From positions 4,092,001-4,156,000 of the forward strand of contig NZ_CP107819.1 in the NCBI RefSeq assembly GCF_036346295.1: DNA of 64,000 nt, read 5' to 3'. The notes under the pieces were generated by a model. That model was not told where the DNA came from and did no database searches. It saw only the letters and a list, made by a program, of their open reading frames with translations. The DNA is from Streptomyces sp. NBC_00536. Its GTDB lineage: Bacteria > Actinomycetota > Actinomycetes > Streptomycetales > Streptomycetaceae. Of the stretch, positions 1-64,000 are shown in pieces. The first letter of the stretch is position 1. Each line of letters opens with the position of its first letter. A program made the translations under genes and the position numbers.

Positions 1-2801
1 GTCTCCGAGGTCAGCCGACCCGCCGCGTCGTAGGTGTACTCCCAGGTCAGGCCCTGGGGATTGCGTACGCCGGTCAGCCGCAGCCCCGCGTCATAGGTGT
101 AGGCGTACCGCACCCCGTCGGGTCCGGTCCGCGCGGCGAGGAGGTCGAAGTGGGTGTACTCGAAGCGGGTCACCCCGCCCGAGGGATCGGTGAAGGCCGT
201 GCAGTTGCCCTCGCCGTCGTGGACCCAGCGCCGTTCGGCGCCGTCCGGGTCCACCCGGCGGGCGGGTCTGCCCTCGGTGGTCCACTCCATGACGGTGACC
301 CCGCCGAGCGGGTCGGTGACCTTGACCGGGCGGCCGAAGGCGTCCCGCTCGAAGCGGGTGACGGCGCCCAGCGGATCGGTGAGGGTGAGCGGGAGGCCCG
401 CCGCGTCGCAGGTGGTGCGGGTGACGGCGCCGAGCGGGTTGGTGACCGCCGTGAGGTGGCCCCGCTCGTCGTACGCGAAGGTGGTCACCGCGCCCGCCGA
501 GGTGGTGAGCGAGGTGCGGTTGCCGCGGTCGTCGTAGCTCTGGCGGACGACCGTGCCGTCGGCGTTCGCCACCCGGACCGGCAGGCCCAGCCGGTCGTAC
601 TCGGTGCCGGCCGCGCGGCCGTCGGGGCGGACCGAGCGGGTGATCCGGCCCGCCGCGTCGTACTCCTGGTGGGAGGTCGCGCCGAGGGCGTCCGTGCGGG
701 AGACCGGGCGTCCCTGCCGGTCGTAGGCGTAGCGGGTGACGGCGCCGAGCGGGTCGATGTCCGCGACCACCCGGCAGTGCTCGTCGATCAGATAGCGGCG
801 CGTGTCCCCGGCGGCGGTCGTGACGCTGGTGACCCGGAGGCCGGTGGCCGGGTCGGACCCGTCGTAATCGAGGGTGAGGGCGAGGTGCCCGCCGCTGCCG
901 CCTTCGGCGACGCAGCGGTCCCGCTCGTCGTAGGCGTAGTCGTAGCGGCTGCCGTTGGTGTCGGTCCAGGAGGTGATCCGGCCGCGCTCGTCGTAGCCGA
1001 ACCGCAGGGGCAGACCGGAGGAGTTGGTGACCTCGGTGAGGTGTCCGCCGGTGTAGCCGTACGCCAGGATCCGCGGGCCGCCGGTCAGGTGCAGGGCGGT
1101 GATCCGGCCCCCGGCCGTCTCGAAGTCCAGGTGGTGGCCACCGCTGTGCGCGATGCCGACCGGGGTGCCCTCGGCGTCGTACTCGAAGGTGATGACATTG
1201 CCGTTGCGGTCCGAGAGCTGCGCGATCGGCGCCAGGCCGTCCCCGTCCGCCGACAGGACGGGCCCGGTGAAGCGGCGGACGTGACCGGTCGCCGGGTCGG
1301 TGAGCGTGTAGTCGCCGTCGGGGGTGCGTTCCAGGGGCCGGGGCGGTCCGGTGGCGGGCAGCACCGGGACACCGGGCGCCGGGTGCGGGTAGGCGATGAC
1401 GAGGCCGTCGTCCGTGACCAGGACGACGCCCTCGGCGTCGATCTCCAGGTGCTGGTCGGCCGTGCTGCTCCACGAGGGACCGAACCAGCGCCCCGCCGTG
1501 TAGCCGGATTCCGCCCGGCGGCCGAACACCAGGGGCAGCGTGCCCGGCAGCACCACATCGGTCTGCGGCAGGTACATCCGCCCGGTGGCGAGGTCCACCG
1601 GGTCGGTGCCGCCGGTGGTCCGCTCCCCGTCCGGGGTCTTGTGCAGGTCCGGTCCGTCGCCGGTGAGCGCCTTGCGGCCGGGGCCCGTCGGGATGTCGTC
1701 CGCGAGCTTGGCGACCGTACCGGCCTTCTTGGCCAGCCCCAGGCCCTTGGTCCCGATGAGTTCCGGGAGCATCTTGCCGATGCCCTCGGAGGGGTCCTTC
1801 ATGAACTGGTCGAGCATCTGCTTGCCCGCGCCCATGGGGTCGTTGGCGGCGGTGACGAGCCCGGCGACGGTCGAGTTCAGGCTGGTCGCGTACTCGGCGG
1901 GGTGCGTGAGGTTGTAGGGGTCCATCGGATTGACCGAGCGGACGAAGTTCAGCAGACCGGCCGTGCCCTTGATGACACCACCGGTCAGGTGCGTCTTGGC
2001 GATGTCCACGTACTGCATTCCGTCGCCGAACTGCTTCGCGTACGAGGGCTTCGCCGGGGCCGCGTCCCGGGCCGCGCGCACGGCCGTACGGGCCGTCTCC
2101 GCCACCTCGTTGCGCTGCTTGCGGGCCCCGTCGAGCTTGTCCTGCGCCGCGTGGGCCATCGCCGTGCCCGGATCGGTGAAGGTGCCCGGCTTGGGCGGCA
2201 GGGTGTCCTTCTTCGCGTGGACCGCGTCGTTGTAGGTGTCGACCTGCTTGTTGTAGGCGCTGCGGGCGTCCGTCGAGGCCTTCTTCGCCGCGTTGTAGTC
2301 CGCGAGCGCCTCCTTGGCCTGCCCCTGCGCCCACTCCACCGTCTCGGCGAAGCCCCCCATGGCGACGGCGGCCTTCCCGAAGGCTTCCGCCGCCTTGAAC
2401 CAGCGGGGCGGCTCCTTGGCGACCGACTCCCGGAAGGCGTCGGCCGTCTTGCCCTTGAGGCCGTCCGCGTCGAGCCCCTTGAGCCCGCTGCCCACCGTGT
2501 CGAAGGCGGCCTTGAAGTCGTGGAGGTGCGCTGCCTGGGCGCGGATCTTGGAGACGCTGCCGTAGACGAGTTTGGTGGGGTCCTCGGTCTGGCCGAGTTC
2601 CATCTCGGCGACACCGGCGCCCAATTGGTTGGCGGCGGAGCGGCTCTTGTCCCGGATCCAGTCCGCCGCGTCGTCGAGGCCGACGTCCTCCGCGAGCCCG
2701 GCGACCTTGTCGCCGGTCCATTCGATGGCGTCACCGACGTCCTCGACGCGGTCCTCGACCCAGTCCTCGACCGAGTCCGGAATGAAGTCGCCCAGCCCCA
2801 T
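1..2801 (-). CDS. RHS-repeat polymorphic toxin with T7SS-type N-terminus, C-terminal end cut by window
   Basis: The frame opens at an ATG (2799-2801) preceded by a GGGGAC ribosome-binding site and stays open to base 1, so about 933 residues are visible and the C-terminus lies outside. Residues 1 to about 260 are charged, helical and alanine-rich, with no signal peptide, and resemble the WXG/LXG-like putative type VII secretion signal of actinobacterial RHS proteins. A DUF6531-type entry motif (GGTDPVDLATG) follows near residue 395. From about residue 480 there are some 18 YD/RHS repeats of the type YDxxGRxt (for example YDERGRIT, YDRQGRPV, YDAAGRLT). In this family the RHS shell encloses a variable C-terminal toxin that is released by cleavage. 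The toxin and any immunity gene would lie beyond position 1. The family assignment is secure. Secretion by type VII is inferred from the N-terminus. Confidence 0.88.
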   Translation of the reverse strand, partial: MGLGDFIPDSVEDWVEDRVEDVGDAIEWTGDKVAGLAEDVGLDDAADWIRDKSRSAANQLGAGVAEMELGQTEDPTKLVYGSVSKIRAQAAHLHDFKAAFDTVGSGLKGLDADGLKGKTADAFRESVAKEPPRWFKAAEAFGKAAVAMGGFAETVEWAQGQAKEALADYNAAKKASTDARSAYNKQVDTYNDAVHAKKDTLPPKPGTFTDPGTAMAHAAQDKLDGARKQRNEVAETARTAVRAARDAAPAKPSYAKQFGDGMQYVDIAKTHLTGGVIKGTAGLLNFVRSVNPMDPYNLTHPAEYATSLNSTVAGLVTAANDPMGAGKQMLDQFMKDPSEGIGKMLPELIGTKGLGLAKKAGTVAKLADDIPTGPGRKALTGDGPDLHKTPDGERTTGGTDPVDLATGRMYLPQTDVVLPGTLPLVFGRRAESGYTAGRWFGPSWSSTADQHLEIDAEGVVLVTDDGLVIAYPHPAPGVPVLPATGPPRPLERTPDGDYTLTDPATGHVRRFTGPVLSADGDGLAPIAQLSDRNGNVITFEYDAEGTPVGIAHSGGHHLDFETAGGRITALHLTGGPRILAYGYTGGHLTEVTNSSGLPLRFGYDERGRITSWTDTNGSRYDYAYDERDRCVAEGGSGGHLALTLDYDGSDPATGLRVTSVTTAAGDTRRYLIDEHCRVVADIDPLGAVTRYAYDRQGRPVSRTDALGATSHQEYDAAGRITRSVRPDGRAAGTEYDRLGLPVRVANADGTVVRQSYDDRGNRTSLTTSAGAVTTFAYDERGHLTAVTNPLGAVTRTTCDAAGLPLTLTDPLGAVTRFERDAFGRPVKVTDPLGGVTVMEWTTEGRPARRVDPDGAERRWVHDGEGNCTAFTDPSGGVTRFEYTHFDLLAARTGPDGVRYAYTYDAGLRLTGVRNPQGLTWEYTYDAAGRLTSE

Positions 2802-2865
2802 GGCGTGCTGTCCCCGTTCCCGGGGGCCGTGGGGTGCCCCCGATGCGCACACGTTACTCAGCACC

Positions 2866-2899
2866 GATGGCCGGCCACCCCTGGGGGTGACCGGCCATC
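2866..2899 (-). terminator. Hairpin between the bkd1 operon and the RHS gene
   Basis: Positions 2866-2881 and 2884-2899 form a 16-bp stem with one mismatch. It begins 20 nt after the stop codon of the bkdC-type gene on the minus strand, so it probably ends the bkd1 transcript before the RHS gene. There is no long T-run, which is usual for Streptomyces terminators. Confidence 0.65.
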
Positions 2900-2919
2900 T
2901 GTCGCGGTGCCGCAGTCGG

Positions 2920-4392
2920 TCAGGCCCAGGTGACCAGGCGCTTCGGGTGCTCCAGGACCGCCGCGATGTCAGCGAGGAACCGGGAGCCCAGCTCACCGTC
3001 GATGAGACGGTGGTCGAACGACAGCGCCAGGGTGGTGACCTGGCGCGCCTTCACCTTGCCCTTGTGGACCCAGGGCTGGAGCTTGATCGCACCGACCGCG
3101 AGGATCGCGGACTCGCCGGGGTTCAGGATGGGCGTACCGGTGTCGACGCCGAAGACGCCGACGTTGGTGATGGTGATGGTGCCGCCCTGCATGTCCGAGG
3201 GGGAGGTCTTGCCCTCGCGGGCGGTGGCCACCAGCTCGGACAGGCCCTGCGAGAGCTCGGCCAGGGTCTTGGCGTGCGCGTCCTTGACGTTCGGCACGAT
3301 CAGACCGCGCGGGGTGGCCGCCGCGATGCCCAGGTTCACGTAGTGCTTGAGCACGATCTCCTGGGCCGCCTCGTCCCAGGACGCGTTGACGTCCGGGTTG
3401 CGGCGGATCGCGATGAGCACGGCCTTGGCGATGAGCAGCAGCGGGTTGATCCGCAGCCCCGCCATGTCCGGGTCGTCCTTGAGCTCCTGGACGAGCTTCA
3501 TCGTGCGCGTCACGTCGAGCGTGATGAACTCGGTGACGTGCGGGGCGGTGAAGGCGGAGCTGACCATGGCCTGGGCCGTGACCTTGCGGACGCCCTTGAC
3601 CGGGATACGGGTCTCCCGCGCGCCCGGAGCCGCCACGGACCCGGTGGCCGGTGCGGCCTGGGCCTGGACCCCGGCCGCCGGAGCGGCCGCGGCGGGCACG
3701 GCCTCGGCCGCGACCGGCCGGGGAGCCAGCGCGGCGGTGGCCGCCGCGTGCACATCCTCACGGGTCACGACGCCACCGTCGCCGGTGGGCACGACCGTCG
3801 CCAGGTCGATGCCGAGGTCCTTGGCGAGCTTGCGCACGGGCGGCTTGGCGAGCGGGCGCTCGGCGCCCGCCTGCGTGTGGCCTCCGTACCCATTGCTTGC
3901 GTTGCTGCCGTTCCCGTTCAGCACCGGAGCCGCGGGGGCCGGAGCGGGGGCGGGGACGACGGGCGCGGCCGGAGCCGCCGTCACGGCCGCCTCCGGCGCC
4001 GCCTTGCGCGGGCGGCGCTTGGTGGAGGCGGTGGAGACGCCGTAACCGACGAGGACGGGCTGGCGCGCCTCGGGAGCGGCCTCGGCCTCTGCCTCGGGAG
4101 CGGCTTCGGCCACGACGGCGGCGGCCGCCGGAGCGGCGGCAGCGTCATCGGCCCCGGTCCGCACCGAGATGATCACCTGGCCGACATCGACCGTCGTGCC
4201 CTCGGCGAAGCGCAGCTCGTGGACCACGCCGTCGAAGGGGATCGGCAGCTCGACGGCCGCCTTCGCCGTCTCGACCTCGCAGACCACCTGGCCGTCCGTG
4301 ACCGTGTCCCCGGGCTGCACGAACCACTTGAGGATCTCGGCCTCGGTGAGGCCTTCGCCCACGTCGGGCATCTTGAATTCGCTGATCGTCAC
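2920..4392 (-). CDS. bkdC: Branched-chain 2-oxoacid dehydrogenase E2 (dihydrolipoamide acyltransferase), operon 1
   Basis: The 490-aa protein has the standard E2 layout. An N-terminal lipoyl domain carries the lipoylated lysine in EVETAKAAVE (about K44). A long Ala/Pro/Glu-rich linker follows, then a peripheral subunit-binding domain near residues 185-220 (VRKLAKDLGIDL). The C-terminal acyltransferase domain ends in the active-site motif SFDHRLIDG. It transfers the branched acyl group from E1 to CoA, supplying isobutyryl-, isovaleryl- and 2-methylbutyryl-CoA for branched fatty acids and polyketide starters. It is the last gene of an E1alpha-E1beta-E2 operon, and its start lies 10 nt after the E1beta stop. 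No E3 gene is adjacent. The substrate class is inferred from E1 similarity and from a second bkd set nearby. A pyruvate complex is less likely. Confidence 0.92.
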   Translation of the reverse strand: MTISEFKMPDVGEGLTEAEILKWFVQPGDTVTDGQVVCEVETAKAAVELPIPFDGVVHELRFAEGTTVDVGQVIISVRTGADDAAAAPAAAAVVAEAAPEAEAEAAPEARQPVLVGYGVSTASTKRRPRKAAPEAAVTAAPAAPVVPAPAPAPAAPVLNGNGSNASNGYGGHTQAGAERPLAKPPVRKLAKDLGIDLATVVPTGDGGVVTREDVHAAATAALAPRPVAAEAVPAAAAPAAGVQAQAAPATGSVAAPGARETRIPVKGVRKVTAQAMVSSAFTAPHVTEFITLDVTRTMKLVQELKDDPDMAGLRINPLLLIAKAVLIAIRRNPDVNASWDEAAQEIVLKHYVNLGIAAATPRGLIVPNVKDAHAKTLAELSQGLSELVATAREGKTSPSDMQGGTITITNVGVFGVDTGTPILNPGESAILAVGAIKLQPWVHKGKVKARQVTTLALSFDHRLIDGELGSRFLADIAAVLEHPKRLVTWA

Positions 4393-4402
4393 GAAAATCT
4401 CC

Positions 4403-5383
4403 TCAGTACGCCAGCGAGCGGTCGACGGCGTCGAGCACCCGGTCCAGGCCGGGCAGGTACTCGTCCTCCAGGCGGGCCGGCGGGTACGGCGCGTGGAAGC
4501 CGCCGACGCGCAGCACCGGCGCCTCCAGGTGGTAGAAGCACCGCTCCGTGATCCGCGCGGCGATCTCCGAGCCGACGCCCAGGAACACCGGGGCCTCGTG
4601 CACGACGACCAGCCGGCGGGTCTTCTCCACCGAGGCCTGGATGCCGTCGAAGTCCACCGGGGACATGGACCGCAGGTCGACGACCTCGACCGACTTGCCC
4701 TCCTCGGCGGCAGCCGCGGCCGCCTCCAGACACACCTTGACCATGGGCCCGTAGGCGGCCAGGGTCACGTCCGACCCCTCCCGCGCGACCCGCGCCTTGT
4801 GCAGCTCGCCGGGGATCGCCTCGACGTCGACCTCGCCCTTGTCCCAGTAACGGCGCTTCGGCTCGAAGAAGATCACCGGGTCGTCGCTCTGGATGGCCTG
4901 CTGGAGCATCCAGTAGGCGTCCGCCGCGTTCGACGGCGAGACCACCTTGAGGCCCGCGACGTGCGCGAACAGTGCCTCGGGGGATTCGGAGTGGTGCTCG
5001 ACCGCGCCGATGCCGCCCGCGTACGGGATCCGGATGACGACCGGCATCTTGATCGTGCCCAGGGAGCGCGCGTGCATCTTCGCGAGCTGGGTGACGATCT
5101 GGTCGTAGGCGGGGAAGACGAAGCCGTCGAACTGGATCTCCACCACCGGCCGGTAGCCGCGCAGCGCGAGCCCGATCGCGGTGCCGACGATGCCCGACTC
5201 GGCGAGCGGGGTGTCGATGACCCGCTCCTCGCCGAAGTCCTTCTGCAGACCGTCGGTGATCCGGAAGACACCGCCCAGCTTGCCGACGTCCTCGCCCATG
5301 ATGAGGACCTTGGGGTCGGTTTCCAGCGCCTTGCGCAGCGAGTCGTTGAGCGCCTTGGCGATGGTCATTTTCTGTACCGGCAT
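4403..5383 (-). CDS. bkdB: Branched-chain 2-oxoacid dehydrogenase E1 beta subunit, operon 1
   Basis: This 326-aa protein matches the transketolase-like E1 beta subunit. The N-terminal region reads ALNDSLRKALETDPKVLIMGEDVG and continues GGVFRITDGL, and later motifs include VEHHSESPEA and DLRSMSPVDFD. It pairs with E1 alpha to form the thiamine-diphosphate E1 that decarboxylates branched-chain 2-oxoacids. I chose the ATG at 5383 (MPVQKMTIAKAL) because a GGGGAG ribosome-binding site lies 5 nt upstream. An ATG at 5368 and a GTG at 5389 are also possible. The chosen start is 2 nt past the E1 alpha stop, so the genes are likely translationally coupled. A longer frame reading through E1 alpha in another phase is a shadow. 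Confidence 0.92.
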   Translation of the reverse strand: MPVQKMTIAKALNDSLRKALETDPKVLIMGEDVGKLGGVFRITDGLQKDFGEERVIDTPLAESGIVGTAIGLALRGYRPVVEIQFDGFVFPAYDQIVTQLAKMHARSLGTIKMPVVIRIPYAGGIGAVEHHSESPEALFAHVAGLKVVSPSNAADAYWMLQQAIQSDDPVIFFEPKRRYWDKGEVDVEAIPGELHKARVAREGSDVTLAAYGPMVKVCLEAAAAAAEEGKSVEVVDLRSMSPVDFDGIQASVEKTRRLVVVHEAPVFLGVGSEIAARITERCFYHLEAPVLRVGGFHAPYPPARLEDEYLPGLDRVLDAVDRSLAY

Positions 5384-5385
5384 GG

Positions 5386-6597
5386 TCACTCCCCACCCTC
5401 GAAGGACGCGAGGTAGGCGGCGAACTGGGCGCGCTCCTCGTCGACGAGCGCGTGCCCGTCGGCATAGACGTTCTCGAAGATCGCCATGGTGTCCGGGTCG
5501 GGCATGGCCCGCACGACCTCGCGGACGTGCTTGCCGAGGGCTTCGCTCTCGGTCTCCAGCTCCTCGAAGAACGCCTCGTCGGCGGCTCCGCTCGCGAGCA
5601 GGTGGGTCCGCAGGCGCAGGATCGGGTCCTTGACCTCCCAGGCCGCGCGCTCCTCGTCCCGCCGGTACTTCGTCGGGTCGTCCGAGGTGGTGTGGGCACC
5701 CATGCGGTACGTGAACGCCTCGACCAGCGTCGGACCCTCGCCGCGGCGCGCGCGGTCCAGGGCCCAGCGGGTCACGGCCAGACAGGCCAGGACGTCGTTG
5801 CCGTCGACCCGTACGCCCGGGAAGCCGAAGCCCTGGGCGCGCTGGTAGAGCGGTACGCGCATCTGGCGCTCGGTGGGCTCGGAGATCGCCCACTGGTTGT
5901 TCTGGCAGAAGAACACCACGGGGGCGTTGTAGACGGCCGAGAAGGTGAACGCCTCGGCCACGTCGCCCTGGCTGGAGGCGCCGTCGCCGAAGTACGCGAT
6001 GACCGCGGAGTCGGCGCCGTCCTTGGCCACACCCATGGCGTAACCGGTCGCGTGCAGCGTCTGCGAGCCGATGACGATCGTGTAGAGGTGGAAGTTGTTG
6101 AGGTTCGGGTCCCAGCCGCCGTGGTTCACACCGCGGAACATGCCCAGCAGGTTGGTCGGGTCGACCCCGCGGCACCAGGCCACGCCGTGCTCGCGGTAGG
6201 TGGGAAAGACGTAGTCCTCGTCGTTCAGCGCGCGGGCGCTGCCGATCTGAGCGGCTTCCTGGCCCAGCAGCGAGGCCCACAGGCCCAGCTCGCCCTGGCG
6301 CTGGAGCGCGGTGGCCTCGCCGTCGAAACGGCGGGTCAGGACCATGTCGCGGTAGAGACCGCGCAGGTCGTCTCCCGTGATGTCCTCGACGAAGGCCAGG
6401 AATTCCGCGTTCTCAGGATGGTCCGCGGCCGAAACCCGGGTCCCCTCGGGCGTCAGCAGCTGTACGAGCTGGGGCTCGGCACTCTGGGCGGCGGCAGCGG
6501 CAGCGGCGGCTTTCTTGCCGGCGCTCGCGGCGCCGGCCGCTCGCTTGGTGCCGCTGCTGCGTCGCGGCTTGCGCGCGGCAGTGCTCTCCACGGTCAC
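5386..6597 (-). CDS. bkdA: Branched-chain 2-oxoacid dehydrogenase E1 alpha subunit, operon 1
   Basis: This 403-aa protein is the E1 alpha subunit. The thiamine-diphosphate motif is present as GDGASSQGD followed about 20 residues later by QNN, and LGQEAAQIGSARAL and VFPTYREHG are typical of the family. I chose the GTG at 6597 because GGAGGA lies 6 nt upstream; the longer reading frame upstream lacks such a site. The first 40 or so residues are an unusual basic, alanine-rich tail (runs of Ala and Lys/Arg) before the conserved enzyme begins at about QLLTPEGTRVS. The paralogue at 24608-25744 lacks this tail. The gene heads the operon. Upstream is a 305-bp region shared with a divergent response regulator gene. 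Confidence 0.92.
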   Translation of the reverse strand: MTVESTAARKPRRSSGTKRAAGAASAGKKAAAAAAAAQSAEPQLVQLLTPEGTRVSAADHPENAEFLAFVEDITGDDLRGLYRDMVLTRRFDGEATALQRQGELGLWASLLGQEAAQIGSARALNDEDYVFPTYREHGVAWCRGVDPTNLLGMFRGVNHGGWDPNLNNFHLYTIVIGSQTLHATGYAMGVAKDGADSAVIAYFGDGASSQGDVAEAFTFSAVYNAPVVFFCQNNQWAISEPTERQMRVPLYQRAQGFGFPGVRVDGNDVLACLAVTRWALDRARRGEGPTLVEAFTYRMGAHTTSDDPTKYRRDEERAAWEVKDPILRLRTHLLASGAADEAFFEELETESEALGKHVREVVRAMPDPDTMAIFENVYADGHALVDEERAQFAAYLASFEGGE

Positions 6598-6791
6598 GTG
6601 TGCTCCTCCGTCGGTCCGGCACCCGGGTTCTCCGGGGACCAGTGCGGCTCGCCGAAATCGGTGCGCGCGCACGGGGTGGGTGCGTCGCGGTGGGGATTCC
6701 GGCGTGACAGGTGCCCCGGCGAGTGCCCTGCGCAATGCACGTTACCCAGTGCGCCGCTTATCCGCGAAACCCCGTTTGACCTGGGATTTTG

Positions 6792-6805
6792 CTTGGATTT
6801 CCAAG
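6792..6805. promoter_or_regulatory. Perfect 14-bp palindrome in the bkdA1/response regulator divergent region
   Basis: The 305 bp between 6598 and 6902 hold no gene. The clearest element is the palindrome CTTGGATTTCCAAG at 6792-6805, which overlaps a second inverted repeat (GGATTT-N6-AAATCC, 6795-6812). A plus-strand TTGACC hexamer at 6776-6781 may be a -35 element, but I see no convincing -10. The AT-rich palindrome would suit an Lrp-type regulator such as BkdR, but that link is a guess. Confidence 0.45.
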
Positions 6806-6902
6806 TAAATCCGAGGATCCGGGAACAACCACTGGTCACAGCCTTGCAGGGGGCCGGAACAACGGCACGTTATCCCGGCGGCTTGCGGCAGGGAAGGGGT
6901 GA

Positions 6903-7580
6903 GTGTGTGAAACTGAGTTTGTGCGCGAAGACGGAAAAATCAAGGTATTCCTCTTGGACGACCACGAAGTGGTACGCCGAGGTGTCTATGAGCTGTTGTC
7001 GGTCGAAGAGGACATCGAGATCGTCGGTGAGGCCGGTACGGCCGCTGACGCGCTCGTACGCATCCCGGCCACCCGCCCCGACGTCGCCGTGCTCGATGTC
7101 CGCCTGCCCGATGGCAGCGGTGTCGAGGTCTGCCGCGAGGTGCGCTCCCAGAACGAGGACATCAAGTGCCTGATGCTGACCTCGTTCGCCGACGATGAGG
7201 CGCTGTTCGACGCGATCATGGCGGGTGCCTCCGGGTACGTCCTGAAGGCCATCCGCGGCAATGAGCTGCTGCACGCCGTCCGCGACGTCGCGGCGGGCAA
7301 GTCGCTGCTGGACCCGGTCGCCACGGCGCGGGTGCTGGAGCGCCTGCGCGACGGCAAGAACGGGAAGGGCGACGACCGCCTCTCGAACCTCACCGAGCAG
7401 GAGCGCAAGATCCTCGACCTGATCGGCGAGGGCCTGACGAACCGCGTGATCGGCGAGCGGCTGCACCTGGCCGAGAAGACGATCAAGAACTACGTCTCCA
7501 GCCTGCTCTCCAAGCTGGGCATGGAGCGCCGCTCGCAGGCCGCCGCCTACGTGGCCCGCCTGCAGGCCGAGAAGCGGTAG
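6903..7580 (+). CDS. DosR/DevR-like orphan response regulator (NarL/LuxR family)
   Basis: The protein of about 225 aa has an N-terminal receiver domain (FLLDDHEVVRRG, phosphoacceptor Asp about 65 in VAVLDVRLPDG, GASGYVLKA) and a C-terminal LuxR-type helix-turn-helix (LTEQERKILDLIGEGLTN, then AEKTIKNYVSSLLSKLGMERR). From memory the whole protein follows mycobacterial DosR/DevR closely. The recognition helix keeps the Lys-Asn pair (KNYV) that contacts the GGGAC half-site in DosR. No histidine kinase gene is adjacent, so it is an orphan. The GTG at 6903 has GGGAAGG 5 nt upstream. A GTG at 6921 (VREDGKIK) is the main alternative start. A DosR-box-like palindrome lies 15 bp past its stop codon. 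Confidence 0.9.
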   Translation: MCETEFVREDGKIKVFLLDDHEVVRRGVYELLSVEEDIEIVGEAGTAADALVRIPATRPDVAVLDVRLPDGSGVEVCREVRSQNEDIKCLMLTSFADDEALFDAIMAGASGYVLKAIRGNELLHAVRDVAAGKSLLDPVATARVLERLRDGKNGKGDDRLSNLTEQERKILDLIGEGLTNRVIGERLHLAEKTIKNYVSSLLSKLGMERRSQAAAYVARLQAEKR

Positions 7581-7595
7581 GGGCGGCCCGTTCAC

Positions 7596-7615
7596 TTCGG
7601 GACCAACGTCCCCGA
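7596..7615 (+). promoter_or_regulatory. DosR-box-like operator
   Basis: The 20-mer TTCGGGACCAACGTCCCCGA contains the perfect inverted repeat GGGAC-N4-GTCCC. It matches about 17 of 20 positions of the mycobacterial DosR/DevR consensus (TTSGGGACTWWAGTCCCSAA). It sits just after the DosR-like regulator gene and 47 bp before the next start codon. A second palindrome (CCCCGATCATCGGGG, 7610-7624) overlaps its right edge and could act as a terminator or second site. Confidence 0.65.
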
Positions 7616-7662
7616 TCATCGGGGCGGGATCCTCTTCCCCGCCGCCGCGTCGGTACCGGACA

Positions 7663-8088
7663 GTGGACGGCATGTCCCCTGAGGAACTCCACGCCATCGA
7701 ACTGCTGCGCCGGGTGCCGTACGGCCGTGTCGCCACCAGCATGCGCGCGCTGCCCTTCCTCGCCCTGGCCCGCCACATCGTGGTCGACGGCAAGGTGGTG
7801 CTGAGAATGCACGCGGGCTTCGGTTACCACCAGGCCTGCAACGGCAGCGTGGTCGCCTATGGCGCCGACAACTTCAATACCGGGGACCCCCGGCTCTGGT
7901 CGGTGCAGTTCACCGGAACGGCCGGGATCGTCGAGCCGACGACGGCCGAACTGGAACTCTTCGGTCCGGCTCCGCATTTCATCGACGGAGCGGTCTTCGA
8001 CCCCGTCTACATGCGAATCGAACCGCAGTTCGTCACGGTCCACGCGCTGGCCGGAAATCACGACCGGCAGTACCAGCACGCGCTCTGA
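7663..8088 (+). CDS. Pyridoxamine 5'-phosphate oxidase-like (flavin split-barrel) protein
   Basis: This protein of 141 aa (138 if the ATG at 7672 is used) looks like a small FMN/F420-binding split-barrel protein. It opens SPEELHAIELLRRVPYGRVATS, has a central beta-rich core (LARHIVVDGKVVLRMHAG, VVAYGADNF, WSVQFTGTAGIVEP) and ends with a short polar tail. The opening LLxxVPYGRVATS is typical of the pyridoxamine phosphate oxidase-like family. The cofactor and substrate are unknown. Small proteins of this fold are frequent members of DosR regulons, and here the gene follows a DosR-like regulator and a DosR-box-like site, so control by that regulator is a reasonable inference. No good ribosome-binding site precedes either start. 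The family is likely; the function is open. Confidence 0.72.
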   Translation: MDGMSPEELHAIELLRRVPYGRVATSMRALPFLALARHIVVDGKVVLRMHAGFGYHQACNGSVVAYGADNFNTGDPRLWSVQFTGTAGIVEPTTAELELFGPAPHFIDGAVFDPVYMRIEPQFVTVHALAGNHDRQYQHAL

Positions 8089-8136
8089 CCAGCCGTTCTT
8101 CAGACTTCAGACACACCGGTACACCCGGATACGCCG

Positions 8137-8170
8137 ACGGGCCCGGCGGAATTGCTTCCGCCGGGCCCGT
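8137..8170. terminator. Bidirectional terminator between convergent genes
   Basis: Positions 8137-8151 and 8156-8170 form a perfect 15-bp GC-rich stem with a TTGC loop. It lies between the convergent split-barrel protein gene (ends 8088) and kinase gene (ends 8185), where a shared terminator is expected. Confidence 0.85.
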
Positions 8171-8184
8171 ACCTGTCCGCGCCG

Positions 8185-9744
8185 CTATCCCTCGCTGTTG
8201 GGAAGTCCGGTTGAGGGAGTGTTCGACGGCTTCGGGGTCGACTTCGTCGGCGTCGGAGGACTCGGGGTCTCCGACGGCGGGTTGGAGGACTCCGAGAACG
8301 ACGGCGTCGGCGACGGGGTGAAGCTGGGCGTCCGCGAGCGGCTCGGGGTCGACGACCAGCTCTCGCGCGAACGCGAGGGCTCGGTCGAGTCCGAGGGCGA
8401 GTCCTGCGGGCTGCTCGGCGCGCTCTGCTCGCTGCTCGGCGGGCTCTGCGAGCTGCTCTGCTGGGTGTTGGGGCTGTCGCTCTTGTTCCCGGTCTTGTCC
8501 AGGGCGTAGACCACCCCGCCCGCGATCGCGATCACCGCGAGCACCGCGAACAGGACCATCTTCCAGCGGCCGCCGCCGGAGCCGCCCTGGCCGTGTCCGT
8601 GGCCCTGGCCGCCGTCGTGGTAGCCACCACCGCCGCCGGGGAAGGCCGAGCCGTCGTCCGGGTTGAGCGGCGGCACCATCGGCTGATGGAACTGCGAGGT
8701 CGTGGCGTTGGAAGGGTACTGCTGGCGGCCGCCGGTGTTCCCCATCGGCATGGCCGTGGTCGCGCCCCCGCCCCGCCCGTGCGGCAGCGCCATGGTGACC
8801 GGCCCGGTGTTCCAGGTGCCCGTGTTCGCGCCCTGGTCCTGGAGCATCTGGAGGGCGTACCCGACCAGTCCGCGCATCTCTTCGGCGCTCTGGAACCGGT
8901 CGTCCGGGTCCTTGGCCAACGACCGCATGACCAGGCCGTCGAGCTCCTGCGGGATCATGTGTCCCTCGGGCAGCTGCGACGGCGGCACGGGCGCGTCCTG
9001 CACGTGCTGGTAGACCACCGACAGCGGGGTCTCGCCGGTGAACGGGGGCCGCAGCGCGAGCAGTTCGTACAGCAGGCAGCCGGTCGCGTACAGGTCGGAG
9101 CGGTGGTCGACGGCCTTGCCGAGGGCCTGCTCCGGGGAGAGGTACTGCGGGGTGCCCATGACCATGCCGGTCTGGGTCATCGTCGACTGCGCGCCGTGCA
9201 GGGCGCGCGCGATGCCGAAGTCCATCACCTTCACCGCGCCGGTGTTGGTGATGATGACGTTGGCGGGCTTGATGTCGCGGTGCACGATGCCGTGCTGGTG
9301 CGAGTAGGCCAGGGCCTCCAGCACACCGGAGACGATGATCAGCGCCTGGTCGGGGCCCGGCGCCTCGGCGCTGATCAGCAGGTCGCGGATGGTGCGGCCC
9401 TCGACCAGCTCCATCACGATGTACGGGACGACGTTGGGTCCGACCCGGTCCTCGCCCGAGTCGTAGACGGCGACGACGGCGTGGTGGTTGAGGCCCGCGA
9501 CCGACTGTGCCTCGCGGGTGAAGCGGGCCTTGGACACCGGGTCCTCGGCGAGGTCCGCGCGCAGGAGTTTCACGGCGACGGTCCGTCCGAGACGTACGTC
9601 CTCGGCGGCGAACACCTCCGCCATGCCACCGCGCCCCAGACGGTGGGTCAGCCGGTACCGGCCGTCACCCACGATCCCGCCGGCGCCCCAATGCTCAGGA
9701 CCATCAGCCATCCCGGCGCCGTTTCCCTCGGGTTCGGGTGCCAT
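8185..9744 (-). CDS. Membrane Ser/Thr protein kinase with Ser/Pro-rich extracellular tail
   Basis: The 519-aa protein has an N-terminal Hanks-type kinase domain (glycine loop LGRGGMAEV, invariant Lys about 59 in AVKLL, catalytic HRDIKPANV, metal-binding DFGIA, GTPQYLSPEQ). A Gly/His/Gln-rich cytoplasmic linker leads to one membrane segment near residues 405-425 (MVLFAVLAVIAIAGGVVYAL). The outer part is about 90 residues of Ser/Pro/Thr with no PASTA domain, unlike the divergent kinase next door. I chose the ATG at 9744 (MAPEPEG), with GAGGA just upstream; an ATG at 9711 is an alternative. The protein should phosphorylate cytoplasmic Ser/Thr targets. Its signal and substrates cannot be told from the sequence. 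Confidence 0.9.
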   Translation of the reverse strand: MAPEPEGNGAGMADGPEHWGAGGIVGDGRYRLTHRLGRGGMAEVFAAEDVRLGRTVAVKLLRADLAEDPVSKARFTREAQSVAGLNHHAVVAVYDSGEDRVGPNVVPYIVMELVEGRTIRDLLISAEAPGPDQALIIVSGVLEALAYSHQHGIVHRDIKPANVIITNTGAVKVMDFGIARALHGAQSTMTQTGMVMGTPQYLSPEQALGKAVDHRSDLYATGCLLYELLALRPPFTGETPLSVVYQHVQDAPVPPSQLPEGHMIPQELDGLVMRSLAKDPDDRFQSAEEMRGLVGYALQMLQDQGANTGTWNTGPVTMALPHGRGGGATTAMPMGNTGGRQQYPSNATTSQFHQPMVPPLNPDDGSAFPGGGGGYHDGGQGHGHGQGGSGGGRWKMVLFAVLAVIAIAGGVVYALDKTGNKSDSPNTQQSSSQSPPSSEQSAPSSPQDSPSDSTEPSRSRESWSSTPSRSRTPSFTPSPTPSFSESSNPPSETPSPPTPTKSTPKPSNTPSTGLPNSEG

Positions 9745-9883
9745 CAGTCCTCGCCGTCGTCTCTCTCGGCCGCACAAGCGGTGGGTCTTGTTCGGAGTGC
9801 TCCGATGAACGCTACAGCCTCGGCGCGGCTCGCCGACCGGCCCGACCGCCTGTCCCCGTGTGGTCACGGAACGGGCACCTGGC

Positions 9884-9911
9884 TTGACGTGGGCTTGCCC
9901 TCCGGCAGACT
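9884..9911 (+). promoter_or_regulatory. Candidate sigma-70 type promoter of the PASTA kinase gene
   Basis: TTGACG (9884-9889) and CAGACT (9906-9911) are separated by 16 bp, close to the HrdB-type pattern TTGACN-N16-18-TAGACT. They lie 60 bp upstream of the ATG at 9971, in the 226-bp region between the two divergent kinase genes. Confidence 0.5.
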
Positions 9912-9970
9912 GGGCGCGATATGCGCTCTGCCAGACGCGCACGCACACCGCCCGAGGGGAAGCAACAGTC

Positions 9971-11632
9971 ATGAGCCAGGACGGCACTGAGGGCCGGTAC
10001 GCAGGCGGGTCCTTGGCCGGTGGCCGTTACCAGCTGCGGGACTTGCTCGGCGAGGGCGGCATGGCGTCCGTGTACCTCGCGTACGACTCCGCGCTCGACC
10101 GGCAGGTCGCGATCAAGACGCTCCACAGCGAGCTGGGCCGCGAGCAGTCCTTCCGCGAGCGCTTCCGCCGCGAGGCCCAGGCTGTAGCGAAACTGTCGCA
10201 CACCAACATCGTGTCGGTGTTCGATACCGGCGAGGGTGACCTGGACGGCATGCTCATGCCGTACATCGTCATGGAGTACGTCGAGGGGCAGCCGCTCGGC
10301 TCCGCCCTCCAGTCGGACATCACGCAGTACGGGGCGATGCCCGCCGAGAAGGCGCTCAAGGTGACCGCCGACGTGCTGGCCGCCCTGGAGACCAGCCACG
10401 AGATGGGCCTGGTCCACCGGGACATCAAGCCGGGCAACGTGATGATGACCAAGCGCGGCGTGGTCAAGGTCATGGACTTCGGCATCGCGCGCGCCATGCA
10501 GTCCGGGGTCACCTCCATGACCCAGACCGGCATGGTCGTGGGCACCCCCCAGTACCTCTCCCCCGAGCAGGCCCTCGGCCGGGCCGTCGACGCCCGCTCC
10601 GACCTCTACTCCGTCGGCATCATGCTCTTCCAGCTGCTGACGGGCCGGCTGCCCTTCGAGGCGGACTCCCCGCTGGCGATCGCGTACGCGCACGTGCAGG
10701 AGGAGCCGGTCATGCCGTCCTCCATCAACCGCGCCGTGACGCCCGCGATGGACTCCCTGGTCGCCCGCGCGCTGAAGAAGAACCCGAACGAGCGCTTCCC
10801 CACGGCCGCCGCCATGCGCGACGAGGTCCTGCGGGTGCTGTCGGCCGGGCAGACCGCGGCCCCCTCGATCGTTCCGGGCGCGCCCGTGAGCAGTGGCGCC
10901 GGGGTGTCCTCGGCGGTCTTCCCGCCGGTGGACTCCGGCTTCCAGGCCCCGCCGCCGCAGTCCCTCCAGCAGCCGTACCAGCCGTCGCCGTACGCGCCGC
11001 AGCAGCAGACGCCGCCGCCGCACGGGTACGCGTACCCGCCCCAGCAGCAGCACACGCCGCCGCCGGTGCCCCAGCAGCAGCACGCGCAGTACGCCCCGCA
11101 CGCGCCGCAGACCCCGCCGCCCTTCACCATCTCCCCGGTGGCGCAGACCGGCTCCGCGAGCGGCGGCAGCGGCGGTTCGGGCAACGGCCGGAACACCCCG
11201 GTGATCGTCGGTTCGATCGTGGTGGCGCTGCTCGCCATCGGCGGTCTGATCACGGCCATCTCGATGACCGGCAACGACAAGAAGGGCGGCGACAGCCCGT
11301 CCTCGGCGTCCTCCGCGAGCGCGTCGGCCTCGGCCAAGACCGGCCACAAGGGCCCGGACACCACCCGCACCATCGACGCGGCGAAGTGCAAGGAAGCCAC
11401 CAAGTCGTACAAGGACGCGACCAAGGTCAGCGCCCCGGACTTCCGGTACAAGGACGTCCGCTCGGTGAAGGAGTGCATCCAGGCCGCGGGGTGGAAGTTC
11501 ACCATCCAGACCCGCGACGAGGCGGTGTACGGCCAGGACACGGTGCTGGAGCAGCTGCCCAACGCGAGCGCCGACGTCCCGAAGGACGGCGCCGAGTTCA
11601 CGCTGGTCGTCTCCACGGGAGACCCGCAGTAA
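9971..11632 (+). CDS. Membrane Ser/Thr protein kinase with one PASTA-like domain
   Basis: The 553-aa kinase has a Hanks-type catalytic domain (LGEGGMASVYLA, Lys 49 in VAIKT, HRDIKPGNV, DFGIA, GTPQYLSPEQ). A long Pro/Gln/Tyr-rich linker covers about residues 300-400. One membrane segment lies near 411-434 (VIVGSIVVALLAIGGLITAI), followed by a Ser/Ala/Lys stalk. The last 65 residues (from about APDFRYKDV to TLVVSTGD) read as a single PASTA-like domain. PASTA repeats in related kinases sense muropeptides or lipid II. The ATG at 9971 has GGGGAAG upstream. The gene is divergent from the PASTA-less kinase at 8185-9744, and the catalytic domains are clearly related, which suggests an old duplication with different sensor ends. 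Confidence 0.9.
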   Translation: MSQDGTEGRYAGGSLAGGRYQLRDLLGEGGMASVYLAYDSALDRQVAIKTLHSELGREQSFRERFRREAQAVAKLSHTNIVSVFDTGEGDLDGMLMPYIVMEYVEGQPLGSALQSDITQYGAMPAEKALKVTADVLAALETSHEMGLVHRDIKPGNVMMTKRGVVKVMDFGIARAMQSGVTSMTQTGMVVGTPQYLSPEQALGRAVDARSDLYSVGIMLFQLLTGRLPFEADSPLAIAYAHVQEEPVMPSSINRAVTPAMDSLVARALKKNPNERFPTAAAMRDEVLRVLSAGQTAAPSIVPGAPVSSGAGVSSAVFPPVDSGFQAPPPQSLQQPYQPSPYAPQQQTPPPHGYAYPPQQQHTPPPVPQQQHAQYAPHAPQTPPPFTISPVAQTGSASGGSGGSGNGRNTPVIVGSIVVALLAIGGLITAISMTGNDKKGGDSPSSASSASASASAKTGHKGPDTTRTIDAAKCKEATKSYKDATKVSAPDFRYKDVRSVKECIQAAGWKFTIQTRDEAVYGQDTVLEQLPNASADVPKDGAEFTLVVSTGDPQ

Positions 11633-11650
11633 CGCGCGTCCGCGGCACAC

Positions 11651-11695
11651 CGGCATCCCGGGCACCCCTGATGGGGCGTCCGGGATGCCGCTTTT
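11651..11695 (+). terminator. Terminator after the PASTA kinase gene
   Basis: CGGCATCCCGG (11651-11661) pairs perfectly with CCGGGATGCCG (11680-11690), with an inner CCCC/GGGG stem. CTTTTG follows, which is a T-run by Streptomyces standards. It starts 18 nt after the kinase stop codon. Confidence 0.85.
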
Positions 11696-11754
11696 GTCCC
11701 ACCGTGTAAATCTGAGCGGGACAGCTCGGACGCTCGGGACGGGAGGGGCTCCCC

Positions 11755-12303
11755 GTGACGCAGTACCTCCGCGTGACGCCGTACCTCCGAGGGATGCGGT
11801 ACCTCCACCGCCTCGCCGGGACCGCTCCGGTCCGCACCGCGCCGGCCCTCACGGCGCTGGCCTTCGCCGCGCTGACCCTCGCCTCCTCGGCGCCCCCGGC
11901 CCTGGCCCTGGCCGCGCCGCCCGCGTACGCCGCCCCCGCCCCGGCCCCCGCCCCGGCCGTCCGTTACGTCCCGCCCGGGTACGACGCGCCGTCGGACGAC
12001 GAGCTGGCGGGCAGCGCCGCGGGCGCCGGGCGCGAGCACCCCGGACGGCCGGCCTCCGAGCCCCCGAACCCGGAGACCGTCCTGGCCTCCCGGCCGCTGC
12101 CGATGCGGCCGCGCACCGCCGAACAGGTCGCGCCGCCGCGCGCCGAGCCGAGCCCGCCGCCCGCACCGCGGGCCCACGCGATGGGCACCGAACCCAACGA
12201 GCGGGCCGCCGACCTGGCCGCGCACATACTGCCGCTGGGCACCGGATTCGCCCTGATGGGACTGGGCCTCGGCTACATGGGCGTGCGGCTGCGCCGGGGC
12301 TGA
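11755..12303 (+). CDS. Secreted or membrane-anchored low-complexity protein of unknown function
   Basis: I do not recognise this 182-aa protein. After a short basic N-terminus there is a hydrophobic segment ending in Ala-rich residues (LTALAFAALTLASSAPPALALAA at about residues 32-55) that reads as a signal peptide. A Pro/Ala-rich middle follows, and then a second hydrophobic segment near the C-terminus (LPLGTGFALMGLGLGYMG) before a short Arg-rich end. The layout fits a wall- or membrane-anchored surface protein, with the C-terminal segment and arginines acting as a stop-transfer. The GTG at 11755 has GGGAGGGG 6 nt upstream. It follows the kinase terminator and precedes the PadR promoter, so it is probably transcribed alone. 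Confidence 0.6.
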   Translation: MTQYLRVTPYLRGMRYLHRLAGTAPVRTAPALTALAFAALTLASSAPPALALAAPPAYAAPAPAPAPAVRYVPPGYDAPSDDELAGSAAGAGREHPGRPASEPPNPETVLASRPLPMRPRTAEQVAPPRAEPSPPPAPRAHAMGTEPNERAADLAAHILPLGTGFALMGLGLGYMGVRLRRG

Positions 12304-12381
12304 TCCGGAGCTGATCCGGGGCCGGTCCCGGACGGCTTTCCCGGGGGGAGGTCCCCCTCAAGACGTACGACTCAAGATGGT

Positions 12382-12419
12382 TTGCATCCATGAACATACT
12401 CGGTATACATACTCAGTAT
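12382..12419 (+). promoter_or_regulatory. Leaderless promoter with twin operators for the padR operon
   Basis: TTGCAT (12382-12387) and TATACA (12404-12409) are spaced by 16 bp, so transcription should start within a base or two of the ATG at 12418. Two copies of ATACT-NN-GTAT lie at 12396-12406 and 12409-12419. They cover the -10 element and the start codon itself. There is no ribosome-binding site. This fits a leaderless mRNA repressed by its own PadR product. Confidence 0.7.
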
Positions 12420-13060
12420 GTCTATCCGTCATGGCCTCCTCGCCCTCCTGGAACGGGGACCTCGGTACGGCTCTCAGCTGCGCACCGAGTTCGAATCCCG
12501 TACCGGCTCCACCTGGCCGCTGAACGTCGGGCAGGTCTACACGACCCTCGCCCGGCTGGAACGTGACGGCCTGGTCACCCCGAGCGGCGCGGACCCCGCG
12601 GGCCACACGCTCTACGTCATCACCGACACCGGCCGCCAGGAACTGCGCGCCTGGTACGAGCGCCCCGTCGACCGCACCAGTCCGCCGCGCGACGAGCTGT
12701 CGATCAAGCTCGCGATGGCCGTGGGCGCCCCCGGTGTGGACATCCGCGCCGTCATCCAGGCCCAGCGCCACGCCACGATCCGGGCGATGCAGGACTACAC
12801 CCGGCTCAAGGCGCAGGCACTCGCCGCCGTCGAGAGCGGGAAGTCGCAGGAGCGCGACGACGTGGCCTGGCTGCTCGTCATCGAACAGCTGATCTTCCAG
12901 ACCGAGGCCGAGGCCCGGTGGCTCGACCACTCCGAATCCCGGCTGGTGCGGCTCTCCGTCCTGGCCGAGCGGGGAGCCGTGCCACCCGCACCACCGACGG
13001 CCGCACCCGAACCCGAACGCGCCACCGCCACCGCCACGCCGCCCCAGGGGGAAATCCCGC

Positions 13061-13068
<8 letters not shown>
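12418..13068 (+). CDS. PadR-family transcriptional regulator
   Basis: The 216-aa protein begins SIRHGLLALLERGPRYGSQL, the classic PadR winged-helix opening. It continues with LNVGQVYTTLARLERDGLV (recognition helix) and a wing ending LYVITDTGRQEL. The C-terminal half is helical (dimerisation), followed by a Pro/Ala/Thr tail. PadR proteins usually repress neighbouring transport or resistance genes and respond to small ligands. The 3' end overlaps the start of the ABC ATPase gene by 8 bp, so regulator, ATPase and permease form one operon. The start codon lies inside an operator-like palindrome, which suggests autoregulation. Confidence 0.93.
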
Positions 13069-13839
<771 letters not shown>

Positions 13840-13843
<4 letters not shown>

Positions 13844-16695
13844 GGACCTGGTACCACTCCTGGATCGCGGCCCTGCGGATCGCCCGCCGCGACGCCTGGC
13901 GCGCCAAGGGCCGCAGCGCCCTGGTCCTCGCCATGCTGGCACTGCCCATCATCGGTGTGAGCGCCGCCGACCTCACCCTGCGCAGCGCCGAACTCTCCCC
14001 GGGGCAGGCGCTGGACCGCAAGCTCGGCGCCGCCGACGCCGAGGTGCGCAGCTCGGGCTTCGGCGTCCCCCTCTACCAGCGGCCCGACGGCGAGAGCTAC
14101 GCGCCCGTCGGCGGCTACCAGAACTTCACCCCGCCCAAGGACGACGAGCGGCAGGACAACGCCAAGGCCGCGCTCCCGGCCGGTGCCGAGAGCACCAAGA
14201 TGAGCACCGCGTTCGCCAAGATCCGGACCACGCACGGACTCCTCGGCACCGATCTGCGCGAGGTGGACGCCGCCAGCCCGCTGGTCACGGGGCTGTTCAC
14301 GCTGGTCGACGGGCAGCTGCCGCGGCAGCCCGGCGAGATCATCGCCACCACCGCGTTCCTCGACCAGGCCGGTTACTCCGTCGGCTCCCAGGTCATCCCG
14401 CGCGGCATGAAGACCTCCTACACGATCGTCGGCGCGTACGAGCTTCCCAGCCACCTCAAGGCCACGGAGCTGCTCGCCCCGCCCGGAAGCCTGCTGGAGC
14501 CGCTCTCCCGCGCCCTCACCGAAGCCGGGCTGCACGCCAACAAGGGCAATCTCTCCTACCTCGTGAAGGTCGGCGGCGGCGGCGATGGTTTCACGTGGAA
14601 CATGGTCAAGGAGGCGAACACCAAGGGGGCGATCGTCCTCTCCCGCGCGGTCATGCTGAACCCGCCGGCCGACTCCGATGTGCCGCTGTACAAGCAGGAG
14701 CGCCGGGACGATTTCGAGCCCCGGGTGGGCCGGGCCACCGAGATGGCCATCGCCGCGACCGTCGTCGGTCTCGCCATGCTGGAGATCTGTCTGCTGGCCG
14801 GTCCCGCCTTCGCGGTCGGCGCCCGGCGCTCGCGCCGCCAGCTCGGTCTGGTCGGCGCCAACGGCGGCGACCGGCGGCACATCCGGGCGATCGTGCTCTC
14901 GGGCGGCCTGGTGCTCGGCGCCGTCGCCGCCGTGATCGGCACCGCCATCGGCGTGGCCCTCACCCTGGGCCTGCGGCCCCTGCTGGAGGAACAGCTCGGC
15001 GCCCGCTTCGCCGGGTTCAACCTCAAGCCGCTGGAACTCGCCGGTGTCGCCCTGCTGGCCGTGCTGACGGGCCTGCTGGCCGCGATCGTCCCGGCCGTCA
15101 CCGCCTCCCGGCAGAGCGTCCTCGCCTCGCTCACCGGCCGCCGCGGGGTCCGCAGGTCCAACCGGATCCTGCCGGTCCTCGGTCTGCTCGCCCTCGCCGG
15201 GGGCGTCGCCATCGCCCTCTACGGCACGGTCTCCGGCATGGGCTTCGTGGTCGTCGCGGGCGGCAGCGCCATCGCCGAACTGGGCATCGTCGCCATGACC
15301 GCGATGCTGGTCGGCGTGTTCGGCCGAGTCGGCCGCTGGCTGCCGCTCTCGCCGCGGCTCGCCCTGCGCGACGCGGTGCGCAACCGCGGGCGCACGGCCC
15401 CCGCCGTCGCCGCCGTCCTGGCCGCCGTGGCCGGTACCGTCGCGGTGGCGACGTTCCAGCACAGCCGGGACGTACAGGCCGCGCACGAGTACGTCGCCAA
15501 GCTGCCCGGTGGCTCCGGCACCGTCATCGTGAACGAGGCCGGCGCCCACGGCGACGTGCCCACCGTGCGCGAGGCCCTGTCCCGGCAGTACCCGCTGGCC
15601 GTACGGGCCGATGTGGACCGGATCGTCGTCGGCAAGCCCGGATGCGAGCCGTACGGACCCTCCGCCAAGGACTGCGGCCGGGCCGACCTCATCGTGCCCA
15701 AGGAGCAGCGCTGCCCCCTGAACGAGGCCGAGCACGGACCCGCCTCCTTCAGCCTCGAAGAGCAGAAGAAGCTGCTCGGCGACTGGCGTTGCGCGCGCAG
15801 CGACAACTACGCCCGGTACTCGACGGTCGTCTCCGACGAAAAGCTGCTGACCGCGCTGGCGGTCACCGACCCGGGCACGGTCTCAGCCCTCAAATCCGGG
15901 CAGGCCGTCTCCTTCGACAAGCGCAACGTCAAGGACGGAAAGGTCACCATCCGGCTGGTCACCGACCTGGACAAGGCCGGCAAGGCCCAGGCCGCCCACA
16001 AGGAACTGCCGGGCCAGGACAAGGTGTTCCCCGTCCACGAGGCGCCGGCGAGCGCCGACGGGTACGGCATCCAGCTCATCCTGCCGCCCGCCGCCGTCAA
16101 GACGGCCGGGCTCACCACCGCCCCCTTCGGTTCGTACTTCACCGTCGACGGCACCGTGACCTCCACCCAGAAGCAGCGGCTCGCAGGCGACCTCGACAAG
16201 ATGGGCGCGGACGCCGAGGTGTTCGTCGAATCGGGCTACCAGGCGCCCTCCGACATCACGTTGATGGCCCTGACCCTGTTCGCGGGCCTGGTCACCATCG
16301 GCGCGGCGGGCATCGCCACCGGTCTCGCCCAGGCGGACTCCGAGGCCGACCTGAAGACCCTGGCCGCGGTCGGCGCACCCCCGCGGGTGCGGCGCACGCT
16401 CAGCGGTTTCCAGTGCGGGTTGGTCGCCCTGATGGGCGTGGTCCTGGGCTCCGCGGCGGGCATCCTGCCCGCGGCCGGGCTCCGGCTCGTCGAGCGGCGC
16501 GACCTGACGCGCCTCTATGACAGCGTCGTCGCGAACGGACACGAGCCCGCGGGCGCGGCACCGCCCTGGGTGCCCATCGTGGTGCCGTGGCAGACCCTCG
16601 CCGAACTGCTGGTCCTGGTCCCGCTCGGGGCGGCCCTGCTCGCCGCGCTGGTCACCCGCTCCAGCGGCGCGCTGGCCCGCCGGGCCGCGGGCTGA
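13840..16695 (+). CDS. Large FtsX-like ABC transporter permease
   Basis: This 951-aa permease starts with GTG (13840) overlapping the ATPase stop codon. A membrane segment lies near residues 25-45, followed by an extracytoplasmic domain of about 250 residues. A first FtsX block has membrane segments at about 305-330, 350-380 and 400-425, then two further segments near 445-500. A second large extracytoplasmic domain (about 540-790) contains several cysteines (CEPYGPSAKDC, QRCPLNE, WRCARS). The C-terminal FtsX block covers about 805-945. This duplicated layout resembles permeases that move or sense hydrophobic or peptide compounds at the envelope. It forms one transporter with the preceding ATPase. 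Confidence 0.9.
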
Positions 16696-16700
16696 TCCCG

Positions 16701-16740
16701 GTGCCCCCGGACAGGGTGGATCACGCCTGTCCGGGGGCAC
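16701..16740 (+). terminator. Terminator of the padR-ABC operon
   Basis: GTGCCCCCGGACAGG (16701-16715) and its exact complement (16726-16740) form a 15-bp perfect stem with a 10-nt loop. It begins 5 nt after the permease stop codon. Confidence 0.85.
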
Positions 16741-16769
16741 ACCGAGTGAGTACGAAGGTGTGCGAGAGA

Positions 16770-17318
16770 ATGGGCGGCATGGAGATGCCGAGGAGTGAAC
16801 GGTCGCAGGACAGCCCCCCGCACGTCCTGATCCTGGGACAGGACGGGATGGCGGTCGGCGGCGCCGATGACGAGTCTCGCGAGGTCCCGGTGACGGAAAT
16901 GGTCGAACAACCCGCCAAGGTCATGCGGATCGGCAGCATGATCAAGCAGCTCCTTGAAGAGGTCCGCGCCGCTCCTCTCGACGAGGCCAGCCGCGTCCGT
17001 CTCAAGGACATCCACGCGGCTTCGGTCAAGGAGCTGGAAGACGGACTGGCCCCCGAGCTGGTCGAGGAACTGGAGCGGCTCTCCCTGCCGTTCACCGAGG
17101 AAGCCATCCCTTCCGAGGCCGAACTGCGCATCGCGCAGGCCCAGTTGGTGGGCTGGCTCGAAGGCCTCTTCCACGGCATCCAGACCGCCCTGTTCGCCCA
17201 GCAGATGGCGGCCCGCGCCCAGTTGGAGCAGATGCGCCGCGCGCTGCCCCCCGGCGCCGGACACGAGGACGACGAGGACGGCGGCCACGGGGCCGTCCGT
17301 TCCGGGCCGTACCTCTAG
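16770..17318 (+). CDS. bpa: Bacterial proteasome activator Bpa (DUF2587 family)
   Basis: The 182-aa acidic, helical protein matches the Bpa/Rv3780 family. It has a disordered N-terminus, a four-helix core (VMRIGSMIKQLLEEVRAAPLDEASRVRLKDI, LVEELERLSLPFTEE, ELRIAQAQLVGWLEGLFHGIQTALFAQQMAAR) and an acidic tail ending GPYL. In mycobacteria the ring-shaped dodecamer docks on the 20S proteasome through a C-terminal GQYL and opens the gate without ATP. GPYL is a one-residue variant of that motif. Three ATGs are possible (16770, 16779, 16785); none has a strong ribosome-binding site, and I list the first. The gene stands alone between two terminators. Confidence 0.88.
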   Translation: MGGMEMPRSERSQDSPPHVLILGQDGMAVGGADDESREVPVTEMVEQPAKVMRIGSMIKQLLEEVRAAPLDEASRVRLKDIHAASVKELEDGLAPELVEELERLSLPFTEEAIPSEAELRIAQAQLVGWLEGLFHGIQTALFAQQMAARAQLEQMRRALPPGAGHEDDEDGGHGAVRSGPYL

Positions 17319-17355
17319 GAGCGGCTCCCGCCCCACCCGGACCCCAGCGGTACCC

Positions 17356-17390
17356 GCGCCCCGCCGACCCCACCAGGGGCGGCGGGGCGC
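17356..17390 (+). terminator. Terminator after bpa
   Basis: GCGCCCCGCC (17356-17365) and GGCGGGGCGC (17381-17390) form a perfect 10-bp stem about 40 nt after the bpa stop codon. Confidence 0.65.
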
Positions 17391-17485
17391 CGGTGTTCGC
17401 CCGCTCCTCCCGCTCGGGGACCCCTCGGTACATGCCGGTTGAGCGGGGTCCCTCAGGCGCAACACGAGCCCCGCATACTCGGGAC

Positions 17486-18370
17486 ATGACGTACCACGCG
17501 ATCGTGTTGGCCGGTGGCGCCGCGCGACGGCTCGGCGGCGCCGACAAGCCCGCCTTGAGCGTCGGCGGCCGGGCCCTGCTCGACCGGGTGCTCGACGCCT
17601 GCGCCGACGCGGCCGACACGGTCGTGGTCGGCGGCCGCCGGCCCACCTCCCGGCCGGTGCGCTGGGCCCGCGAGGAACCGCCAGGCGGCGGCCCGCTGGC
17701 CGCGCTGGCCGCCGGACTGCGGCACACCGACGCCGAGGTGGTGCTCGTCCTCTCCGCGGACCTGCCGTTCCTGGACCGCGGGACGGTACGGGCGCTGCGC
17801 ACCGCCGTCACCGGGGCCGGTACGGCGGGCACACCGGTCGACGGGGCCCTGCTGCGCGACGCCGACGGACGGGACCAGCCGCTCGTCGCCGCCTACCGGA
17901 CCGCGTCCCTGCGCCGCGCGACCGCCCTGCTGGCCGCCGAACACGGCGGCCTCACCGGACTGCCGCTGCGCGCACTGACCGCCGGGCTGGAGCTGGCCCG
18001 GGTGAGCGCGGCCGCACCCCTGGCCTCCTTCGACTGCGACACCTGGGACGATCTCGCGGCCGCGCGTGCCCGGATCAGGGAGCATGGGTCCGTGCTGGAC
18101 GAATGGATCACCGCCGTCAAGAACGAGCTGGGCATCGACGTCGCCGTCGACACCAAGACCCTGCTCGACCTCGCCCGTGACGCCGCCCACGGCGTCGCCC
18201 GTCCCGCCGCTCCGCTGACCACCTTCCTGGTCGGTTACGCGGCGGCGCATGCCGAAGCCACCGGGGCCGACCCCGCCGAAGCGGTCGCCGAGGCCTCCCG
18301 CAAGGCCGCCGCGCTGGCCCTGCGGTGGGCGGCCGAAGCCGACCCCGCGGGCGGGACCGGCTCGGGATGA
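17486..18370 (+). CDS. mobA: Molybdenum cofactor guanylyltransferase (MobA-like) fused to DUF6457
   Basis: The 294-aa protein has an N-terminal nucleotidyltransferase domain of about 195 residues. The signature AIVLAGGAARRLGGADKPAL gives the GTP-binding loop and Lys, followed by EEPPGGGPLAALAAGL, the metal-binding VLSADLPFL, and a late FDCDTWDDLAAAR. It attaches GMP to molybdopterin. From about residue 205 (SVLDEWITAVKNELGIDV) a helical domain of about 85 residues matches DUF6457, whose function is not known. The ATG at 17486 was chosen because the conserved TYHAIVLAGG starts there. The stop overlaps the moeA ATG (ATGA), so the two act in one operon. Confidence 0.87.
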   Translation: MTYHAIVLAGGAARRLGGADKPALSVGGRALLDRVLDACADAADTVVVGGRRPTSRPVRWAREEPPGGGPLAALAAGLRHTDAEVVLVLSADLPFLDRGTVRALRTAVTGAGTAGTPVDGALLRDADGRDQPLVAAYRTASLRRATALLAAEHGGLTGLPLRALTAGLELARVSAAAPLASFDCDTWDDLAAARARIREHGSVLDEWITAVKNELGIDVAVDTKTLLDLARDAAHGVARPAAPLTTFLVGYAAAHAEATGADPAEAVAEASRKAAALALRWAAEADPAGGTGSG

Positions 18371-19968
18371 CCCCCGCCGACGCCACCGACGCCGAACGCG
18401 CCCTGGACGAAGCACTGGCCGCGCTCACCGGCCCCGCCCCCGTGACCTCGCGCCATGCCGCCCCGGTCCCGGCCGGGGCCGCCGGATGCGGAGCGGGACC
18501 GGCCGCCGACCCGGCACACGCCGACCCGGGCGGTACGGGCCCGGGCCCGGCCGCCGACGCCACCGCGGCACCCGCCGCCCCGGTGCCGGACGCCGGGCTG
18601 CCGGACGCCGTGGCGGCGGACAGCCCGGAGCCGGATGCGGAGAAGCCTGTCGGTGGCGTGGCCCGCGGCAGCCTGGAGCGGGACGTCGACGAGGCGCTCG
18701 CCCTGGTCAGCCGTACCCCGAAGGGCAAGGGCGGCGGCGGGCACCGCGCGGCGGCCTGGTCCCGGGCCGCGGAGACCGCGGCCCGGGCCGGTGCCCTCGC
18801 CCCCGTCGACACCCACCACGTCCCGCTCGCCGACGCCCTCGGCGAGGTCCTCGTGACCCCGCTGGACGCGCTGACCGACCTGCCGTCCTTCGACACCTCC
18901 GCCATGGACGGCTGGGCCGTGTCCGGCCCCGGCCCCTGGACGGTGCGGCTCGGCGGCGGGGTCCTGGCGGGCTCCGACCGGCCGCAGCCCCTCGCCTGCG
19001 GTGAGGCCGTACGGATCGCCACCGGGGCCCGGGTCCCCGCCGACACCACCGCCGTGATCCGCAGCGAGCACGCCCACACCGACGCCGACCCCGGCCGGCT
19101 GCACGCCGACCGCGCCGTGGTCACCGGCCAGGACATCCGCCCGCGCGCCCAGGAGTGCCGCTCCGGCGACCTGCTGCTGCCCGCCGGAGCCCTGGTCACC
19201 CCGGCCGTCCTGGGGCTGGCCGCCGCCGCCGGGTACGACCGGCTCCACACCCGGCCCCGCCCCCGCGTGGAGATCCTGGTGCTGGGCGACGAACTGCTCA
19301 CCGAAGGCCGCCCGCACGACGGGCTGATCCGGGACGCCCTCAGCCCGATGCTCGGCCCCTGGCTCCGCCAGTTCGGCGCCGAGGTCATCGACACCCGCCG
19401 CCTCGGCGACGACCCCGAGGGCGCCGAAGCGCTCTACCGGGCCGTCACCGGTTCCACCGCCGACCTGGTCGTCACCACCGGTGGCACCGCCTCCGGCCCC
19501 GTCGACCACGTCCACCCCGTGCTGGCCCGGGCGGGCGCCGAACTGCTGGTGGACGGGGTCGCCGTACGCCCGGGTCACCCCATGCTGCTGGCCCGGCTCG
19601 CCGACCGCGCCCCCGACCAGAAGGCCGTCCGGCACCTGGTCGGGCTGCCCGGAAACCCGCTGGCCGCCGTCTCCGGCCTGCTCACCCTCGCCGAACCGCT
19701 GCTGCGCGCCCTCGCCGGGCGCCCGCCCCGCCACCACTACACCGTTCCCGTACGCGACGAGGTGCCCGGTCACCCGTACGACACCCGGCTCGTCCCGGTC
19801 CTGCTCACCACCGACCACGCGGTGCCGCTGCACTACAACGGTCCGGCGATGCTGCGCGGGATCGCGGCCGCGGACGCGCTGATCGTCGTACCGCCGGGCG
19901 GGGTACGGGCCGGACAGGACGTGGAGGTCCTCGACCTGCCCTGGGCGACAGGGGGATGTTTCACGTGA
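18367..19968 (+). CDS. moeA: Molybdopterin molybdotransferase MoeA with long N-terminal extension
   Basis: The 533-aa protein carries the MoeA core from about residue 131. Motifs are FDTSAMDGWAVSG near 176, then AVRIATGARVPADTTAVI, VEILVLGDELLTEG, TGGTASGPVDHVHPVL (molybdopterin binding) and HLVGLPGNPLAAV. It inserts molybdate into adenylated molybdopterin. The first 130 residues are an Ala/Pro/Asp-rich extension, absent from most MoeA proteins. It holds two similar short helical stretches (ERALDEALAAL near 10 and ERDVDEALALV near 104). The gene overlaps mobA by 4 bp. Its last three sense codons and stop codon lie inside a parS site. Confidence 0.92.
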   Translation: MTPADATDAERALDEALAALTGPAPVTSRHAAPVPAGAAGCGAGPAADPAHADPGGTGPGPAADATAAPAAPVPDAGLPDAVAADSPEPDAEKPVGGVARGSLERDVDEALALVSRTPKGKGGGGHRAAAWSRAAETAARAGALAPVDTHHVPLADALGEVLVTPLDALTDLPSFDTSAMDGWAVSGPGPWTVRLGGGVLAGSDRPQPLACGEAVRIATGARVPADTTAVIRSEHAHTDADPGRLHADRAVVTGQDIRPRAQECRSGDLLLPAGALVTPAVLGLAAAAGYDRLHTRPRPRVEILVLGDELLTEGRPHDGLIRDALSPMLGPWLRQFGAEVIDTRRLGDDPEGAEALYRAVTGSTADLVVTTGGTASGPVDHVHPVLARAGAELLVDGVAVRPGHPMLLARLADRAPDQKAVRHLVGLPGNPLAAVSGLLTLAEPLLRALAGRPPRHHYTVPVRDEVPGHPYDTRLVPVLLTTDHAVPLHYNGPAMLRGIAAADALIVVPPGGVRAGQDVEVLDLPWATGGCFT

Positions 19969-19972
19969 AACT
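19957..19972. other. parS (ParB-binding) site, one mismatch, inside the moeA stop region
   Basis: TGTTTCACGTGAAACT differs from the Streptomyces parS consensus (TGTTTCACGTGAAACA) only in the last base. It spans the final codons and stop of moeA and one candidate ATG of the channel gene (19956). Clusters of parS around oriC nucleate the ParB segrosome in this genus. Confidence 0.85.
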
Positions 19973-19988
19973 TCACGGCCAGGACGCG

Positions 19989-21053
19989 ATGGCCCGCCAG
20001 GCGGACGAGAAACTCGTCTCCCGCCGGATCAAGCTCCCCAAGCGCGAGGTCACCAAGCCGCTCCGCCAGGTCACCCGACGGCTGTTGATGGCCCTGTTCG
20101 TGCTGGCCCTGACGGTCCTCATCGTCTACATCGACCGCGACGGCTACCACGACAACGCCAACGACAAGGTCGACTTCCTCGACTGCGTCTACTACGCCAC
20201 CGTGACCCTCTCGACCACCGGCTACGGCGACATCGTCCCGTACAGCGACGGCGCGCGGCTGGTCAACGTCCTGCTGATCACGCCCCTGCGCGTGGTGTTC
20301 CTGATCATCCTGGTCGGCACCACTCTCGAAGTCCTCACGGAACGGACCCGGGAGGAGTGGCGGCTGAACCGCTGGAGGAAGAACTTGCGCGAGCACACGG
20401 TCGTCGTCGGCTTCGGCACCAAGGGCCGCTCGGCCCTGCAGACGCTGCTGGCCACCGGCCTCTCCAAGGAGCAGGTGGTGATCGTCGACCCCAGCGCCAA
20501 GGTCATCGACATCGCCAACGCGGAGGGCTTCACCGGCGTGGTCGGGGACGCGACCCGCTCGGACGTCCTGCTGCGCGCCGAACTCCAGAAGGCCCGTCAG
20601 GTGGTCATCGCCACCCAGCGCGACGACACCGCGGTCCTGGTCACCCTGACGGCCCGCCAGCTCAACCGCGGCGCGAAGATCGTGGCCGCGGTGCGCGAGG
20701 AGGAGAACGCGCCGCTGCTGCGCCAGTCGGGCGCGGACGCCGTCATCACGAGCGCGAGCGCGGCCGGGCGGCTGCTGGGCCTGTCGGTGCTCAGCCCGAG
20801 CGCGGGCACCGTGATGGAGGACCTGATCCAGCAGGGCAGCGGCCTCGACCTGATCGAACGGCCCGTCAAGAAGGCGGAGGTCGGCAAGGGGGTCCGGGAG
20901 ACCGAGGACCTGGTGGTCAGCGTGCTGCGCGGGCACCGGCTGCTGGCCTACGACGACCCGCACGCGAGCCCGCTCCAGCCGACGGACCGGGTGATCGCCA
21001 TCGTCCGTGCGACACCGCCCACTTCGCCTCCGGTGATGCTAGGGAGTGTCTGA
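19989..21053 (+). CDS. Two-TM potassium channel with RCK/TrkA-N domain
   Basis: The 354-aa protein has a membrane segment near residues 25-45 (LLMALFVLALTVLIVYI), a pore loop with the K+ selectivity filter TTGYGD and a second membrane segment (VLLITPLRVVFLIILVGTTLEVL). A cytoplasmic RCK domain follows (HTVVVGFGTKGRSALQTLL nucleotide-binding fold; VVGDATRSDVLLRAELQKAR). It should form a ligand-gated K+ channel. I chose the ATG at 19989 (MARQADEK) with AGGA 4 nt upstream. The ATG at 19956 (MFHVKL) is embedded in parS with GGGGG directly abutting it and is less likely. The last four codons and the stop lie inside the long palindromic element at 21038-21207. Confidence 0.92.
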   Translation: MARQADEKLVSRRIKLPKREVTKPLRQVTRRLLMALFVLALTVLIVYIDRDGYHDNANDKVDFLDCVYYATVTLSTTGYGDIVPYSDGARLVNVLLITPLRVVFLIILVGTTLEVLTERTREEWRLNRWRKNLREHTVVVGFGTKGRSALQTLLATGLSKEQVVIVDPSAKVIDIANAEGFTGVVGDATRSDVLLRAELQKARQVVIATQRDDTAVLVTLTARQLNRGAKIVAAVREEENAPLLRQSGADAVITSASAAGRLLGLSVLSPSAGTVMEDLIQQGSGLDLIERPVKKAEVGKGVRETEDLVVSVLRGHRLLAYDDPHASPLQPTDRVIAIVRATPPTSPPVMLGSV

Positions 21054-21207
21054 TGGATCTCCGCGGCGTCGCGACGCCCGGCACGCGCTCTCGCCGCACC
21101 GGCCGAAAGCCCACGTACAACCAGTACGCGGACTCCCGGCCGGCACACCGAGAGCACGCACCGGACGCCGCTCCTTCCCCACGGAGATCCACCAGACACC
21201 CCCTGGC
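21038..21207. mobile_element. MITE-like 170-bp imperfect palindrome
   Basis: The two halves are near-complete inverted copies. The outer arms 21041-21063 and 21182-21204 differ at only two positions, and pairing extends one short step further on each side. The inner arms match well apart from purine/purine and pyrimidine/pyrimidine swaps, down to GTAC (21115-21118)/GTAC (21124-21127) around the loop AACCA. There is no transposase. Compensating changes suggest the folded form is maintained. Short frames through such elements (peptides ending like EIHQTLP) recur in my memory of Streptomyces annotations, so this is probably a dispersed non-autonomous element. It supplies the 3' end of the channel gene and could act as its terminator. 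Confidence 0.7.
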
Positions 21208-21228
21208 CCGCCGAGTAGGCTCCGGCGC

Positions 21229-22212
21229 ATGCATGCGATCACCATCCCGCAGCCTGGCGGCCCCGAGGCCCTGGTCTGGGCCGATGTACCCGATCCGGTG
21301 GCGGCCGAGGGCGAGGTCCTCGTCGAGGTCACGGCCGGCGCCGTGAACCGGGCCGATGTGCTCCAACGGCAGGGCTTCTACGATCCGCCGCCGGGCGCCT
21401 CCCGCTATCCCGGCCTCGAATGCTCCGGCCGGATCATCGCGCTCGGGCCGGGGGTGTCCGGCTGGTCGGTGGGCGACGAGGTGTGCGCGCTGCTCTCGGG
21501 CGGCGGCTACGCGGAGCGCGTCGCCGTCCCGGCGGGCCAGTTGCTGCCCGTCCCGGCGGGCGTGGACCTGGTGGCGGCCGCCGCGCTGCCCGAGGTCGTG
21601 TGCACGGTGTGGTCGAACGTCTTCATGGGCCCGGGCAAGACCCTGCGCGCGGGGGAAACCCTGCTCGTGCACGGCGGTTCCAGCGGCATCGGCACGATGG
21701 CGATCCAGCTGGCGAAGGCGATCGGCGCCCGGGTCGCGGTGACGGCCGGCGGCCCGGAGAAGCTGGCGCGCTGCGCGGAACTGGGCGCGGACATCCTGAT
21801 CGACTACCGCGAGCAGGACTTCGTGACCGAGGTCCGCGAGGCGACCGGCGGCGCCGGGGCCGAGGTGATCCTGGACATCATCGGGGCGAAGTACCTGGCC
21901 CGGAACGTGGACGCGCTCGCGCGGGGCGGCCGCCTCGCCGTCATCGGCCTCCAGGGCGGGGCGAAGGCCGAACTGAACCTCGGCGCGCTGCTCTCGAAGC
22001 GGGCGAGCATCAGTGCGACCTCGCTGCGGGCCCGCCCGCTGGACGAGAAGGCGGCCATCGTCGCGGCCGTCCGCGAGCACGTCTGGCCCCTGATCGGGGA
22101 CTCCCGGGTGCGCCCGGTGGTGCACGCCGCCTATCCGATGCGCGAGGCCGCCGAGGCCCACCGGGTCATGGAGTCCAGCGCCCACGTGGGCAAACTCCTG
22201 CTGACCCGCTGA
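21229..22212 (+). CDS. NAD(P)H-quinone oxidoreductase, zeta-crystallin/PIG3 type
   Basis: The 327-aa protein is a zinc-free medium-chain reductase. It opens MHAITIPQPGGPEALVWADV, has NRADVLQRQGFYDPPPGASRYPGLECSG, and carries the cofactor fold LVHGGSSGIGTMAIQLAKAIGARV. It lacks the catalytic zinc cysteines of alcohol dehydrogenases. It probably reduces quinones or related enones with NADPH. The ATG at 21229 is the family start. It lies 22 bp downstream of the palindromic element and converges with the second bkd operon. Confidence 0.88.
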   Translation: MHAITIPQPGGPEALVWADVPDPVAAEGEVLVEVTAGAVNRADVLQRQGFYDPPPGASRYPGLECSGRIIALGPGVSGWSVGDEVCALLSGGGYAERVAVPAGQLLPVPAGVDLVAAAALPEVVCTVWSNVFMGPGKTLRAGETLLVHGGSSGIGTMAIQLAKAIGARVAVTAGGPEKLARCAELGADILIDYREQDFVTEVREATGGAGAEVILDIIGAKYLARNVDALARGGRLAVIGLQGGAKAELNLGALLSKRASISATSLRARPLDEKAAIVAAVREHVWPLIGDSRVRPVVHAAYPMREAAEAHRVMESSAHVGKLLLTR

Positions 22213-22242
22213 GCCCCGGCGGCGGTGGCGTTGGCGGTGTCG

Positions 22243-23589
22243 CTACAGACCCCGCAGCAGGACCGCCGGAGACTCCACGCAGTCGGCGACGTACCGCAGG
22301 AAGCCGCCCGCCGCACCGCCGTCGCACACCCGGTGGTCGAAGGTGAGGGAGAGCTGTACGACCTTGCGCACCGCCAGCTCGCCCTCGTGCACCCACGGCT
22401 TCGGGATGATCCGGCCCACGCCGAGCATCGCCGCCTCCGGGTGGTTGATGATCGGCGTGGAGCCGTCCACCCCGAACACGCCGTAGTTGTTCAGCGTGAA
22501 GGTGCCGCCGGTCAGGTCGGAGGGGGCCAGCTTCCCGGCCCGGGCCAGCTCGGTCAGCCGCCCGAACTCGGCGGACAGCGCCTCCGCGTTCATCGCCTGC
22601 GCGTCCCTGACCACCGGGACCATCAGTCCCCGCTCGGTCTGGGCCGCGAAGCCCAGGTTCACCGAGGTGAGCCGGACGATCTCGTTCGCCTCCAGGTCCA
22701 CCCGGGAGTTCAGCTCCGGATGGCGGGCGAGCGCGGCCGTGCAGATCCGGGCCAGCAGGGCCAGTACCGAGATCTTCGGCCCGCCCACGGCGTTCATCGC
22801 GGCCCGGGCCGCCATCAGCTCGGTGGCGTCCGCGTCCACCCAGCAGGTGGCGTCGGGAATCTCCCGGCGGCTGCGCGAGAGCTTCTCGGCGACGGCCCCG
22901 CGCAGACCCTTGAGCGGAATCCGCTCCCCCGCGGGAGAGCCGACGGAGCCCGCGGAGGGACGTACGGACGTCACGCCCGCCGCCGGGGCCGCGACCGGCT
23001 CCGGCGCCCGCAGCGCCGCCTCCACGTCCGCGCGCAGGATCAGCCCCTCGGGCCCCGATCCGTTCAGGGCGCGCAGGTCGACCCCGTTGTCCCGGGCCAG
23101 CTTGCGCACCAGGGGCGAGATCACCGCGACCGGCCCGACGGGCACGGGAGCGACGGCGACGGGCACCGGAGCGACGGCCACCGGGGCCGCCGGGGCGGCC
23201 CGGGTTACGGGCGTCGCCGCCGGGCGGATCCGGCGCCGACGCGCCGGGCGCGAGTGGTCCGTCCCGTATCCGACCAGCACGTTCCCCGATCCCGACGCGG
23301 ACTCCGTTTCCGGCTCCGCCTCGGCAGGGGCCGGCGCGGTGCCCGTGCCGACCGCCACGGTGATCAGCGGTGCGCCCACGGGCAGTTCGCTGCCCTCCTC
23401 ACCGAACCGGGCGGTGACCACGCCCCCGTACGGGCAGGGCACCTCGACCATCGCCTTGGCCGTCTCGACCTCGACGACCACCTGGTCCACGGCGACCACG
23501 TCGCCCACGGCGACCAGCCAGCGCACGATCTCGGCCTCGGTCAGTCCCTCACCGAGGTCGGGCAGCTTGAACTCCATCACCTGGGCCAT
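22243..23589 (-). CDS. bkdC: Branched-chain 2-oxoacid dehydrogenase E2, operon 2
   Basis: The 448-aa E2 has an N-terminal lipoyl domain with the modified lysine in EVETAKAMVEV (about K45), a flexible linker and a subunit-binding domain (VRKLARDNGVDLRALNGSG). The acyltransferase core has its active-site motif as LTFDHRVCDGG (His about 418). It is shorter than the operon 1 copy, mainly in the linker. The ATG at 23589 shares one base with the E1 beta stop codon (TGATG), so the two are coupled. An ATG at 23577 (MEFKLPDLGEG) is a possible internal start. Again no E3 gene is nearby, so both complexes must borrow E3 from elsewhere. Confidence 0.92.
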   Translation of the reverse strand: MAQVMEFKLPDLGEGLTEAEIVRWLVAVGDVVAVDQVVVEVETAKAMVEVPCPYGGVVTARFGEEGSELPVGAPLITVAVGTGTAPAPAEAEPETESASGSGNVLVGYGTDHSRPARRRRIRPAATPVTRAAPAAPVAVAPVPVAVAPVPVGPVAVISPLVRKLARDNGVDLRALNGSGPEGLILRADVEAALRAPEPVAAPAAGVTSVRPSAGSVGSPAGERIPLKGLRGAVAEKLSRSRREIPDATCWVDADATELMAARAAMNAVGGPKISVLALLARICTAALARHPELNSRVDLEANEIVRLTSVNLGFAAQTERGLMVPVVRDAQAMNAEALSAEFGRLTELARAGKLAPSDLTGGTFTLNNYGVFGVDGSTPIINHPEAAMLGVGRIIPKPWVHEGELAVRKVVQLSLTFDHRVCDGGAAGGFLRYVADCVESPAVLLRGL

Positions 23590-24611
23590 CAGTTCTCCCA
23601 CTGCAGGCGAGCCACGGTGTCCAGGATCCGGTCCACGCCGGGCAGGTGGTGCTTCTCCAGCATCGGCGGCGGATACGGGATGTCGAATCCCGTCACCCGC
23701 AGCACCGGCGCCTCCAGGTGGTGGAAGCAGCGCTCCATGATCCGCGCCGCGATCTCCGCACCGGGGCCGCCGAAGCCGTTCGCCTCGTGGACCACCACCG
23801 CGCGTCCGGTCCGGCGCACCGCCGCGACCACCGTCTCCTCGTCGAAGGGCACCAGCGAGCGCAGGTCCAGCACTTCCAGGTCCCAGCCCTCCTCGCGGGC
23901 CGCCTCGGCCGCCTCCAGGCAGACCGGCAGCGAGGGCCCGTAGGTGATCAGGGTGGCGCTCGTGCCCGCCCGGCGGACCAGCGCCTTGCCGATGCCGGGG
24001 ACCGCCGTGGGCGCCTCGGGCGACCAGTCGGCCTTCGACCAGTACAGCCGCTTGGGCTCCAGGAAGATCACCGGGTCGTCGCTGGCGATCGCCGCCCGCA
24101 TCAGCCCGTACGCGTCCTCCACGGTCGCCGGGGTCACCACGTGCAGCCCCGGGGTGGCCAGGTAGTACGCCTCGGAGGAGTCGCTGTGGTGCTCGACCCC
24201 GCCGATGCCGCCGCCGTAGGGCACCCGGATGGTGATCGGCATCGGCATCGCACCGCGCGTGCGGTTGCGCATCCGCGACACGTGCGAGATCAGCTGCTCG
24301 AACGCCGGGTAGGCGAAGGCGTCGAACTGCATCTCGACCACCGGCCGCAGCCCGTACATCGCCATGCCCACCGCGGCGCCCAGGATCCCTGCCTCCGCGA
24401 GCGGGGTGTCCGTACAGCGGTCCTCGCCGAACTCCTTCACGAGGCCGTCCGTGATCCGGAAGACCCCGCCCAGCGCGCCGACGTCCTCGCCCATGACGTG
24501 CACGGTCGGATCCTCGGCCATCGCGTCGCGCAGCGCCCGGTTCAGGGCCTGCGCCATGGTCGCGGGCTTCGCCGCCGCCTTGCTCACCGGCTTCGCCGCC
24601 ACCGTGGTCAT
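23589..24611 (-). CDS. bkdB: Branched-chain 2-oxoacid dehydrogenase E1 beta subunit, operon 2
   Basis: The 340-aa subunit carries the same landmarks as its operon 1 paralogue: ALNRALRDAMAEDPTVHVMGEDVGALGGVFRITDGL (read in two parts), PYGGGIGGVEHHSDSSEAYY, VIFLEPKRLYWSK and DLRSLVPFDEE. A Lys/Ala/Pro-rich extension of about 18 residues precedes the conserved domain. Its ATG overlaps the E1 alpha stop (ATGA). With E1 alpha it decarboxylates branched-chain 2-oxoacids from valine, leucine and isoleucine. Confidence 0.92.
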   Translation of the reverse strand: MTTVAAKPVSKAAAKPATMAQALNRALRDAMAEDPTVHVMGEDVGALGGVFRITDGLVKEFGEDRCTDTPLAEAGILGAAVGMAMYGLRPVVEMQFDAFAYPAFEQLISHVSRMRNRTRGAMPMPITIRVPYGGGIGGVEHHSDSSEAYYLATPGLHVVTPATVEDAYGLMRAAIASDDPVIFLEPKRLYWSKADWSPEAPTAVPGIGKALVRRAGTSATLITYGPSLPVCLEAAEAAREEGWDLEVLDLRSLVPFDEETVVAAVRRTGRAVVVHEANGFGGPGAEIAARIMERCFHHLEAPVLRVTGFDIPYPPPMLEKHHLPGVDRILDTVARLQWEN

Positions 24612-25744
24612 CCTTCGGCCCCCGCTTCCAGTTCGGCGCGCAGCAGCGCGGCCTGCTCCCGCAGCCGGTCGGTCTGCTCCGCGTAGACGTGCGCGAAGAG
24701 GTCCATCGGGTCGAGGACCGGATCGGCGTTCATTCCCTCGCGCAGCGCCGCCGCCATCACCTCGGCCGCGTCCTTGGCCTGCTGGATGCCCTCGGCGTCC
24801 AGCAGACCGCGGGCGGTCAGCTCGCGCTCCAGCAGCTCCACCGGGTCGTGCGCCTTCCAGGCCGCCACCTCGGAGTCCTCCCGGTAGCGGGTGGCGTCGT
24901 CGGCGTTGGTGTGCGCTTCCATCCGGTACGTGACGGCCTCGACCAGGGTCGGACCGCCGCCCGCGCGGGCCCTGCGGACCGCCTCGGACAGCACCTCGTG
25001 AACGGCGGCGATGTCGTTGCCGTCGACCAGCCGGCCCGGCATCCCGTACCCGACGGCCTTGTGGGCCAGGGTCGGGGCGGCCGTCTGCTTGGCGAGCGGG
25101 ACGGAGATCGCGAAGCCGTTGTTCTGGACGAGGAAGACGACCGGGGCCTTCCAGACGGCCGCGAAGTTCAGCGCCTCGTGGAAGTCGCCCTCGCTGGTGC
25201 CGCCGTCGCCGACCATGGCCAGCGCCACGACGTCGTCACCGCGCAGCCGCGCCGCGTGCGCCAGGCCGACCGCGTGCGGCAGCTGGGTGGCGAGCGGGGT
25301 GCACAGCGGGGCTATCCGGTGCTCGCGCGGGTCATACCCGGTGTGCCAGTCGCCGCGCAGCAGCGTCAGCGCCTGGACCGGGTCCAGCCCGCGGGCCACG
25401 GCCGCGAGGGTGTCGCGGTAGCTGGGGAAGAGCCAGTCCCGCTCCTCCAGGACCAGCGCGGCCGCGATCTCGCAGGCCTCCTGGCCCACGGTGGACGGGT
25501 ACACCGCGAGCCGGCCCTGCCGGGTCAGCGCGGTGGCCTGGGCGTTGTAGCGGCGTCCGCGCACCAGCTCGGCGTAGCACCGGCGCATCAGCTCCGGGTC
25601 GAGCTTCTCCGCCGCCGGGGTGCCCAGCACCCGGTACGGCTCGGGGTCCGGGAGCAGCGGGGCGGCATCCGTACGGGGCCTCCAGGCGGGCGGCGGGGTG
25701 GGACGGTGGGACGCACCGGCACCGGGCAGCTCTTGGACCGTCAT
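24608..25744 (-). CDS. bkdA: Branched-chain 2-oxoacid dehydrogenase E1 alpha subunit, operon 2
   Basis: The 378-aa subunit has the thiamine-diphosphate motif GDGGTSEGD with QNN about 20 residues later, STVGQEACEIAAAL and LFPSYRDT. I chose the ATG at 25744 because AGGAGG lies 11 nt upstream. The GTG at 25756 directly abuts that site and is less likely. It heads the second bkd operon, divergent from the Lrp-type regulator gene bkdR. The 178-bp gap holds two palindromes and a TetR-type operator shared with the phenylacetate genes. Confidence 0.92.
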   Translation of the reverse strand: MTVQELPGAGASHRPTPPPAWRPRTDAAPLLPDPEPYRVLGTPAAEKLDPELMRRCYAELVRGRRYNAQATALTRQGRLAVYPSTVGQEACEIAAALVLEERDWLFPSYRDTLAAVARGLDPVQALTLLRGDWHTGYDPREHRIAPLCTPLATQLPHAVGLAHAARLRGDDVVALAMVGDGGTSEGDFHEALNFAAVWKAPVVFLVQNNGFAISVPLAKQTAAPTLAHKAVGYGMPGRLVDGNDIAAVHEVLSEAVRRARAGGGPTLVEAVTYRMEAHTNADDATRYREDSEVAAWKAHDPVELLERELTARGLLDAEGIQQAKDAAEVMAAALREGMNADPVLDPMDLFAHVYAEQTDRLREQAALLRAELEAGAEG

Positions 25745-25791
25745 GGCGGCGTACACCTCCTCGTGGGAAGCGGGCAGGGAGGACCCCGGGT

Positions 25792-25805
25792 GTGAGGCGC
25801 CTCAC
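25792..25805. promoter_or_regulatory. Perfect 14-bp palindrome near the bkdA2 start
   Basis: GTGAGGCGCCTCAC is a perfect palindrome located 48-61 bp upstream of the bkdA2 ATG, just downstream of its candidate -10 element. It could be an operator or a 5'-UTR hairpin. Confidence 0.5.
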
Positions 25806-25832
25806 CTACCGATTGTTCGGTTTGCCGCGCAA
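25803..25832 (-). promoter_or_regulatory. bkdA2 promoter region with TetR-type operator and BkdR-like palindrome
   Basis: ACCGATTGTTCGGT (25808-25821) has the same perfect arms (ACCGA/TCGGT) as the two operators before the paa genes and differs from them only in the 4-bp spacer. It lies between a minus-strand TTGCGC (25826-25831) and TAGGTG (25803-25808) that could be -35 and -10 elements. Overlapping it is TTGC-CGC-GCAA (25822-25832), a short palindrome of the kind Lrp/AsnC proteins bind, and thus a candidate BkdR site. Confidence 0.6.
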
Positions 25833-25922
25833 TTTGGCTACAGGCAGCTCCAGGCTGTGGACAAAGTGGCGCCGGGGCCCTGGGATGGATGCAGGACGTC
25901 CAGAAGAGGGAGGCATCGGGCA

Positions 25923-26516
25923 ATGCCGGATGAACAAATGGCCGGACCGGGCTGCGCACCGGCCGCCCCGGGGGGCCCCGTGCCCCCGACGGCGCAGCCC
26001 GCCACGCCCGCCACCGCGCAGCCCGCGGCGGCGCCACGCCCCCTGGACCCGATCGACCGGTCGATCCTGCGACTGCTCCAATCGGACGGCCGCGCCTCGA
26101 TACGGTCGGTGGCCGAGCAGGTCCACGTCTCGCGCGCGAACGCCTACGCGCGGATCAACCGGCTGATCGACGACGGGGTCATCCGGGGGTTCACGGCCCG
26201 CGTGAACCACGAACGCGCAGGTCAGGGCGCCTCCGCCTATATCACGCTCAAGATCGTCCAGAATTCCTGGCGGACCGTCCGCGAGCAGCTGCGCGAGCTG
26301 CCGGGGGCCGTCCACATCGCGCTGGTCAGCGGGGACTTCGATGTGCTCCTGCTGGTCCACACGCCCGACAACCGCACCCTGCGCGAGTTGGTCCTGACCC
26401 GGCTCCAGTCCATCCCCGAGGTGCTCTCGACCCGCACCCTGCTGGTGTTCGAGGAAACGGATCTGCTGGCCCCGGGCACGGACCACGACGGCCCGGCCCT
26501 CACCCCGGAGGAGTGA
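25923..26516 (+). CDS. bkdR: Lrp/AsnC-family regulator BkdR
   Basis: The 197-aa protein has an Ala/Pro-rich N-terminal extension of about 38 residues, then the AsnC helix-turn-helix (LDPIDRSILRLLQSDGRAS, VSRANAYARINRLIDDGVIRGF). A RAM ligand-binding domain follows (ASAYITLKIV, REQLRELPGAVHIALVSGDFDVLLLVH, EVLSTRTLLVFEE). Its divergent position beside the bkdA-B-C genes matches the known BkdR arrangement, where branched-chain amino acids modulate bkd expression. The ATG at 25923 has GGGAGG 9 nt upstream. Its stop codon lies inside a long hairpin shared with the convergent TetR gene. Confidence 0.9.
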   Translation: MPDEQMAGPGCAPAAPGGPVPPTAQPATPATAQPAAAPRPLDPIDRSILRLLQSDGRASIRSVAEQVHVSRANAYARINRLIDDGVIRGFTARVNHERAGQGASAYITLKIVQNSWRTVREQLRELPGAVHIALVSGDFDVLLLVHTPDNRTLRELVLTRLQSIPEVLSTRTLLVFEETDLLAPGTDHDGPALTPEE

Positions 26517-26527
26517 GGGCCGGGCCG
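26489..26527. terminator. Bidirectional terminator overlapping the bkdR stop codon
   Basis: Positions 26489-26503 and 26513-26527 form a perfect 15-bp GC-rich stem with a 9-nt loop. The stem includes the bkdR TGA. It lies 14 bp from the convergent TetR gene end, so it probably stops transcription from both sides. Confidence 0.75.
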
Positions 26528-26540
26528 GAGGCCGTACCGC

Positions 26541-27128
26541 TCAGGAGAGCGTGCGCAGGCCGCCGAAGGCCATCCGGACGACCGCGTCCGCCAGCTGGTC
26601 GCGGTCGCCGCCGGAGTGCGGGCGGTACCACTCGACCAGCGAGTTCACCATGCCGAAGAGCAGCCGCGTGGCGAGCCGCGTGTCGACGTCGGAGCGCAGG
26701 TCGCCGTCGGCGGCGGCGGCCTTCAGCAGGTCGGCGACCTGGTGGTCGAACTCGCGGCGCCGCTCCAGCGCCCAGCGCTCGGTACGGGTGTTGCCGCGGA
26801 CCCGCAGCAGCAGGGTGACGTACGGGAGTTCCGCGACCAGCACCTCCACCGTGCGCCGCGTGACGTACTCGACCCGCTCCACGGCCCGGCCGCGCACCGC
26901 GCCCGGCTCCTCCAGGACGGCGAACAGCCCGTCCAGGGCCCGGCTGACGGCCCGGCGCAGCAGCTCTTCCTTGCCCGCGACGTGGTGGTAGATCGAGGAC
27001 TTGGAGATTCCGGCGGCCTTGGAGAGGTGCTCCATCGAGGTGCCGTCGTAACCGCGCTCGTTGAAGACCTGCACGGCGACGGTCAGCAGGGTCTCCGGGG
27101 TGTACGTGTCCCGCCTGGCGGTGGTCAT
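26541..27128 (-). CDS. TetR-family regulator, probably PaaR-like
   Basis: The 195-aa protein has a TetR helix-turn-helix (TPETLLTVAVQVFNERGYDGTSMEHLSKAAGISKSSIYHHV, read in parts) and a helical ligand domain (LVEWYRPHSGGDRDQLADAVVRMAFGGL). Its ATG overlaps the stop codon of the upstream 3-hydroxyacyl-CoA dehydrogenase gene (ATGA), so it is in the same transcript. The adjacent paa genes and the repeated ACCGA-N4-TCGGT operators suggest it represses phenylacetate catabolism and responds to a CoA thioester such as phenylacetyl-CoA. That ligand is inferred from known PaaR proteins. Confidence 0.85.
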   Translation of the reverse strand: MTTARRDTYTPETLLTVAVQVFNERGYDGTSMEHLSKAAGISKSSIYHHVAGKEELLRRAVSRALDGLFAVLEEPGAVRGRAVERVEYVTRRTVEVLVAELPYVTLLLRVRGNTRTERWALERRREFDHQVADLLKAAAADGDLRSDVDTRLATRLLFGMVNSLVEWYRPHSGGDRDQLADAVVRMAFGGLRTLS

Positions 27129-28669
27129 GCCCCGTCCTCCGCGTCGGCGGACTCCGCCCCGACACCCTCGGCGTCGGTCGCGTAACCCAGCCGGTAGAGG
27201 GCGAGCGAGGGCGCGTAGCGGCCGCCGGGGCAGCGCTCGTCGAGGTGGTGCAGGAGGTCGTAGGCCCAGTCCTGGCCCAGCTCCGCGTGCCATTGCGAGG
27301 GCCCGAGCGGGTAGTTGACGCCGAGCCGCATCGCGGTGTCGATGTCCTCGGCCGTGGCCACGCCGCGCGCGACCGCGTCGGCCGTGAGGTCGATCAGCAT
27401 CGCGACGGTACGGGCGACGATCATGCCCGGGACGTCGCCGATGACGGAGACCTCCTTGCCCAGCTTCTGGAACAGGCCGATGGCCTCGGCGAGGGTCTCC
27501 TCGGAGGTGTCCTCGCTGGCGGAGAGCGCGATCCGGGTGGCCCCGCGGTAGTCGAGCGCGAGGTCGAAGTAGACGACGTCGGCAAATTCGACCGAGGTCT
27601 TGCCGTCGGCCAGGACCAGCTGGCCCTCACCGGGCAGCTGGATGTACGGGCCCCCGGTCGCGGCGACGGTGACCGTGATCCCGGCCTCCTCCATCAGGTC
27701 GACCAGCACGGCCGCGGGACCGAGGTCGCCGACGACGCTCACCGTGTCGGGGCACGCCTCGGGCCCGGCGGTGTGCGGCTTCGCGGCCTGCGGTCCCTGC
27801 TCCTCGCCGTACGGGAACCAGCCGTGCCCCGACTTGCGGCCGAGGCGGCCCGACTGGACCAGGCGGCGCTGGGCGAGCGAGGGCGTGAACTTCGGGCTGC
27901 GGAAGAAGGACTCCCAGACGGAGCGGGTGACCGCCTCGTTGACGTCCTGGCCGATCAGGTCGGTCAGTTCGAAGGGGCCCATCTTGAAGCCGCCGCTCTC
28001 GCGCAGCACGGCGTCGATGGTGGCGGGGTCGGCGCCGCGCTCCTCGTACACCGCGAAGGCCTCGGCGTAGAAGGGGCGGGCGATCCGGTTGACGATGAAG
28101 CCGGGGGTGTCCGCGCAGCGGACCGGGGTCTTGCCCCAGCCCAGGACCGTCTCGTACGCGCGCTCCGCGGCCGCCGGGTCGGTCGCGAAGCCGCTGACCA
28201 CCTCCACCAGCGGGAGCAGCGGGGCCGGGTTGAAGAAGTGCAGGCCGAGGAATCGGCCGGGGTGCGCGAGGCCCGCCGCGATCTCGGTGACGGAGAGGGA
28301 GGAGGTGTTCGTCGCCAGCAGCGCGTCCGGCGCGACCACCTTTTCGAGGGAAGCGAACAGCGCGCGCTTGACGCCCGCGTCCTCGACGACGGCCTCGATC
28401 ACCAGGGCGGCCCCGGCGAGGTCGGCGAGGGCGTGGGCCGACTCGATCCGGCCGATCGCGGCGTCCGCCTCGGCTCGATCCAGCCGCCCCTTGGCGGTCA
28501 TCCGCTCGATCCGGTCCCGCACCGCGGTGCGGCCCGCGCGGGCGGCCGCCTCGTCGATGTCGTAGATCAGCACCCGGTGACCTGCGAGAAGGGCGACCTG
28601 TGCGATGCCCTGGCCCATGGTGCCGGCACCGACGACCGCCACAGTGCGGGAGCGCTCGATTGCTGTCAT
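27125..28669 (-). CDS. paaH: 3-hydroxyacyl-CoA dehydrogenase (PaaH/FadB2-like)
   Basis: The 514-aa NAD-dependent enzyme opens with a Rossmann motif (VAVVGAGTMGQGIAQVALLAGHRVLIYD, read in parts). It has the catalytic-domain signatures NTSSLSVTEIA, RFLGLHFFNPAPLLPLVEVV and DTPGFIVNRIARPFYAEA, and a second C-terminal 3HCDH domain (PGMIVARTVAMLIDLTADAV, GVNYPLGPSQW). The length of about 510 residues, with a reduced Rossmann-like insert between the two C-terminal domains, is typical of PaaH/PaaC. In phenylacetate breakdown PaaH oxidises 3-hydroxyadipyl-CoA. The ATG at 28669 has GGGAGGA 7 nt upstream. It is divergent from paaN and shares its operator. Other 3-hydroxyacyl-CoA substrates are possible. 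Confidence 0.88.
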   Translation of the reverse strand: MTAIERSRTVAVVGAGTMGQGIAQVALLAGHRVLIYDIDEAAARAGRTAVRDRIERMTAKGRLDRAEADAAIGRIESAHALADLAGAALVIEAVVEDAGVKRALFASLEKVVAPDALLATNTSSLSVTEIAAGLAHPGRFLGLHFFNPAPLLPLVEVVSGFATDPAAAERAYETVLGWGKTPVRCADTPGFIVNRIARPFYAEAFAVYEERGADPATIDAVLRESGGFKMGPFELTDLIGQDVNEAVTRSVWESFFRSPKFTPSLAQRRLVQSGRLGRKSGHGWFPYGEEQGPQAAKPHTAGPEACPDTVSVVGDLGPAAVLVDLMEEAGITVTVAATGGPYIQLPGEGQLVLADGKTSVEFADVVYFDLALDYRGATRIALSASEDTSEETLAEAIGLFQKLGKEVSVIGDVPGMIVARTVAMLIDLTADAVARGVATAEDIDTAMRLGVNYPLGPSQWHAELGQDWAYDLLHHLDERCPGGRYAPSLALYRLGYATDAEGVGAESADAEDGA

Positions 28670-28691
28670 GACCCGATCCTCCCGCACCGAC

Positions 28692-28700
28692 TTATCCACA
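28692..28700 (+). other. Consensus DnaA box in the paaH-paaN intergenic region
   Basis: TTATCCACA is an exact match to the classical DnaA box. It lies 17 bp upstream of the paaN -35 element. A single isolated 9-mer may be chance, but the window holds a cluster of the same boxes at 57.2 kb. Confidence 0.4.
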
Positions 28701-28716
28701 GGTCTGCCGGGCCCTC

Positions 28717-28744
28717 TTGTCCCGACCGATCGTTCGGTTACTCT
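28717..28744 (+). promoter_or_regulatory. paaN promoter with TetR-type operator in the spacer
   Basis: TTGTCC (28717-28722) and TACTCT (28739-28744) are spaced by 16 bp. The palindrome ACCGATCGTTCGGT (28725-28738) fills the spacer exactly, the classic position for a repressor. It is the exact reverse complement of the operator before paaA (33352-33365). The site also lies 56 bp upstream of the divergent paaH-tetR transcript, so it may control both directions. Confidence 0.75.
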
Positions 28745-28851
28745 AACTCCAGTCTGCTCTTCCCCGCCCTTCCTTGCCCGATCCGCTTGCCGATCCGCTC
28801 AACCGATCCGCTTGTTCGATCCCGCCCGGCTCAACGAGGAGTTGGTCCCAG

Positions 28852-30534
28852 ATGGCCGCCGCGCTCACCGTCCCCCAGCTGTCCGAGAAGCACCGGACCA
28901 CCCTCGACCAGGCGCTGGCGGCCATCCGTAGCCGTGCCTACTGGTCCCCGCACCCCGAACACCCCAAGGCCTACGGCGAGAACGCGGCGGCCGAGGGCCT
29001 CGCCGCCTTCGAGGCCGTCCGCGGCACCCGCTTCGACCTGGGCCAGCCCGGCACCGACGGCTGGGCGGGCGGCGAGGTGTCGCCGTTCGGGCCGGAACTG
29101 GGCGTCGAGTACCCCCACGTCGACCCGGACGTGCTGCTGCCGGCCATGAAGGCGGGCATGGGCGCGTGGCGCGACGCGGGGCCCGAGGCGCGCGCGCTCG
29201 TCTGCATCGAGATCCTGGCCCGGATCGGCGCCCGGACGCACGAGTTCGCGCACGCGGTCATGCACACCAGCGGCCAGGCCTTCATGATGGCGTTCCAGGC
29301 GGGCGGCCCGCACGCCCAGGACCGCGGCCTGGAGGCCGTGACCTATGCGTACGAGGAGCAGACCCGGGTCCCGGGCCAGGCCGACTGGTCCAAGCCGCAG
29401 GGCAAGAAGGACCCGCTGGAGCTGGGCAAGACCTTCACCGCCGTGCCGCGCGGCATCGCGCTGGTCATCGGCTGCAACACCTTCCCCACCTGGAACGGCT
29501 ACCCGGGCCTGTTCGCCTCCCTGGCCACCGGCAACCCGGTGCTGGTCAAGCCGCACCCGCGGGCCGTACTGCCGCTCGCGCTCACCGTGCGCGTGGCGCG
29601 CGAGGTCCTCGCCGAGGCGGGCTTCGACCCCAACCTCGTGGCGCTGGCCACCGAGAACCCCGGTGAGGGCATCGCCAAGACGCTCGCGGTCCGCCCCGAG
29701 ATCAAGGTGATCGACTACACCGGCTCCACCGCCTTCGGCGACTGGCTGGAGACCAACGCCCGCCAGGCGCAGGTGTACACGGAGAAGGCCGGGGTCAACA
29801 CGGTCGTCCTCGACTCCACCGACAACTACAAGGGGATGCTGGGCAACCTGGCCTTCTCGCTCTCCCTCTACAGCGGCCAGATGTGCACCACCCCGCAGAA
29901 CCTGCTGATCCCGCGCGACGGCATCGCGACGGACGCGGGCCACAAGTCGTACGACGAGGTCGTGGCCGACCTGGCCCGCCAGGTCGAGGGACTGCTGGGC
30001 GACGACGCCCGGGCCAACGCGCTGCTGGGCGCGCTGGTCAACCCGGACGTGAAGGCGCGGCTGGAGGCGGCGGCCGGGCTCGGCGAGGTCGCGCTGGCCT
30101 CGCGCGAGGTCGCCAACCCGGAGTTCCCGGACGCGGTCGTCCGTACGCCGGTGATGGTCAAGCTGGACGCGGCCAAGGACGACCCGGAGGCTGCGTACCT
30201 GTCGGAGTGCTTCGGGCCGGTCTCCTTCGCGGTGGCCGTCGACTCGACCGCCGCCGCGCTGGAGCTGCTGCGGCGCACGGTGCGGGAGAAGGGCGCCATG
30301 ACGGTCGGCGCCTACACCTCCTCGGCCGACACCGAGCGCGCCATCGAGGAGGTCTGCCTGGAGGAGTCCGCGCAGCTCTCCTTGAACCTGACGGGCGGGG
30401 TCTTCGTCAACCAGACCGCCGCCTTCTCCGATTTCCACGGCTCGGGTGGCAACCCGGCCGCTAACGCCGCTCTGTGCGACGGGGCGTTCGTGGCCAACCG
30501 CTTCCGGGTGGTGGAGGTGCGCCGCCAGGCCTGA
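28852..30534 (+). CDS. paaN: Phenylacetate degradation aldehyde dehydrogenase PaaN
   Basis: The 560-aa protein belongs to the aldehyde dehydrogenase superfamily and matches stand-alone PaaN. Motifs are GIALVIGCNTFPTWNGYPGL, PVLVKPHPRAVLPLAL, the nucleotide-fold TGSTAFGDWLE, and the catalytic cysteine in SGQMCTTPQN. It is thought to oxidise the ring-opened aldehyde formed after epoxyphenylacetyl-CoA isomerisation, the job done by the dehydrogenase half of E. coli PaaZ. The ATG at 28852 has GAGGAG 10 nt upstream. It is not followed by paaABCDE directly: three unrelated minus-strand genes intervene, yet the operator is shared. Confidence 0.9.
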   Translation: MAAALTVPQLSEKHRTTLDQALAAIRSRAYWSPHPEHPKAYGENAAAEGLAAFEAVRGTRFDLGQPGTDGWAGGEVSPFGPELGVEYPHVDPDVLLPAMKAGMGAWRDAGPEARALVCIEILARIGARTHEFAHAVMHTSGQAFMMAFQAGGPHAQDRGLEAVTYAYEEQTRVPGQADWSKPQGKKDPLELGKTFTAVPRGIALVIGCNTFPTWNGYPGLFASLATGNPVLVKPHPRAVLPLALTVRVAREVLAEAGFDPNLVALATENPGEGIAKTLAVRPEIKVIDYTGSTAFGDWLETNARQAQVYTEKAGVNTVVLDSTDNYKGMLGNLAFSLSLYSGQMCTTPQNLLIPRDGIATDAGHKSYDEVVADLARQVEGLLGDDARANALLGALVNPDVKARLEAAAGLGEVALASREVANPEFPDAVVRTPVMVKLDAAKDDPEAAYLSECFGPVSFAVAVDSTAAALELLRRTVREKGAMTVGAYTSSADTERAIEEVCLEESAQLSLNLTGGVFVNQTAAFSDFHGSGGNPAANAALCDGAFVANRFRVVEVRRQA

Positions 30535-30552
30535 GCGGCTGCCCACTGGTGG

Positions 30553-31329
30553 TCAGGCTTTCGGGCCGCCCCAGTGAAAGAGGGTCATGGCCACACTGGT
30601 GGCGAGGTTGTAGCTGGAGACCTGCGGACGCATCGGCAGGGACACCAGGTGATCGGCCCGGGCGCGCAGCTCGGGCGAGATGCCGTGGCGTTCCGAGCCG
30701 AAGGCGAGCAGGGCGTCGTCCGGGAGGGTGAGGGCGCGGATGTCCTCGCCCTCCGGGTCGAGCGCGTAGAGCGGCCCGGGCGGCAGCTCCTCCAGCTCCA
30801 GCCGGGCCACCGCCGTGGCGTAGTGCAGTCCGGCGCCCGCCCGGACCACGTGCGGGTGCCAGGGGTCGAGATCGCCCCGGGTCACCACCCCGGTGGCGCC
30901 GAAGCCCGCCGCGAGCCGGACGACCGCGCCGACGTTGCCGAGGTTGCGGGGGTTGTCCAGGACCACCACGGGCGCGCTGCGGGGCGTACGGCCGAGCGCG
31001 GCCAGCAGGGCCTCCCGGTCCGGACGTACGGCGAGGGCCGCGACCCCGGTCGGGTGCACGCGCGCCACCAGCTCGCGCAGCGGCGCCTCGCGCACGAGGC
31101 CGTCCAGGGCGTCCCGGACGTCCGGTGCCAGCTCCCCGGCCAGCTCCAGCAGCGCCCGGCGGTCCTCGGCGACGGCCACGGTGACGTCCGCGCCGAAGCG
31201 CACGGCGTGCTTGAGCGCGTGGAAACCGTCGAGGAGGACCAGCTCCTCCCGCCCGGCGGCCTCCCGCCACCGCCGTACCGCCTCGGCCGAGGCCACGTCC
31301 ACCGTCCCGGCCGTCTTTTCGCTGCTCAT
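30553..31329 (-). CDS. SpoU/TrmH-family RNA 2'-O-methyltransferase
   Basis: The 258-aa protein carries the three SPOUT knot motifs: VVVLDNPRNLGNVGAVVRLAAGFGATGVV, LLAFGSERHGISPEL and VSLPMRPQVSSYNLATSVAM. The N-terminal half (EELVLLDGFHALKHAVRFGADV) resembles the substrate-binding region of tRNA/rRNA ribose methyltransferases. The AdoMet-dependent target nucleotide is not deducible. It lies between paaN and the HTTM gene on the minus strand, apparently unrelated to the catabolic genes around it. Confidence 0.88.
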   Translation of the reverse strand: MSSEKTAGTVDVASAEAVRRWREAAGREELVLLDGFHALKHAVRFGADVTVAVAEDRRALLELAGELAPDVRDALDGLVREAPLRELVARVHPTGVAALAVRPDREALLAALGRTPRSAPVVVLDNPRNLGNVGAVVRLAAGFGATGVVTRGDLDPWHPHVVRAGAGLHYATAVARLELEELPPGPLYALDPEGEDIRALTLPDDALLAFGSERHGISPELRARADHLVSLPMRPQVSSYNLATSVAMTLFHWGGPKA

Positions 31330-31351
31330 GCGGACGACCTTACGGCGCGGC

Positions 31352-32593
31352 TCAGGGTGCGGGCGCGGGCGCGTACTCCTGCTCCCGCCCCGGAGCGGAG
31401 GGCTCCGGGTCCGCGGCGAAGCCCGCGGGTCCGCCCGTACGGCCGCGGCGCAGGGCGCGCGCCCGCGCCCCCAGCCACACCAGGAACACCGTCGGCAGGA
31501 ACACGGCGTCGGCGGCGATCATCGCCAGCGAGAAGAACGGCAGCCCCAGCAGCACCGCGATCCCGGCGTGCTCCAGCATCATCGCGCAGAGCAGTACGTT
31601 CTTGATCCGCCGGTTGAACAGGGTGAACGGGAAGGCGACCTGGACCACGACCGTCCCGTAGGTCAGCAGCATCACCAGGGTCCCGCTGGCCGCGAGCGTC
31701 GCCGACAGTCCGGGCCAAGGGGTGAAGTAGTCCAGCCCCAGCGGGTAGTACAGGGCGGTGCCGTCCTGCCAGCGCGAGCCCTGGATCTTGTACCAGCCCG
31801 CCGTGGCGTAGATCAGGCAGACCTCCGCCATGATCACCAGCAGCCCCGCGTTGTGCAGCAGGTTGGCGATCACGTCCAGGGTCGCGCGCCCCTCGCCCTC
31901 CGGCTCATACCGCTCCACCATCCACCACAGGCCCTGGACCACCCACAGCGTCGCGAACACCGCCAGCCAGCCCGCGCCGACCGCGTCGGCGAAGGCGGCG
32001 TAGGGCAGCGCCAGGCCCAGCAGGCCCCACAGCACCGGCCCGGCGGCCCCGGTGGACGCCGACCCGGTCCGGGCCGCGCGCCGTGCGTCCAGCGACCACA
32101 CCCGCGCGCACCGGGTGAGCACCAGGTAGAGCGCCATCAGGTGGATGACGTTGTCACCGCCGTCGCCCATGAACACGCTGCGGTTCTGCAGCGACAGCAC
32201 CCCGACCATGAAGAGCACGGACATCGCCCGGGTGCGCCAGCCGACCAGCAGCAGCGCGGCCGACCCGAGGGCGAGCGCGTAGACGATCTCGAACCAGAGC
32301 GTCGAATCCGACCACATCAGCACGGTGAAGGCGTGGTTGGAGCCGATCAGCCGCTCGGCCAGCTGCCAGCTCCAGGGCCCGTCGGGACCGTACAGCTCGC
32401 GCCGGTTCGGGAACTCGCGCAGCAGGAAGAGCAGCCAGGTCGTGGAGAAACCGATCCGGACCACGGCGCTCTGGTACGGGCCCAGCGCCTCCCCGGTGAC
32501 CCTCGCCAGCCCGCGCCCCACGGCCGACCGGAGGGCGCTGACGCGGGCGCCGAGGCGGGCTCCGGCACCAGCGGGGGCCGCGGCGGGGCTCAC
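31352..32593 (-). CDS. HTTM-domain (vitamin K-dependent gamma-carboxylase-like) membrane protein
   Basis: The 413-aa protein has roughly eight to ten membrane segments and the HTTM family pattern. These include SAVVRIGFSTTWLLFLLREF at the N-terminus, FMGDGGDNVIHLMALYLVLTRCARVWSLDA, WYKIQGSRWQDGTALYYPLGLDYF, and a segment rich in Met/Ala near the end. It belongs to the superfamily that includes gamma-glutamyl carboxylase, but bacterial members like this have no proven reaction. A short Pro/Glu tail follows. The GTG at 32593 overlaps the stop of the DUF5819 gene (GTGA), so the two proteins are made together and probably act together in the membrane. Confidence 0.85.
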   Translation of the reverse strand: MSPAAAPAGAGARLGARVSALRSAVGRGLARVTGEALGPYQSAVVRIGFSTTWLLFLLREFPNRRELYGPDGPWSWQLAERLIGSNHAFTVLMWSDSTLWFEIVYALALGSAALLLVGWRTRAMSVLFMVGVLSLQNRSVFMGDGGDNVIHLMALYLVLTRCARVWSLDARRAARTGSASTGAAGPVLWGLLGLALPYAAFADAVGAGWLAVFATLWVVQGLWWMVERYEPEGEGRATLDVIANLLHNAGLLVIMAEVCLIYATAGWYKIQGSRWQDGTALYYPLGLDYFTPWPGLSATLAASGTLVMLLTYGTVVVQVAFPFTLFNRRIKNVLLCAMMLEHAGIAVLLGLPFFSLAMIAADAVFLPTVFLVWLGARARALRRGRTGGPAGFAADPEPSAPGREQEYAPAPAP

Positions 32594-33279
32594 ACGGTCG
32601 GCACGGTCCACCACGGCAGCTCCCGGTAGTAGGTCTGGGTGTCGGTCTTCTCCGCGCTCCACTTCGGCGCCGCCACCGAGGTGGTCGCCGAGCGCAGCTG
32701 GATCCGCAGGATCCGGTCCCCGGACCCGGCCCCGGTTCCGCCCCCTTCGGCGGTCAGCCGGGCGACCGCGATCCGCTGGAGGTAGGCCTCGGAGAGCGCG
32801 CCCCGGTCGCCGTTCGGCTTGTTGTCCTCGTCGTGCGAGCCGGTGAAGAAGTCCCAGGCCCGGCGCAGCTCGTTCTGCTGCGTGTGGCTGGGGACCGGGT
32901 TGTGCCGTATCGCGTCGGCGTCCTCGGCGGACAGGTCGCGCCACGCGGTGGTGGTCAGCGCTCCCGCCGCGGTGCGGAGCTGGGCGCGTGCCTCGACGGC
33001 GATGTTCTGCTGGAGCGGGTTCGGCGCGAAGAGCTTCCAGTTCTGTTCGAACTCGGGGTAGATCCAGTCGTCCACCGTGCGCGCGTGCTGCTTGCTGACC
33101 GTGTTCGACGGCGCGACGTGCAGGAACACCAGCGCCAGGTGCCAGCAGGCCGTGACCGCGACGGCGCCCAGCGCCAGGGCCGCGACGACCCGGTACGGGG
33201 TGGACAGACCGGCGATTCCGGGCGCCCGGGGCGGCCGCGCTGCGGGCCTTTCCGCGGCTTCGTGCTCGTTCGAAACCAT
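32590..33279 (-). CDS. DUF5819-family membrane-anchored protein
   Basis: The 229-aa protein has one N-terminal membrane segment (VVAALALGAVAVTACWHLALVFLHVAPSN, residues about 30-58) and a soluble domain facing out. The domain carries the conserved pattern YPEFEQNWKLFAPNPLQQNIAVEARAQL (read in parts), then DAIRHNPVPSHTQQNELRRAW and RILRIQLRS. This matches DUF5819, which is often found beside HTTM proteins. Its role is unknown. The domain may be the partner or substrate of the HTTM protein. I chose the ATG at 33279; an ATG at 33300 is possible. Neither has a clear ribosome-binding site. The start lies 73 bp from the paaA operator, on the other strand. Confidence 0.82.
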   Translation of the reverse strand: MVSNEHEAAERPAARPPRAPGIAGLSTPYRVVAALALGAVAVTACWHLALVFLHVAPSNTVSKQHARTVDDWIYPEFEQNWKLFAPNPLQQNIAVEARAQLRTAAGALTTTAWRDLSAEDADAIRHNPVPSHTQQNELRRAWDFFTGSHDEDNKPNGDRGALSEAYLQRIAVARLTAEGGGTGAGSGDRILRIQLRSATTSVAAPKWSAEKTDTQTYYRELPWWTVPTV

Positions 33280-33351
33280 CCCGCCCCGATCATCGGCCAT
33301 CCACAGAGGTTGACACCCTACGGGCCGTCGTCTCACCATTGAAGGGAATGA

Positions 33352-33365
33352 ACCGAACGATCGGT
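33352..33365. promoter_or_regulatory. TetR-type operator upstream of paaABCDE
   Basis: ACCGAACGATCGGT is the exact reverse complement of the operator at 28725-28738. It lies 37 bp upstream of the paaA ATG and 13 nt minus-one past the end of a possible TTGAAG -35 element (33339-33344), so a bound repressor would block paaA transcription. Confidence 0.75.
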
Positions 33366-33402
33366 CGGTCGGGCGGCAGGGCAACATCGGCAGGAGGCCG
33401 TG

Positions 33403-34398
33403 ATGGTGGCAGTGACCCCGGAGACGGGGCAGGGCGCGGCCCTCGCGGCAGGCCTGACGGAGCAGCTGGTGGCGGCCTTCGAGGCCGCCGTGGCCGCCGA
33501 GGAGCGGGTCGAACCGCGCGACTGGATGCCCGAGGAGTACCGCGCCTCGCTGGTCCGCCAGATGGCGCAGCACGCCCATTCGGAAATCATCGGCATGCAG
33601 CCCGAGGCGAACTGGATCACCCGCGCGCCCTCGCTGCGCCGCAAGGCGATCCTGATGGCCAAGGTGCAGGACGAGGCCGGGCACGGCCTCTATCTGTACA
33701 GCGCCGCGGAGACCCTGGGCACCAGCCGCGACGAGCTGCTCGACAAGCTCCACGCGGGCAAGCAGAAGTACTCCTCGATCTTCAACTACCCCACCCTGAC
33801 CTGGGCCGACGTCGGCGCCATCGGCTGGCTCGTGGACGGCGCGGCGATCACCAACCAGGTGCCGATCTGCCGCTGCTCCTACGGTCCGTACGCCCGGGCC
33901 ATGGTCCGGATCTGCAAGGAGGAGTCCTTCCACCAGCGCCAGGGGTACGAGCTGCTGATGGCCCTCTCGCAGGGCACCGAGGCACAGCACGCCATGGCGC
34001 AGGACGCGGTCGACCGCTGGTGGTGGCCCTCCCTGATGATGTTCGGCCCGCCCGACGACGAGTCGGCGCACTCCGCCCAGTCGATGGCCTGGCGGATCAA
34101 GCGGCACACCAATGACGAGCTGCGCCAGCGGTTCGTGGACATCGCCGTCCCGCAGGCCGAATCGCTGGGCCTGACCCTGCCCGACCCGGACCTGAAGTGG
34201 AACGAGGAGCGCGGGCACCACGACTTCGGCGCGATCGACTGGTCGGAGTTCTGGGCCGTGCTCAAGGGCAACGGCCCCTGCAACGAACAGCGCATCGGCC
34301 AGCGCCGGCAGGCGCACGAGGACGGCGCGTGGGTCCGCGACGCGGCCGCGGCGTATGCGTCGAAGCACACCGCACAGAACGAGGAGGCACGGGTATGA
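33403..34398 (+). CDS. paaA: Phenylacetyl-CoA 1,2-epoxidase catalytic subunit PaaA
   Basis: The 331-aa ferritin-like protein carries the di-iron ligand motifs [13 protein letters not shown] and [11 protein letters not shown]. It also has the family-typical stretches [54 protein letters not shown] and [15 protein letters not shown] (each read in parts). It is the catalytic subunit of the multicomponent oxygenase that converts phenylacetyl-CoA to the ring 1,2-epoxide. AGGAGG lies 5 nt before the ATG at 33403, which favours it over the GTG at 33400. It starts the paaABCDE operon. Confidence 0.95.
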
Positions 34399-34679
34399 CG
34401 CAGAACTGGCCCCTGTGGGAGGTGTTCGTGCGCTCGCGCCGCGGGCTCTCGCACACGCACGCGGGGAGCCTGCACGCCCCCGACGCGGAGATGGCGCTGC
34501 GCAATGCCCGCGACCTCTACACCCGGCGGGGCGAGGGCATCTCGATCTGGGTGGTCCCCTCCGCCGCGGTGACCGCGTCCTCGCCGGACGAGCGGGACCC
34601 GTTCTTCGCCTCGGCCGGGGACAAGCCGTACCGCCACCCCACCTTCTACGACATCCCGGAGGGGGTGCGTCACCTGTGA
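34395..34679 (+). CDS. paaB: Phenylacetyl-CoA epoxidase subunit PaaB
   Basis: The 94-aa protein matches PaaB ([70 protein letters not shown]). PaaB is a small subunit that links PaaA-PaaC heterodimers in the oxygenase. The ATG overlaps the paaA stop codon (ATGA). Confidence 0.94.
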
Positions 34680-35422
34680 CCACCACGTCGCGGACCGACG
34701 CGCCCCGTACGGACCCCGTGCGGGCCGCCGCCCTCGCCCTGGGCGACGACGCGCTGATCCTCTCCCACCGCCTCGGTGAATGGGCGGGCCACGCGCCGGT
34801 CCTGGAGGAGGAGGTCGCCCTCGCGAACATCGCCCTCGACCTGCTCGGCCAGGCCCGGGTGCTGCTCTCCATGGTCGGTGACGAGGACGAGCTGGCGTTC
34901 CTGCGCGAGGAGCGCGCCTTCCGCAACCTCCAGCTGGCCGAGCAGCCGAACGGGGACTTCGCCCACACCATCGCCCGGCAGCTCTTCTTCTCCCTGTACC
35001 AGCAGCTGCTCTTCACCGAACTGGCCGCCGGGGACGGACCCTTCGCGCCGCTCGCGGCCAAGGCCGTCAAGGAGACCGCCTACCACCGCGACCACGCCGA
35101 GCAGTGGACCCTGCGGCTCGGCGACGGCACCGAGGAGAGCGGGCGCAGGATGCGCACCGCCCTGGACTCCCTGTGGAAGTTCACCGGCGAGATGTTCCAG
35201 CCGGTGCCCGGCCTGGAAGTGGACTGGTCCGCCCTGGAAGGCCACTGGCTGGCCGCCCTGGGCGAGGTGCTGGAGCGGGCCGGACTCGCGCTGCCCGAGG
35301 GGCCGCGCACCGGGGCCTGGGCCGCCGGCGCCGGGCGCCAGGGCCTGCACACCGAGACGTTCGGGCGGATGCTCGCGGAGATGCAGCACCTGCACCGCAG
35401 CCACCCGGGGGCGTCATGGTGA
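34676..35422 (+). CDS. paaC: Phenylacetyl-CoA epoxidase structural subunit PaaC
   Basis: The 248-aa ferritin-like protein matches PaaC: LGDDALILSHRLGEWAGHAPVLEEEVALANIALDLLGQAR (read in parts), LFFSLYQQLLFTELA, KETAYHRDHAEQW. It partners PaaA and lacks a working di-iron centre in known complexes. The GTG start overlaps the paaB stop (GTGA). The stop overlaps paaD by 7 bp, keeping the operon tightly coupled. Confidence 0.94.
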   Translation: MTTTSRTDAPRTDPVRAAALALGDDALILSHRLGEWAGHAPVLEEEVALANIALDLLGQARVLLSMVGDEDELAFLREERAFRNLQLAEQPNGDFAHTIARQLFFSLYQQLLFTELAAGDGPFAPLAAKAVKETAYHRDHAEQWTLRLGDGTEESGRRMRTALDSLWKFTGEMFQPVPGLEVDWSALEGHWLAALGEVLERAGLALPEGPRTGAWAAGAGRQGLHTETFGRMLAEMQHLHRSHPGASW

Positions 35423-35910
35423 CCGCGACCCGGCTGGAGGAGGAGCTGTTGGCGCTCGCCGGCTCCGTCCCCGACCCCGAACTGCCCGTGCTCACCCTGA
35501 CCGAGCTGGGCGTGATGCGCGGCGTGCGGATGGGCGAGGACGGGAGCGCCGAGGTCACCCTCACCCCGACCTACACCGGGTGCCCGGCCATCGAGGCCAT
35601 GGCCGCGGACATCGAGCGGGTCCTGCACGCGCACGGCATAGCCGAGGTGAGCGTGCGGACCGTGCTCTCGCCCGCCTGGTCCACCGACGACATCAGCGCC
35701 GAAGGCCGCCGCAAGCTGGCGGAGTTCGGGATCGCCCCGCCCCGGCCGCATTCCGCGGGCGGTCCGGTGCCGCTCACCCTGTCGGTGCGCTGCCCGCAGT
35801 GCGGGTCCACCGACACCGAGCTGCTCAGCCGCTTCTCCTCCACCGCGTGCAAGGCCCTGCGCCGCTGCGTCTCCTGCCGCGAGCCGTTCGACCACTTCAA
35901 GGAGCTGTAG
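35416..35910 (+). CDS. paaD: Phenylacetyl-CoA epoxidase maturation protein PaaD
   Basis: The 164-aa protein has an N-terminal MIP18/DUF59 domain (SVPDPELPVLTLTELGVMRGV, TPTYTGCPAIEAM) and a C-terminal zinc ribbon with four cysteines (RCPQCGSTDTE, then LRRCVSCREPFDHFKEL). PaaD-type proteins help assemble iron centres for the oxygenase or its reductase. It overlaps paaC and abuts paaE. Confidence 0.93.
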   Translation: MVTATRLEEELLALAGSVPDPELPVLTLTELGVMRGVRMGEDGSAEVTLTPTYTGCPAIEAMAADIERVLHAHGIAEVSVRTVLSPAWSTDDISAEGRRKLAEFGIAPPRPHSAGGPVPLTLSVRCPQCGSTDTELLSRFSSTACKALRRCVSCREPFDHFKEL

Positions 35911-37023
35911 ATGACCGCGGCCCGGCACGGCGCCTTCCACTCGCTGACGGTGACGGAGGTCGAGAGGCTCACCGACGACTCGGTCGCGCTCACCCTGCGG
36001 GTGCCGCCGGAGCTGCGCGAGGAGTACCGGCACGCCCCGGGCCAGCACCTGACCCTGCGCCGCCGCCCCGCCGACGGCGCGGAGGTCCGGCGGACGTATT
36101 CGATCTGCTCCCCCGCTCCGGCCGCCGACGGTCCGGGCCCGCAGTGGCTGCGGGTCGGGGTGCGGCTGGTGGAGGGCGGGGAGTTCTCCACCTTCGCTCA
36201 CAAGGAGATCGCCGCGGGTGACGTGCTGGAGGTGATGGTCCCGGCCGGCCGCTTCGTGCTGGACCCGGCCGCTGCCCCGGCCGACGGTCACTACGCCGCC
36301 GTCGTCGGCGGCAGCGGGATCACCCCGGTGCTGTCGATCGCCGCGACCCTGCTCGCCGCCCGGCCGGGCGCCCGGTTCTGTCTGGTGCGCAGCGACCGTA
36401 CGGCGGCCTCGACGATGTTCCTGGAGGAGGTCGCCGACCTCAAGGACCGCTATCCCGAGCGGTTCCAGCTGGTCACCGTCCTGTCCCGGGAGGAGCAGGA
36501 AGCCGGGCTGCCCTCCGGGCGCCTCGACGAGGAGCGGCTGACGGCGCTGCTGCCCGCGCTGCTGCCCGTCGGCGAGGTCGCGGGCTGGTTCCTGTGCGGG
36601 CCGTACGGCCTGGTCCAGGGCGCGGAGCGGGCACTGCGCGGGCTCGGCGTCGAGCGGACCCGGATCCACGAGGAGATCTTCCACGTCGAGGACACCGCCA
36701 CCACCACCGCGACGGGCGCCCCCTCCGGCCCGGCCGGGACGGGCACGCTCAGCCGGGTCACGGCCCGGCTCGACGGCCGCTCGGGCACCTGGCCCGTCCA
36801 GGAGGGCGAGTCCCTGCTGGACGCGGTGCTCCGCAACCGCGCGGACGCGCCGTACGCCTGCAAGGGCGGGGTGTGCGGTACCTGCCGGGCGTTCCTGGTG
36901 ACGGGCGAGGTCCGGATGGACCGGAACTTCGCGCTGGAAGCCGAGGAGACCGAGGCCGGATTCGTGCTGGCCTGCCAGTCGCACCCGATGACGGAGGAAG
37001 TGGAGATCGACTTCGACCGCTGA
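35911..37023 (+). CDS. paaE: Phenylacetyl-CoA epoxidase reductase PaaE
   Basis: The 370-aa reductase starts directly after the paaD stop. Residues 1-110 form a flavin-binding barrel (GQHLTLRR, RRTYSICS), followed by an NAD(P)-binding domain (VVGGSGITPVLSIAATLL, GWFLCGPYGLVQ). The C-terminus is a plant-type [2Fe-2S] ferredoxin domain with cysteines in CKGGVCGTC and later LACQSHP. It passes electrons from NADPH to the PaaA di-iron centre. Confidence 0.95.
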   Translation: MTAARHGAFHSLTVTEVERLTDDSVALTLRVPPELREEYRHAPGQHLTLRRRPADGAEVRRTYSICSPAPAADGPGPQWLRVGVRLVEGGEFSTFAHKEIAAGDVLEVMVPAGRFVLDPAAAPADGHYAAVVGGSGITPVLSIAATLLAARPGARFCLVRSDRTAASTMFLEEVADLKDRYPERFQLVTVLSREEQEAGLPSGRLDEERLTALLPALLPVGEVAGWFLCGPYGLVQGAERALRGLGVERTRIHEEIFHVEDTATTTATGAPSGPAGTGTLSRVTARLDGRSGTWPVQEGESLLDAVLRNRADAPYACKGGVCGTCRAFLVTGEVRMDRNFALEAEETEAGFVLACQSHPMTEEVEIDFDR

Positions 37024-37075
37024 CCCGCCGCTCCTGCGCTTTTCCAGGCCTGTGCTTTTTCCGGCTGTGCTTTTT

Positions 37076-37106
37076 TAGAAGCGTGTTCTATCTTGACGCA
37101 CCGTCA
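37076..37106 (+). promoter_or_regulatory. Two inverted repeats upstream of the acyl-CoA dehydrogenase gene
   Basis: TAGAA-GCGTG-TTCTA (37076-37090) and TGACG-CAC-CGTCA (37094-37106) are perfect inverted repeats in the 120-bp gap after paaE. The first resembles TetR/KstR-type sites (TAGAAC-NN-GTTCTA) common before acyl-CoA dehydrogenase genes. It is unlike the ACCGA-N4-TCGGT sites, so this gene is probably regulated separately. TTGACG (37093-37098) may be a -35 element. Confidence 0.5.
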
Positions 37107-37143
37107 GACAGACACACATCCGGTGCACGCGGGAGGACAGGCA

Positions 37144-38301
37144 GTGGACTTCACCTTCACCGAGGAGCAGCAGGCCGCGGTCGAGGCGGCGAAGGCCGTC
37201 TTCGCGGACGTCGCACCCGACAGCGTGCCCAGCCCCGCGCTCACGCCCGGCTCCGTCGCCGACGAGTTCGACCGGCCACTGTGGGCCAAACTCGCCGCCT
37301 CCGACCTGATCGGCCTGGTCCTGGACCCGGCGCACGGCGGGGCGGGACTCGACACCATCGCCCTGTGCCTGGTGCTGCGCGAGGCGGCGAGGGTGCTGGC
37401 CCGGGTCCCGCTGCTGGAGCACTGCGCCACCGCCATGGCCGTCCAGGCCCACGGCGGCCCGGCCCTGCGCGCCGAGCTGCTGCCCGGGGCCGCGCGGGGC
37501 GAGAACGTGCTGACCGTCGCCGCCCACGGCCGCTCCGGCCACGACCCGGCCGAACTGGCCGTCACCGCCCGCCCGTCCGCGGCGGCGGACGGCGACGGCG
37601 CCTGGACCCTGGACGGCGTGCAGACGGCCGTGCCCTGGGCGCACAGCGCCGACTGGATCGCCGTCCCCGCCCACACCGGCGAGGGGGACGCGGTCCTCGC
37701 CCTCGTCCCGCGCACCGCCGACGGCCTCGCGCTCGCCGACCAGTTCTCCACCAGCGGCGAGAAGATGGCGGAGCTGACCCTGGACGGCGTACGGGTCCCC
37801 GCGAGCCACCTCATCGACGCCCCCGGCGCCTGGGAGCGGCTGCGCCAGCTGCTGGCCACCGGCACCTGCGCCCTCGCCCTCGGGCTCGGCGAGAACGTCC
37901 TGACCATGACCAGCCAGTACACGAGCAAGCGCGAGCAGTTCGGCTTCCCCGTCGCCACCTTCCAGGCGGTCGCGGTACAGGCCGCCGACCGCTACATCGA
38001 CCTGCGCGCCATGGAGGTCACCCTCTGGCAGGCCGCCTGGCGGCTGGACGCGTCGACCGACGGGGCGGGCGGCCCGCTGCCGAGCGCCGGGGACGTGGCC
38101 GTGGCCAAGATCTGGGCGTCCGAAGGGGTCCGCCGGGTCGTCCAGACCGCCCAGCACCTGCACGGCGGCTTCGGCGCCGACACCGACTACCCGCTGCACC
38201 GCTATCACGCCTGGGCCAAGCAGCTGGAACTCCAGCTCGGCCCGGCCGCGGCCCACGAGGAGGCCCTGGGCGACCTGCTGGCCGCCCACCCCCTCGCCTG
38301 A
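37144..38301 (+). CDS. Acyl-CoA dehydrogenase family protein
   Basis: The 385-aa flavoprotein has the acyl-CoA dehydrogenase layout: a helical N-terminus (FTFTEEQQAAVEAAKAVF), a middle beta domain (VPWAHSADWIAVPAHTG, DQFSTSGEKMAELTLDGVRVPAS) and a C-terminal helical bundle (TSKREQFGFPVATFQAVAVQAADRYIDLRAMEV, then QHLHGGFGADTDYPLHRYHAWAKQLEL). The typical catalytic Glu before the last helix is not obvious, and the flavin-binding region is weak. It may therefore be one half of a heteromeric dehydrogenase like mycobacterial sterol enzymes. The GTG at 37144 has GGGAGG 7 nt upstream. The substrate is unknown. Confidence 0.82.
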   Translation: MDFTFTEEQQAAVEAAKAVFADVAPDSVPSPALTPGSVADEFDRPLWAKLAASDLIGLVLDPAHGGAGLDTIALCLVLREAARVLARVPLLEHCATAMAVQAHGGPALRAELLPGAARGENVLTVAAHGRSGHDPAELAVTARPSAAADGDGAWTLDGVQTAVPWAHSADWIAVPAHTGEGDAVLALVPRTADGLALADQFSTSGEKMAELTLDGVRVPASHLIDAPGAWERLRQLLATGTCALALGLGENVLTMTSQYTSKREQFGFPVATFQAVAVQAADRYIDLRAMEVTLWQAAWRLDASTDGAGGPLPSAGDVAVAKIWASEGVRRVVQTAQHLHGGFGADTDYPLHRYHAWAKQLELQLGPAAAHEEALGDLLAAHPLA

Positions 38302-38323
38302 GCCGCGCGGGAGCGCCGCCGCC

Positions 38324-38677
38324 CTAGAGGACGAAGGCCGGGTTCCCGTTGTCCGTCACCATCGGGCGCCCGGCGGCGTCCCAGGCCTGCATTCCGCCGT
38401 CGATGTTGACGGCGTCGATCTCCTGGCGCACCAGGTACTGGGTGACCTGCGCGGAGCGCCCGCCGACCCGGCACATCACGTGGACGCGCGGGGTGCCCTC
38501 GATCGAGTCCATCGCCTCGGTCAGCTCGCCGAAGCGCGCCACGAAGTCGCTCATCGGGATGTGCAGCGCACCCTCGACATGGCCGGCCGCCCATTCGTCG
38601 TCCTCACGGACGTCGAGGACAAAGCCTTCGGAGGGCACCGCGGTGGCGTCCACCGAGGGAAGCGGTCCGAAGTTCAT
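38324..38677 (-). CDS. Single-domain rhodanese-like protein
   Basis: The 117-aa cytoplasmic protein is one rhodanese domain: FVLDVREDDEWAAGHVEGALHIPMSDF and the active-site loop MCRVGGRSAQV with Cys 69. The six-residue loop (CRVGGR) suits sulfur transfer rather than phosphatase activity. It converges with the acyl-CoA dehydrogenase gene and follows the J-domain-like gene on the same strand. The physiological sulfur acceptor is unknown. Confidence 0.9.
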   Translation of the reverse strand: MNFGPLPSVDATAVPSEGFVLDVREDDEWAAGHVEGALHIPMSDFVARFGELTEAMDSIEGTPRVHVMCRVGGRSAQVTQYLVRQEIDAVNIDGGMQAWDAAGRPMVTDNGNPAFVL

Positions 38678-38714
38678 AGCTGTCGCCTTCTCTCGTAACA
38701 GGGGTGTTCAGAAC

Positions 38715-39530
38715 CTACCCGGCGAGCGCGGCCAGCTCCGCCTCGCGCTCGGAGACCTGCCCGAGCAGTTGCTCGGCGATCTCCTCCAGGAGCCGGTCCG
38801 GGTCCTCGGGAGCCATCCGCAGCATCGACCCGATCGCGCTGTCCTCCAGCTCCCGGGCCACCACGGTCAGCAGCTCCTTGCGACGCGAGAGCCACTCCAG
38901 CCGGGCGTACAGCTCCTCGGTCTCCGAGGGCCGCTCCTCCGCGGGCACCGGTCCGGCCGCCCACTCCGTGGCCAGCTCCCGCAGCAGCCCCTCGTCGCCG
39001 CGCCCGTACGCGGCGTTCACCCGGGCGATGAACTCGTCCCGCCGGGTCCGCTCCGTGTCGTCCTGGGCCAGGTCCGGGTGCGCCTGGCGGACCAGCTCGC
39101 GGTAGAGGCGGCGGACCTCCTCGGAGGGGCGGACCCGCTCCGGAGGCCGCACCGGCTGGTCGGTGAGCATGGCACCGGCGTCGTCGGAGATGCCGTCCGA
39201 GTCCAGCCAGTCGTGGAACAGCTCGTCCACCCCGGGCATCGGCATGACCAGCGCCCGCGCGTCCCGCGCCTTGCGCAGGTCCTCGGGGTCGCCGGTGCGG
39301 GCGGCCCTGGCCTCGGCGATCAGCGCGTCGAGTTCGTCGAGCCGCGAGTACATCGGGCCGAGCTTCTGGTGGTGCAGCCGGGAGAAGTTCTCGACCTCCA
39401 CCCGGAAGGTCTCCACCGCGATCTCGAACTCGATCAGCGCCTGCTCGGCGGCCCGCACGGCCCGCTCCAGCCGCGCCTCGGGCCGCTCGTCCTCGGAGGC
39501 CGAGGCGTCCCCGGCAGTCTGCTCGTTCAC
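38715..39530 (-). CDS. J-domain-like coiled protein of unknown function
   Basis: The 271-aa protein starts with a long charged helix (residues about 20-100, heptad-like coiled coil). A short central segment reads VRRLYRELVRQAHPDLAQDD and then RRDEFIARVNAAYGRGDEGLL, which has the HPD tripeptide and flanking helices of a J domain. A second helical region follows with LARLEWLSRRKELLTV-like heptads. J domains stimulate Hsp70 ATPase, so it may be a DnaK co-chaperone. The coiled ends set it apart from DnaJ/CbpA. The GTG at 39530 is the likely start. A perfect parS site lies 31 bp upstream. Confidence 0.72.
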   Translation of the reverse strand: MNEQTAGDASASEDERPEARLERAVRAAEQALIEFEIAVETFRVEVENFSRLHHQKLGPMYSRLDELDALIAEARAARTGDPEDLRKARDARALVMPMPGVDELFHDWLDSDGISDDAGAMLTDQPVRPPERVRPSEEVRRLYRELVRQAHPDLAQDDTERTRRDEFIARVNAAYGRGDEGLLRELATEWAAGPVPAEERPSETEELYARLEWLSRRKELLTVVARELEDSAIGSMLRMAPEDPDRLLEEIAEQLLGQVSEREAELAALAG

Positions 39531-39560
39531 CCGGCCAGCCTACGGCCCGCCCGAAGGGCG

Positions 39561-39576
39561 TGTTTCACGTGAAACA
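39561..39576. other. parS (ParB-binding) site, perfect
   Basis: TGTTTCACGTGAAACA matches the Streptomyces parS consensus exactly. It lies in the short gap between the J-domain-like gene and the DUF2252 gene. Confidence 0.93.
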
Positions 39577-39597
39577 TTCCTCGTGCTGTGACCGGCA

Positions 39598-41154
39598 CTA
39601 GACGCCCATCTCCGCCGGAATCCGCCCGGACCGCACCGCGGCCACCAGATCCGCGTGGTCGGCCTCACTGCGGTCGGCGTAGGCCACCGCGAAGGCGGCG
39701 ATCGCCTCGTCCAGTTCCTCGTTCTTGCCGCAGTACCCGGCCAGGACCCGCGGGTCGGCGCTGTGCGCGTGCGCCCGCGCCAGCAGCGCGCCGGTCATCC
39801 GCCCGTAGTCGTCGATCTGGTCCACGGCGAGGGCGGCCGGGTCCACGCTGCCCTTGCGGTTGCGGAACTGCCGCACCTGGAACGGCCGGCCCTCGACCGT
39901 GGTCCAGCCGAGCAGGATGTCGGAGACGACCTGCATGCGCTTCTGCCCGGCCACCACCCGGCGGCCCTCGTGGTCCTCCGGCGCGGTGTCGAAGCCCAGC
40001 CCCGACAGGTGCGGCAGGAGCACCGACGGCCGCGCCTCCTTCACCTGGAGCACCAGCGGCTCACCGCGGTGGTCCAGCAGCAGCACCACGTAGGAGCGGG
40101 TTCCGACACTGCCGGTGCCCACCACCCGGAAGGCCACGTCATGGATCGCGTACCGGGCCAGCAGCGGCAGCCGGTCCCCCTGGAGCGTGTCCAGGTACGG
40201 ACCCAGCGAGGCCGCGACCGCCGCCGCCTCCCCGTCCCCGACCCGCCGCAGCACCGGCAGCGCGTCCACGAAACGGCGGCCGCCGTCGGGTGCGGCCTCG
40301 GTGGATTTGGCGGCGAACCGCGCGCTGGTGTTGTTACGGGCCTTCTCCGACACCCGTTCCAGCGTGCCCAGCAGATCCCGGGCGTCGGTGTGCGAGACCA
40401 GTTCCTCGTCGGGAATCGCGTTCCAGGCGTCCAGCGCCGGGAGCTTGGCCAGCAGCCGCATCGTGCGCCGGTAGGCGCCGACCGTGTCCAGCGCGGCCGC
40501 CCGGCAGGTGTCCTCGTCGGCGCCCGCCACCCGCCCGGCCAGCACCAGTGAGGTCGTCAGCCGCTTGAGGTCCCATTCCCAGGGCCCGAAGACCGTCTCG
40601 TCGAAGTCGTTGAGGTCGATGACGAGCCGCCCGCGGGCATCGCCGTACAGCCCGAAGTTGGCCGCGTGGGCGTCTCCGCAGATCTGCGCGCCCACCCCGG
40701 TCACCGGTGTCGCCGCCAGGTCGTGGGCCATCAGACCGGCGGCCCCGCGCAGGAACGCGAAGGGGTTGGCGGCCATCCGCCCCACCCGGATCGGCGTCAG
40801 CTCCGCCACCCGCCCGACGTTGGACTCCTCCACCGCCCGCACCGCGTCCGGCCGTCCGGCCACGACCTCGAAGTGCGCGTGCGCGGCGCGCGGCACCCGG
40901 ACCCGCAGCGCCTTGCCCTCGGCCTTCGGGGAGCCCGCGGCGGACCCCGTCACCCGCGCCGCGTACCCCGCGACCTCCGGTATCCGCCCGGCCGCCGCCG
41001 CCTTCGGCGCGGCCTTGGGCGCTGCCTTCCCTCCGGCCCGCGCCCCGGCCTTGCCGTTGGCCGCGCCGCCGGCCCTGCCGTTGGCCCTGCCGTTCGCCCT
41101 GCCCTCGGCCTTGCCCTCGGCCTGCGCCGCGCCCCGTACCGGTACCGCCGCCAT
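39598..41154 (-). CDS. DUF2252 domain protein with repetitive basic N-terminus
   Basis: The 518-aa protein matches DUF2252, a family with distant similarity to aminoglycoside phosphotransferase-like kinases. Landmarks are NPFAFLRGAAGLMAHDLA, QICGDAHAANFGLYGDARGRLVIDLNDFDETVFGPWEWDLKRL (read in parts) and FRVVGTGSVGTRSYVVLLL. The GDAHxxNFG and DLNDFDE stretches resemble catalytic and metal-binding loops of small-molecule kinases, but no substrate is known. Residues about 8-55 are a low-complexity Gly/Ala/Lys/Arg stretch with tandem NGRANGRA- and APKAAPKA-like units. The ATG at 41154 has GGGGG 8 nt upstream. Confidence 0.85.
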   Translation of the reverse strand: MAAVPVRGAAQAEGKAEGRANGRANGRAGGAANGKAGARAGGKAAPKAAPKAAAAGRIPEVAGYAARVTGSAAGSPKAEGKALRVRVPRAAHAHFEVVAGRPDAVRAVEESNVGRVAELTPIRVGRMAANPFAFLRGAAGLMAHDLAATPVTGVGAQICGDAHAANFGLYGDARGRLVIDLNDFDETVFGPWEWDLKRLTTSLVLAGRVAGADEDTCRAAALDTVGAYRRTMRLLAKLPALDAWNAIPDEELVSHTDARDLLGTLERVSEKARNNTSARFAAKSTEAAPDGGRRFVDALPVLRRVGDGEAAAVAASLGPYLDTLQGDRLPLLARYAIHDVAFRVVGTGSVGTRSYVVLLLDHRGEPLVLQVKEARPSVLLPHLSGLGFDTAPEDHEGRRVVAGQKRMQVVSDILLGWTTVEGRPFQVRQFRNRKGSVDPAALAVDQIDDYGRMTGALLARAHAHSADPRVLAGYCGKNEELDEAIAAFAVAYADRSEADHADLVAAVRSGRIPAEMGV

Positions 41155-41273
41155 GTCTGCCGCCCCCGCTAGATCACGTGCCCGGCTGAACCACTGCACG
41201 TCTGGATCACTGCTCGTCCGCGGATGACCGTACCGATCCGGACAGAGCCGGGGAAGGGGGGTCAAGGGGTACA

Positions 41274-41960
41274 TCAGAGCCCGGCGTCCCGCGCGAGCAG
41301 CGCCGCCTGCACCCGGTTCTCGCATTCCAGCTTCGCCAGGATCCGGCTGACGTACGTCTTCACCGTCGCCTCGCTCATGTGCAGCCGCCGCCCCGCGTCC
41401 GCGTTCGACAGCCCTTCGCCCAGCAGCGCCAGCACCCCGCGCTCCCGTTCGCTCAGCGCCGCGACCCGGCGCCGCGCGTCCTCGCCGCGCCCCGCGCCCT
41501 GGCCCGAGGCCAGCTGGTCCACGACGTGCCGGGTCGCCGCCGGGGAGAGGTAGGCGTCCCCGGCCGCGGCCGCCCGTACCGCCCCGATCAGCTCGGCCGG
41601 AGCGGAGTCCTTCAGCAGGAAACCGGCGCTGCCGTGGGACAGCGCCCGCAGTACGTTCTCCCGCTCCCCGAAGGTCGTCAGGATCAGCGCGTGCACCGAA
41701 GGCACCGCCCGCGCCAGCTCCGCGAGCGCGCTCAGCCCGTCCATGACCGGCATCTGGATGTCCAGCAGCACCACATCGGGCACGTGGGAGCGCGCCAGTT
41801 CCACGGCCTCCCGCCCGTTCGCGGCCTCGGCCACCACCTCGATGTCCGGCGCCGAGGTCAGGATCATCCTGATCCCGGCCCGGATGAGCGGCTCGTCGTC
41901 GGCGATCACCACCCTGATCGCCTTGGCCGTCGTCCCGGTCGTCCCGGTCATCGCCGCCAT
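41274..41960 (-). CDS. LuxR/NarL-type response regulator, partner of the upstream kinase
   Basis: The 228-aa protein has a receiver domain (IRVVIADDEPLIRAGIRMIL, phosphoacceptor Asp 67 in VVLLDIQMP, HGSAGFLLKDSAPAEL) and a C-terminal helix-turn-helix (LSERERGVLALLGEGLSNADAGRRLHMSEATVKTYVSRILAKL, read in parts). The ATG at 41960 follows the histidine kinase stop by 66 bp on the same strand, so they form a two-component system. An ATG at 41951 is also possible. The target genes are unknown. Confidence 0.92.
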   Translation of the reverse strand: MAAMTGTTGTTAKAIRVVIADDEPLIRAGIRMILTSAPDIEVVAEAANGREAVELARSHVPDVVLLDIQMPVMDGLSALAELARAVPSVHALILTTFGERENVLRALSHGSAGFLLKDSAPAELIGAVRAAAAGDAYLSPAATRHVVDQLASGQGAGRGEDARRRVAALSERERGVLALLGEGLSNADAGRRLHMSEATVKTYVSRILAKLECENRVQAALLARDAGL

Positions 41961-42026
41961 CCCCGTCGCCCTCGTCGCCCCTGTGGCCCCGTCACGCCCG
42001 TCACCCGCGCTCCGCTCCCGCCGCTG

Positions 42027-43724
42027 CTACTGCTTGGCCTGGTACGCCTGCTTTTCCACGAGCTTGCCGTCCTTGAAGCAGAACCGGAAAACACTATCGG
42101 TGGTCAGCTCCGCGTTCCCGGCGGCGAGCAGCGCGATGCAGTTCGACCCCTCGGGCGTCGGCGGGCCCTTGCTCTCCAGCCCCTCGGTCAGGATGCTGCC
42201 CCCGTCGGGCAGCCGCGCACGGACCGCCTCCTCCGGCTCTCCCACCCTGGCCGCGTCGAAGGTGGCCTTGCTGATCGTCACGTCGCTCGCCGAACCCACC
42301 AGCAGCGCCACACCGGCGCCGATCACGATCAGCAGCACCACGAGCGCCGCGACCGCGATCCCACAGCCCAGCGCGATGCCCCCGGTGCGGCTGCGCCCCC
42401 GCGTCAGCTCCCGGTCGACCGCGGCCCAGTCCACCGGCACGGCGGCGCCCTTCAGCATGGGCACCCGCAGCTGCTGCCCGAAGTCATCGGCCACCTCCTC
42501 CACGCCCGTCTCCCGAGCGCCGGCCGGCTCCGTCCCGTACGGCAGCACCCCGGCCACCCGGAAGCCGCCGCCCTCGGTGGTTCCGGCGTGCACCATCCCG
42601 CCGACGAGCCGGGCCCGCTCCCGCAGCCCCGTCAGCCCCTGGCCGCCCGAGACCACCTCGCCCGCTCCGGGCCCGGCCGCCGGCCCGTTGGCGATCTCCA
42701 CCACCAGGGAGTCGTCCTCGTACCGCAGTTCCACGGTGATCGCCGCGCCCGGCGCGTGCTTGTAGGCGTTGGTGAGCGACTCCTGGGTGATCCGGTACGC
42801 CGCGTGGTCGCAGGCCGCGACGAGCGGCCTCGGCTGCCCCGAGGTGGTCAGCCGTACGTCGGTCCCCGCGCCGCGCGCCGCCTCCACGATCCCGGCGATC
42901 CCGGCCACCCCGCGCGCCGCGGGCCCCGCCGACTCCTCCACGGGAACGGGCGCCTCGACCCCGTCCCGCAGGATCCCGACCACCTCGCGCAGCTCGTGCA
43001 TGGCCGCGACCGAGGCCGCCCGCAGCACCCCCACCGCCTCGCGCTGCCGCTCAGTCAGCACCGGATCGACCTCCAGCGCTCCGGTGTGCACCGAGATCAG
43101 GGCCAGTTGGTGCCCCAGGCTGTCGTGCATGTCCTGGGCGATCCGCTGGCGCTCGCGCAGCCTGGCCTGTCCGGCGATCATCGCCCGCTCGCGCATGAGC
43201 TGGGCGTTGCGCTCCTGGAGGGCGCGCAGCAGCGTGTGGCGCTGGGACCAATAGCGGCTGGCGAGCGCGGGCATGACGGTCATCGCCAGGAACATCAGGG
43301 TGCCGAAGACGATCACCAGCACGACCCGGCCCTGCGACCAGTCCTTGAAGACGCTGAGCCCGAGGGAGGCGATGAAGGCCACGGTGAAGGCCCCGAACGC
43401 CCGGACGACCCCGGGGACCCGCCGCCCCGCCGACCAGCCCAGCAGGATCACCACGAGGAACGCCCCGGGCAGGTAGGCGCCCAGCGCGGAGCCCACCACC
43501 AGCGTGAGCACCGGCAGCCGACGGCGCAGCAGCGTGAGCACCAGCACGGCCACTGCGCTGCTCAACATCCGCGCGGCGGAGCCGTTGTCCAGCTCCTCGA
43601 CGCCCAGGCCGAGCATCACCAGCACGGCCACGAGCACCAGATCGCCCGCCAGCATCCGCGCGGTCCACGGCTCGGGACCCCTCAGCCAGTCCAGCCCCGC
43701 CCGCACCTTCGCCGTCGCTTCCAC
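42027..43724 (-). CDS. Sensor histidine kinase with C-terminal membrane and extracytoplasmic domain
   Basis: The 565-aa protein begins with about five membrane segments (residues 25-160), then a HisKA_3 dimerisation domain with the phosphorylated His 200 in RIAQDMHDSLGH. A HATPase domain follows (CDHAAYRITQESLTNAYKH, GGQGLTGLRERARLVGG). Unusually, the chain continues past the kinase core through a linker to a further membrane segment (about 449-475) and an outer domain of about 90 residues. That domain reads ISKATFDAARVGEPEEAVRARLPDG, with two cysteines near the end, and resembles SmpA/BLIP-like folds. The extra domain may be the sensor. The GTG at 43724 is the start. The response regulator gene follows. 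Confidence 0.9.
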   Translation of the reverse strand: MEATAKVRAGLDWLRGPEPWTARMLAGDLVLVAVLVMLGLGVEELDNGSAARMLSSAVAVLVLTLLRRRLPVLTLVVGSALGAYLPGAFLVVILLGWSAGRRVPGVVRAFGAFTVAFIASLGLSVFKDWSQGRVVLVIVFGTLMFLAMTVMPALASRYWSQRHTLLRALQERNAQLMRERAMIAGQARLRERQRIAQDMHDSLGHQLALISVHTGALEVDPVLTERQREAVGVLRAASVAAMHELREVVGILRDGVEAPVPVEESAGPAARGVAGIAGIVEAARGAGTDVRLTTSGQPRPLVAACDHAAYRITQESLTNAYKHAPGAAITVELRYEDDSLVVEIANGPAAGPGAGEVVSGGQGLTGLRERARLVGGMVHAGTTEGGGFRVAGVLPYGTEPAGARETGVEEVADDFGQQLRVPMLKGAAVPVDWAAVDRELTRGRSRTGGIALGCGIAVAALVVLLIVIGAGVALLVGSASDVTISKATFDAARVGEPEEAVRARLPDGGSILTEGLESKGPPTPEGSNCIALLAAGNAELTTDSVFRFCFKDGKLVEKQAYQAKQ

Positions 43725-43849
43725 GCCCCGACCCTAGACAGCGGCCGCGACGCCGGGCCGCTCTCTTTCGTCGCGCCCGCGCCAACGAAAGTCGGACAGC
43801 CCACAGTCGGGCGGAGGCAGTCGGGCAGCATCCCATCGAGCGGAACACC

Positions 43850-43873
43850 ACGCTGAACACAACGCTGAACACA
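43850..43873. repeat. Two tandem 12-bp repeats
   Basis: ACGCTGAACACA occurs twice in perfect tandem (43850-43861 and 43862-43873) between the tRNA terminator and the histidine kinase gene. Function unknown. Confidence 0.6.
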
Positions 43874-43877
43874 ACGA

Positions 43878-43912
43878 AGAAGCCCCGCAGATCGATGATC
43901 TGCGGGGCTTCT
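43878..43912 (-). terminator. Terminator of the tRNA-Leu gene
   Basis: A perfect 16-bp stem (43878-43893 with 43897-43912) closed by a GAT loop lies 7 bp beyond the tRNA 3' end on the minus strand. It is the strongest hairpin in the region and probably ends the tRNA transcript. Confidence 0.85.
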
Positions 43913-43918
43913 CACAAG

Positions 43919-44001
43919 TGGGCGAGGGGGGATTTGAACCCCCACGTCCCGAAGGACACTGGCACCTGAAGCCAGCGCGTCTGCCGTTCCGCCACTCGCC
44001 C
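43919..44001 (-). tRNA. tRNA-Leu (anticodon CAG)
   Basis: Read on the minus strand, the sequence folds as a class II tRNA. It has a 7-bp acceptor stem (GGGCGAG/CTCGCCC), an anticodon stem-loop CTGGC-TTCAGGT-GCCAG with anticodon CAG, a long variable arm (TGTCC-TTCG-GGACG) and a T-arm GGGGG-TTCAAAT-CCCCC. The discriminator base is A and CCA is not encoded. The long variable arm and CAG anticodon identify leucine (CUG codons). Confidence 0.95.
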
Positions 44002-44292
44002 GAGTAGCTCTCCAGCGGTTCTTCCCTTGCGGGCCGTTCCCCTGGCGACATCGGAACATTAGCACGTCGGAGGGGGTGGATTCACATCGCTTTCCCCGAC
44101 CGCCGGGCACGGTCCCGCCAGCCCCTCCCGGACAGCCCTCCGGGTGCGGGACACTGTTGTCCGGGCGACCCTACGATCCCTTGTGAGGACCAACACTCCT
44201 CGCCGCGGACCCGGAGGGGAACCAGCCGAATCCGCCACGCGTGGATACGATCAGTAAGCAGTACAGGGCGACAACGACGGAGGAGGTGCCCC

Positions 44293-45135
44293 ATGGGAGT
44301 CCTGAAGCGGTTCGAGCAGCGACTCGAAGGTCTGGTGAACGGCACCTTCGCCAAGGTCTTCAAGTCCGAGGTCCAGCCGGTCGAGATCGCGGGCGCGCTC
44401 CAGCGCGAGTGCGACAACAACGCGACCATCTGGAACCGCGAGCGGACCGTCGTCCCCAATGACTTCATCGTGGAACTGAGCGCCGGCGATTACGAGCGGC
44501 TGAGTCCCTACTCCGGTCAGCTCGGTGACGAGCTGGCCGGTCTCGTGCGGGACTACGCCAAGCAGCAGCGCTACAGCTTCATGGGCCCCATCAAGGTCCA
44601 CCTGGAGAAGGCGGACGACCTCGACACCGGTCTGTACCGGGTCCGCAGTCGCACCCTCGCCTCCAGCACCTCCCAGCCGCAGGCCGATCAGGGCCAGGCG
44701 CAGGGCCCCGGCCCCGCGCAGGGTCAGGGTCCGGGCCAGGGCCGCCCCGGCGGTTACGGGTATCCGCCCGTCGCCGCCCCGCCCATGCCCCACAACCCCC
44801 CGGGTGAGCCCCCGCGCCGCCCGGGCCCCGGCCCGCTGCCGGGTTCCGGTGGTGCCACGCGCTGCTGGATCGAGATCAACGGCACCCGCCACCAGATCTC
44901 GCGCGCCACGCTCGTACTCGGCCGAAGCACCGAAGCCGACGTGCGGATCGACGACCCCGGCGTCTCGCGCCGGCACTGTGAGATCCGGACCGGAACGCCT
45001 CCCTCGATCCAGGATCTCGGGTCCACCAACGGCATCGTGGTGGACGGGCAGCACACCACCCGCGCTACGCTCCGCGACGGCTCGCGGATCGTCGTGGGCA
45101 ACACGACCATCATTTACAGGCAAGCCGAAGGGTGA
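44293..45135 (+). CDS. fhaA: FHA-domain protein FhaA (DUF3662-FHA)
   Basis: The 280-aa protein has the N-terminal DUF3662 domain (VLKRFEQRLEGLVNGTFAKVF, VQPVEIAGALQRECDNN, NDFIVELSAGDY). A Gly/Pro/Gln linker follows, then a C-terminal FHA domain (LGRSTEADVRIDDPGVSRRHCEIR, DLGSTNGIVVDG). FHA domains bind phosphothreonine. In mycobacteria FhaA binds phosphorylated MviN and works with PknB in peptidoglycan control. GGAGGAGG lies 6 nt before the ATG. It heads the operon running to pknB. Confidence 0.93.
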   Translation: MGVLKRFEQRLEGLVNGTFAKVFKSEVQPVEIAGALQRECDNNATIWNRERTVVPNDFIVELSAGDYERLSPYSGQLGDELAGLVRDYAKQQRYSFMGPIKVHLEKADDLDTGLYRVRSRTLASSTSQPQADQGQAQGPGPAQGQGPGQGRPGGYGYPPVAAPPMPHNPPGEPPRRPGPGPLPGSGGATRCWIEINGTRHQISRATLVLGRSTEADVRIDDPGVSRRHCEIRTGTPPSIQDLGSTNGIVVDGQHTTRATLRDGSRIVVGNTTIIYRQAEG

Positions 45136-45145
45136 AGCGGGGGCA

Positions 45146-45658
45146 ATGTCAGAGCTGACCCTTACGGTCATGCGGTTGGGTTTCCTGGCCGTTCTGTGGC
45201 TGTTCGTCATCGTGGCCGTCCAGGTCATCCGCAGCGACCTCTTCGGGACGCGGGTGACGCAGCGCGGCTCCCGCCGCGGCGGCGCCGACCGCGCTCCGCA
45301 GCAACAGCAGCAGTCGGGCGGCGGCCGCCAGGCAGCGCCACCGCAGCAGCGCCAGCGCCGCGGTGCGCCGACCAAGCTCGTCGTCTCCGAGGGCACCCTC
45401 ACCGGCACGACGGTCGCCCTCCAGGGGCAGACCATCACGCTGGGCCGGGCCCACGACTCCACGATCGTGCTGGACGACGACTACGCCTCCAGCCGCCATG
45501 CCAGGATCTATCCCGACCGTGACGGCCAGTGGATCGTCGAGGATCTCGGGTCCACCAACGGCACGTATCTCGACCGGACCCGGCTGACCACCCCGACGCC
45601 CATTCCTCCGGGCGCCCCGATCCGCATCGGCAAGACCGTCATCGAGCTGCGGAAGTAG
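45146..45658 (+). CDS. fhaB: FHA-domain protein FhaB (FipA-like)
   Basis: The 170-aa protein has one N-terminal membrane segment (MRLGFLAVLWLFVIVAVQVI, residues about 9-28), a Gln/Arg-rich linker and a C-terminal FHA domain (LGRAHDSTIVLDDDYASSRHARI, DLGSTNGTYLDR). The FHA faces the cytoplasm. In mycobacteria FipA/FhaB links PknA/B phosphorylation to FtsZ-FtsQ at the septum. The ATG at 45146 lies 10 bp after fhaA. Confidence 0.92.
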   Translation: MSELTLTVMRLGFLAVLWLFVIVAVQVIRSDLFGTRVTQRGSRRGGADRAPQQQQQSGGGRQAAPPQQRQRRGAPTKLVVSEGTLTGTTVALQGQTITLGRAHDSTIVLDDDYASSRHARIYPDRDGQWIVEDLGSTNGTYLDRTRLTTPTPIPPGAPIRIGKTVIELRK

Positions 45659-45694
45659 TACGAGAATGAGCGAGCGGAGCGAGCGAGCCGCGGC

Positions 45695-45720
45695 GGTCCG
45701 TCCCCCTGGGGAGACGGACC
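45695..45720 (+). other. Hairpin between fhaB and pstP
   Basis: GGTCCGTC (45695-45702) pairs with GACGGACC (45713-45720). It lies in the 93-bp gap between fhaB and the phosphatase gene. Without a T-run it may be an attenuator or mRNA processing site rather than a terminator. Confidence 0.4.
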
Positions 45721-45751
45721 CGCGCGCGCTCCCGACCGGAGGGTGGGCAGT

Positions 45752-47293
45752 GTGGCTCGAGACCGGTTGTACCCGGAGGCATCGTCGACTGGGCAGGTGC
45801 GCATGAGTCTGTCCCTGCGGTTCGCCGCCGGATCGCACAAAGGCATGATCCGCGAGGGCAACGAGGACTCCGGCTACGCCGGTCCCCGCCTGCTCGCGAT
45901 CGCCGACGGCATGGGCGGCCAGGCGGCCGGTGAGGTCGCGAGTTCCGAGGTGATCTCCACCCTGGTCCAGCTCGACGACGACGTGCCCGGCTCCGACATC
46001 CTGACCTCGCTGGCCACCGCCGTACAGCGCGCCAACGACCAGCTGCGGGTCATGGTCGAGGAGGACCCCCAGCTGGAGGGCATGGGCACCACGCTCACCG
46101 CCCTGCTGTGGACCGGTCAGCGCCTCGGTCTCGTCCATGTCGGCGACTCCCGCGCCTACCTGCTGCGCGACGGTCTCCTGACCCAGATCACCCAGGACCA
46201 CACCTGGGTGCAACGGCTGGTCGACGAGGGCCGGATCACCGAAGAGGAAGCCACCACCCACCCCCAGCGCTCGCTCCTGATGAGAGCCCTGGGCAGCGGG
46301 GAGCACGTGGAACCCGACCTCTCGATCCGCGAGGTCAGGACCGGCGACCGCTACCTCATCTGTTCCGACGGCCTCTCCGGCGTGGTCTCCCACCAGACCC
46401 TGGAAGAGACCCTCGCCGACTACCACGGCCCGCACGAGACCGTGCAGGCGCTGATCCAGCTCGCCCTGCGCGGCGGCGGCCCTGACAACATCACCTGCAT
46501 CGTCGCGGACGTCCTCGACACCGACAGCGGCGACACCCTCGCCGCCCAGCTCAACGACACCCCGGTGGTCGTGGGCGCGGTCGCCGAGAACCAGCACCAG
46601 CTCTTCGACGGCGGCAACGCCATGCAGACCCCGGCCGGCCGCGCCTCGGGGCTGGGCCGCCAGGCCTCCCCGCCGCCGCCCGGTTCCTTCGGTCCCCCCG
46701 GCAGCGGCGAGGCCCCCGCCTACGGCGCGGCCCCCGACGCGGGCTACGGCGGCAACGGCGGTGGCGGTGCGTACGGGAGCTTCGGCGAAGCCGACGGCTA
46801 CGACGGCGATTCCTCGGCCTACGACGACACGTACGACCACCCGCGCCGGCGCCGCAGCAAAGGGCGCAAGTGGACGACCCGGACGCTGATCCTGCTCGTC
46901 GCCGCGGGCCTGATCGGCGGCGGTCTGTACGCGGCCCACCGCTGGACGCAGACGCAGTACTACGTCGGCGTCAAGGACGAGCACGTCGCGCTCTACCGGG
47001 GCATCAGCCAGGACCTCGCCTGGATCAAGCTCTCCTCGGTGGAGACGGACCAGCCGGACATCGAGCTGAAGTACCTGCCGCCCTTCCAGCGCAAGCTCGT
47101 CGAGTCCACCATCAGCGAGGGCAGCCTCGACAGCGCCCGCAAGAAGATCGACGAACTCGCCGTGCAGGCCTCGGCCTGCAAGAAGGACGAAGCGCGCCGC
47201 GCCGCCGAGGGGCAGCCCAACCAGACCCCGGCACCCGGCACCAGCCTGACTCCTGAGGAGCAGAAGCTGGTCAGCCAGTGCGGGCAGCAGTAG
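45752..47293 (+). CDS. pstP: Membrane PP2C-family Ser/Thr phosphatase (PstP-like)
   Basis: The 513-aa protein has a PP2C catalytic domain with its metal-binding motifs (REGNEDSGY, ADGMGGQAAGE, VGDSRAYLL, CSDGLSG, GGGPDNITCIV). A Gly/Tyr/Asp-rich linker leads to one membrane segment near residues 377-396 and an outer domain of about 115 residues (YYVGVKDEHVALYRGI, ELKYLPPFQRKLVESTI). It reverses PknB phosphorylation. The GTG at 45752 has GGAGGG 8 nt upstream. The ATG at 45803 (MSLSLRF) is a shorter alternative. Confidence 0.93.
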   Translation: MARDRLYPEASSTGQVRMSLSLRFAAGSHKGMIREGNEDSGYAGPRLLAIADGMGGQAAGEVASSEVISTLVQLDDDVPGSDILTSLATAVQRANDQLRVMVEEDPQLEGMGTTLTALLWTGQRLGLVHVGDSRAYLLRDGLLTQITQDHTWVQRLVDEGRITEEEATTHPQRSLLMRALGSGEHVEPDLSIREVRTGDRYLICSDGLSGVVSHQTLEETLADYHGPHETVQALIQLALRGGGPDNITCIVADVLDTDSGDTLAAQLNDTPVVVGAVAENQHQLFDGGNAMQTPAGRASGLGRQASPPPPGSFGPPGSGEAPAYGAAPDAGYGGNGGGGAYGSFGEADGYDGDSSAYDDTYDHPRRRRSKGRKWTTRTLILLVAAGLIGGGLYAAHRWTQTQYYVGVKDEHVALYRGISQDLAWIKLSSVETDQPDIELKYLPPFQRKLVESTISEGSLDSARKKIDELAVQASACKKDEARRAAEGQPNQTPAPGTSLTPEEQKLVSQCGQQ

Positions 47294-47324
47294 ACAGACG
47301 CGGGCACAGGGGGCCTGCCACACC

Positions 47325-48749
47325 ATGAGCGTTGTCACGAACACGACCACCATCGGCGCCATCGAGCTGCCGAGCCGGCGCAACACCGAGCTCCTGCTGC
47401 TCGCGTTCGCCGTGGTCATCCCGATCTTCGCCTACGCCAACGTAGGCCTCGCGGTGCACGGCAAACTGCCTCCCGGCATGATCGCGTACGGGCTCGGGCT
47501 CGGCCTCCTGGCCGGCCTGGCCCACCTCGTCGTACGCCGGTACGCCAAGTACGCCGACCCGCTGCTGCTTCCGCTGGGCACCCTGCTCAACGGCCTGGGC
47601 CTGGTCTTCATCTGGCGCCTGGACCAGTCCGAGCGGCTCCAGAACCTGGCCAAGCGGCAGTTCGGCGGGTTCTCCCCCTCCGCGCCGAACCAGATGTTCT
47701 ACACGGCGGTCGGCCTCGCGCTGTTCGCGGGCGTGCTGCTGCTGCTCAAGGACCACCGCACGCTCCAGCGGTTCACGTACATCTCGATGGCGGCCTCGCT
47801 CATCCTGCTGATCCTGCCCGTCATCCCGGGTCTGGGGGCCGACGTCTTCGGCGCCAAGATCTGGATCAGCGTGGCCGGGTTCTCCATCCAGCCCGGTGAG
47901 TTCGCGAAGATCATCATCGCGGTCTTCTTCGCCGGATACCTGATGGTCAAGCGCGACGCCCTGGCCCTGGCCAGCCGCCGCTTCATGGGGCTCTACCTGC
48001 CGCGCGGCCGCGACCTCGGTCCCATCCTGATGATCTGGGGCGTGAGCCTGCTCGTCCTCGTCTTCGAGAACGACCTCGGCACCTCGCTCCTCTTCTTCGG
48101 CATGTTCGTGATCATGCTGTACGTCGCCACCGAGCGCACCAGCTGGATCGTCATCGGCCTGCTCATGAGCGCCGCCGGCGCCGTCGTGGTCGGCACCACC
48201 GCCAGCCACGTCAAGGTCCGCGTCACCGCCTGGCTCGACCCCTTCGCCTGCTACTCCACCTCCGGCGCCTGCGAGCAGGTCGGCCAGTCCCTGATGAGCT
48301 TCGGCTCCGGCGGGGTCCTCGGCACCGGTCTCGGCCAGGGCCACTCCGACCTGATCCTCTTCGCCGCCAACTCCGACTTCATCTTCGCCACCGTCGGCGA
48401 GGAGCTCGGGCTGGCGGGCGTCATGGCCTTCCTCCTGCTCTACGGCCTGATCATCGAGCGCGGCGTCCGTACCGCGCTCGCCGCCCGCGACCCCTTCGGC
48501 AAGCTCTTCGCGATCGGCCTCTCCGGCGCCTTCGCCATCCAGGTGTTCGTCGTCGCGGGCGGCGTCATGGGCCTCATCCCCCTCACCGGCATGACCATGC
48601 CCTTCCTCGCGTCCGGCGGTTCCTCCGTCCTCGCGAACTGGGCCCTCATCGGGATCCTCATCCGGATCAGCGACACCGCACGCCGCCCTGCCCCGGCCCC
48701 GGCACCGTCCCCCGACTCCGAGATGACCCAGGTGGTCCGACCCTCATGA
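47325..48749 (+). CDS. rodA: FtsW/RodA/SpoVE-family glycosyltransferase
   Basis: The 474-aa protein has about ten to twelve membrane segments and the SEDS family signatures: KIWISVAGFSIQPGEFAKII, MIWGVSLLVLVFENDLGTSLLFFG, NSDFIFATVGEELGLAGV and GLIPLTGMTMPFLASGGSSVLANW (each read in parts). It polymerises lipid II and works with the class B transpeptidase encoded next (ATGA overlap). In mycobacteria the equivalent gene pair is rodA-pbpA. Confidence 0.94.
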   Translation: MSVVTNTTTIGAIELPSRRNTELLLLAFAVVIPIFAYANVGLAVHGKLPPGMIAYGLGLGLLAGLAHLVVRRYAKYADPLLLPLGTLLNGLGLVFIWRLDQSERLQNLAKRQFGGFSPSAPNQMFYTAVGLALFAGVLLLLKDHRTLQRFTYISMAASLILLILPVIPGLGADVFGAKIWISVAGFSIQPGEFAKIIIAVFFAGYLMVKRDALALASRRFMGLYLPRGRDLGPILMIWGVSLLVLVFENDLGTSLLFFGMFVIMLYVATERTSWIVIGLLMSAAGAVVVGTTASHVKVRVTAWLDPFACYSTSGACEQVGQSLMSFGSGGVLGTGLGQGHSDLILFAANSDFIFATVGEELGLAGVMAFLLLYGLIIERGVRTALAARDPFGKLFAIGLSGAFAIQVFVVAGGVMGLIPLTGMTMPFLASGGSSVLANWALIGILIRISDTARRPAPAPAPSPDSEMTQVVRPS

Positions 48750-50206
48750 ACAAGCCCCTGCGCCGCATCTCGATCTTCTGCGGGCTGCTCGTCCTCGCCC
48801 TGCTGCTGCGGACCAACTGGCTCCAGTACGTCAAGGCCGAGGACCTCAGCACCCGCAAGGAGAACCGCCGGGTCCAGATCGCCCAGTACGCCTCGGAGCG
48901 CGGCAACATCATCGTCGGCGGCCAGCCCATCACCGGCTCGGTCGTCACGAACGGCAGCGACTACAAGTTCAAGCGCACCTACCTCGACGGCCCCATGTGG
49001 GCGCCGGTCACCGGGTACGCCTCGCAGGCCTTCGGCTCCAGCCAGCTCGAATCGCTGGAGGACGGGATCCTCACCGGCAACGACGACCGGCTGTTCTTCG
49101 ACCGCACCATCGGCATGTTCACGGGCGAGAAGCGGCAGGGCGGCAATGTCGTCACCACCCTGAACCCCGCCGCCCAGAAGGCCGCCTTCGCCTCGCTCGG
49201 CACCAAGAAGGGCGCGGTCGCCGCCATAGACCCGCGCACCGGCGCGATCCTGGCGCTGGCCAGCACCCCCTCGTACGACCCCTCCACCTTCGCGGGCAAC
49301 TCCAAGGCCGACGAGAAGGCCTGGGTCGCGCTCAAGGACAGCGAGGACAAGAACCTGGTCAACCGCGCCCTGCGCGAGACCTACCCGCCCGGCTCCACCT
49401 TCAAGGTCGTCACCGCCGCCGCCGCGCTGGAGCACGGCGTGATCAGCGACATCGACGCGCCCACGGACACCCCCGAGCCGTACATCCTGCCGGGCACCAA
49501 GACCCAGCTGCCCAACCACGCGAGCGGCTGCGAGAAGTCCAGCCTGAACAACGCGCTGCGGGTCTCCTGCAACTCCGTCTTCGCCAACGTCGGCGACAAG
49601 GTGGGGCGCGACAAGATGCTGGAGACGGCCCAGAAGTTCGGCTTCAACAACGACAAGATCGACGTCCCGGTCCGCGCGTTCGCGAGCGTCTACGACAAGA
49701 ACATGGGCCGCGACGGCAACGCGCAGAGCGCCATCGGCCAGTTCAACACCGCCGCCACCCCGCTCCAGATGGCCATGGTCGCCTCCGCGATCGCGAATGA
49801 CGGCAAGCTGATGAAGCCGTACATGGTGGAGCAGGTGACCGCCCCCAACCTGGACGTCCTGCAGAAGCACGAGCCGGAGGAGATGAGCCGCCCGCTCTCC
49901 GCCGAGAACGCGCAGAAGGTCCAGAAGATGATGGTCAACGTCGTCGAGAACGGCACCGGTACCGGCGCCAAGATCGACGGCGTCACGGTCGGCGGCAAGA
50001 CCGGCACCGCGCAGCACGGTGAGAAGAACGCCAAGCGCCCCTACGCCTGGTTCATCTCCTACGCCAAGACCGACAAGGGCGCCCCGGTCGCCGTCGCCGT
50101 GGTGATCGAGGACTCCCAGGCCGACCGCGAGGACATCACCGGTGGCGGTCTCGCCGCGCCGGTCGCGCTCGCCGTCATGAACGCCGTCCTGAAGAGCCAG
50201 GGCTGA
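48746..50206 (+). CDS. pbpA: Class B penicillin-binding protein PbpA
   Basis: The 486-aa transpeptidase has one N-terminal membrane anchor (ISIFCGLLVLALLLRTNWL), a dimerisation domain, and the penicillin-binding motifs STFK (in YPPGSTFKVV), SCN (in RVSCNSVFA) and KTG (in VGGKTGTAQHG). It cross-links peptidoglycan outside the membrane together with the SEDS protein encoded upstream. It is the penultimate gene of the operon. Confidence 0.95.
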   Translation: MNKPLRRISIFCGLLVLALLLRTNWLQYVKAEDLSTRKENRRVQIAQYASERGNIIVGGQPITGSVVTNGSDYKFKRTYLDGPMWAPVTGYASQAFGSSQLESLEDGILTGNDDRLFFDRTIGMFTGEKRQGGNVVTTLNPAAQKAAFASLGTKKGAVAAIDPRTGAILALASTPSYDPSTFAGNSKADEKAWVALKDSEDKNLVNRALRETYPPGSTFKVVTAAAALEHGVISDIDAPTDTPEPYILPGTKTQLPNHASGCEKSSLNNALRVSCNSVFANVGDKVGRDKMLETAQKFGFNNDKIDVPVRAFASVYDKNMGRDGNAQSAIGQFNTAATPLQMAMVASAIANDGKLMKPYMVEQVTAPNLDVLQKHEPEEMSRPLSAENAQKVQKMMVNVVENGTGTGAKIDGVTVGGKTGTAQHGEKNAKRPYAWFISYAKTDKGAPVAVAVVIEDSQADREDITGGGLAAPVALAVMNAVLKSQG

Positions 50207-50273
50207 GCCGGTGACGGCCCCGATACGACCCGCCCGCGTCCCGGGCCCGCGCGCCCACCGCGCGCGGCCCGGA

Positions 50274-50287
50274 GTGATCCGGATCAC
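50274..50287. promoter_or_regulatory. Palindrome GTGA-N6-TCAC upstream of pknB
   Basis: GTGATCCGGATCAC is a perfect 14-bp palindrome in the 236-bp gap between pbpA and pknB. Its GTGA-N6-TCAC form is that of a Crp/FNR-family site, which suggests pknB also has a promoter of its own. Confidence 0.45.
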
Positions 50288-50442
50288 GGTCCCCGCGCAC
50301 GTGGGAGCACACGGTACCGGTCCGGTATCGGCCTGTGGTCACGGGCCGATCAGCGACACGCGGCCGGTAGCCTTTGCGCGGACAGCGCACCGCCGGACCT
50401 CACACGGGTGCGGTCGGGACTGACGGAGAGGGCTGGAACGTT

Positions 50443-52458
50443 ATGGAAGAGCCGCGTCGCCTCGGCGGTCGGTACGAGCTGAGCCATGTGCTCGGCCGCG
50501 GTGGCATGGCCGAGGTCTACCTCGCCCACGACACCCGGCTCGGCCGTACCGTCGCCGTCAAGACACTGCGCGCCGACCTCGCACGCGACCCGTCCTTCCA
50601 GGCACGGTTCCGGCGCGAGGCCCAGTCGGCGGCCTCGCTCAACCATCCCGCCATCGTCGCCGTGTACGACACCGGCGAGGACTACGTCGACAACATCTCC
50701 ATCCCGTACATCGTGATGGAGTACGTCGACGGCTCCACCCTGCGCGAGCTGCTGCACTCCGGGCGCAAGCTGCTGCCCGAGCGCACCCTGGAAATGACCA
50801 TCGGCATCCTCCAGGCCCTCGAATACTCGCACCGCGCCCAGATCGTCCACCGCGACATCAAGCCCGCGAACGTCATGCTGACGCGCACCGGGCAGGTCAA
50901 GGTGATGGACTTCGGCATCGCCCGCGCCATGGGTGACTCGGGCATGACGATGACGCAGACCGCCGCCGTCATCGGCACCGCCCAGTACCTCTCCCCGGAG
51001 CAGGCCAAGGGCGAGCAGGTCGACGCGCGCTCCGACCTCTACTCCGCGGGCTGCCTGCTCTACGAGCTGCTCACGGTCCGGCCGCCCTTCATCGGCGACT
51101 CCCCGGTCGCCGTCGCGTACCAGCACGTGCGCGAGGAACCGCAGCCGCCGAGCAACTTCGACCCCGAGATCACGCCCGAGATGGACGCCATCGTCCTCAA
51201 GGCGCTGGTCAAGGACCCCGACTACCGCTACCAGTCCGCCGACGAGATGCGCGCCGACATCGAGGCCTGCCTCGACGGCCAGCCCGTCGCCGCGGCCGCG
51301 AACATGGGCGCGGGCTACGGGGCCTACGGCTACCCGGACCAGAACCACAACGGCTACGACCAGCCGACCACCGCCCTGCGCGCCACCGACGCCGGGCAGA
51401 CCTCGATGATGCCGCCGATGCCGCCCGGCGGCGACGGCGGTTACGGGTACGGCGACCAGGGCCACGGCGGCTACGACCAGGGCCCGCGCCGCCGCCAGAA
51501 GAAGAGCAGGGCGTCCACCTTCCTGCTCGTCGCGGCCGGGATCCTCGTCCTCGTGGGCGCGATCCTGATCGGGCGCTCGCTGTTCAACAACACCGCCGAC
51601 AACCGGCCCACCGTGCCCAAGCTGATCGGCGAGACCTTCGACAGCGCGAGCGGCCGGGCGACGAACGTCGGGCTGAAGATCGAGAAGGAAGCCGAGGAAC
51701 CCTGCGAGAACCAGCCCAAGGGCAACGTCTGCTCGCAGAACCCGGCGCCCGACCTCAAGGTCGACAAGAACACGGTCATCAAGGTGAAGGTGTCCACGGG
51801 CGCACCCAAGGTCCAGGTCATCGACGTGTTCCGGCTGCCCTTCGACCAGGCCGAGGCCGCGCTCAAGGCCAAGGGCTTCCAGGTCGAGCGCAAGGCGCAG
51901 GAGAACGACAGCACTCCGGGCACCGTGCTGAGCCAGGACCCGAAGGCCGGCAGCTCCGTCGAGAAGGGTTCGACGATCACGCTGACCGTGGCCAAGGAGC
52001 CGTCGAAGTCGATCGTTCCCGACCTGACCGGCAAGACGAGGGAGCAGGCGGTCAAGGCCCTGAACGACGCCAAGCTCAAGCTCGGCAGCACCACCGAGGC
52101 CGATTCCACCGCGCCGCCGAAGACGATCATCGGGCAGGCGCTGGACCCGGGTTCGCAGGTCGAGACGGGGACCGCGGTCAACGTCACCATCGCCAAGGCC
52201 GGCCAGGCGACCACCGTGCCGTTCCTCGCGGGCAAGACGCTGGCCCAGGCACGGACGGAGCTGACGGCCCGCGGACTGAGCCTCGGCGCGGTCCTGTCCG
52301 GCCCCTCGGACGACAACGCGGCGATCATCAGCACCGACCCGGGCTTCGGTCAGCCGGTGGCCGCCGGTGCCGTGATCAACGTCAACACGATGCCGGGCCA
52401 GCCGGGCGGCAACAACCAGGGGACCGGGCTCCTCGGCGGGATCGGCAACCGCCGCTGA
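50443..52458 (+). CDS. pknB: PASTA-domain Ser/Thr protein kinase PknB
   Basis: The 671-aa kinase has a Hanks-type catalytic domain (LGRGGMAEVYLA, Lys 40 in VAVKTL, HRDIKPANVM, DFGIARAMG, GTAQYLSPEQ), a Tyr/Gly-rich juxtamembrane linker and one membrane segment near residues 358-378. Four PASTA repeats of about 65 residues each follow (VPKLIGETFDSA; VIDVFRLPFDQAEAAL; VPDLTGKTREQAVKAL; VPFLAGKTLAQARTEL). PASTA repeats bind muropeptides and lipid II. The kinase controls cell wall synthesis and division with the FHA proteins and PstP of the same cluster. Confidence 0.95.
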   Translation: MEEPRRLGGRYELSHVLGRGGMAEVYLAHDTRLGRTVAVKTLRADLARDPSFQARFRREAQSAASLNHPAIVAVYDTGEDYVDNISIPYIVMEYVDGSTLRELLHSGRKLLPERTLEMTIGILQALEYSHRAQIVHRDIKPANVMLTRTGQVKVMDFGIARAMGDSGMTMTQTAAVIGTAQYLSPEQAKGEQVDARSDLYSAGCLLYELLTVRPPFIGDSPVAVAYQHVREEPQPPSNFDPEITPEMDAIVLKALVKDPDYRYQSADEMRADIEACLDGQPVAAAANMGAGYGAYGYPDQNHNGYDQPTTALRATDAGQTSMMPPMPPGGDGGYGYGDQGHGGYDQGPRRRQKKSRASTFLLVAAGILVLVGAILIGRSLFNNTADNRPTVPKLIGETFDSASGRATNVGLKIEKEAEEPCENQPKGNVCSQNPAPDLKVDKNTVIKVKVSTGAPKVQVIDVFRLPFDQAEAALKAKGFQVERKAQENDSTPGTVLSQDPKAGSSVEKGSTITLTVAKEPSKSIVPDLTGKTREQAVKALNDAKLKLGSTTEADSTAPPKTIIGQALDPGSQVETGTAVNVTIAKAGQATTVPFLAGKTLAQARTELTARGLSLGAVLSGPSDDNAAIISTDPGFGQPVAAGAVINVNTMPGQPGGNNQGTGLLGGIGNRR

Positions 52459-52502
52459 CCCCGGAAGGCCCCGGGCGCGCAGGCGGCCCGTACACGGCGT
52501 GA

Positions 52503-52540
52503 CACAGGAAGCTCTGGCCCTAGGGCCAGGGCTTCCTGTG
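52503..52540. terminator. Bidirectional terminator between pknB and the sortase operon
   Basis: Positions 52503-52520 pair with 52523-52540 (CACAGGAAGC and GCTTCCTGTG at the ends, TGGCCC/GGGCCA near the loop, one G-T pair). It lies between the convergent pknB and class E sortase genes. Confidence 0.85.
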
Positions 52541-52564
52541 TGTGCGGCAGAAGGGCGTCCAGAC

Positions 52565-52592
52565 CCCTTCCCGGGGCTCCCTTCCCGGGGCT
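52565..52592. repeat. Two tandem 14-bp repeats
   Basis: CCCTTCCCGGGGCT occurs twice in perfect tandem (52565-52578, 52579-52592) in the gap between the terminator and the sortase gene. Each unit holds the palindrome CCCGGG. Confidence 0.55.
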
Positions 52593-52626
52593 CACCGGGT
52601 CCCACGAGGAGCAGGGGCCACAGGAG

Positions 52627-53358
52627 TTACTTGCGCAGCTCCGGCGGCGGGGTCCGCTGCGCGTCCACCTTGTCCGTGCGGACGAGCTCGCCCCACACGA
52701 CGTAGCGGAACTTCGAGGTGTACACCGGGGTGCAGGTCGTCAGCGTGATGTACCGGCCGGGGGCGGTCTTCCCCGACTCCTTCGGGACCGGGGTGATCAC
52801 GTCGGTGTTGTACTTCGAGGTCTGGCGCAGCTCGGCGAAGACCTTGTAGACGTACCAGGTGTCACGGGTCTCGAAGACGACCGCGTCGCCCGTCTTCACC
52901 TTGTCGATGTTGTGGAACTTCGCCCCGTGCCCGTCGCGGTGCGCGGCCAGCGTGACGTTGCCCTGCTTGTCCCACGGCAGCGCCGACTTCACCGGATCCG
53001 TGTAGTACCCGGCCACCCCGTCGTTGATGACGTCGGCCGAGGTCCCGCGCTTGACCAGCACCTCGCCGTTGTTCATGGCCGGCACGTGCAGGAAGCCGAT
53101 GCCGTCCCCGGTGTCGAGGGCGCCCGCCTCGGGGGTCGCCGCGGGCGGGGCCGCCTGCCACTGCTGACGGACCGAATCGCCGCGCTGCGCGGCGTGCCGG
53201 TCGGCGAGGACGTTCGTCCACCACAGCGAGTACGCCACGAACAGGGCGAGCACCAGGCCCACGGTGATCAGCAGTTCGCCCAGCAGACTGAGGAAACCGG
53301 CGAGCCGGCTCGGGCTCCCGGCTCGGGCGCGGGGGGCGGCGCGGCGGGCACGTGACAC
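52627..53358 (-). CDS. Class E sortase (first of three)
   Basis: The 243-aa membrane enzyme has an Arg/Ala-rich N-terminus, one membrane anchor (LLGELLITVGLVLALFVAYSLWW) and a class E sortase domain. Catalytic His is in VTLAAHRDGHG, Cys in YITLTTCTPVY and Arg in SKFRYVVWGE. Class E sortases of Streptomyces attach chaplins and other LAXTG proteins to peptidoglycan. The start GTG at 53358 lies 62 bp after the preceding sortase. It is the last gene of the minus-strand operon. Confidence 0.92.
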   Translation of the reverse strand: MSRARRAAPRARAGSPSRLAGFLSLLGELLITVGLVLALFVAYSLWWTNVLADRHAAQRGDSVRQQWQAAPPAATPEAGALDTGDGIGFLHVPAMNNGEVLVKRGTSADVINDGVAGYYTDPVKSALPWDKQGNVTLAAHRDGHGAKFHNIDKVKTGDAVVFETRDTWYVYKVFAELRQTSKYNTDVITPVPKESGKTAPGRYITLTTCTPVYTSKFRYVVWGELVRTDKVDAQRTPPPELRK

Positions 53359-53397
53359 TGCGGGTTCGTCCTCTGCGGTCTGGTGGGGCGTGACGAC

Positions 53398-53427
53398 TGC
53401 GGGCGTTACGGCTGCGGGAGTTACGGC
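53398..53427. repeat. Near-perfect tandem 15-bp duplication across the sortase stop codon
   Basis: TGCGGGCGTTACGGC (53398-53412) is followed directly by TGCGGGAGTTACGGC (53413-53427), differing at one base. The second unit contains the TAA stop of the upstream sortase gene (53421-53423). Confidence 0.55.
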
Positions 53428-54335
53428 TGCGCGAGCGCGGGGGGAGCGCCCTTGTCACGGGGGCGTTCGTCCACCATCTTCCCCCATACGATCAGCCGGT
53501 AAGTGCTGGTGAACTCGGGGGTGCAGGTCGTCAGCGTGATGTACCGGCCGGGAGCCGTGAAGCCCGATCCCTCGGGCACCGGCTTGATCACGGAGACGTT
53601 CGTCGGCGGGGTCTGCGCCAGCACCGAGGTCATCTCGTACGTGTAGTACGCGTCCCGGGTCTCCACGACGACCTTGTCCCCGGCCTGGAGACGGTTGATG
53701 TAGCGGAACGGTTCGCCATGGGTGTTGCGGTGGCCCGCCACCGCGAAGTTGCCCTGCTTGTCGGACGGCATCGCCGACTGCGGCGACCCCTCGCCGCCGT
53801 AGTGCCCGACCATGCCCCGGTCCAGCACCTTCGGCTTGCTGATCCCCTCCGCCACCGGAACCTTCAGGTCCAGCTTGGGGATGTAGAGGATCGCGAAGCC
53901 CTGCCCCGGGGAGAACGCCGCGACCGGCGGCGCCGCCTTGTCGGTGTCCCAGTCGCTGCGCAGCGTCCCCGCGGCGCCGTTCGCCTGCCGCTCGGCCAGT
54001 ACGTTCGTGTACCAGAGCTGGTAGGCGACGAAGAGCAGCATCACCAGGCCGAGCGTGATGAACAGTTCCCCGGCCAGCCTGCTCGCGACCACCACCGGGC
54101 CGCCGCCGGGCCGCCGCCGCGCACGTCGGCGCGTACCGCCGCGCGTCGTCCCGGCGCGGCTCGCGCTCGTACCGACGGCACTCGGTGTGCCACCGTCCGG
54201 TGCGCCGTCACCCGGAGCGCCGCCCGCCCTGCGGCGTCTGCCGCCGCGCCGCGAGGCGCGCTTGGCGGCATCCTGAGCGGCCCTGCGCCGCGCGGCCCGG
54301 CCCCCGGGGGGCGCGGACGGCGCGAGGGTCGTCAC
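53421..54335 (-). CDS. Class E sortase (second) with long basic N-terminus
   Basis: The 304-aa protein has about 80 Arg/Gly/Ala-rich residues before its single membrane anchor (LAGELFITLGLVMLLFVAYQLWY). The sortase domain has catalytic His in FAVAGHRNTHG, Cys in YITLTTCTPEF and Arg in STYRLIVWGK. The core is very close to the first sortase, so the two look like paralogues. The GTG at 54335 overlaps the stop codon of the glutaminase gene (GTGA). The long basic tail on the cytoplasmic side is unusual. Confidence 0.92.
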   Translation of the reverse strand: MTTLAPSAPPGGRAARRRAAQDAAKRASRRGGRRRRAGGAPGDGAPDGGTPSAVGTSASRAGTTRGGTRRRARRRPGGGPVVVASRLAGELFITLGLVMLLFVAYQLWYTNVLAERQANGAAGTLRSDWDTDKAAPPVAAFSPGQGFAILYIPKLDLKVPVAEGISKPKVLDRGMVGHYGGEGSPQSAMPSDKQGNFAVAGHRNTHGEPFRYINRLQAGDKVVVETRDAYYTYEMTSVLAQTPPTNVSVIKPVPEGSGFTAPGRYITLTTCTPEFTSTYRLIVWGKMVDERPRDKGAPPALAQP

Positions 54336-54970
54336 GCGAGGGCCTTGCCCACCACCGGGGCCAGTCCCACCGAACGGGCCACGGCGTCCGCGTCACCGCA
54401 GCGCACCAGCCAGTTGGCGAGCATCTTGTGGCCCCACTCGGTCAGCACCGACTCGGGGTGGAACTGCACGCCCTCGACGTCGTGCTCGCGGTGCCGCAGC
54501 CCCATGATGATCCCGTCCTCGGTCCGCGCCGTGACCTCCAGCTCGTCCGGGAGCGTCATCGGCTCGGCGGCGAGGGAGTGGTAGCGGGTCGCGGTGAAGG
54601 GCGACGGGAGGCCGGCGAAGACGCCCTGCCCCTCGTGGACCACCGGGGAGGTCTTGCCGTGCAGCAGCTCGGGGGCACGGCCGACGACCCCGCCGTACGC
54701 CACGGCCATCGACTGCATGCCCAGGCAGACGCCGAAGACCGGCACGCCGGTGTCCGCGCAGTGGCGGACCATCTCGACGCAGACCCCGGCCTCCTCGGGC
54801 GTGCCCGGGCCCGGGGAGAGCAGGACGCCGTCGAACCCGTCCTGGGCGTGGGCGAGAGCGACCTCGTCGTTGCGCACGACCTCGCACTCGGCACCGAGCT
54901 GGTAGAGGTACTGGACCAGGTTGAAGACAAAGCTGTCGTAGTTGTCCACGACCAGAATGCGCGCGTTCAC
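54332..54970 (-). CDS. pabA: PabA/TrpG-type glutamine amidotransferase
   Basis: The 212-aa class I glutaminase begins ARILVVDNYDSFVFNLVQYL. It has the oxyanion motif LLSPGPGTPEEAG, the catalytic Cys in VFGVCLGMQSMAV and the His-Glu pair in VQFHPESVLTEWG. It supplies ammonia to aminodeoxychorismate synthase (folate) or anthranilate synthase (tryptophan). The partner large subunit is not in the window. It sits inside a sortase operon with 4-bp overlaps on both sides, an odd but tightly coupled setting. The GTG at 54970 is the start. Confidence 0.9.
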   Translation of the reverse strand: MNARILVVDNYDSFVFNLVQYLYQLGAECEVVRNDEVALAHAQDGFDGVLLSPGPGTPEEAGVCVEMVRHCADTGVPVFGVCLGMQSMAVAYGGVVGRAPELLHGKTSPVVHEGQGVFAGLPSPFTATRYHSLAAEPMTLPDELEVTARTEDGIIMGLRHREHDVEGVQFHPESVLTEWGHKMLANWLVRCGDADAVARSVGLAPVVGKALA

Positions 54971-55143
54971 CCGGTGGCTCCCGATCCCTCGTCGACGGTC
55001 ACATCGTTGAAGGGAAGGAGCGGCTCGGCCCACGGGAAGACGTACTGGAAGAGCACGAACACCACCGCGAGGATCAGCACGAGGGAGATCAGCGCGCGTA
55101 CCCACGCGTTGCCCGGCAGATGCCGCCAGATCCAGCCGTACAT
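54967..55143 (-). CDS. Small single-pass membrane protein in the sortase operon
   Basis: This 58-aa protein (MYGWIWRHLPGNAWVRALISL, then VLILAVVFVLFQYVFPWAEPLLPFN) has one membrane segment at about residues 15-38 and an acidic C-terminus. Its stop overlaps the pabA GTG (GTGA). I do not know its function. Conserved position in this operon would suggest a partner for the sortases or DUF881. The ATG at 55143 is the likely start. Confidence 0.75.
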   Translation of the reverse strand: MYGWIWRHLPGNAWVRALISLVLILAVVFVLFQYVFPWAEPLLPFNDVTVDEGSGATG

Positions 55144-55222
55144 GCCGTCCGCGTCCCTTTCCCTCCGCGTACCGCGGGGGCGGTACCGCAACAGCCTAAA
55201 GGCACCGGGCGCGCCCGGGGGG

Positions 55223-55999
55223 TCAGCCGGGCAATCCCTCCGGTTTGCCCCGCGCGGCCGTGACGGTCCGGGTCAGTTCCGCCCAGACGATCAGCCGGTG
55301 GCTGTGCCCCCATTCCGGATCGCAGGTGGTCAGCGTCAGGTAGCGGCCGGGCGAGGTGAAGGGGGACCTGCGGGGTACGGGATCGACCACCGCGACGTCC
55401 GTCGGCAGGGTCCGCAGCGGCTCGTTCCGGATCGTGTACGTGTACCAGGCGGACGCGTCCTTGACGATCACCAGGTCACCGGGGCGCAGCTCGGGGAAAT
55501 CCTTGAAGGGATCTCCGTACGTGCGCCGGTGCCCGGCCACCGAGAAGTTCCCGGCGTCTCCCGGGAGCGCGGTGTCCGCATAGTGACCGAGGCCCTTCTT
55601 CAGGACCTCGGCCGCGGTGCCCTGAAGGACCGGCTTCTTCCAGTCCGCTCCGAAGCGCGGGATGTACATCTCGGCGAACGCCCCGCCCTGCGCGGGGGCC
55701 GGTGCGGGACCCGCCGTGGGGGCGGGCGCCGGGCCGGTGCCGGATCCGGCGGCCGCGGCGGGGGCGGGGGCGGCCGCCGACCACCGGCCGTGCAGCCGCT
55801 CCATCTCGCCGTCCATGGCCCGGTCGGCCTTGACCCCGGTCCACAGCAGGACGTACCCGACGAACAGCACGATCACCGTGCCGACGGTCAGGCACACCTC
55901 GCTGAACGTCCGCACCAGCAGCCGCAGTACGGCCTGGGCGGACGGGCTCCGTCCCGGCTCAGGACGCGGACGCCGACGCGGACTCCACGGGCTTCGCAT
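55223..55999 (-). CDS. Class E sortase (third, more divergent)
   Basis: The 258-aa protein has an Arg/Pro-rich N-terminus, one membrane anchor (VCLTVGTVIVLFVGYVLLW), a Pro/Ala-rich linker and a sortase domain. Catalytic His is in FSVAGHRRTYG, Cys in YLTLTTCDPEW and Arg in HSHRLIVWAE. It differs from the two downstream sortases in its linker and active-site surroundings, so it may have another substrate. Its start at 55999 overlaps the DUF881 gene 3' end by about 41 bp, and it ends 79 bp before the small membrane protein gene. Confidence 0.9.
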   Translation of the reverse strand: MRSPWSPRRRPRPEPGRSPSAQAVLRLLVRTFSEVCLTVGTVIVLFVGYVLLWTGVKADRAMDGEMERLHGRWSAAAPAPAAAAGSGTGPAPAPTAGPAPAPAQGGAFAEMYIPRFGADWKKPVLQGTAAEVLKKGLGHYADTALPGDAGNFSVAGHRRTYGDPFKDFPELRPGDLVIVKDASAWYTYTIRNEPLRTLPTDVAVVDPVPRRSPFTSPGRYLTLTTCDPEWGHSHRLIVWAELTRTVTAARGKPEGLPG

Positions 56000-56744
56000 A
56001 GTGGAGGTCCACTGTGCCGGAGTAGCCCGGAAGTGTCAGCGCCTTCTGCTCCTCGACTTTCCAGCCCAGCCCGTAGGCGTTGACGTACAGCTGGTAGTTC
56101 TGGATGGCCGGCGAGGCGGCGAGCGCCTTGCGCAACGCGCCCGGGTCGCCGATCGCGGTGACCTTGTACGGCGGCGAGTACACCCGGCCCTGGAGGATCA
56201 GGGTGTTGCCCACGCAGCGCACGGCGCTGGTGGAGATCAGCCGCTGGTCCATGACCTCGATGCCCCGGGCGCCGCCCTGCCACAGGGCATTGACCACGGC
56301 CTGGAGGTCCTGCTGGTGGATCACCAGGTCGTTGGGCTGCGGCTCGGGGACGTTGGGGATGCGGGCGGTGGCATTCGGCGGAGCGTCGTTGAGGGTCACC
56401 GAGACGGCCCTGCCGGAGAGTTCGGCGGTGCCCGCGGCGGCGCGCAGGGCCGCGAGTTTGGCGTCCTCGGCCTTGGTGCTGCCGTCGTCGCGCTCGGCCA
56501 GCGCGTCGACCTCGCGGCGGACCTCGGCGGTGCTCGCGTCGAGTTCGGCGTTGCTCTGGCTGCGTTCGTGGATGAGGTCCGACAGCTTCAGGAGTGAGCC
56601 GTCCGTGCGGATGTTCGTACCCTTGGACGTGTTGAAGCTGGTGACGAAAATGAGGCCGGCCAGGGCGAACACGGCGGCAGTCAGCAGCCGGACCGGTCTG
56701 ACCCGGCGACGGGGACCCGCGGAGGAGTCGTCGGAATTGCTCAA
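55959..56744 (-). CDS. DUF881-family membrane-anchored protein
   Basis: The 261-aa protein has one N-terminal membrane segment (LLTAAVFALAGLIFVTSF), a coiled-coil-like stretch (SDLIHERSQSNAELDASTAEVRREVDAL, read in parts) and a DUF881 domain (VSVTLNDAPPNA, LVIHQQDLQAVVNALWQGGARGIEVMDQRLI, GNTLILQGRVYSPPYKVTAIGDP; read in parts). DUF881 proteins sit beside divisome and sortase genes in actinobacteria, but their role is unknown. I chose the TTG at 56744 because AAGGAG lies 9 nt upstream. A GTG at 56768 has no such site. It is divergent from crgA and heads the sortase operon. Confidence 0.85.
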   Translation of the reverse strand: MSNSDDSSAGPRRRVRPVRLLTAAVFALAGLIFVTSFNTSKGTNIRTDGSLLKLSDLIHERSQSNAELDASTAEVRREVDALAERDDGSTKAEDAKLAALRAAAGTAELSGRAVSVTLNDAPPNATARIPNVPEPQPNDLVIHQQDLQAVVNALWQGGARGIEVMDQRLISTSAVRCVGNTLILQGRVYSPPYKVTAIGDPGALRKALAASPAIQNYQLYVNAYGLGWKVEEQKALTLPGYSGTVDLHYAKPVESASASAS

Positions 56745-56835
56745 CGTACCCTTCTCCTTCAACGCCACAGACCCACTACGCTAACGGACGCCCGGGGGAG
56801 GCAAGGTCCCCAGCGCATCGACAGGAGAGACCCTC

Positions 56836-57090
56836 GTGCCGAAGTCACGTATCCGCAAGAAGGACGATTACACCCCGCCGCCGGCGAAGCAGGCGCAGAC
56901 GATCAGGCTGACGAACCGCAGCTGGGTAGCCCCGGTGATGCTGGCGTTCTTCCTCATCGGTCTTGCCTGGATTGTCGTCTTTTATGTGACCGATACCCAG
57001 CTGCCGATCGAATCCCTCGGCAACTGGAACATTGTGGTTGGTTTTGGCTTCATCGCGGCAGGCTTCGGCGTCTCCACGCAGTGGAAGTAA
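56836..57090 (+). CDS. crgA: Cell division protein CrgA
   Basis: The 84-aa protein has a basic N-terminus ([15 protein letters not shown]) and two membrane segments ([22 protein letters not shown] and [16 protein letters not shown]). This matches CrgA, which regulates septum formation in sporulating aerial hyphae of Streptomyces and recruits divisome proteins in mycobacteria. The GTG at 56836 has AGGAGA 7 nt upstream. Confidence 0.95.
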
Positions 57091-57106
57091 CCGCGCCGTG
57101 GCGCGG
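57091..57106 (+). terminator. Short hairpin after crgA
   Basis: CCGCGCC-GT-GGCGCGG (57091-57106) is a perfect 7-bp stem directly after the crgA stop codon and may end its transcript. Confidence 0.45.
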
Positions 57107-57161
57107 AGGCGGCCGGGCGATGGCAGAGCAGTAACGGCGGCCTGAAGCAAGCTCTCCCCAT

Positions 57162-57229
57162 GAGTTATCCACAGCGTCATCCACACCTGAGGAAAAAGGC
57201 AGAAGATCTGTGGATAACTCTGTGGAGAG
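57162..57229. other. Symmetric DnaA-box array
   Basis: Two perfect DnaA boxes point at each other: TTATCCACA (57165-57173) and TGTGGATAA (57209-57217). Each has a weaker copy 12 bp further along the plus strand: TCATCCACA (57177-57185, one mismatch) and TGTGGAGAG (57221-57229, two mismatches). The perfect boxes sit inside exact 13-bp inverted repeats (57162-57174, 57208-57220). The array lies between crgA and the rhomboid gene. It is probably not oriC but could be a DnaA-binding or titration site. Confidence 0.7.
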
Positions 57230-57280
57230 TTGACGCCGGTGTGACTTTCCAGGGCACCCGGGAGAGTGGTCGAGCGAGTG

Positions 57281-57306
57281 GTCGAGGCCCGGAAAAGGGC
57301 CTCGAC
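57281..57306 (-). terminator. Terminator of the rhomboid gene
   Basis: GTCGAGGCCC (57281-57290) pairs with GGGCCTCGAC (57297-57306) around GGAAAA. It lies 14 bp past the rhomboid stop codon on the minus strand. Confidence 0.75.
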
Positions 57307-57320
57307 CAGCGAAAAGGGCC

Positions 57321-58217
57321 TCAGACCAGCTCGGACGTCCTGATCAGCACGACGGCCACCGCCAGCAGGAAGACGACCGCACAGGTCCCCCACTGGACCA
57401 GCGCCCGCCGCTTCCCAGGCGTGGAGGAGGGCAGCAGCATGCCCAGACCGACCAGCACCCCGGTGACCAGCCCGCCGATGTGGGCCTGCCAGGAGATCTC
57501 CCCGGTCCCGCCGATCGGTACGAAGGTCAGCAGCAGCATCAGCAGGACCATCACGGCGATCGGGCGCATGCTGTCCCGCATCCGCCGCATCAGCACGACG
57601 GTGGCTCCGAGCAGCCCGAAGATCGCCCCGGACGCGCCCAGGGTCGGCATGTTCGGCGGGGTGAGCAGATAGACCAGCGCGCTGCCGCCCAGCCCGGAGA
57701 GCAGGTACACGGCGAGGTAGCGGGCCCGGCCCAGGGCGGCCTCCAGCGGGGCGCCGAGGAACCACAGGGCGGTCATGTTGCCGATGATGTGCCACCACTG
57801 CTCGTGCAGGAAGACCGAGGTCAGCAGCCGGTAGTACTGGCCGGTGGACACCCCTTCGGGCGGGCCGCCGAGATATTCGGCGTACCGGCCGATCAGCTCC
57901 AGCGGGAGCAGCACGGCCGGGGCGGCGAGAGCCGCGAAGAACACCGCGGCATTGATCCCCAGCAAGGCCTTGGTGACCAGGGCGGTGTCCGCGACCACGA
58001 CCCCGCCCGCGATGGTGCGCGGGGTGTTGGCCGTCGCGACGTGGCCCGTACCCGATCCGGAACGGACGCACTCCGGGCACTGGAAGCCCACCGAGGCGCT
58101 GATCATGCAGTCGGTGCAGATCGGGCGCTCACAGCGGGTGCATCTGATCCGGGTCTCGTGATCCGGGTGCCGGTAGCAGCCCGGTACCCGTCCGGTGTCC
58201 GGCCGGTCGCTGTCCAT
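57321..58217 (-). CDS. Rhomboid-family intramembrane serine protease with N-terminal zinc finger
   Basis: The 298-aa protein starts with a B-box-type zinc finger (CYRHPDHETRIRCTRCERP, then ICTDC and FQCPEC) and continues with about six membrane segments. Rhomboid catalytic features are HEQWWHIIGNM, the active Ser in LGASGAIFGLLGA and the partner His in QAHIGGLVTG. It should cleave membrane proteins within the bilayer. The zinc finger faces the cytoplasm and may recruit substrates. This layout is common in actinobacteria. The ATG at 58217 is the start. Confidence 0.92.
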   Translation of the reverse strand: MDSDRPDTGRVPGCYRHPDHETRIRCTRCERPICTDCMISASVGFQCPECVRSGSGTGHVATANTPRTIAGGVVVADTALVTKALLGINAAVFFAALAAPAVLLPLELIGRYAEYLGGPPEGVSTGQYYRLLTSVFLHEQWWHIIGNMTALWFLGAPLEAALGRARYLAVYLLSGLGGSALVYLLTPPNMPTLGASGAIFGLLGATVVLMRRMRDSMRPIAVMVLLMLLLTFVPIGGTGEISWQAHIGGLVTGVLVGLGMLLPSSTPGKRRALVQWGTCAVVFLLAVAVVLIRTSELV

Positions 58218-58313
58218 CGGTCCCCTCCATCGCGGCGGCGGGCGTCTTCACAACGAGTACGGACGGGCGGGGGGCATCGTTCCCGTGGAGACAGCGGCCG
58301 GGGTGCCGGCCGC

Positions 58314-58329
58314 TGTTTCACGTGAAACA
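58314..58329. other. parS (ParB-binding) site, perfect
   Basis: TGTTTCACGTGAAACA, an exact parS match, lies in the 138-bp gap between the rhomboid and cyclophilin genes. Confidence 0.93.
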
Positions 58330-58355
58330 GCTCCGGAGGTGTCCGGGGAGCGCGG

Positions 58356-58883
58356 TCAGCGCTCCTCGATCACCACGGCCTTGATCACCACGTCCTCCAC
58401 GGGACGGTCGGTGCGCGGGTTGGTCGCCCCGGCGGCGATGGCGCTGACGACCGCCTGGCTGGCCTTGTCGGTGATCTCACCGAAGATCGTGTGCTTGCGG
58501 GTCAGCCACGCGGTGGGGGCGACGGTGATGAAGAACTGCGAGCCGTTCGTACCCGGCCCGGAGTTCGCCATGGCCAGCAGGAACGGCTTGGTGAAGGCCA
58601 GGTCGGGGTGGAACTCGTCGGCGAACTGGTACCCGGGGCCACCGGTGCCGTTTCCGAGCGGGTCGCCGCCCTGGATCATGAAACCGCTGATCACGCGGTG
58701 GAAGACGGTGCCGTCGTAGAACGGTTCGGTGGTCTTCTGGCCGTCGGAGGGGCGGGTCCACTCGCGCTCGCCCTTGGCCAGTTCCACGAAGTTCCGGACG
58801 GTCTTCGGGGCATGGTTCGCCAGCAGCTCGATCTCGATGTCGCCGTGGTTCGTCTTGAGGGTGGCGAAAAGCTTCGCGGCCAC
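58356..58883 (-). CDS. Cyclophilin-type peptidyl-prolyl isomerase
   Basis: The 175-aa protein is a single cyclophilin domain: LKTNHGDIEIELLANHAPKTVRNFVELA (read in parts), FHRVISGFMIQGGDPLG, NSGPGTNGSQFFITV, HTIFGEI. It lacks a signal peptide and so is cytoplasmic. It catalyses cis-trans isomerisation of prolyl bonds during folding. I chose the GTG at 58883 because GGAAGG lies 7 nt upstream. ATGs at 58898 and 58904 are alternatives. Confidence 0.93.
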   Translation of the reverse strand: MAAKLFATLKTNHGDIEIELLANHAPKTVRNFVELAKGEREWTRPSDGQKTTEPFYDGTVFHRVISGFMIQGGDPLGNGTGGPGYQFADEFHPDLAFTKPFLLAMANSGPGTNGSQFFITVAPTAWLTRKHTIFGEITDKASQAVVSAIAAGATNPRTDRPVEDVVIKAVVIEER

Positions 58884-59071
58884 GAATCTGCCTTCCATCG
58901 TCATCACTGGTCGGCCGAATCTTCCCACGGAGTGCTCCGGGAAGAGGAAATAGGCCACTCGGATGCCCTGTCGGCCATGCCACGGTGCGGTATCGGGGGC
59001 ATGATCCGACAAAGGGTGGAAAGGTGAACTGTGTCCGCCGAACTGTGTCCGCCACCAAGGAGGATGATCCC

Positions 59072-59755
59072 GTGACCCGCAAGGACAGCGTGCACGCCGC
59101 GGCCGAGAGCGCGAGGGAAAGCATGCGGCACGCCGCGGAAGTGGTGGCGCCGTACGCGGGAACCGCCAAGGACGCCGCCGCGCACTACGCGCACGAAGCG
59201 AACGTACGGCTGACACCGAAGGTTTCGTACGCGGCCGGTGAGGCCGCCCGGCAGGCCCGCACTGCCTACGACAGCCATCTGCATCCGCGCGTGCTGTCGG
59301 CGCGCGCCCACGTCCCCCCGAATGTGGACCGGGCGGCGACGCGCGCCGTGTGCCGGACCCGCCAGGCCGCGCGGCAGGCCGCCGACTACACGGCGCCGCG
59401 GTTCGAGAGCGCGCTCGCGGCGGCCCAGCCGGTGGCGGAGGAGGCCGCCTCGCGGTCGGCCGCCGCACTGGCCGCGCTGCGCGGGCAGGTCTCGGCCCAG
59501 GACGTGCAGCAGCTGGTCAAGCGCAACGAGCGCCGGGCGCGCTGCGGCCGGCTGTTCAAGGGAGCCGCCCTGATCGGCCTGCTGGCCGGTGGCGCCTTCG
59601 CCGCATGGAAGTGGTGGGACCAGCAGTCGAACCCGGACTGGCTGGTGGAACCGCCCGCGGCGACCGAACTGTCGGCCCGCGACGGCGAGTCGGCGGATTT
59701 CGATGACGAGTCGGCGGCGAAGGAGCGGTCGGCGGCCGACGAGCAGCAGTCTTAG
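59072..59755 (+). CDS. DUF5324-family protein
   Basis: The 227-aa protein is Ala/Arg-rich and helical with repeated heptads (DSVHAAAESARESMRHAAEVV, then AGEAARQARTAYDSH and RQAARQAADYTAPRFESAL). A C-terminal hydrophobic segment (FKGAALIGLLAGGAFAAW, near residues 165-185) precedes an acidic tail. This matches DUF5324, a family I know only from Streptomyces and relatives, with no known function. The GTG at 59072 has AAGGAGG 8 nt upstream. It is divergent from the cyclophilin gene. Confidence 0.83.
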   Translation: MTRKDSVHAAAESARESMRHAAEVVAPYAGTAKDAAAHYAHEANVRLTPKVSYAAGEAARQARTAYDSHLHPRVLSARAHVPPNVDRAATRAVCRTRQAARQAADYTAPRFESALAAAQPVAEEAASRSAAALAALRGQVSAQDVQQLVKRNERRARCGRLFKGAALIGLLAGGAFAAWKWWDQQSNPDWLVEPPAATELSARDGESADFDDESAAKERSAADEQQS

Positions 59756-59775
59756 CCGCCGCGCTGCCGCTGGGT

Positions 59776-59831
59776 GCGTACGGCGATGGGGCCCGGATCC
59801 GTGGGTGGATCCGGGCCCCATCGCCGTACGC
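59776..59831. terminator. Strong bidirectional terminator
   Basis: Positions 59776-59800 and 59807-59831 form a perfect 25-bp stem with a 6-nt loop, the longest uninterrupted hairpin in the window. It lies between the convergent DUF5324 and LysM genes. Confidence 0.92.
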
Positions 59832-59863
59832 GCGGGTCCGCGGGTCAGTCGGCTCCGCGGGCT

Positions 59864-60349
59864 TCAGTTGGGGAGGGTGAGCACCATGCCCGGGCGGATC
59901 AGGTCGGGGTTGGAACCGACGACGCCCTTGTTCATGGCGTACAGCTCGCGCCAGCGGGCCTCGTTGCCCAGCTCGCGGCGGGCGATCGCCGAGAGGGAGT
60001 CACCGGACCTGACCGTGTAGGTGCGCTTCTTGGCGGCGGGTGCGGGCTTCGGGGCCATCGGGGCGGGGCGGGGCGGCGCGGGCGCTGCCGCGGCGGGCTT
60101 CGGCGCGACCGGGGCGGGCTTGGGCGGAGTGACCGCCTGCGCGGCTGCCCGGGCCTGGGCCGCCATCCGGTCGGCGGCCTCCTTGGTCGCCGTGGCCGAC
60201 GCGTCGGTGTACTTGATGGCGGTGTCGGCGGGTGCGCTCGCCGCGGGTGCCGAGCGGGCCGCGGCCTGCTGTTCGACCTGTTCCTTGGCCTTCTCCGCGG
60301 CGTCGTGCGCCTTCTTCTTGTCGGACTTGAGGAAGTCGAAGATTCCCAT
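59864..60349 (-). CDS. LysM-domain protein without a signal peptide
   Basis: The 161-aa protein begins MGIFDFLKSDKKKAHDAAEK, with no signal peptide or membrane segment. An Ala/Pro/Lys-rich middle of about 85 residues leads to a C-terminal LysM domain (YTVRSGDSLSAIARRELGNEARWRELYAMNKGVVG, read in parts, then GMVLTLP). Most LysM proteins bind peptidoglycan outside the cell. Lack of an export signal suggests a cytoplasmic role, like Kbp/YgaU, where a LysM domain sits in a cytoplasmic K+-binding protein. It follows the MarR gene on the same strand, 112 bp downstream. Confidence 0.82.
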   Translation of the reverse strand: MGIFDFLKSDKKKAHDAAEKAKEQVEQQAAARSAPAASAPADTAIKYTDASATATKEAADRMAAQARAAAQAVTPPKPAPVAPKPAAAAPAPPRPAPMAPKPAPAAKKRTYTVRSGDSLSAIARRELGNEARWRELYAMNKGVVGSNPDLIRPGMVLTLPN

Positions 60350-60461
60350 GGTGTGACGCCTCCGGCGTGGTGTGCCCCCTGGCTCGGTGCCTGCCCCCAC
60401 TCTCGGCCACGGCACGTCGCCCGGCCGTGTGACTACGCCATCCGAGGGACGCGCCGGTGCA

Positions 60462-60941
60462 CTACTGGCGGGCCCGGCGGGCCGGGCGCGGGCTCTCGCT
60501 GGGGACCGCCAGATCCCCTTCCACCAGCAGGTTCAGTACGCGCAGCAGCGCCGTCCGGTCGGCGTCGGTGAGCGAACCGACGGCCTCGGCGTGCACCCGG
60601 TCCACGATCCGGGTGCTCCGCTCGGCCAGCTCCGCGCCCGCCGGGGTGACCGCGATGATCCGCGCCCGGCGGTCCCGGGAGGAGGGCCTGCGCTCGGCCA
60701 GACCGGCCTTCTCCAGGGCGTCGACGGTCACCACCATCGTCGTCTTGTCCATGTCGCCGATCTCCGCGAGCTGGATCTGGGTGCGCTCCTCCTCCAGGGC
60801 GTGGACCAGGACGCAGTGCATGCGGGCGGTCAGGCCGACCTCGTCGAGGGCGGCCGCCATCCGGGTGCGCAGGACATGGCTGGTGTGGTCCAGCAGGAAG
60901 GAGAGGTCGGGCTCGGTCCGAGTGGGTGCCATGGCAGTCAT
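60462..60941 (-). CDS. MarR-family transcriptional regulator
   Basis: The 159-aa protein has the MarR winged-helix fold (LTARMHCVLVHALEEERTQIQLAEIGDMDKTTMVVTVDALEKAGLAERRPSSRDRRARIIAVT, read in parts), with the typical DRR wing. It is divergent from an MFS efflux gene and most likely represses it, as MarR proteins do in response to phenolic or drug-like ligands. A perfect inverted repeat begins at the base next to its ATG. Confidence 0.9.
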   Translation of the reverse strand: MTAMAPTRTEPDLSFLLDHTSHVLRTRMAAALDEVGLTARMHCVLVHALEEERTQIQLAEIGDMDKTTMVVTVDALEKAGLAERRPSSRDRRARIIAVTPAGAELAERSTRIVDRVHAEAVGSLTDADRTALLRVLNLLVEGDLAVPSESPRPARRARQ

Positions 60942-60965
60942 GGATCCAGCCTAACAACTGGATCC
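60942..60965. promoter_or_regulatory. Inverted-repeat operator in the marR-MFS divergent region
   Basis: GGATCCAG (60942-60949) and CTGGATCC (60958-60965) are exact inverted repeats 8 bp apart. The first arm abuts the MarR start codon, so the MarR transcript can have almost no leader if it starts here. A TAGTGT (60997-61002) could be the -10 of the MFS gene. The repeat is a likely MarR operator. Confidence 0.6.
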
Positions 60966-61056
60966 GAAATAAATAGTCTGCAACGGAACCATCTGCTAGT
61001 GTCCTTCTTATCGCCCCCGCTGCACCGCAGCCGAAGGTCACTGAACGGAGAGCCCG

Positions 61057-62583
61057 ATGCCTGCCGCACCCGCACCGTCTTCCGCACCGACTTCCGCCCC
61101 CTCTTCCACGCCGCCCTCGGCACGCCCCGAAGCGCCGGCCGAAGCCCCGGTCACGGTGACCACCGCGGGGGCCGCGCGTCCCGGACACGGACTGCGCTCC
61201 CGCTGGACCGCCCTCGCCGTCCTCTCCACCGGGATGCTGATGACGGTCCTGGACGGCAGCATCGTCACGGTGGCCATGCCCGCCATCCAGAACGACCTCG
61301 GCTTCTCCCCCGCCGGACTCAGCTGGGTGGTGAACGCCTACCTGATCGCCTTCGGCAGCCTGCTGCTGCTCGCCGGGCGCCTCGGGGACCTCATCGGTCA
61401 CAAGCGGATGTTCCTGGCCGGGACGGCCGTCTTCACCGGCGCATCCCTGCTCGCGGGCTTCGCCGGCTCCCCCGAACTGCTGATCGCCGCCCGCTTCCTC
61501 CAGGGACTGGGCAGCGCGATGGCCTCCGCCGTCAGCCTCGGCATCCTGATCAACCTCTTCACCGAACCCCGCGAGCGGGCCAAGGCCATCGCGGTCTTCT
61601 CCTTCACCGGAGCGGCCGGAGCCTCCCTCGGCCAGGTGCTCGGCGGCGTCCTCACCGATGCCCTCGACTGGCACTGGATCTTCTTCATCAACCTGCCGAT
61701 CGGCCTGGCCGCACTGCTGCTGGCACTGCCTGCGCTCCCGGCGGGCCGTGGACTCGGGCTGGGTGCGGGCGCCGATGTGCTGGGCGCGGTCCTGGTGACC
61801 GCGGGACTGATGCTCGGCATCTACACCGTGGTCAAGGTCGAGCAGTACGGATGGACCTCCGCGCACACCCTCGGGCTCGGCGCGCTCTCCCTGGCCCTGC
61901 TCGCCGCCTTCACCGTCCGGCAGGCCAAGGCCCGTACCCCGCTGATGCCGCTCCGGATCTTCCGGTCCCGCACCGTGGTCGGCGCCAACCTGGTCCAGAT
62001 GCTGATGATCGCCGCGCTCTTCTCCTTCCAGATCCTGGTCGCCCTCTACCTCCAGAAGGTCCTCGGCTACAGCGCCGCCGCCACCGGGCTCGCCATGCTT
62101 CCGGCCGCCGTGGTGATCGGTGTGACCTCCCTCGGCATCTCGACCCGCCTGATCTCCCGGTTCGGCGGCCGCGCGGTCCTGCTCACCGGTCTCGTCCTGC
62201 TGCTGGGCGGCCAGCTCCTGCTGACCCGACTGCCCGTGCACGCCGACTACGTGACCGACCTGCTGCCCGTGATGCTCCTCGCGGCGGGCTTCGGCCTGGC
62301 CCTGCCGGCCCTGACCGGACTGGCCATGTCGGGTGCCGGCGCCGAGGACGCGGGCCTGGCCTCGGGGCTGTTCAACACCACCCAGCAGATCGGCATGGCG
62401 GTGGGCGTCGCGGTCCTCTCCACCCTGGCGGCCTCGCACACCGAGTCCCTCACCCGCACCGGGCACACCACGGCCGAAGCCCTGACCGGCGGCTACCACG
62501 TGGCCTTCGGGATCGGCTCCGGACTGCTCCTGGCGGCCGTCGCCCTGGCCGCGATCCTGCTCCGCCCGGAGCGCCGGGCCTGA
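61057..62583 (+). CDS. MFS efflux transporter, DHA2 (14-TM) type
   Basis: The 508-aa protein has the DHA2/EmrB layout with about 14 membrane segments. Motifs are LDGSIVTVAMPAIQNDLGFSP (motif D1 region), SWVVNAYLIAFGSLLLLAGRLGDLIGHKRMF (motif A, read in parts) and FTGAAGASLGQVLGGVLTD (motif C). It should export drugs or other toxic compounds by proton antiport. GGAGA lies 5 nt before the ATG at 61057. The divergent MarR gene probably regulates it. Confidence 0.92.
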   Translation: MPAAPAPSSAPTSAPSSTPPSARPEAPAEAPVTVTTAGAARPGHGLRSRWTALAVLSTGMLMTVLDGSIVTVAMPAIQNDLGFSPAGLSWVVNAYLIAFGSLLLLAGRLGDLIGHKRMFLAGTAVFTGASLLAGFAGSPELLIAARFLQGLGSAMASAVSLGILINLFTEPRERAKAIAVFSFTGAAGASLGQVLGGVLTDALDWHWIFFINLPIGLAALLLALPALPAGRGLGLGAGADVLGAVLVTAGLMLGIYTVVKVEQYGWTSAHTLGLGALSLALLAAFTVRQAKARTPLMPLRIFRSRTVVGANLVQMLMIAALFSFQILVALYLQKVLGYSAAATGLAMLPAAVVIGVTSLGISTRLISRFGGRAVLLTGLVLLLGGQLLLTRLPVHADYVTDLLPVMLLAAGFGLALPALTGLAMSGAGAEDAGLASGLFNTTQQIGMAVGVAVLSTLAASHTESLTRTGHTTAEALTGGYHVAFGIGSGLLLAAVALAAILLRPERRA

Positions 62584-62589
62584 GCCCGA

Positions 62590-62605
62590 TGTTTCACGTG
62601 AAACA
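62590..62605. other. parS (ParB-binding) site, perfect, left arm of a long palindrome
   Basis: An exact TGTTTCACGTGAAACA begins 7 bp after the MFS stop codon. With the second parS at 62633-62648 it forms the arms of a 24-bp perfect inverted repeat (62590-62613 with 62625-62648) and an 11-nt loop. Confidence 0.93.
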
Positions 62606-62632
62606 CACCGGCCGGTGCCACCACGGCCGGTG

Positions 62633-62648
62633 TGTTTCACGTGAAACA
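62633..62648. other. parS (ParB-binding) site, perfect, right arm of a long palindrome
   Basis: An exact TGTTTCACGTGAAACA lies 43 bp (start to start) from the parS at 62590. The GGCCGGTG before it (62625-62632) pairs with CACCGGCC after the first site (62606-62613), so the pair can also act as a terminator hairpin between the convergent MFS and sortase genes. Confidence 0.93.
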
Positions 62649-62694
62649 ACGACTACCCGCCCTCCCCCTCCTGTCCCCCGCCGCCCCGTGACCG

Positions 62695-63312
62695 CTACGC
62701 GCCCTCCGTCTGGTGGGCGAAGACCACGACGTTGGAGTCCCAGTGCCGGTCCTTCATCAGGTTGCCGCCGCAGGTGATCAGGCGCAGCTCGGGGTCGGCC
62801 GTGTCCCCGTACACCTTGTCGGTGGGGAACGCGTCCTTCTTGTACGTCTCGATCCGGTCCACCGCGAAGACGACCGTGGTGCCGTCCGCGCGGTGCACCT
62901 TGATCTTCTCGTCCTTCGTCAGCTTCTTGAGATTGAAGAAGACCGCCTCGGGAGTCGTCGGCGTGTCCATGTGACCGACGATCGCGGCCGGTCCCTGCTC
63001 GCCGGGCGCGGGCCCCTGCTTGTACCAGGCGGCTTCCATCGGCTTGGCGAAGTCGGGCTCCTGCATCACGCCTTTGGCATCGAGGCCGACCGTCTCCAAC
63101 TGCGCGTCGACCTTGATGTCCGGTATCTCGATCCGCTCCGGCGCCGGGGCCGCCGTTGCCGGGGCCGCCTTGGGGGTCGGGGCGGACTTCTTGCCGCTGT
63201 CCGAGGCGGCGGAACAGCCGGAGACGAGGGAGACCGCGAGGGCCGCGGCCCCCGCCAGGGCGGCCACGCGGATCGCGCGGCCACCCTGGCTGACAGCCGT
63301 GGGCTCAGTCAT
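62695..63312 (-). CDS. Class F sortase, probable lipoprotein
   Basis: The 205-aa protein has a lipoprotein-like signal (VAALAGAAALAVSLVSGCS, lipobox VSGC), a Pro/Ala/Lys linker and a class F sortase domain (IEIPDIKVDAQLETVGLD, catalytic His in AIVGHMDTP, Cys in RLITCGGNL, a nearby Arg in MKDRHWDSNVVVFA). Class F sortases of actinobacteria have few defined substrates. Its ATG overlaps the stop codon of the upstream Ig-like gene by 8 bp, so that secreted protein is the natural candidate partner. Confidence 0.88.
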   Translation of the reverse strand: MTEPTAVSQGGRAIRVAALAGAAALAVSLVSGCSAASDSGKKSAPTPKAAPATAAPAPERIEIPDIKVDAQLETVGLDAKGVMQEPDFAKPMEAAWYKQGPAPGEQGPAAIVGHMDTPTTPEAVFFNLKKLTKDEKIKVHRADGTTVVFAVDRIETYKKDAFPTDKVYGDTADPELRLITCGGNLMKDRHWDSNVVVFAHQTEGA

Positions 63313-64000
63313 TGCTCGTCACGAAGCCGACCGGAGCCTGACCGGTGTTGACGCCACCGTGCGGCTTGACGTGGTGGTCCGGGGTGACGTCGCCACCACC
63401 GCCACCGCCACCGCTGCCGCCGTCCTTGGCGCTGAACGTGACGGTGTCGAACTTCTTGCCGCCCGCGAAAGCGTCGACGCCGTACGCGCCGGCCTTGAGG
63501 CCCTTGGCGACGGTGGCCGTGCCGGTCCACACACCGTTGCCGGCGTCCTTCAGCTCGACCTTGCCACCGAAGGCGGCGGAGTCGACGTAGGCCTTGGCAT
63601 CCTTGGCGTTGGTCTGGATGGCGATCTCGATCTTGTCACCGGCGACCCCGCTGTTCTTGGACAGGGTGACGCTGGAAACGACCGGCGGCACCGGCGCATC
63701 GGCCTTGACGGTCAGCTTGGTGGAGCCCGACAGGCGGGAGCCATCGGCGGCGATCCCGGTGTACTTCACGTCGTAGACGCCGTCCTTGACGGCGCCGACC
63801 TTGGCCGTGGCGGTCCAGGCACCGTCCATCGCCTGGTGCGCCGTCACGTTGCCCAGCGCCTGCGAGCTCACGAGGACCTTGGAGGCGCCCTTGGGCATCT
63901 TCAGCATGGCGGTGACCTGGTCACCGGGCTTGGCCGTGGTGGCCGACAGGGAGATGCTCGACCGTTTGTCGGCCACCTTCAGATCGGCCTGACCGCTGCC
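63305..64000 (-). CDS. Secreted Ig-like surface protein, 5' end cut by window
   Basis: The frame is open to base 64000, so the N-terminus lies outside. About 231 residues are visible. They form two beta-rich repeats of about 90 residues with similar starts (RSSISLSATTAKPGDQVTAML and SSVTLSKNSGVAGDKIEIAI), typical of bacterial Ig-like folds. A Gly-rich linker (GGSGGGGGGG) and a short tail (DVTPDHHVKPHGGVNTG, then QAPVGFVTSND) follow. The KPHGGVNTG stretch resembles a motif I recall in proteins encoded beside class F sortases. No LPXTG-type motif or C-terminal membrane anchor is visible. Confidence 0.78.
   Translation of the reverse strand, partial: GSGQADLKVADKRSSISLSATTAKPGDQVTAMLKMPKGASKVLVSSQALGNVTAHQAMDGAWTATAKVGAVKDGVYDVKYTGIAADGSRLSGSTKLTVKADAPVPPVVSSVTLSKNSGVAGDKIEIAIQTNAKDAKAYVDSAAFGGKVELKDAGNGVWTGTATVAKGLKAGAYGVDAFAGGKKFDTVTFSAKDGGSGGGGGGGDVTPDHHVKPHGGVNTGQAPVGFVTSND

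Follow-up and report, generated by a model that had tools for sequence, protein, structure and literature searches.

The window analyzed here is a 64,000-nucleotide stretch of the Streptomyces sp. NBC_00536 genome, in which an operon for a 2-oxoacid dehydrogenase complex (bkd) adjoins a locus of phenylacetate (paa) genes and carries the same type of operator. Its features are as follows, in window coordinates.

22243..24611, minus strand: bkdB2 (E1-beta) and bkdC2 (E2); the closest NCBIfam matches, none reaching its cut-off, are to the E1-beta and E2 models of pyruvate/2-oxoglutarate dehydrogenase
24608..25744, minus strand: bkdA2, 2-oxoacid dehydrogenase E1-alpha (E1_dh; TIGR03181 above cut-off), named by position as SCO3831
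25808..25821, no strand assigned: operator at bkdA2/bkdR, ACCGATTGTTCGGT, exact pattern match
25923..26516, plus strand: bkdR, Lrp/AsnC-family regulator gene (HTH_AsnC-type and AsnC_trans_reg), named by its position beside bkdA2
26541..27128, minus strand: paaR, TetR-family regulator gene, SCO3833 orthologue (Pfam TetR_N and TetR_C_24 above cut-off)
27125..28669, minus strand: paaH, 3-hydroxyacyl-CoA dehydrogenase, with a 4-base overlap with paaR (3HCDH domains; NF006124 above cut-off, TIGR02279 PaaH below)
28725..28738, no strand assigned: operator between paaH-paaR and paaN, ACCGATCGTTCGGT, pattern match
28852..30534, plus strand: paaN (TIGR02288, 975.9 bits, above cut-off)
33352..33365, no strand assigned: operator upstream of paaABCDE, ACCGAACGATCGGT, pattern match and exact reverse complement of ACCGATCGTTCGGT
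33403..34398, plus strand: paaA (TIGR02156 above cut-off)
34395..37023, plus strand: paaB, paaC, paaD and paaE (TIGR02157, TIGR02158, TIGR02159 and TIGR02160 above cut-offs)

The position of bkdR matches that of SCO3832 (PMC12323332). The TetR gene, whose presence was confirmed by its domains, is probably PaaR, a name taken from its gene context and operators; it overlaps paaH, is divergent from paaN and lies about 6 kb from paaABCDE. Its product matched chain 2iai_A (SCO3833, PDB 2IAI) with an E value of 9e-90, and no literature related to this structure was found, as judged by title. The helix SKSSIYHHV is unchanged in 146 of the 147 PaaR copies examined.

A pattern search bore out the three sites described in the sequence-only reading, with their identical arms and the reverse-complement relation of the paaA and paaN sites. 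All three have the form ACCGA-N4-TCGGT with similar centres, and a copy with one mismatch (33356-33369) overlaps the paaA operator. The loose pattern ACCGAN4TCGGT also matched exactly at one further place, 35971-35984 within the paaE coding sequence, which was absent from that reading. Allowing at most one mismatch, it gave 11 window matches versus a mean of 2.99 over 100 shuffles, a single one of which equalled that count. A narrower pattern, ACCGAWYRWTCGGT, built post hoc once the sites were known, matched only the bkd, paaN and paaA operators in the window and nothing in 100 shuffles. Across the genome, the loose pattern occurred at 29 places, versus 6 for the reversed control. An open reading frame (ORF) heuristic placed 21 of them inside a long ORF and 8 outside, after correction of raw counts (22 and 7) in which the bkd site had been misplaced inside an upstream-extended bkdR frame; for some of the 8, a clear neighbouring gene is lacking on one or both sides. 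Since 21 of the 29 places lie within long ORFs, we rejected the loose pattern as the mark of a large regulon. The narrower form fits four of the 29, namely, the three operators and a site at C1:536646-536659 directly upstream of the phenylacetate-CoA ligase gene paaK, so that the operator type is found at the paaA, paaN/paaH and paaK promoters as well as at bkd. The expectation that a genome scan would yield few unrelated matches thus failed for the loose pattern, with 25 of 29 places off paa and bkd promoters, and held for the post hoc narrower centre, with four of four at them.

We then considered how the operators sit in their promoters. The paaN operator was claimed to lie between the -35 and -10 elements, and by eye TTGTCC (28717-28722) and TACTCT (28739-28744) fit this description; a strict sigma-70 consensus scan, run on the bkd and paaN regions, called no promoter in either. 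For bkdA2, two candidate elements were read from the sequence.

25803..25808, minus strand: candidate -10 of bkdA2, TAGGTG, touching the operator; uncalled by the consensus scan
25827..25832, minus strand: candidate -35 of bkdA2, TTGCGC; uncalled by the consensus scan

Read by eye, their 18-base spacer encloses the bkd operator, whose arms are identical to those of the paa sites. The GG of the candidate -10 corresponds to columns -3 and -2, invariant over 143 aligned loci; the bases of the candidate -35 differ between loci.

The conservation of the sites was examined in the best 80 of at least 461 confirmed relatives (the Streptomyces locus set) and in other genera of the family. Among these best 80, the 14 bases of the bkd site were identical in 79 of 79 loci (L068 of set A stops short of bkdA2), the paaN operator in 80 of 80 and the paaA operator in all 71 that reach paaA. 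In the other genera, the whole bkd site was identical in 63 of 66 counted loci, and the arms of the paaN and paaA operators were exact in 59 of 61 and 20 of 22 loci, respectively. The bkd count here excludes L165, L166, L168, L170 and L172 from the 71 loci of set B (L102-L172), whose stretches lacked a recognizable bkdR or bkdA2; for L171, with a partial bkdA2 match, 1300 bases upstream were searched. Over the 143 aligned loci, all 14 bkd-site columns were invariant versus 4 of 120 flanking columns, and in the family set, whose 64 rows include one from Streptomyces, G089, mean information was 2.00 bits per column in the site versus 0.38 and 0.80 in the flanks. These results supported the view that the bkd site is under strong selection. 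A chance origin was rejected on the basis of its single occurrence genus-wide (once per genome in 146 of 150 genomes), the column conservation and the shuffle counts. It is also very improbable that the locus was merely inherited as a block with functionless sites: gene order is mostly alike, as such an origin would have it, but in most loci examined anything between 29 and 254 bases separates the site from the aligned start of bkdA2 and the flanks vary, yet 14 of 14 bases are fixed across genera. Sites also accompany paaA elsewhere, since in 19 of 20 paaA copies apart from PaaR (our selection from those found) the 300 bases upstream contain one with no more than a single mismatch in the arms, and the corresponding count was 1407 of 20000 control windows, which were drawn from the same loci and hence include true sites.

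The paa sites are less tightly constrained than the bkd site, a difference for which PaaR binding by itself gives no reason, and the TTGT centre of the bkd site does not occur among the counted paaN and paaA sites. Both observations would fit a mere resemblance to the PaaR operator, with BkdR or a TetR protein other than PaaR as the actual reader. We consider this improbable, as the arms are those of the PaaR operator and paaR adjoins, and as the absence of the site from a few informative loci points the same way. The site is present in 146 of 147 PaaR-bearing genomes of the genus, the remaining one (G010) reading N at the promoter, and in none of the three without PaaR, two of which also lack a close BkdA2; the Fisher value for this association was set aside because the genomes are related and because of those two negatives. 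G158 keeps bkdR and bkdA2 and has neither PaaR nor paaA at the thresholds used, and its bkd site is missing. Likewise, four bkdR-bkdA2 pairs from outside the family (L197, L201, L202 and L203), whose BkdR proteins have diverged (45-59%), carry no such site at bkd, and therefore adjacency of BkdR is not enough to bring the site. BkdR was thus disfavoured as the reader, on these few cases. No site was found at bkdA2-like copies without an adjacent bkdR (L165, L168 and L170, outside the 66 loci). PaaR in turn is not sufficient, because in G168, where PaaR (61%) lies beside bkdR-bkdA2 and the paaN site is good, the bkd site is absent, and L196 (G261) has a 61% PaaR-like gene and near-sites by paaA but none at bkd genes 15 kb off. 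Taken together, these data suggest, from few informative exceptions, that the bkd site needs PaaR, yet that PaaR alone does not bring it. A single PaaR-type repressor, as first proposed, is thereby supported as the simplest predicted reader of all three operators, and we hold it very likely that PaaR binds the bkd site.

The paa half of this picture is already known, in so far as the sources consulted in part describe it. Burkholderia cenocepacia PaaR (BCAL0210) is a TetR repressor that targets paaA, paaH and paaZ through a 15-bp inverted repeat, ACCGACCGGTCGGTT, with the same ACCGA/TCGGT arms and likewise between -35 and -10 (PMC2770484, PMC9493321). In Streptomyces pristinaespiralis (SSDG_03033; Zhao 2015) and Corynebacterium glutamicum, PaaR proteins are TetR repressors of paa genes, and a review table gives a putative actinomycete site, AACGA-N4-TCGGT, akin to the window sites; paaR has also been linked to pristinamycin I (PMC10933834). 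Unlike here, the B. cenocepacia repeat was judged specific to phenylacetate clusters (PMC2770484) and the text available names no 2-oxoacid dehydrogenase among its targets, nor does the accessible part of the review mention bkd control by PaaR (PMC10933834). The window operon and its neighbouring regulator correspond to the SCO3829-3831 (bkdA2B2C2) and SCO3832 (BkdR) system, for which the literature, as far as accessible, names BkdR and a predicted MtrA site as regulators, not PaaR. The impression that PaaR-like control of bkd was undescribed is in line with our literature search, of limited reach, which returned no report of it. The new part is the bkd site.

In other bacteria, PaaR responds to phenylacetyl-CoA as its inducer; phenylpyruvate is the transamination product of phenylalanine, and paaK makes phenylacetyl-CoA from free phenylacetate. 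In the explanation that we favour as a whole and consider likely, PaaR represses bkdA2B2C2 as a source of phenylacetyl-CoA from phenylpyruvate. Without inducer, a PaaR dimer would occupy the promoters of paaABCDE, paaN, paaH-paaR, paaK and bkdA2B2C2, and perhaps bkdR, and block RNA polymerase, its presence at paaH-paaR amounting to self-control; phenylacetyl-CoA would release it. That PaaR acts here as a repressor with this inducer is probable. The bkd operon would belong to the regulon because phenylpyruvate is, or can be, converted directly to phenylacetyl-CoA by its complex, and PaaR would open both entrances (bkd2 and paaK) along with the pathway itself, as in a feed-forward loop. Whether phenylpyruvate is the physiological substrate of the window's own complex we regard as about evenly balanced.

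Such a reaction has a precedent in PglB/PglC of pristinamycin biosynthesis, a pyruvate-dehydrogenase-like complex reported to convert phenylpyruvate to phenylacetyl-CoA (PMC7089894); this pair is biosynthetic, lies in an antibiotic cluster under PapR2, and is likened to BkdA2B2 by the proposed reaction. A third S. virginiae E1-alpha (62% to BkdA2) was rejected as PglB, being part of a second bkdR/bkdABC/paaN cluster.

The neighbourhoods of relatives bear on the substrate. BkdA2-type bkdABC genes are aligned with paaA and partners in three genomes of the family, followed in L189 by paaN, thiolase, enoyl-CoA hydratase, paaH-like, a second hydratase/isomerase and paaABCD, in L190 by paaN, thiolase, paaH-like and paaABC, and in L195 by a hydratase/isomerase and paaABCDE; in a fourth (L188) they stand in line with paaN and a paaH-like gene. 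A PRK03321-type aminotransferase adjoins the L188 and L189 clusters; the window holds none of the L189 type. The tree of E1 proteins places the paa-embedded ones in a separate, supported group that is adjacent to the group of the window BkdA2 and not nested in it, a point against the explanation favoured here (L187, at 36%, sits on a very long branch, and we draw no conclusion from it). Among 164 genomes of the class outside the family, 23 have both a BkdA2-type E1 and paaA, 12 the E1 only, 46 paaA only and 83 neither, a co-occurrence above independence (Fisher, 0.002, uncorrected for relatedness).

These observations have to be weighed against the possibility that PaaR binds and represses bkd2 but that the encoded enzyme genuinely acts as a branched-chain 2-oxoacid dehydrogenase, in which case the link would coordinate CoA-ester catabolism or precursor supply between pathways. 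In the accessible Streptomyces literature, bkd2 is named and treated as such with reference to Sprusansky 2005 and Denoya 1995, bkdA2B2C2 or the BkdR target is taken as branched-chain catabolic (PMC13033682, PMC8176718), and two bkd clusters are described in S. coelicolor (PMC13033682). Moreover, 12 of the 35 E1-bearing class genomes outside the family, including all 8 such genomes of family f18, have no paaA match. Because of these and G158, the BkdA2 type cannot serve phenylacetate alone everywhere, and such genomes argue against an exclusive phenylacetate role. Against the branched-chain alternative, the same genome has a clearly separate second E1 type (bkdA1 by position, 5410-6387), near which the window scan found no operator-pattern match, and the four relatives above have BkdA2-type genes collinear with paa genes. 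We regard this alternative as possible but unlikely. Accordingly worded, the original link between phenylacetate and branched-chain catabolism stands in its shared operator, and its "branched-chain" label is not to be taken at face value, since the neighbourhoods suggest that a role in the phenylacetyl-CoA pathway is possible.

A bolder version of the phenylpyruvate reading, which we put forward tentatively and think somewhat more likely wrong than right, is that the family's second bkd operon is mislabelled. Here, bkdA2B2C2 would mainly encode a phenylpyruvate dehydrogenase that admits phenylalanine to the phenylacetyl-CoA pathway and is governed by PaaR in a feed-forward loop. All 14 bases of the bkd site would be frozen because the operator would be composite, contributing also to the promoter of bkdA2 and perhaps to that of bkdR.

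With its PaaR operator frozen over most of the family, the second bkd operon shows when it may be used and hints at a purpose, the formation of phenylacetyl-CoA from phenylalanine. Because both phenylacetyl-CoA and branched acyl-CoAs serve as building blocks of antibiotics, paaR would offer an easy way to adjust the supply of these precursors.

In the window, bkdC2-bkdB2-bkdA2 (minus strand) and bkdR (plus strand) are followed by the TetR gene and paaH (both minus strand, with a 4-base overlap), paaN (plus strand), other genes and paaABCDE (plus strand). A pattern search of the window found the three operators that the sequence-only reading had claimed at the bkdA2/bkdR, paaN and paaA promoters, and a fourth of the narrower type was located elsewhere in the same genome.

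Operators and key genes (window coordinates unless a contig is named)
24608-25744, minus strand: bkdA2, pyruvate dehydrogenase E1 alpha subunit by NCBIfam (TIGR03181, above cut-off)
25808-25821: bkd site
26541-27128, minus strand: gene of the TetR-family protein, repressor candidate for the paa and bkd promoters
28725-28738: paaN site
33352-33365: paaA site
G000:C1:536646-536659 (L001:1501-1514): fourth operator, directly before paaK, ~3.6 Mb from the window

With at most one mismatch, the loose pattern ACCGAN4TCGGT gave 11 matches in the window versus 2.99 expected, a count also attained by 1 of 100 shuffles, while the narrower pattern ACCGAWYRWTCGGT, defined post hoc from sites already in view, gave 3 matches versus none in 100 shuffles. 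Genome-wide, the loose pattern occurred at 29 places (reversed control, 6), of which 4 fitted the narrower pattern: the three window sites and the one before paaK, which encodes a phenylacetate-CoA ligase (TIGR02155, above cut-off). The expectation that genomic copies would lie near genes of these pathways thus held for the narrower pattern, whose places were all at paa or bkd promoters (4/4), but not for the other 25 of the 29 loose-pattern places, which lay away from those promoters, 21 of them inside long open reading frames. An additional exact loose-pattern match with a different centre lay within paaE (35971-35984), and its 14 bases were found again at a similar place in 12/80 Streptomyces loci (the best 80 of 461 relatives).

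The TetR protein is orthologous to SCO3833, the structure of which (PDB 2IAI) is titled only "putative transcriptional regulator" and appears to be a solved PaaR structure. Its identification as PaaR rests on its position among paa genes, on the operators and on a review that, in the text available, names PaaR in S. pristinaespiralis (PMC10933834). Since PaaR is so named there and has been described in Burkholderia, in the accessible parts of two papers, with such an operator (ACCGACCGGTCGGTT, between -35 and -10; PMC2770484, PMC9493321), the paa part of this result is already known biology. In one Streptomyces group (L046, L057-L060, L062-L066 and others), no paaH was found adjoining PaaR, and the operator lay 68 to 103 bases upstream of the paaR start.

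At bkdA2, the operator would occupy the spacer that separates TTGCGC from TAGGTG, touching TAGGTG, and at paaN the one that separates TTGTCC from TACTCT; these candidate boxes were identified by eye, and the promoter scan called none of them. By analogy with PaaR work in other bacteria, PaaR would sterically block RNA polymerase and phenylacetyl-CoA would release it. In S. coelicolor, according to the available text of one study, bkdA2B2C2 was up to 20.6-fold higher upon Lon overexpression (PMC13033682), for which proteolytic loss of a repressor would be one explanation.

Within the best 80 of 461 relatives, the identical 14 bases were present between bkdR and bkdA2 in all 79 loci reaching bkdA2, the paaN site in 80/80 and the paaA site in 71/71. 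Among 150 genus genomes, the window's own counted, 146 carried the bkd 14-mer in single copy, where base composition predicts ~0.014 copies per genome and the reversed control matched once (in G019). The exceptions were G010, with N at the bkd promoter; G001 and G121, without a close BkdA2 or a paaA match; and G037, with paaA and a divergent BkdA2 (63%). PaaR was not detected in G001, G037 and G121 at the threshold used. G121 has two divergent bkdA1-type bkd operons adjacent to each other (L101, G121:C141). Outside the genus but within the family, the identical site was present at 63 of the 66 loci counted. Across 143 aligned loci all 14 site columns were invariant, and the only invariant columns outside were two on the bkdA2 side (a candidate -10) and two distant ones. 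The central four bases were invariant too, unlike those of the paaN and paaA operators, and paaN sites in other genera showed four different centres. Strong selection acts on the bkd site, which is more tightly constrained than the paa operators of this putative repressor, and our guess is that it forms a composite element.

The three other-genus loci lacking the site belonged to G158, with bkdR and bkdA2 present and both PaaR and paaA undetected at the thresholds used; G184, with only a partial PaaR at the edge of a contig; and G168, in which PaaR (61%), a paaN site and a paaA near-site are all present. PaaR is therefore not sufficient for the bkd site. No site was found at the bkdR-bkdA2 pairs of four loci from other families (L197, L201-L203), nor at bkd in L196, where a PaaR-like gene and paaA lie 15 kb away. 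Many genomes of the family keep PaaR next to bkdR-bkdA2 and carry paaABCDE at a separate place, and in a hand-picked selection of 20 such paaA copies, 19 had an upstream site with one arm mismatch or none (exception, G160).

Of the 91 genomes in the family sample, 84 had PaaR, 86 paaA and 85 bkdA2; 83 had all three and four had none. Among the 164 class genomes sampled outside the family, a BkdA2-type E1 was found in 35 and paaA in 69 (both, 23; E1 alone, 12; paaA alone, 46), and the two lay within 30 kb only in G261 and G236. This association is loose (Fisher 0.002, kinship of genomes uncorrected). Given the E1 genes without a paaA match, including those of 8/8 BkdA2-bearing genomes of one family (f18), enzymes of this type act, or are able to act, on another substrate.

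Some genomes of the family have bkdABC genes of the BkdA2 type lined up with paa genes.

Gene order of four such loci
L188 (S. virginiae, G232): aminotransferase, PaaN-like, bkdR (minus strand), bkdABC, paaN, unassigned sequence, paaH-like; the stretch stops before any paaA
L189 (G230): aminotransferase, PaaN-like, bkdR (minus strand), bkdA, bkdB, bkdC, paaN, thiolase, enoyl-CoA hydratase, paaH-like, second hydratase/isomerase, paaABCD
L190 (G178): bkdABC, paaN, thiolase, unassigned sequence, paaH-like, paaABC
L195 (G037): bkdABC, enoyl-CoA hydratase/isomerase, paaABCDE

The "paaN" of L188-L190 matches the window's PaaN at 58-59%, and no paaK was found in any of the four stretches. In L189, the aminotransferase scored above cut-off (PRK03321) and the PaaN-like protein just under it (TIGR02288); for the thiolase, the top models (3-oxoadipyl-CoA thiolase) were below cut-off and a general thiolase model above. 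The L188 and L189 stretches are second clusters, each with an aminotransferase, two PaaN-like genes and bkdABC, and have a one-mismatch PaaR-type site immediately before paaN (L188:14553, L189:12057).

In the E1 tree, the window's BkdA2 belongs to the same type as the paa-embedded proteins and is separated (100/100) from the bkdA1-type E1 of its own genome, to which it is 42% identical. Because the paa-embedded proteins group separately (100/97), together with those of G168 and G184, we can only infer that the window's enzyme would share their substrate. Published papers, in the parts available, place the operon or BkdR's target in branched-chain catabolism, and the literature searched, an incomplete set that is no proof of absence, yielded no report of PaaR control of bkd genes or of a phenylpyruvate role for bkdA2B2C2. 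Aminotransferase, 2-oxoacid dehydrogenase and phenylacetyl-CoA pathway, with PglB/PglC as a precedent for the middle step described in the accessible text of PMC7089894, would together route phenylalanine into central metabolism, bypassing free phenylacetate.
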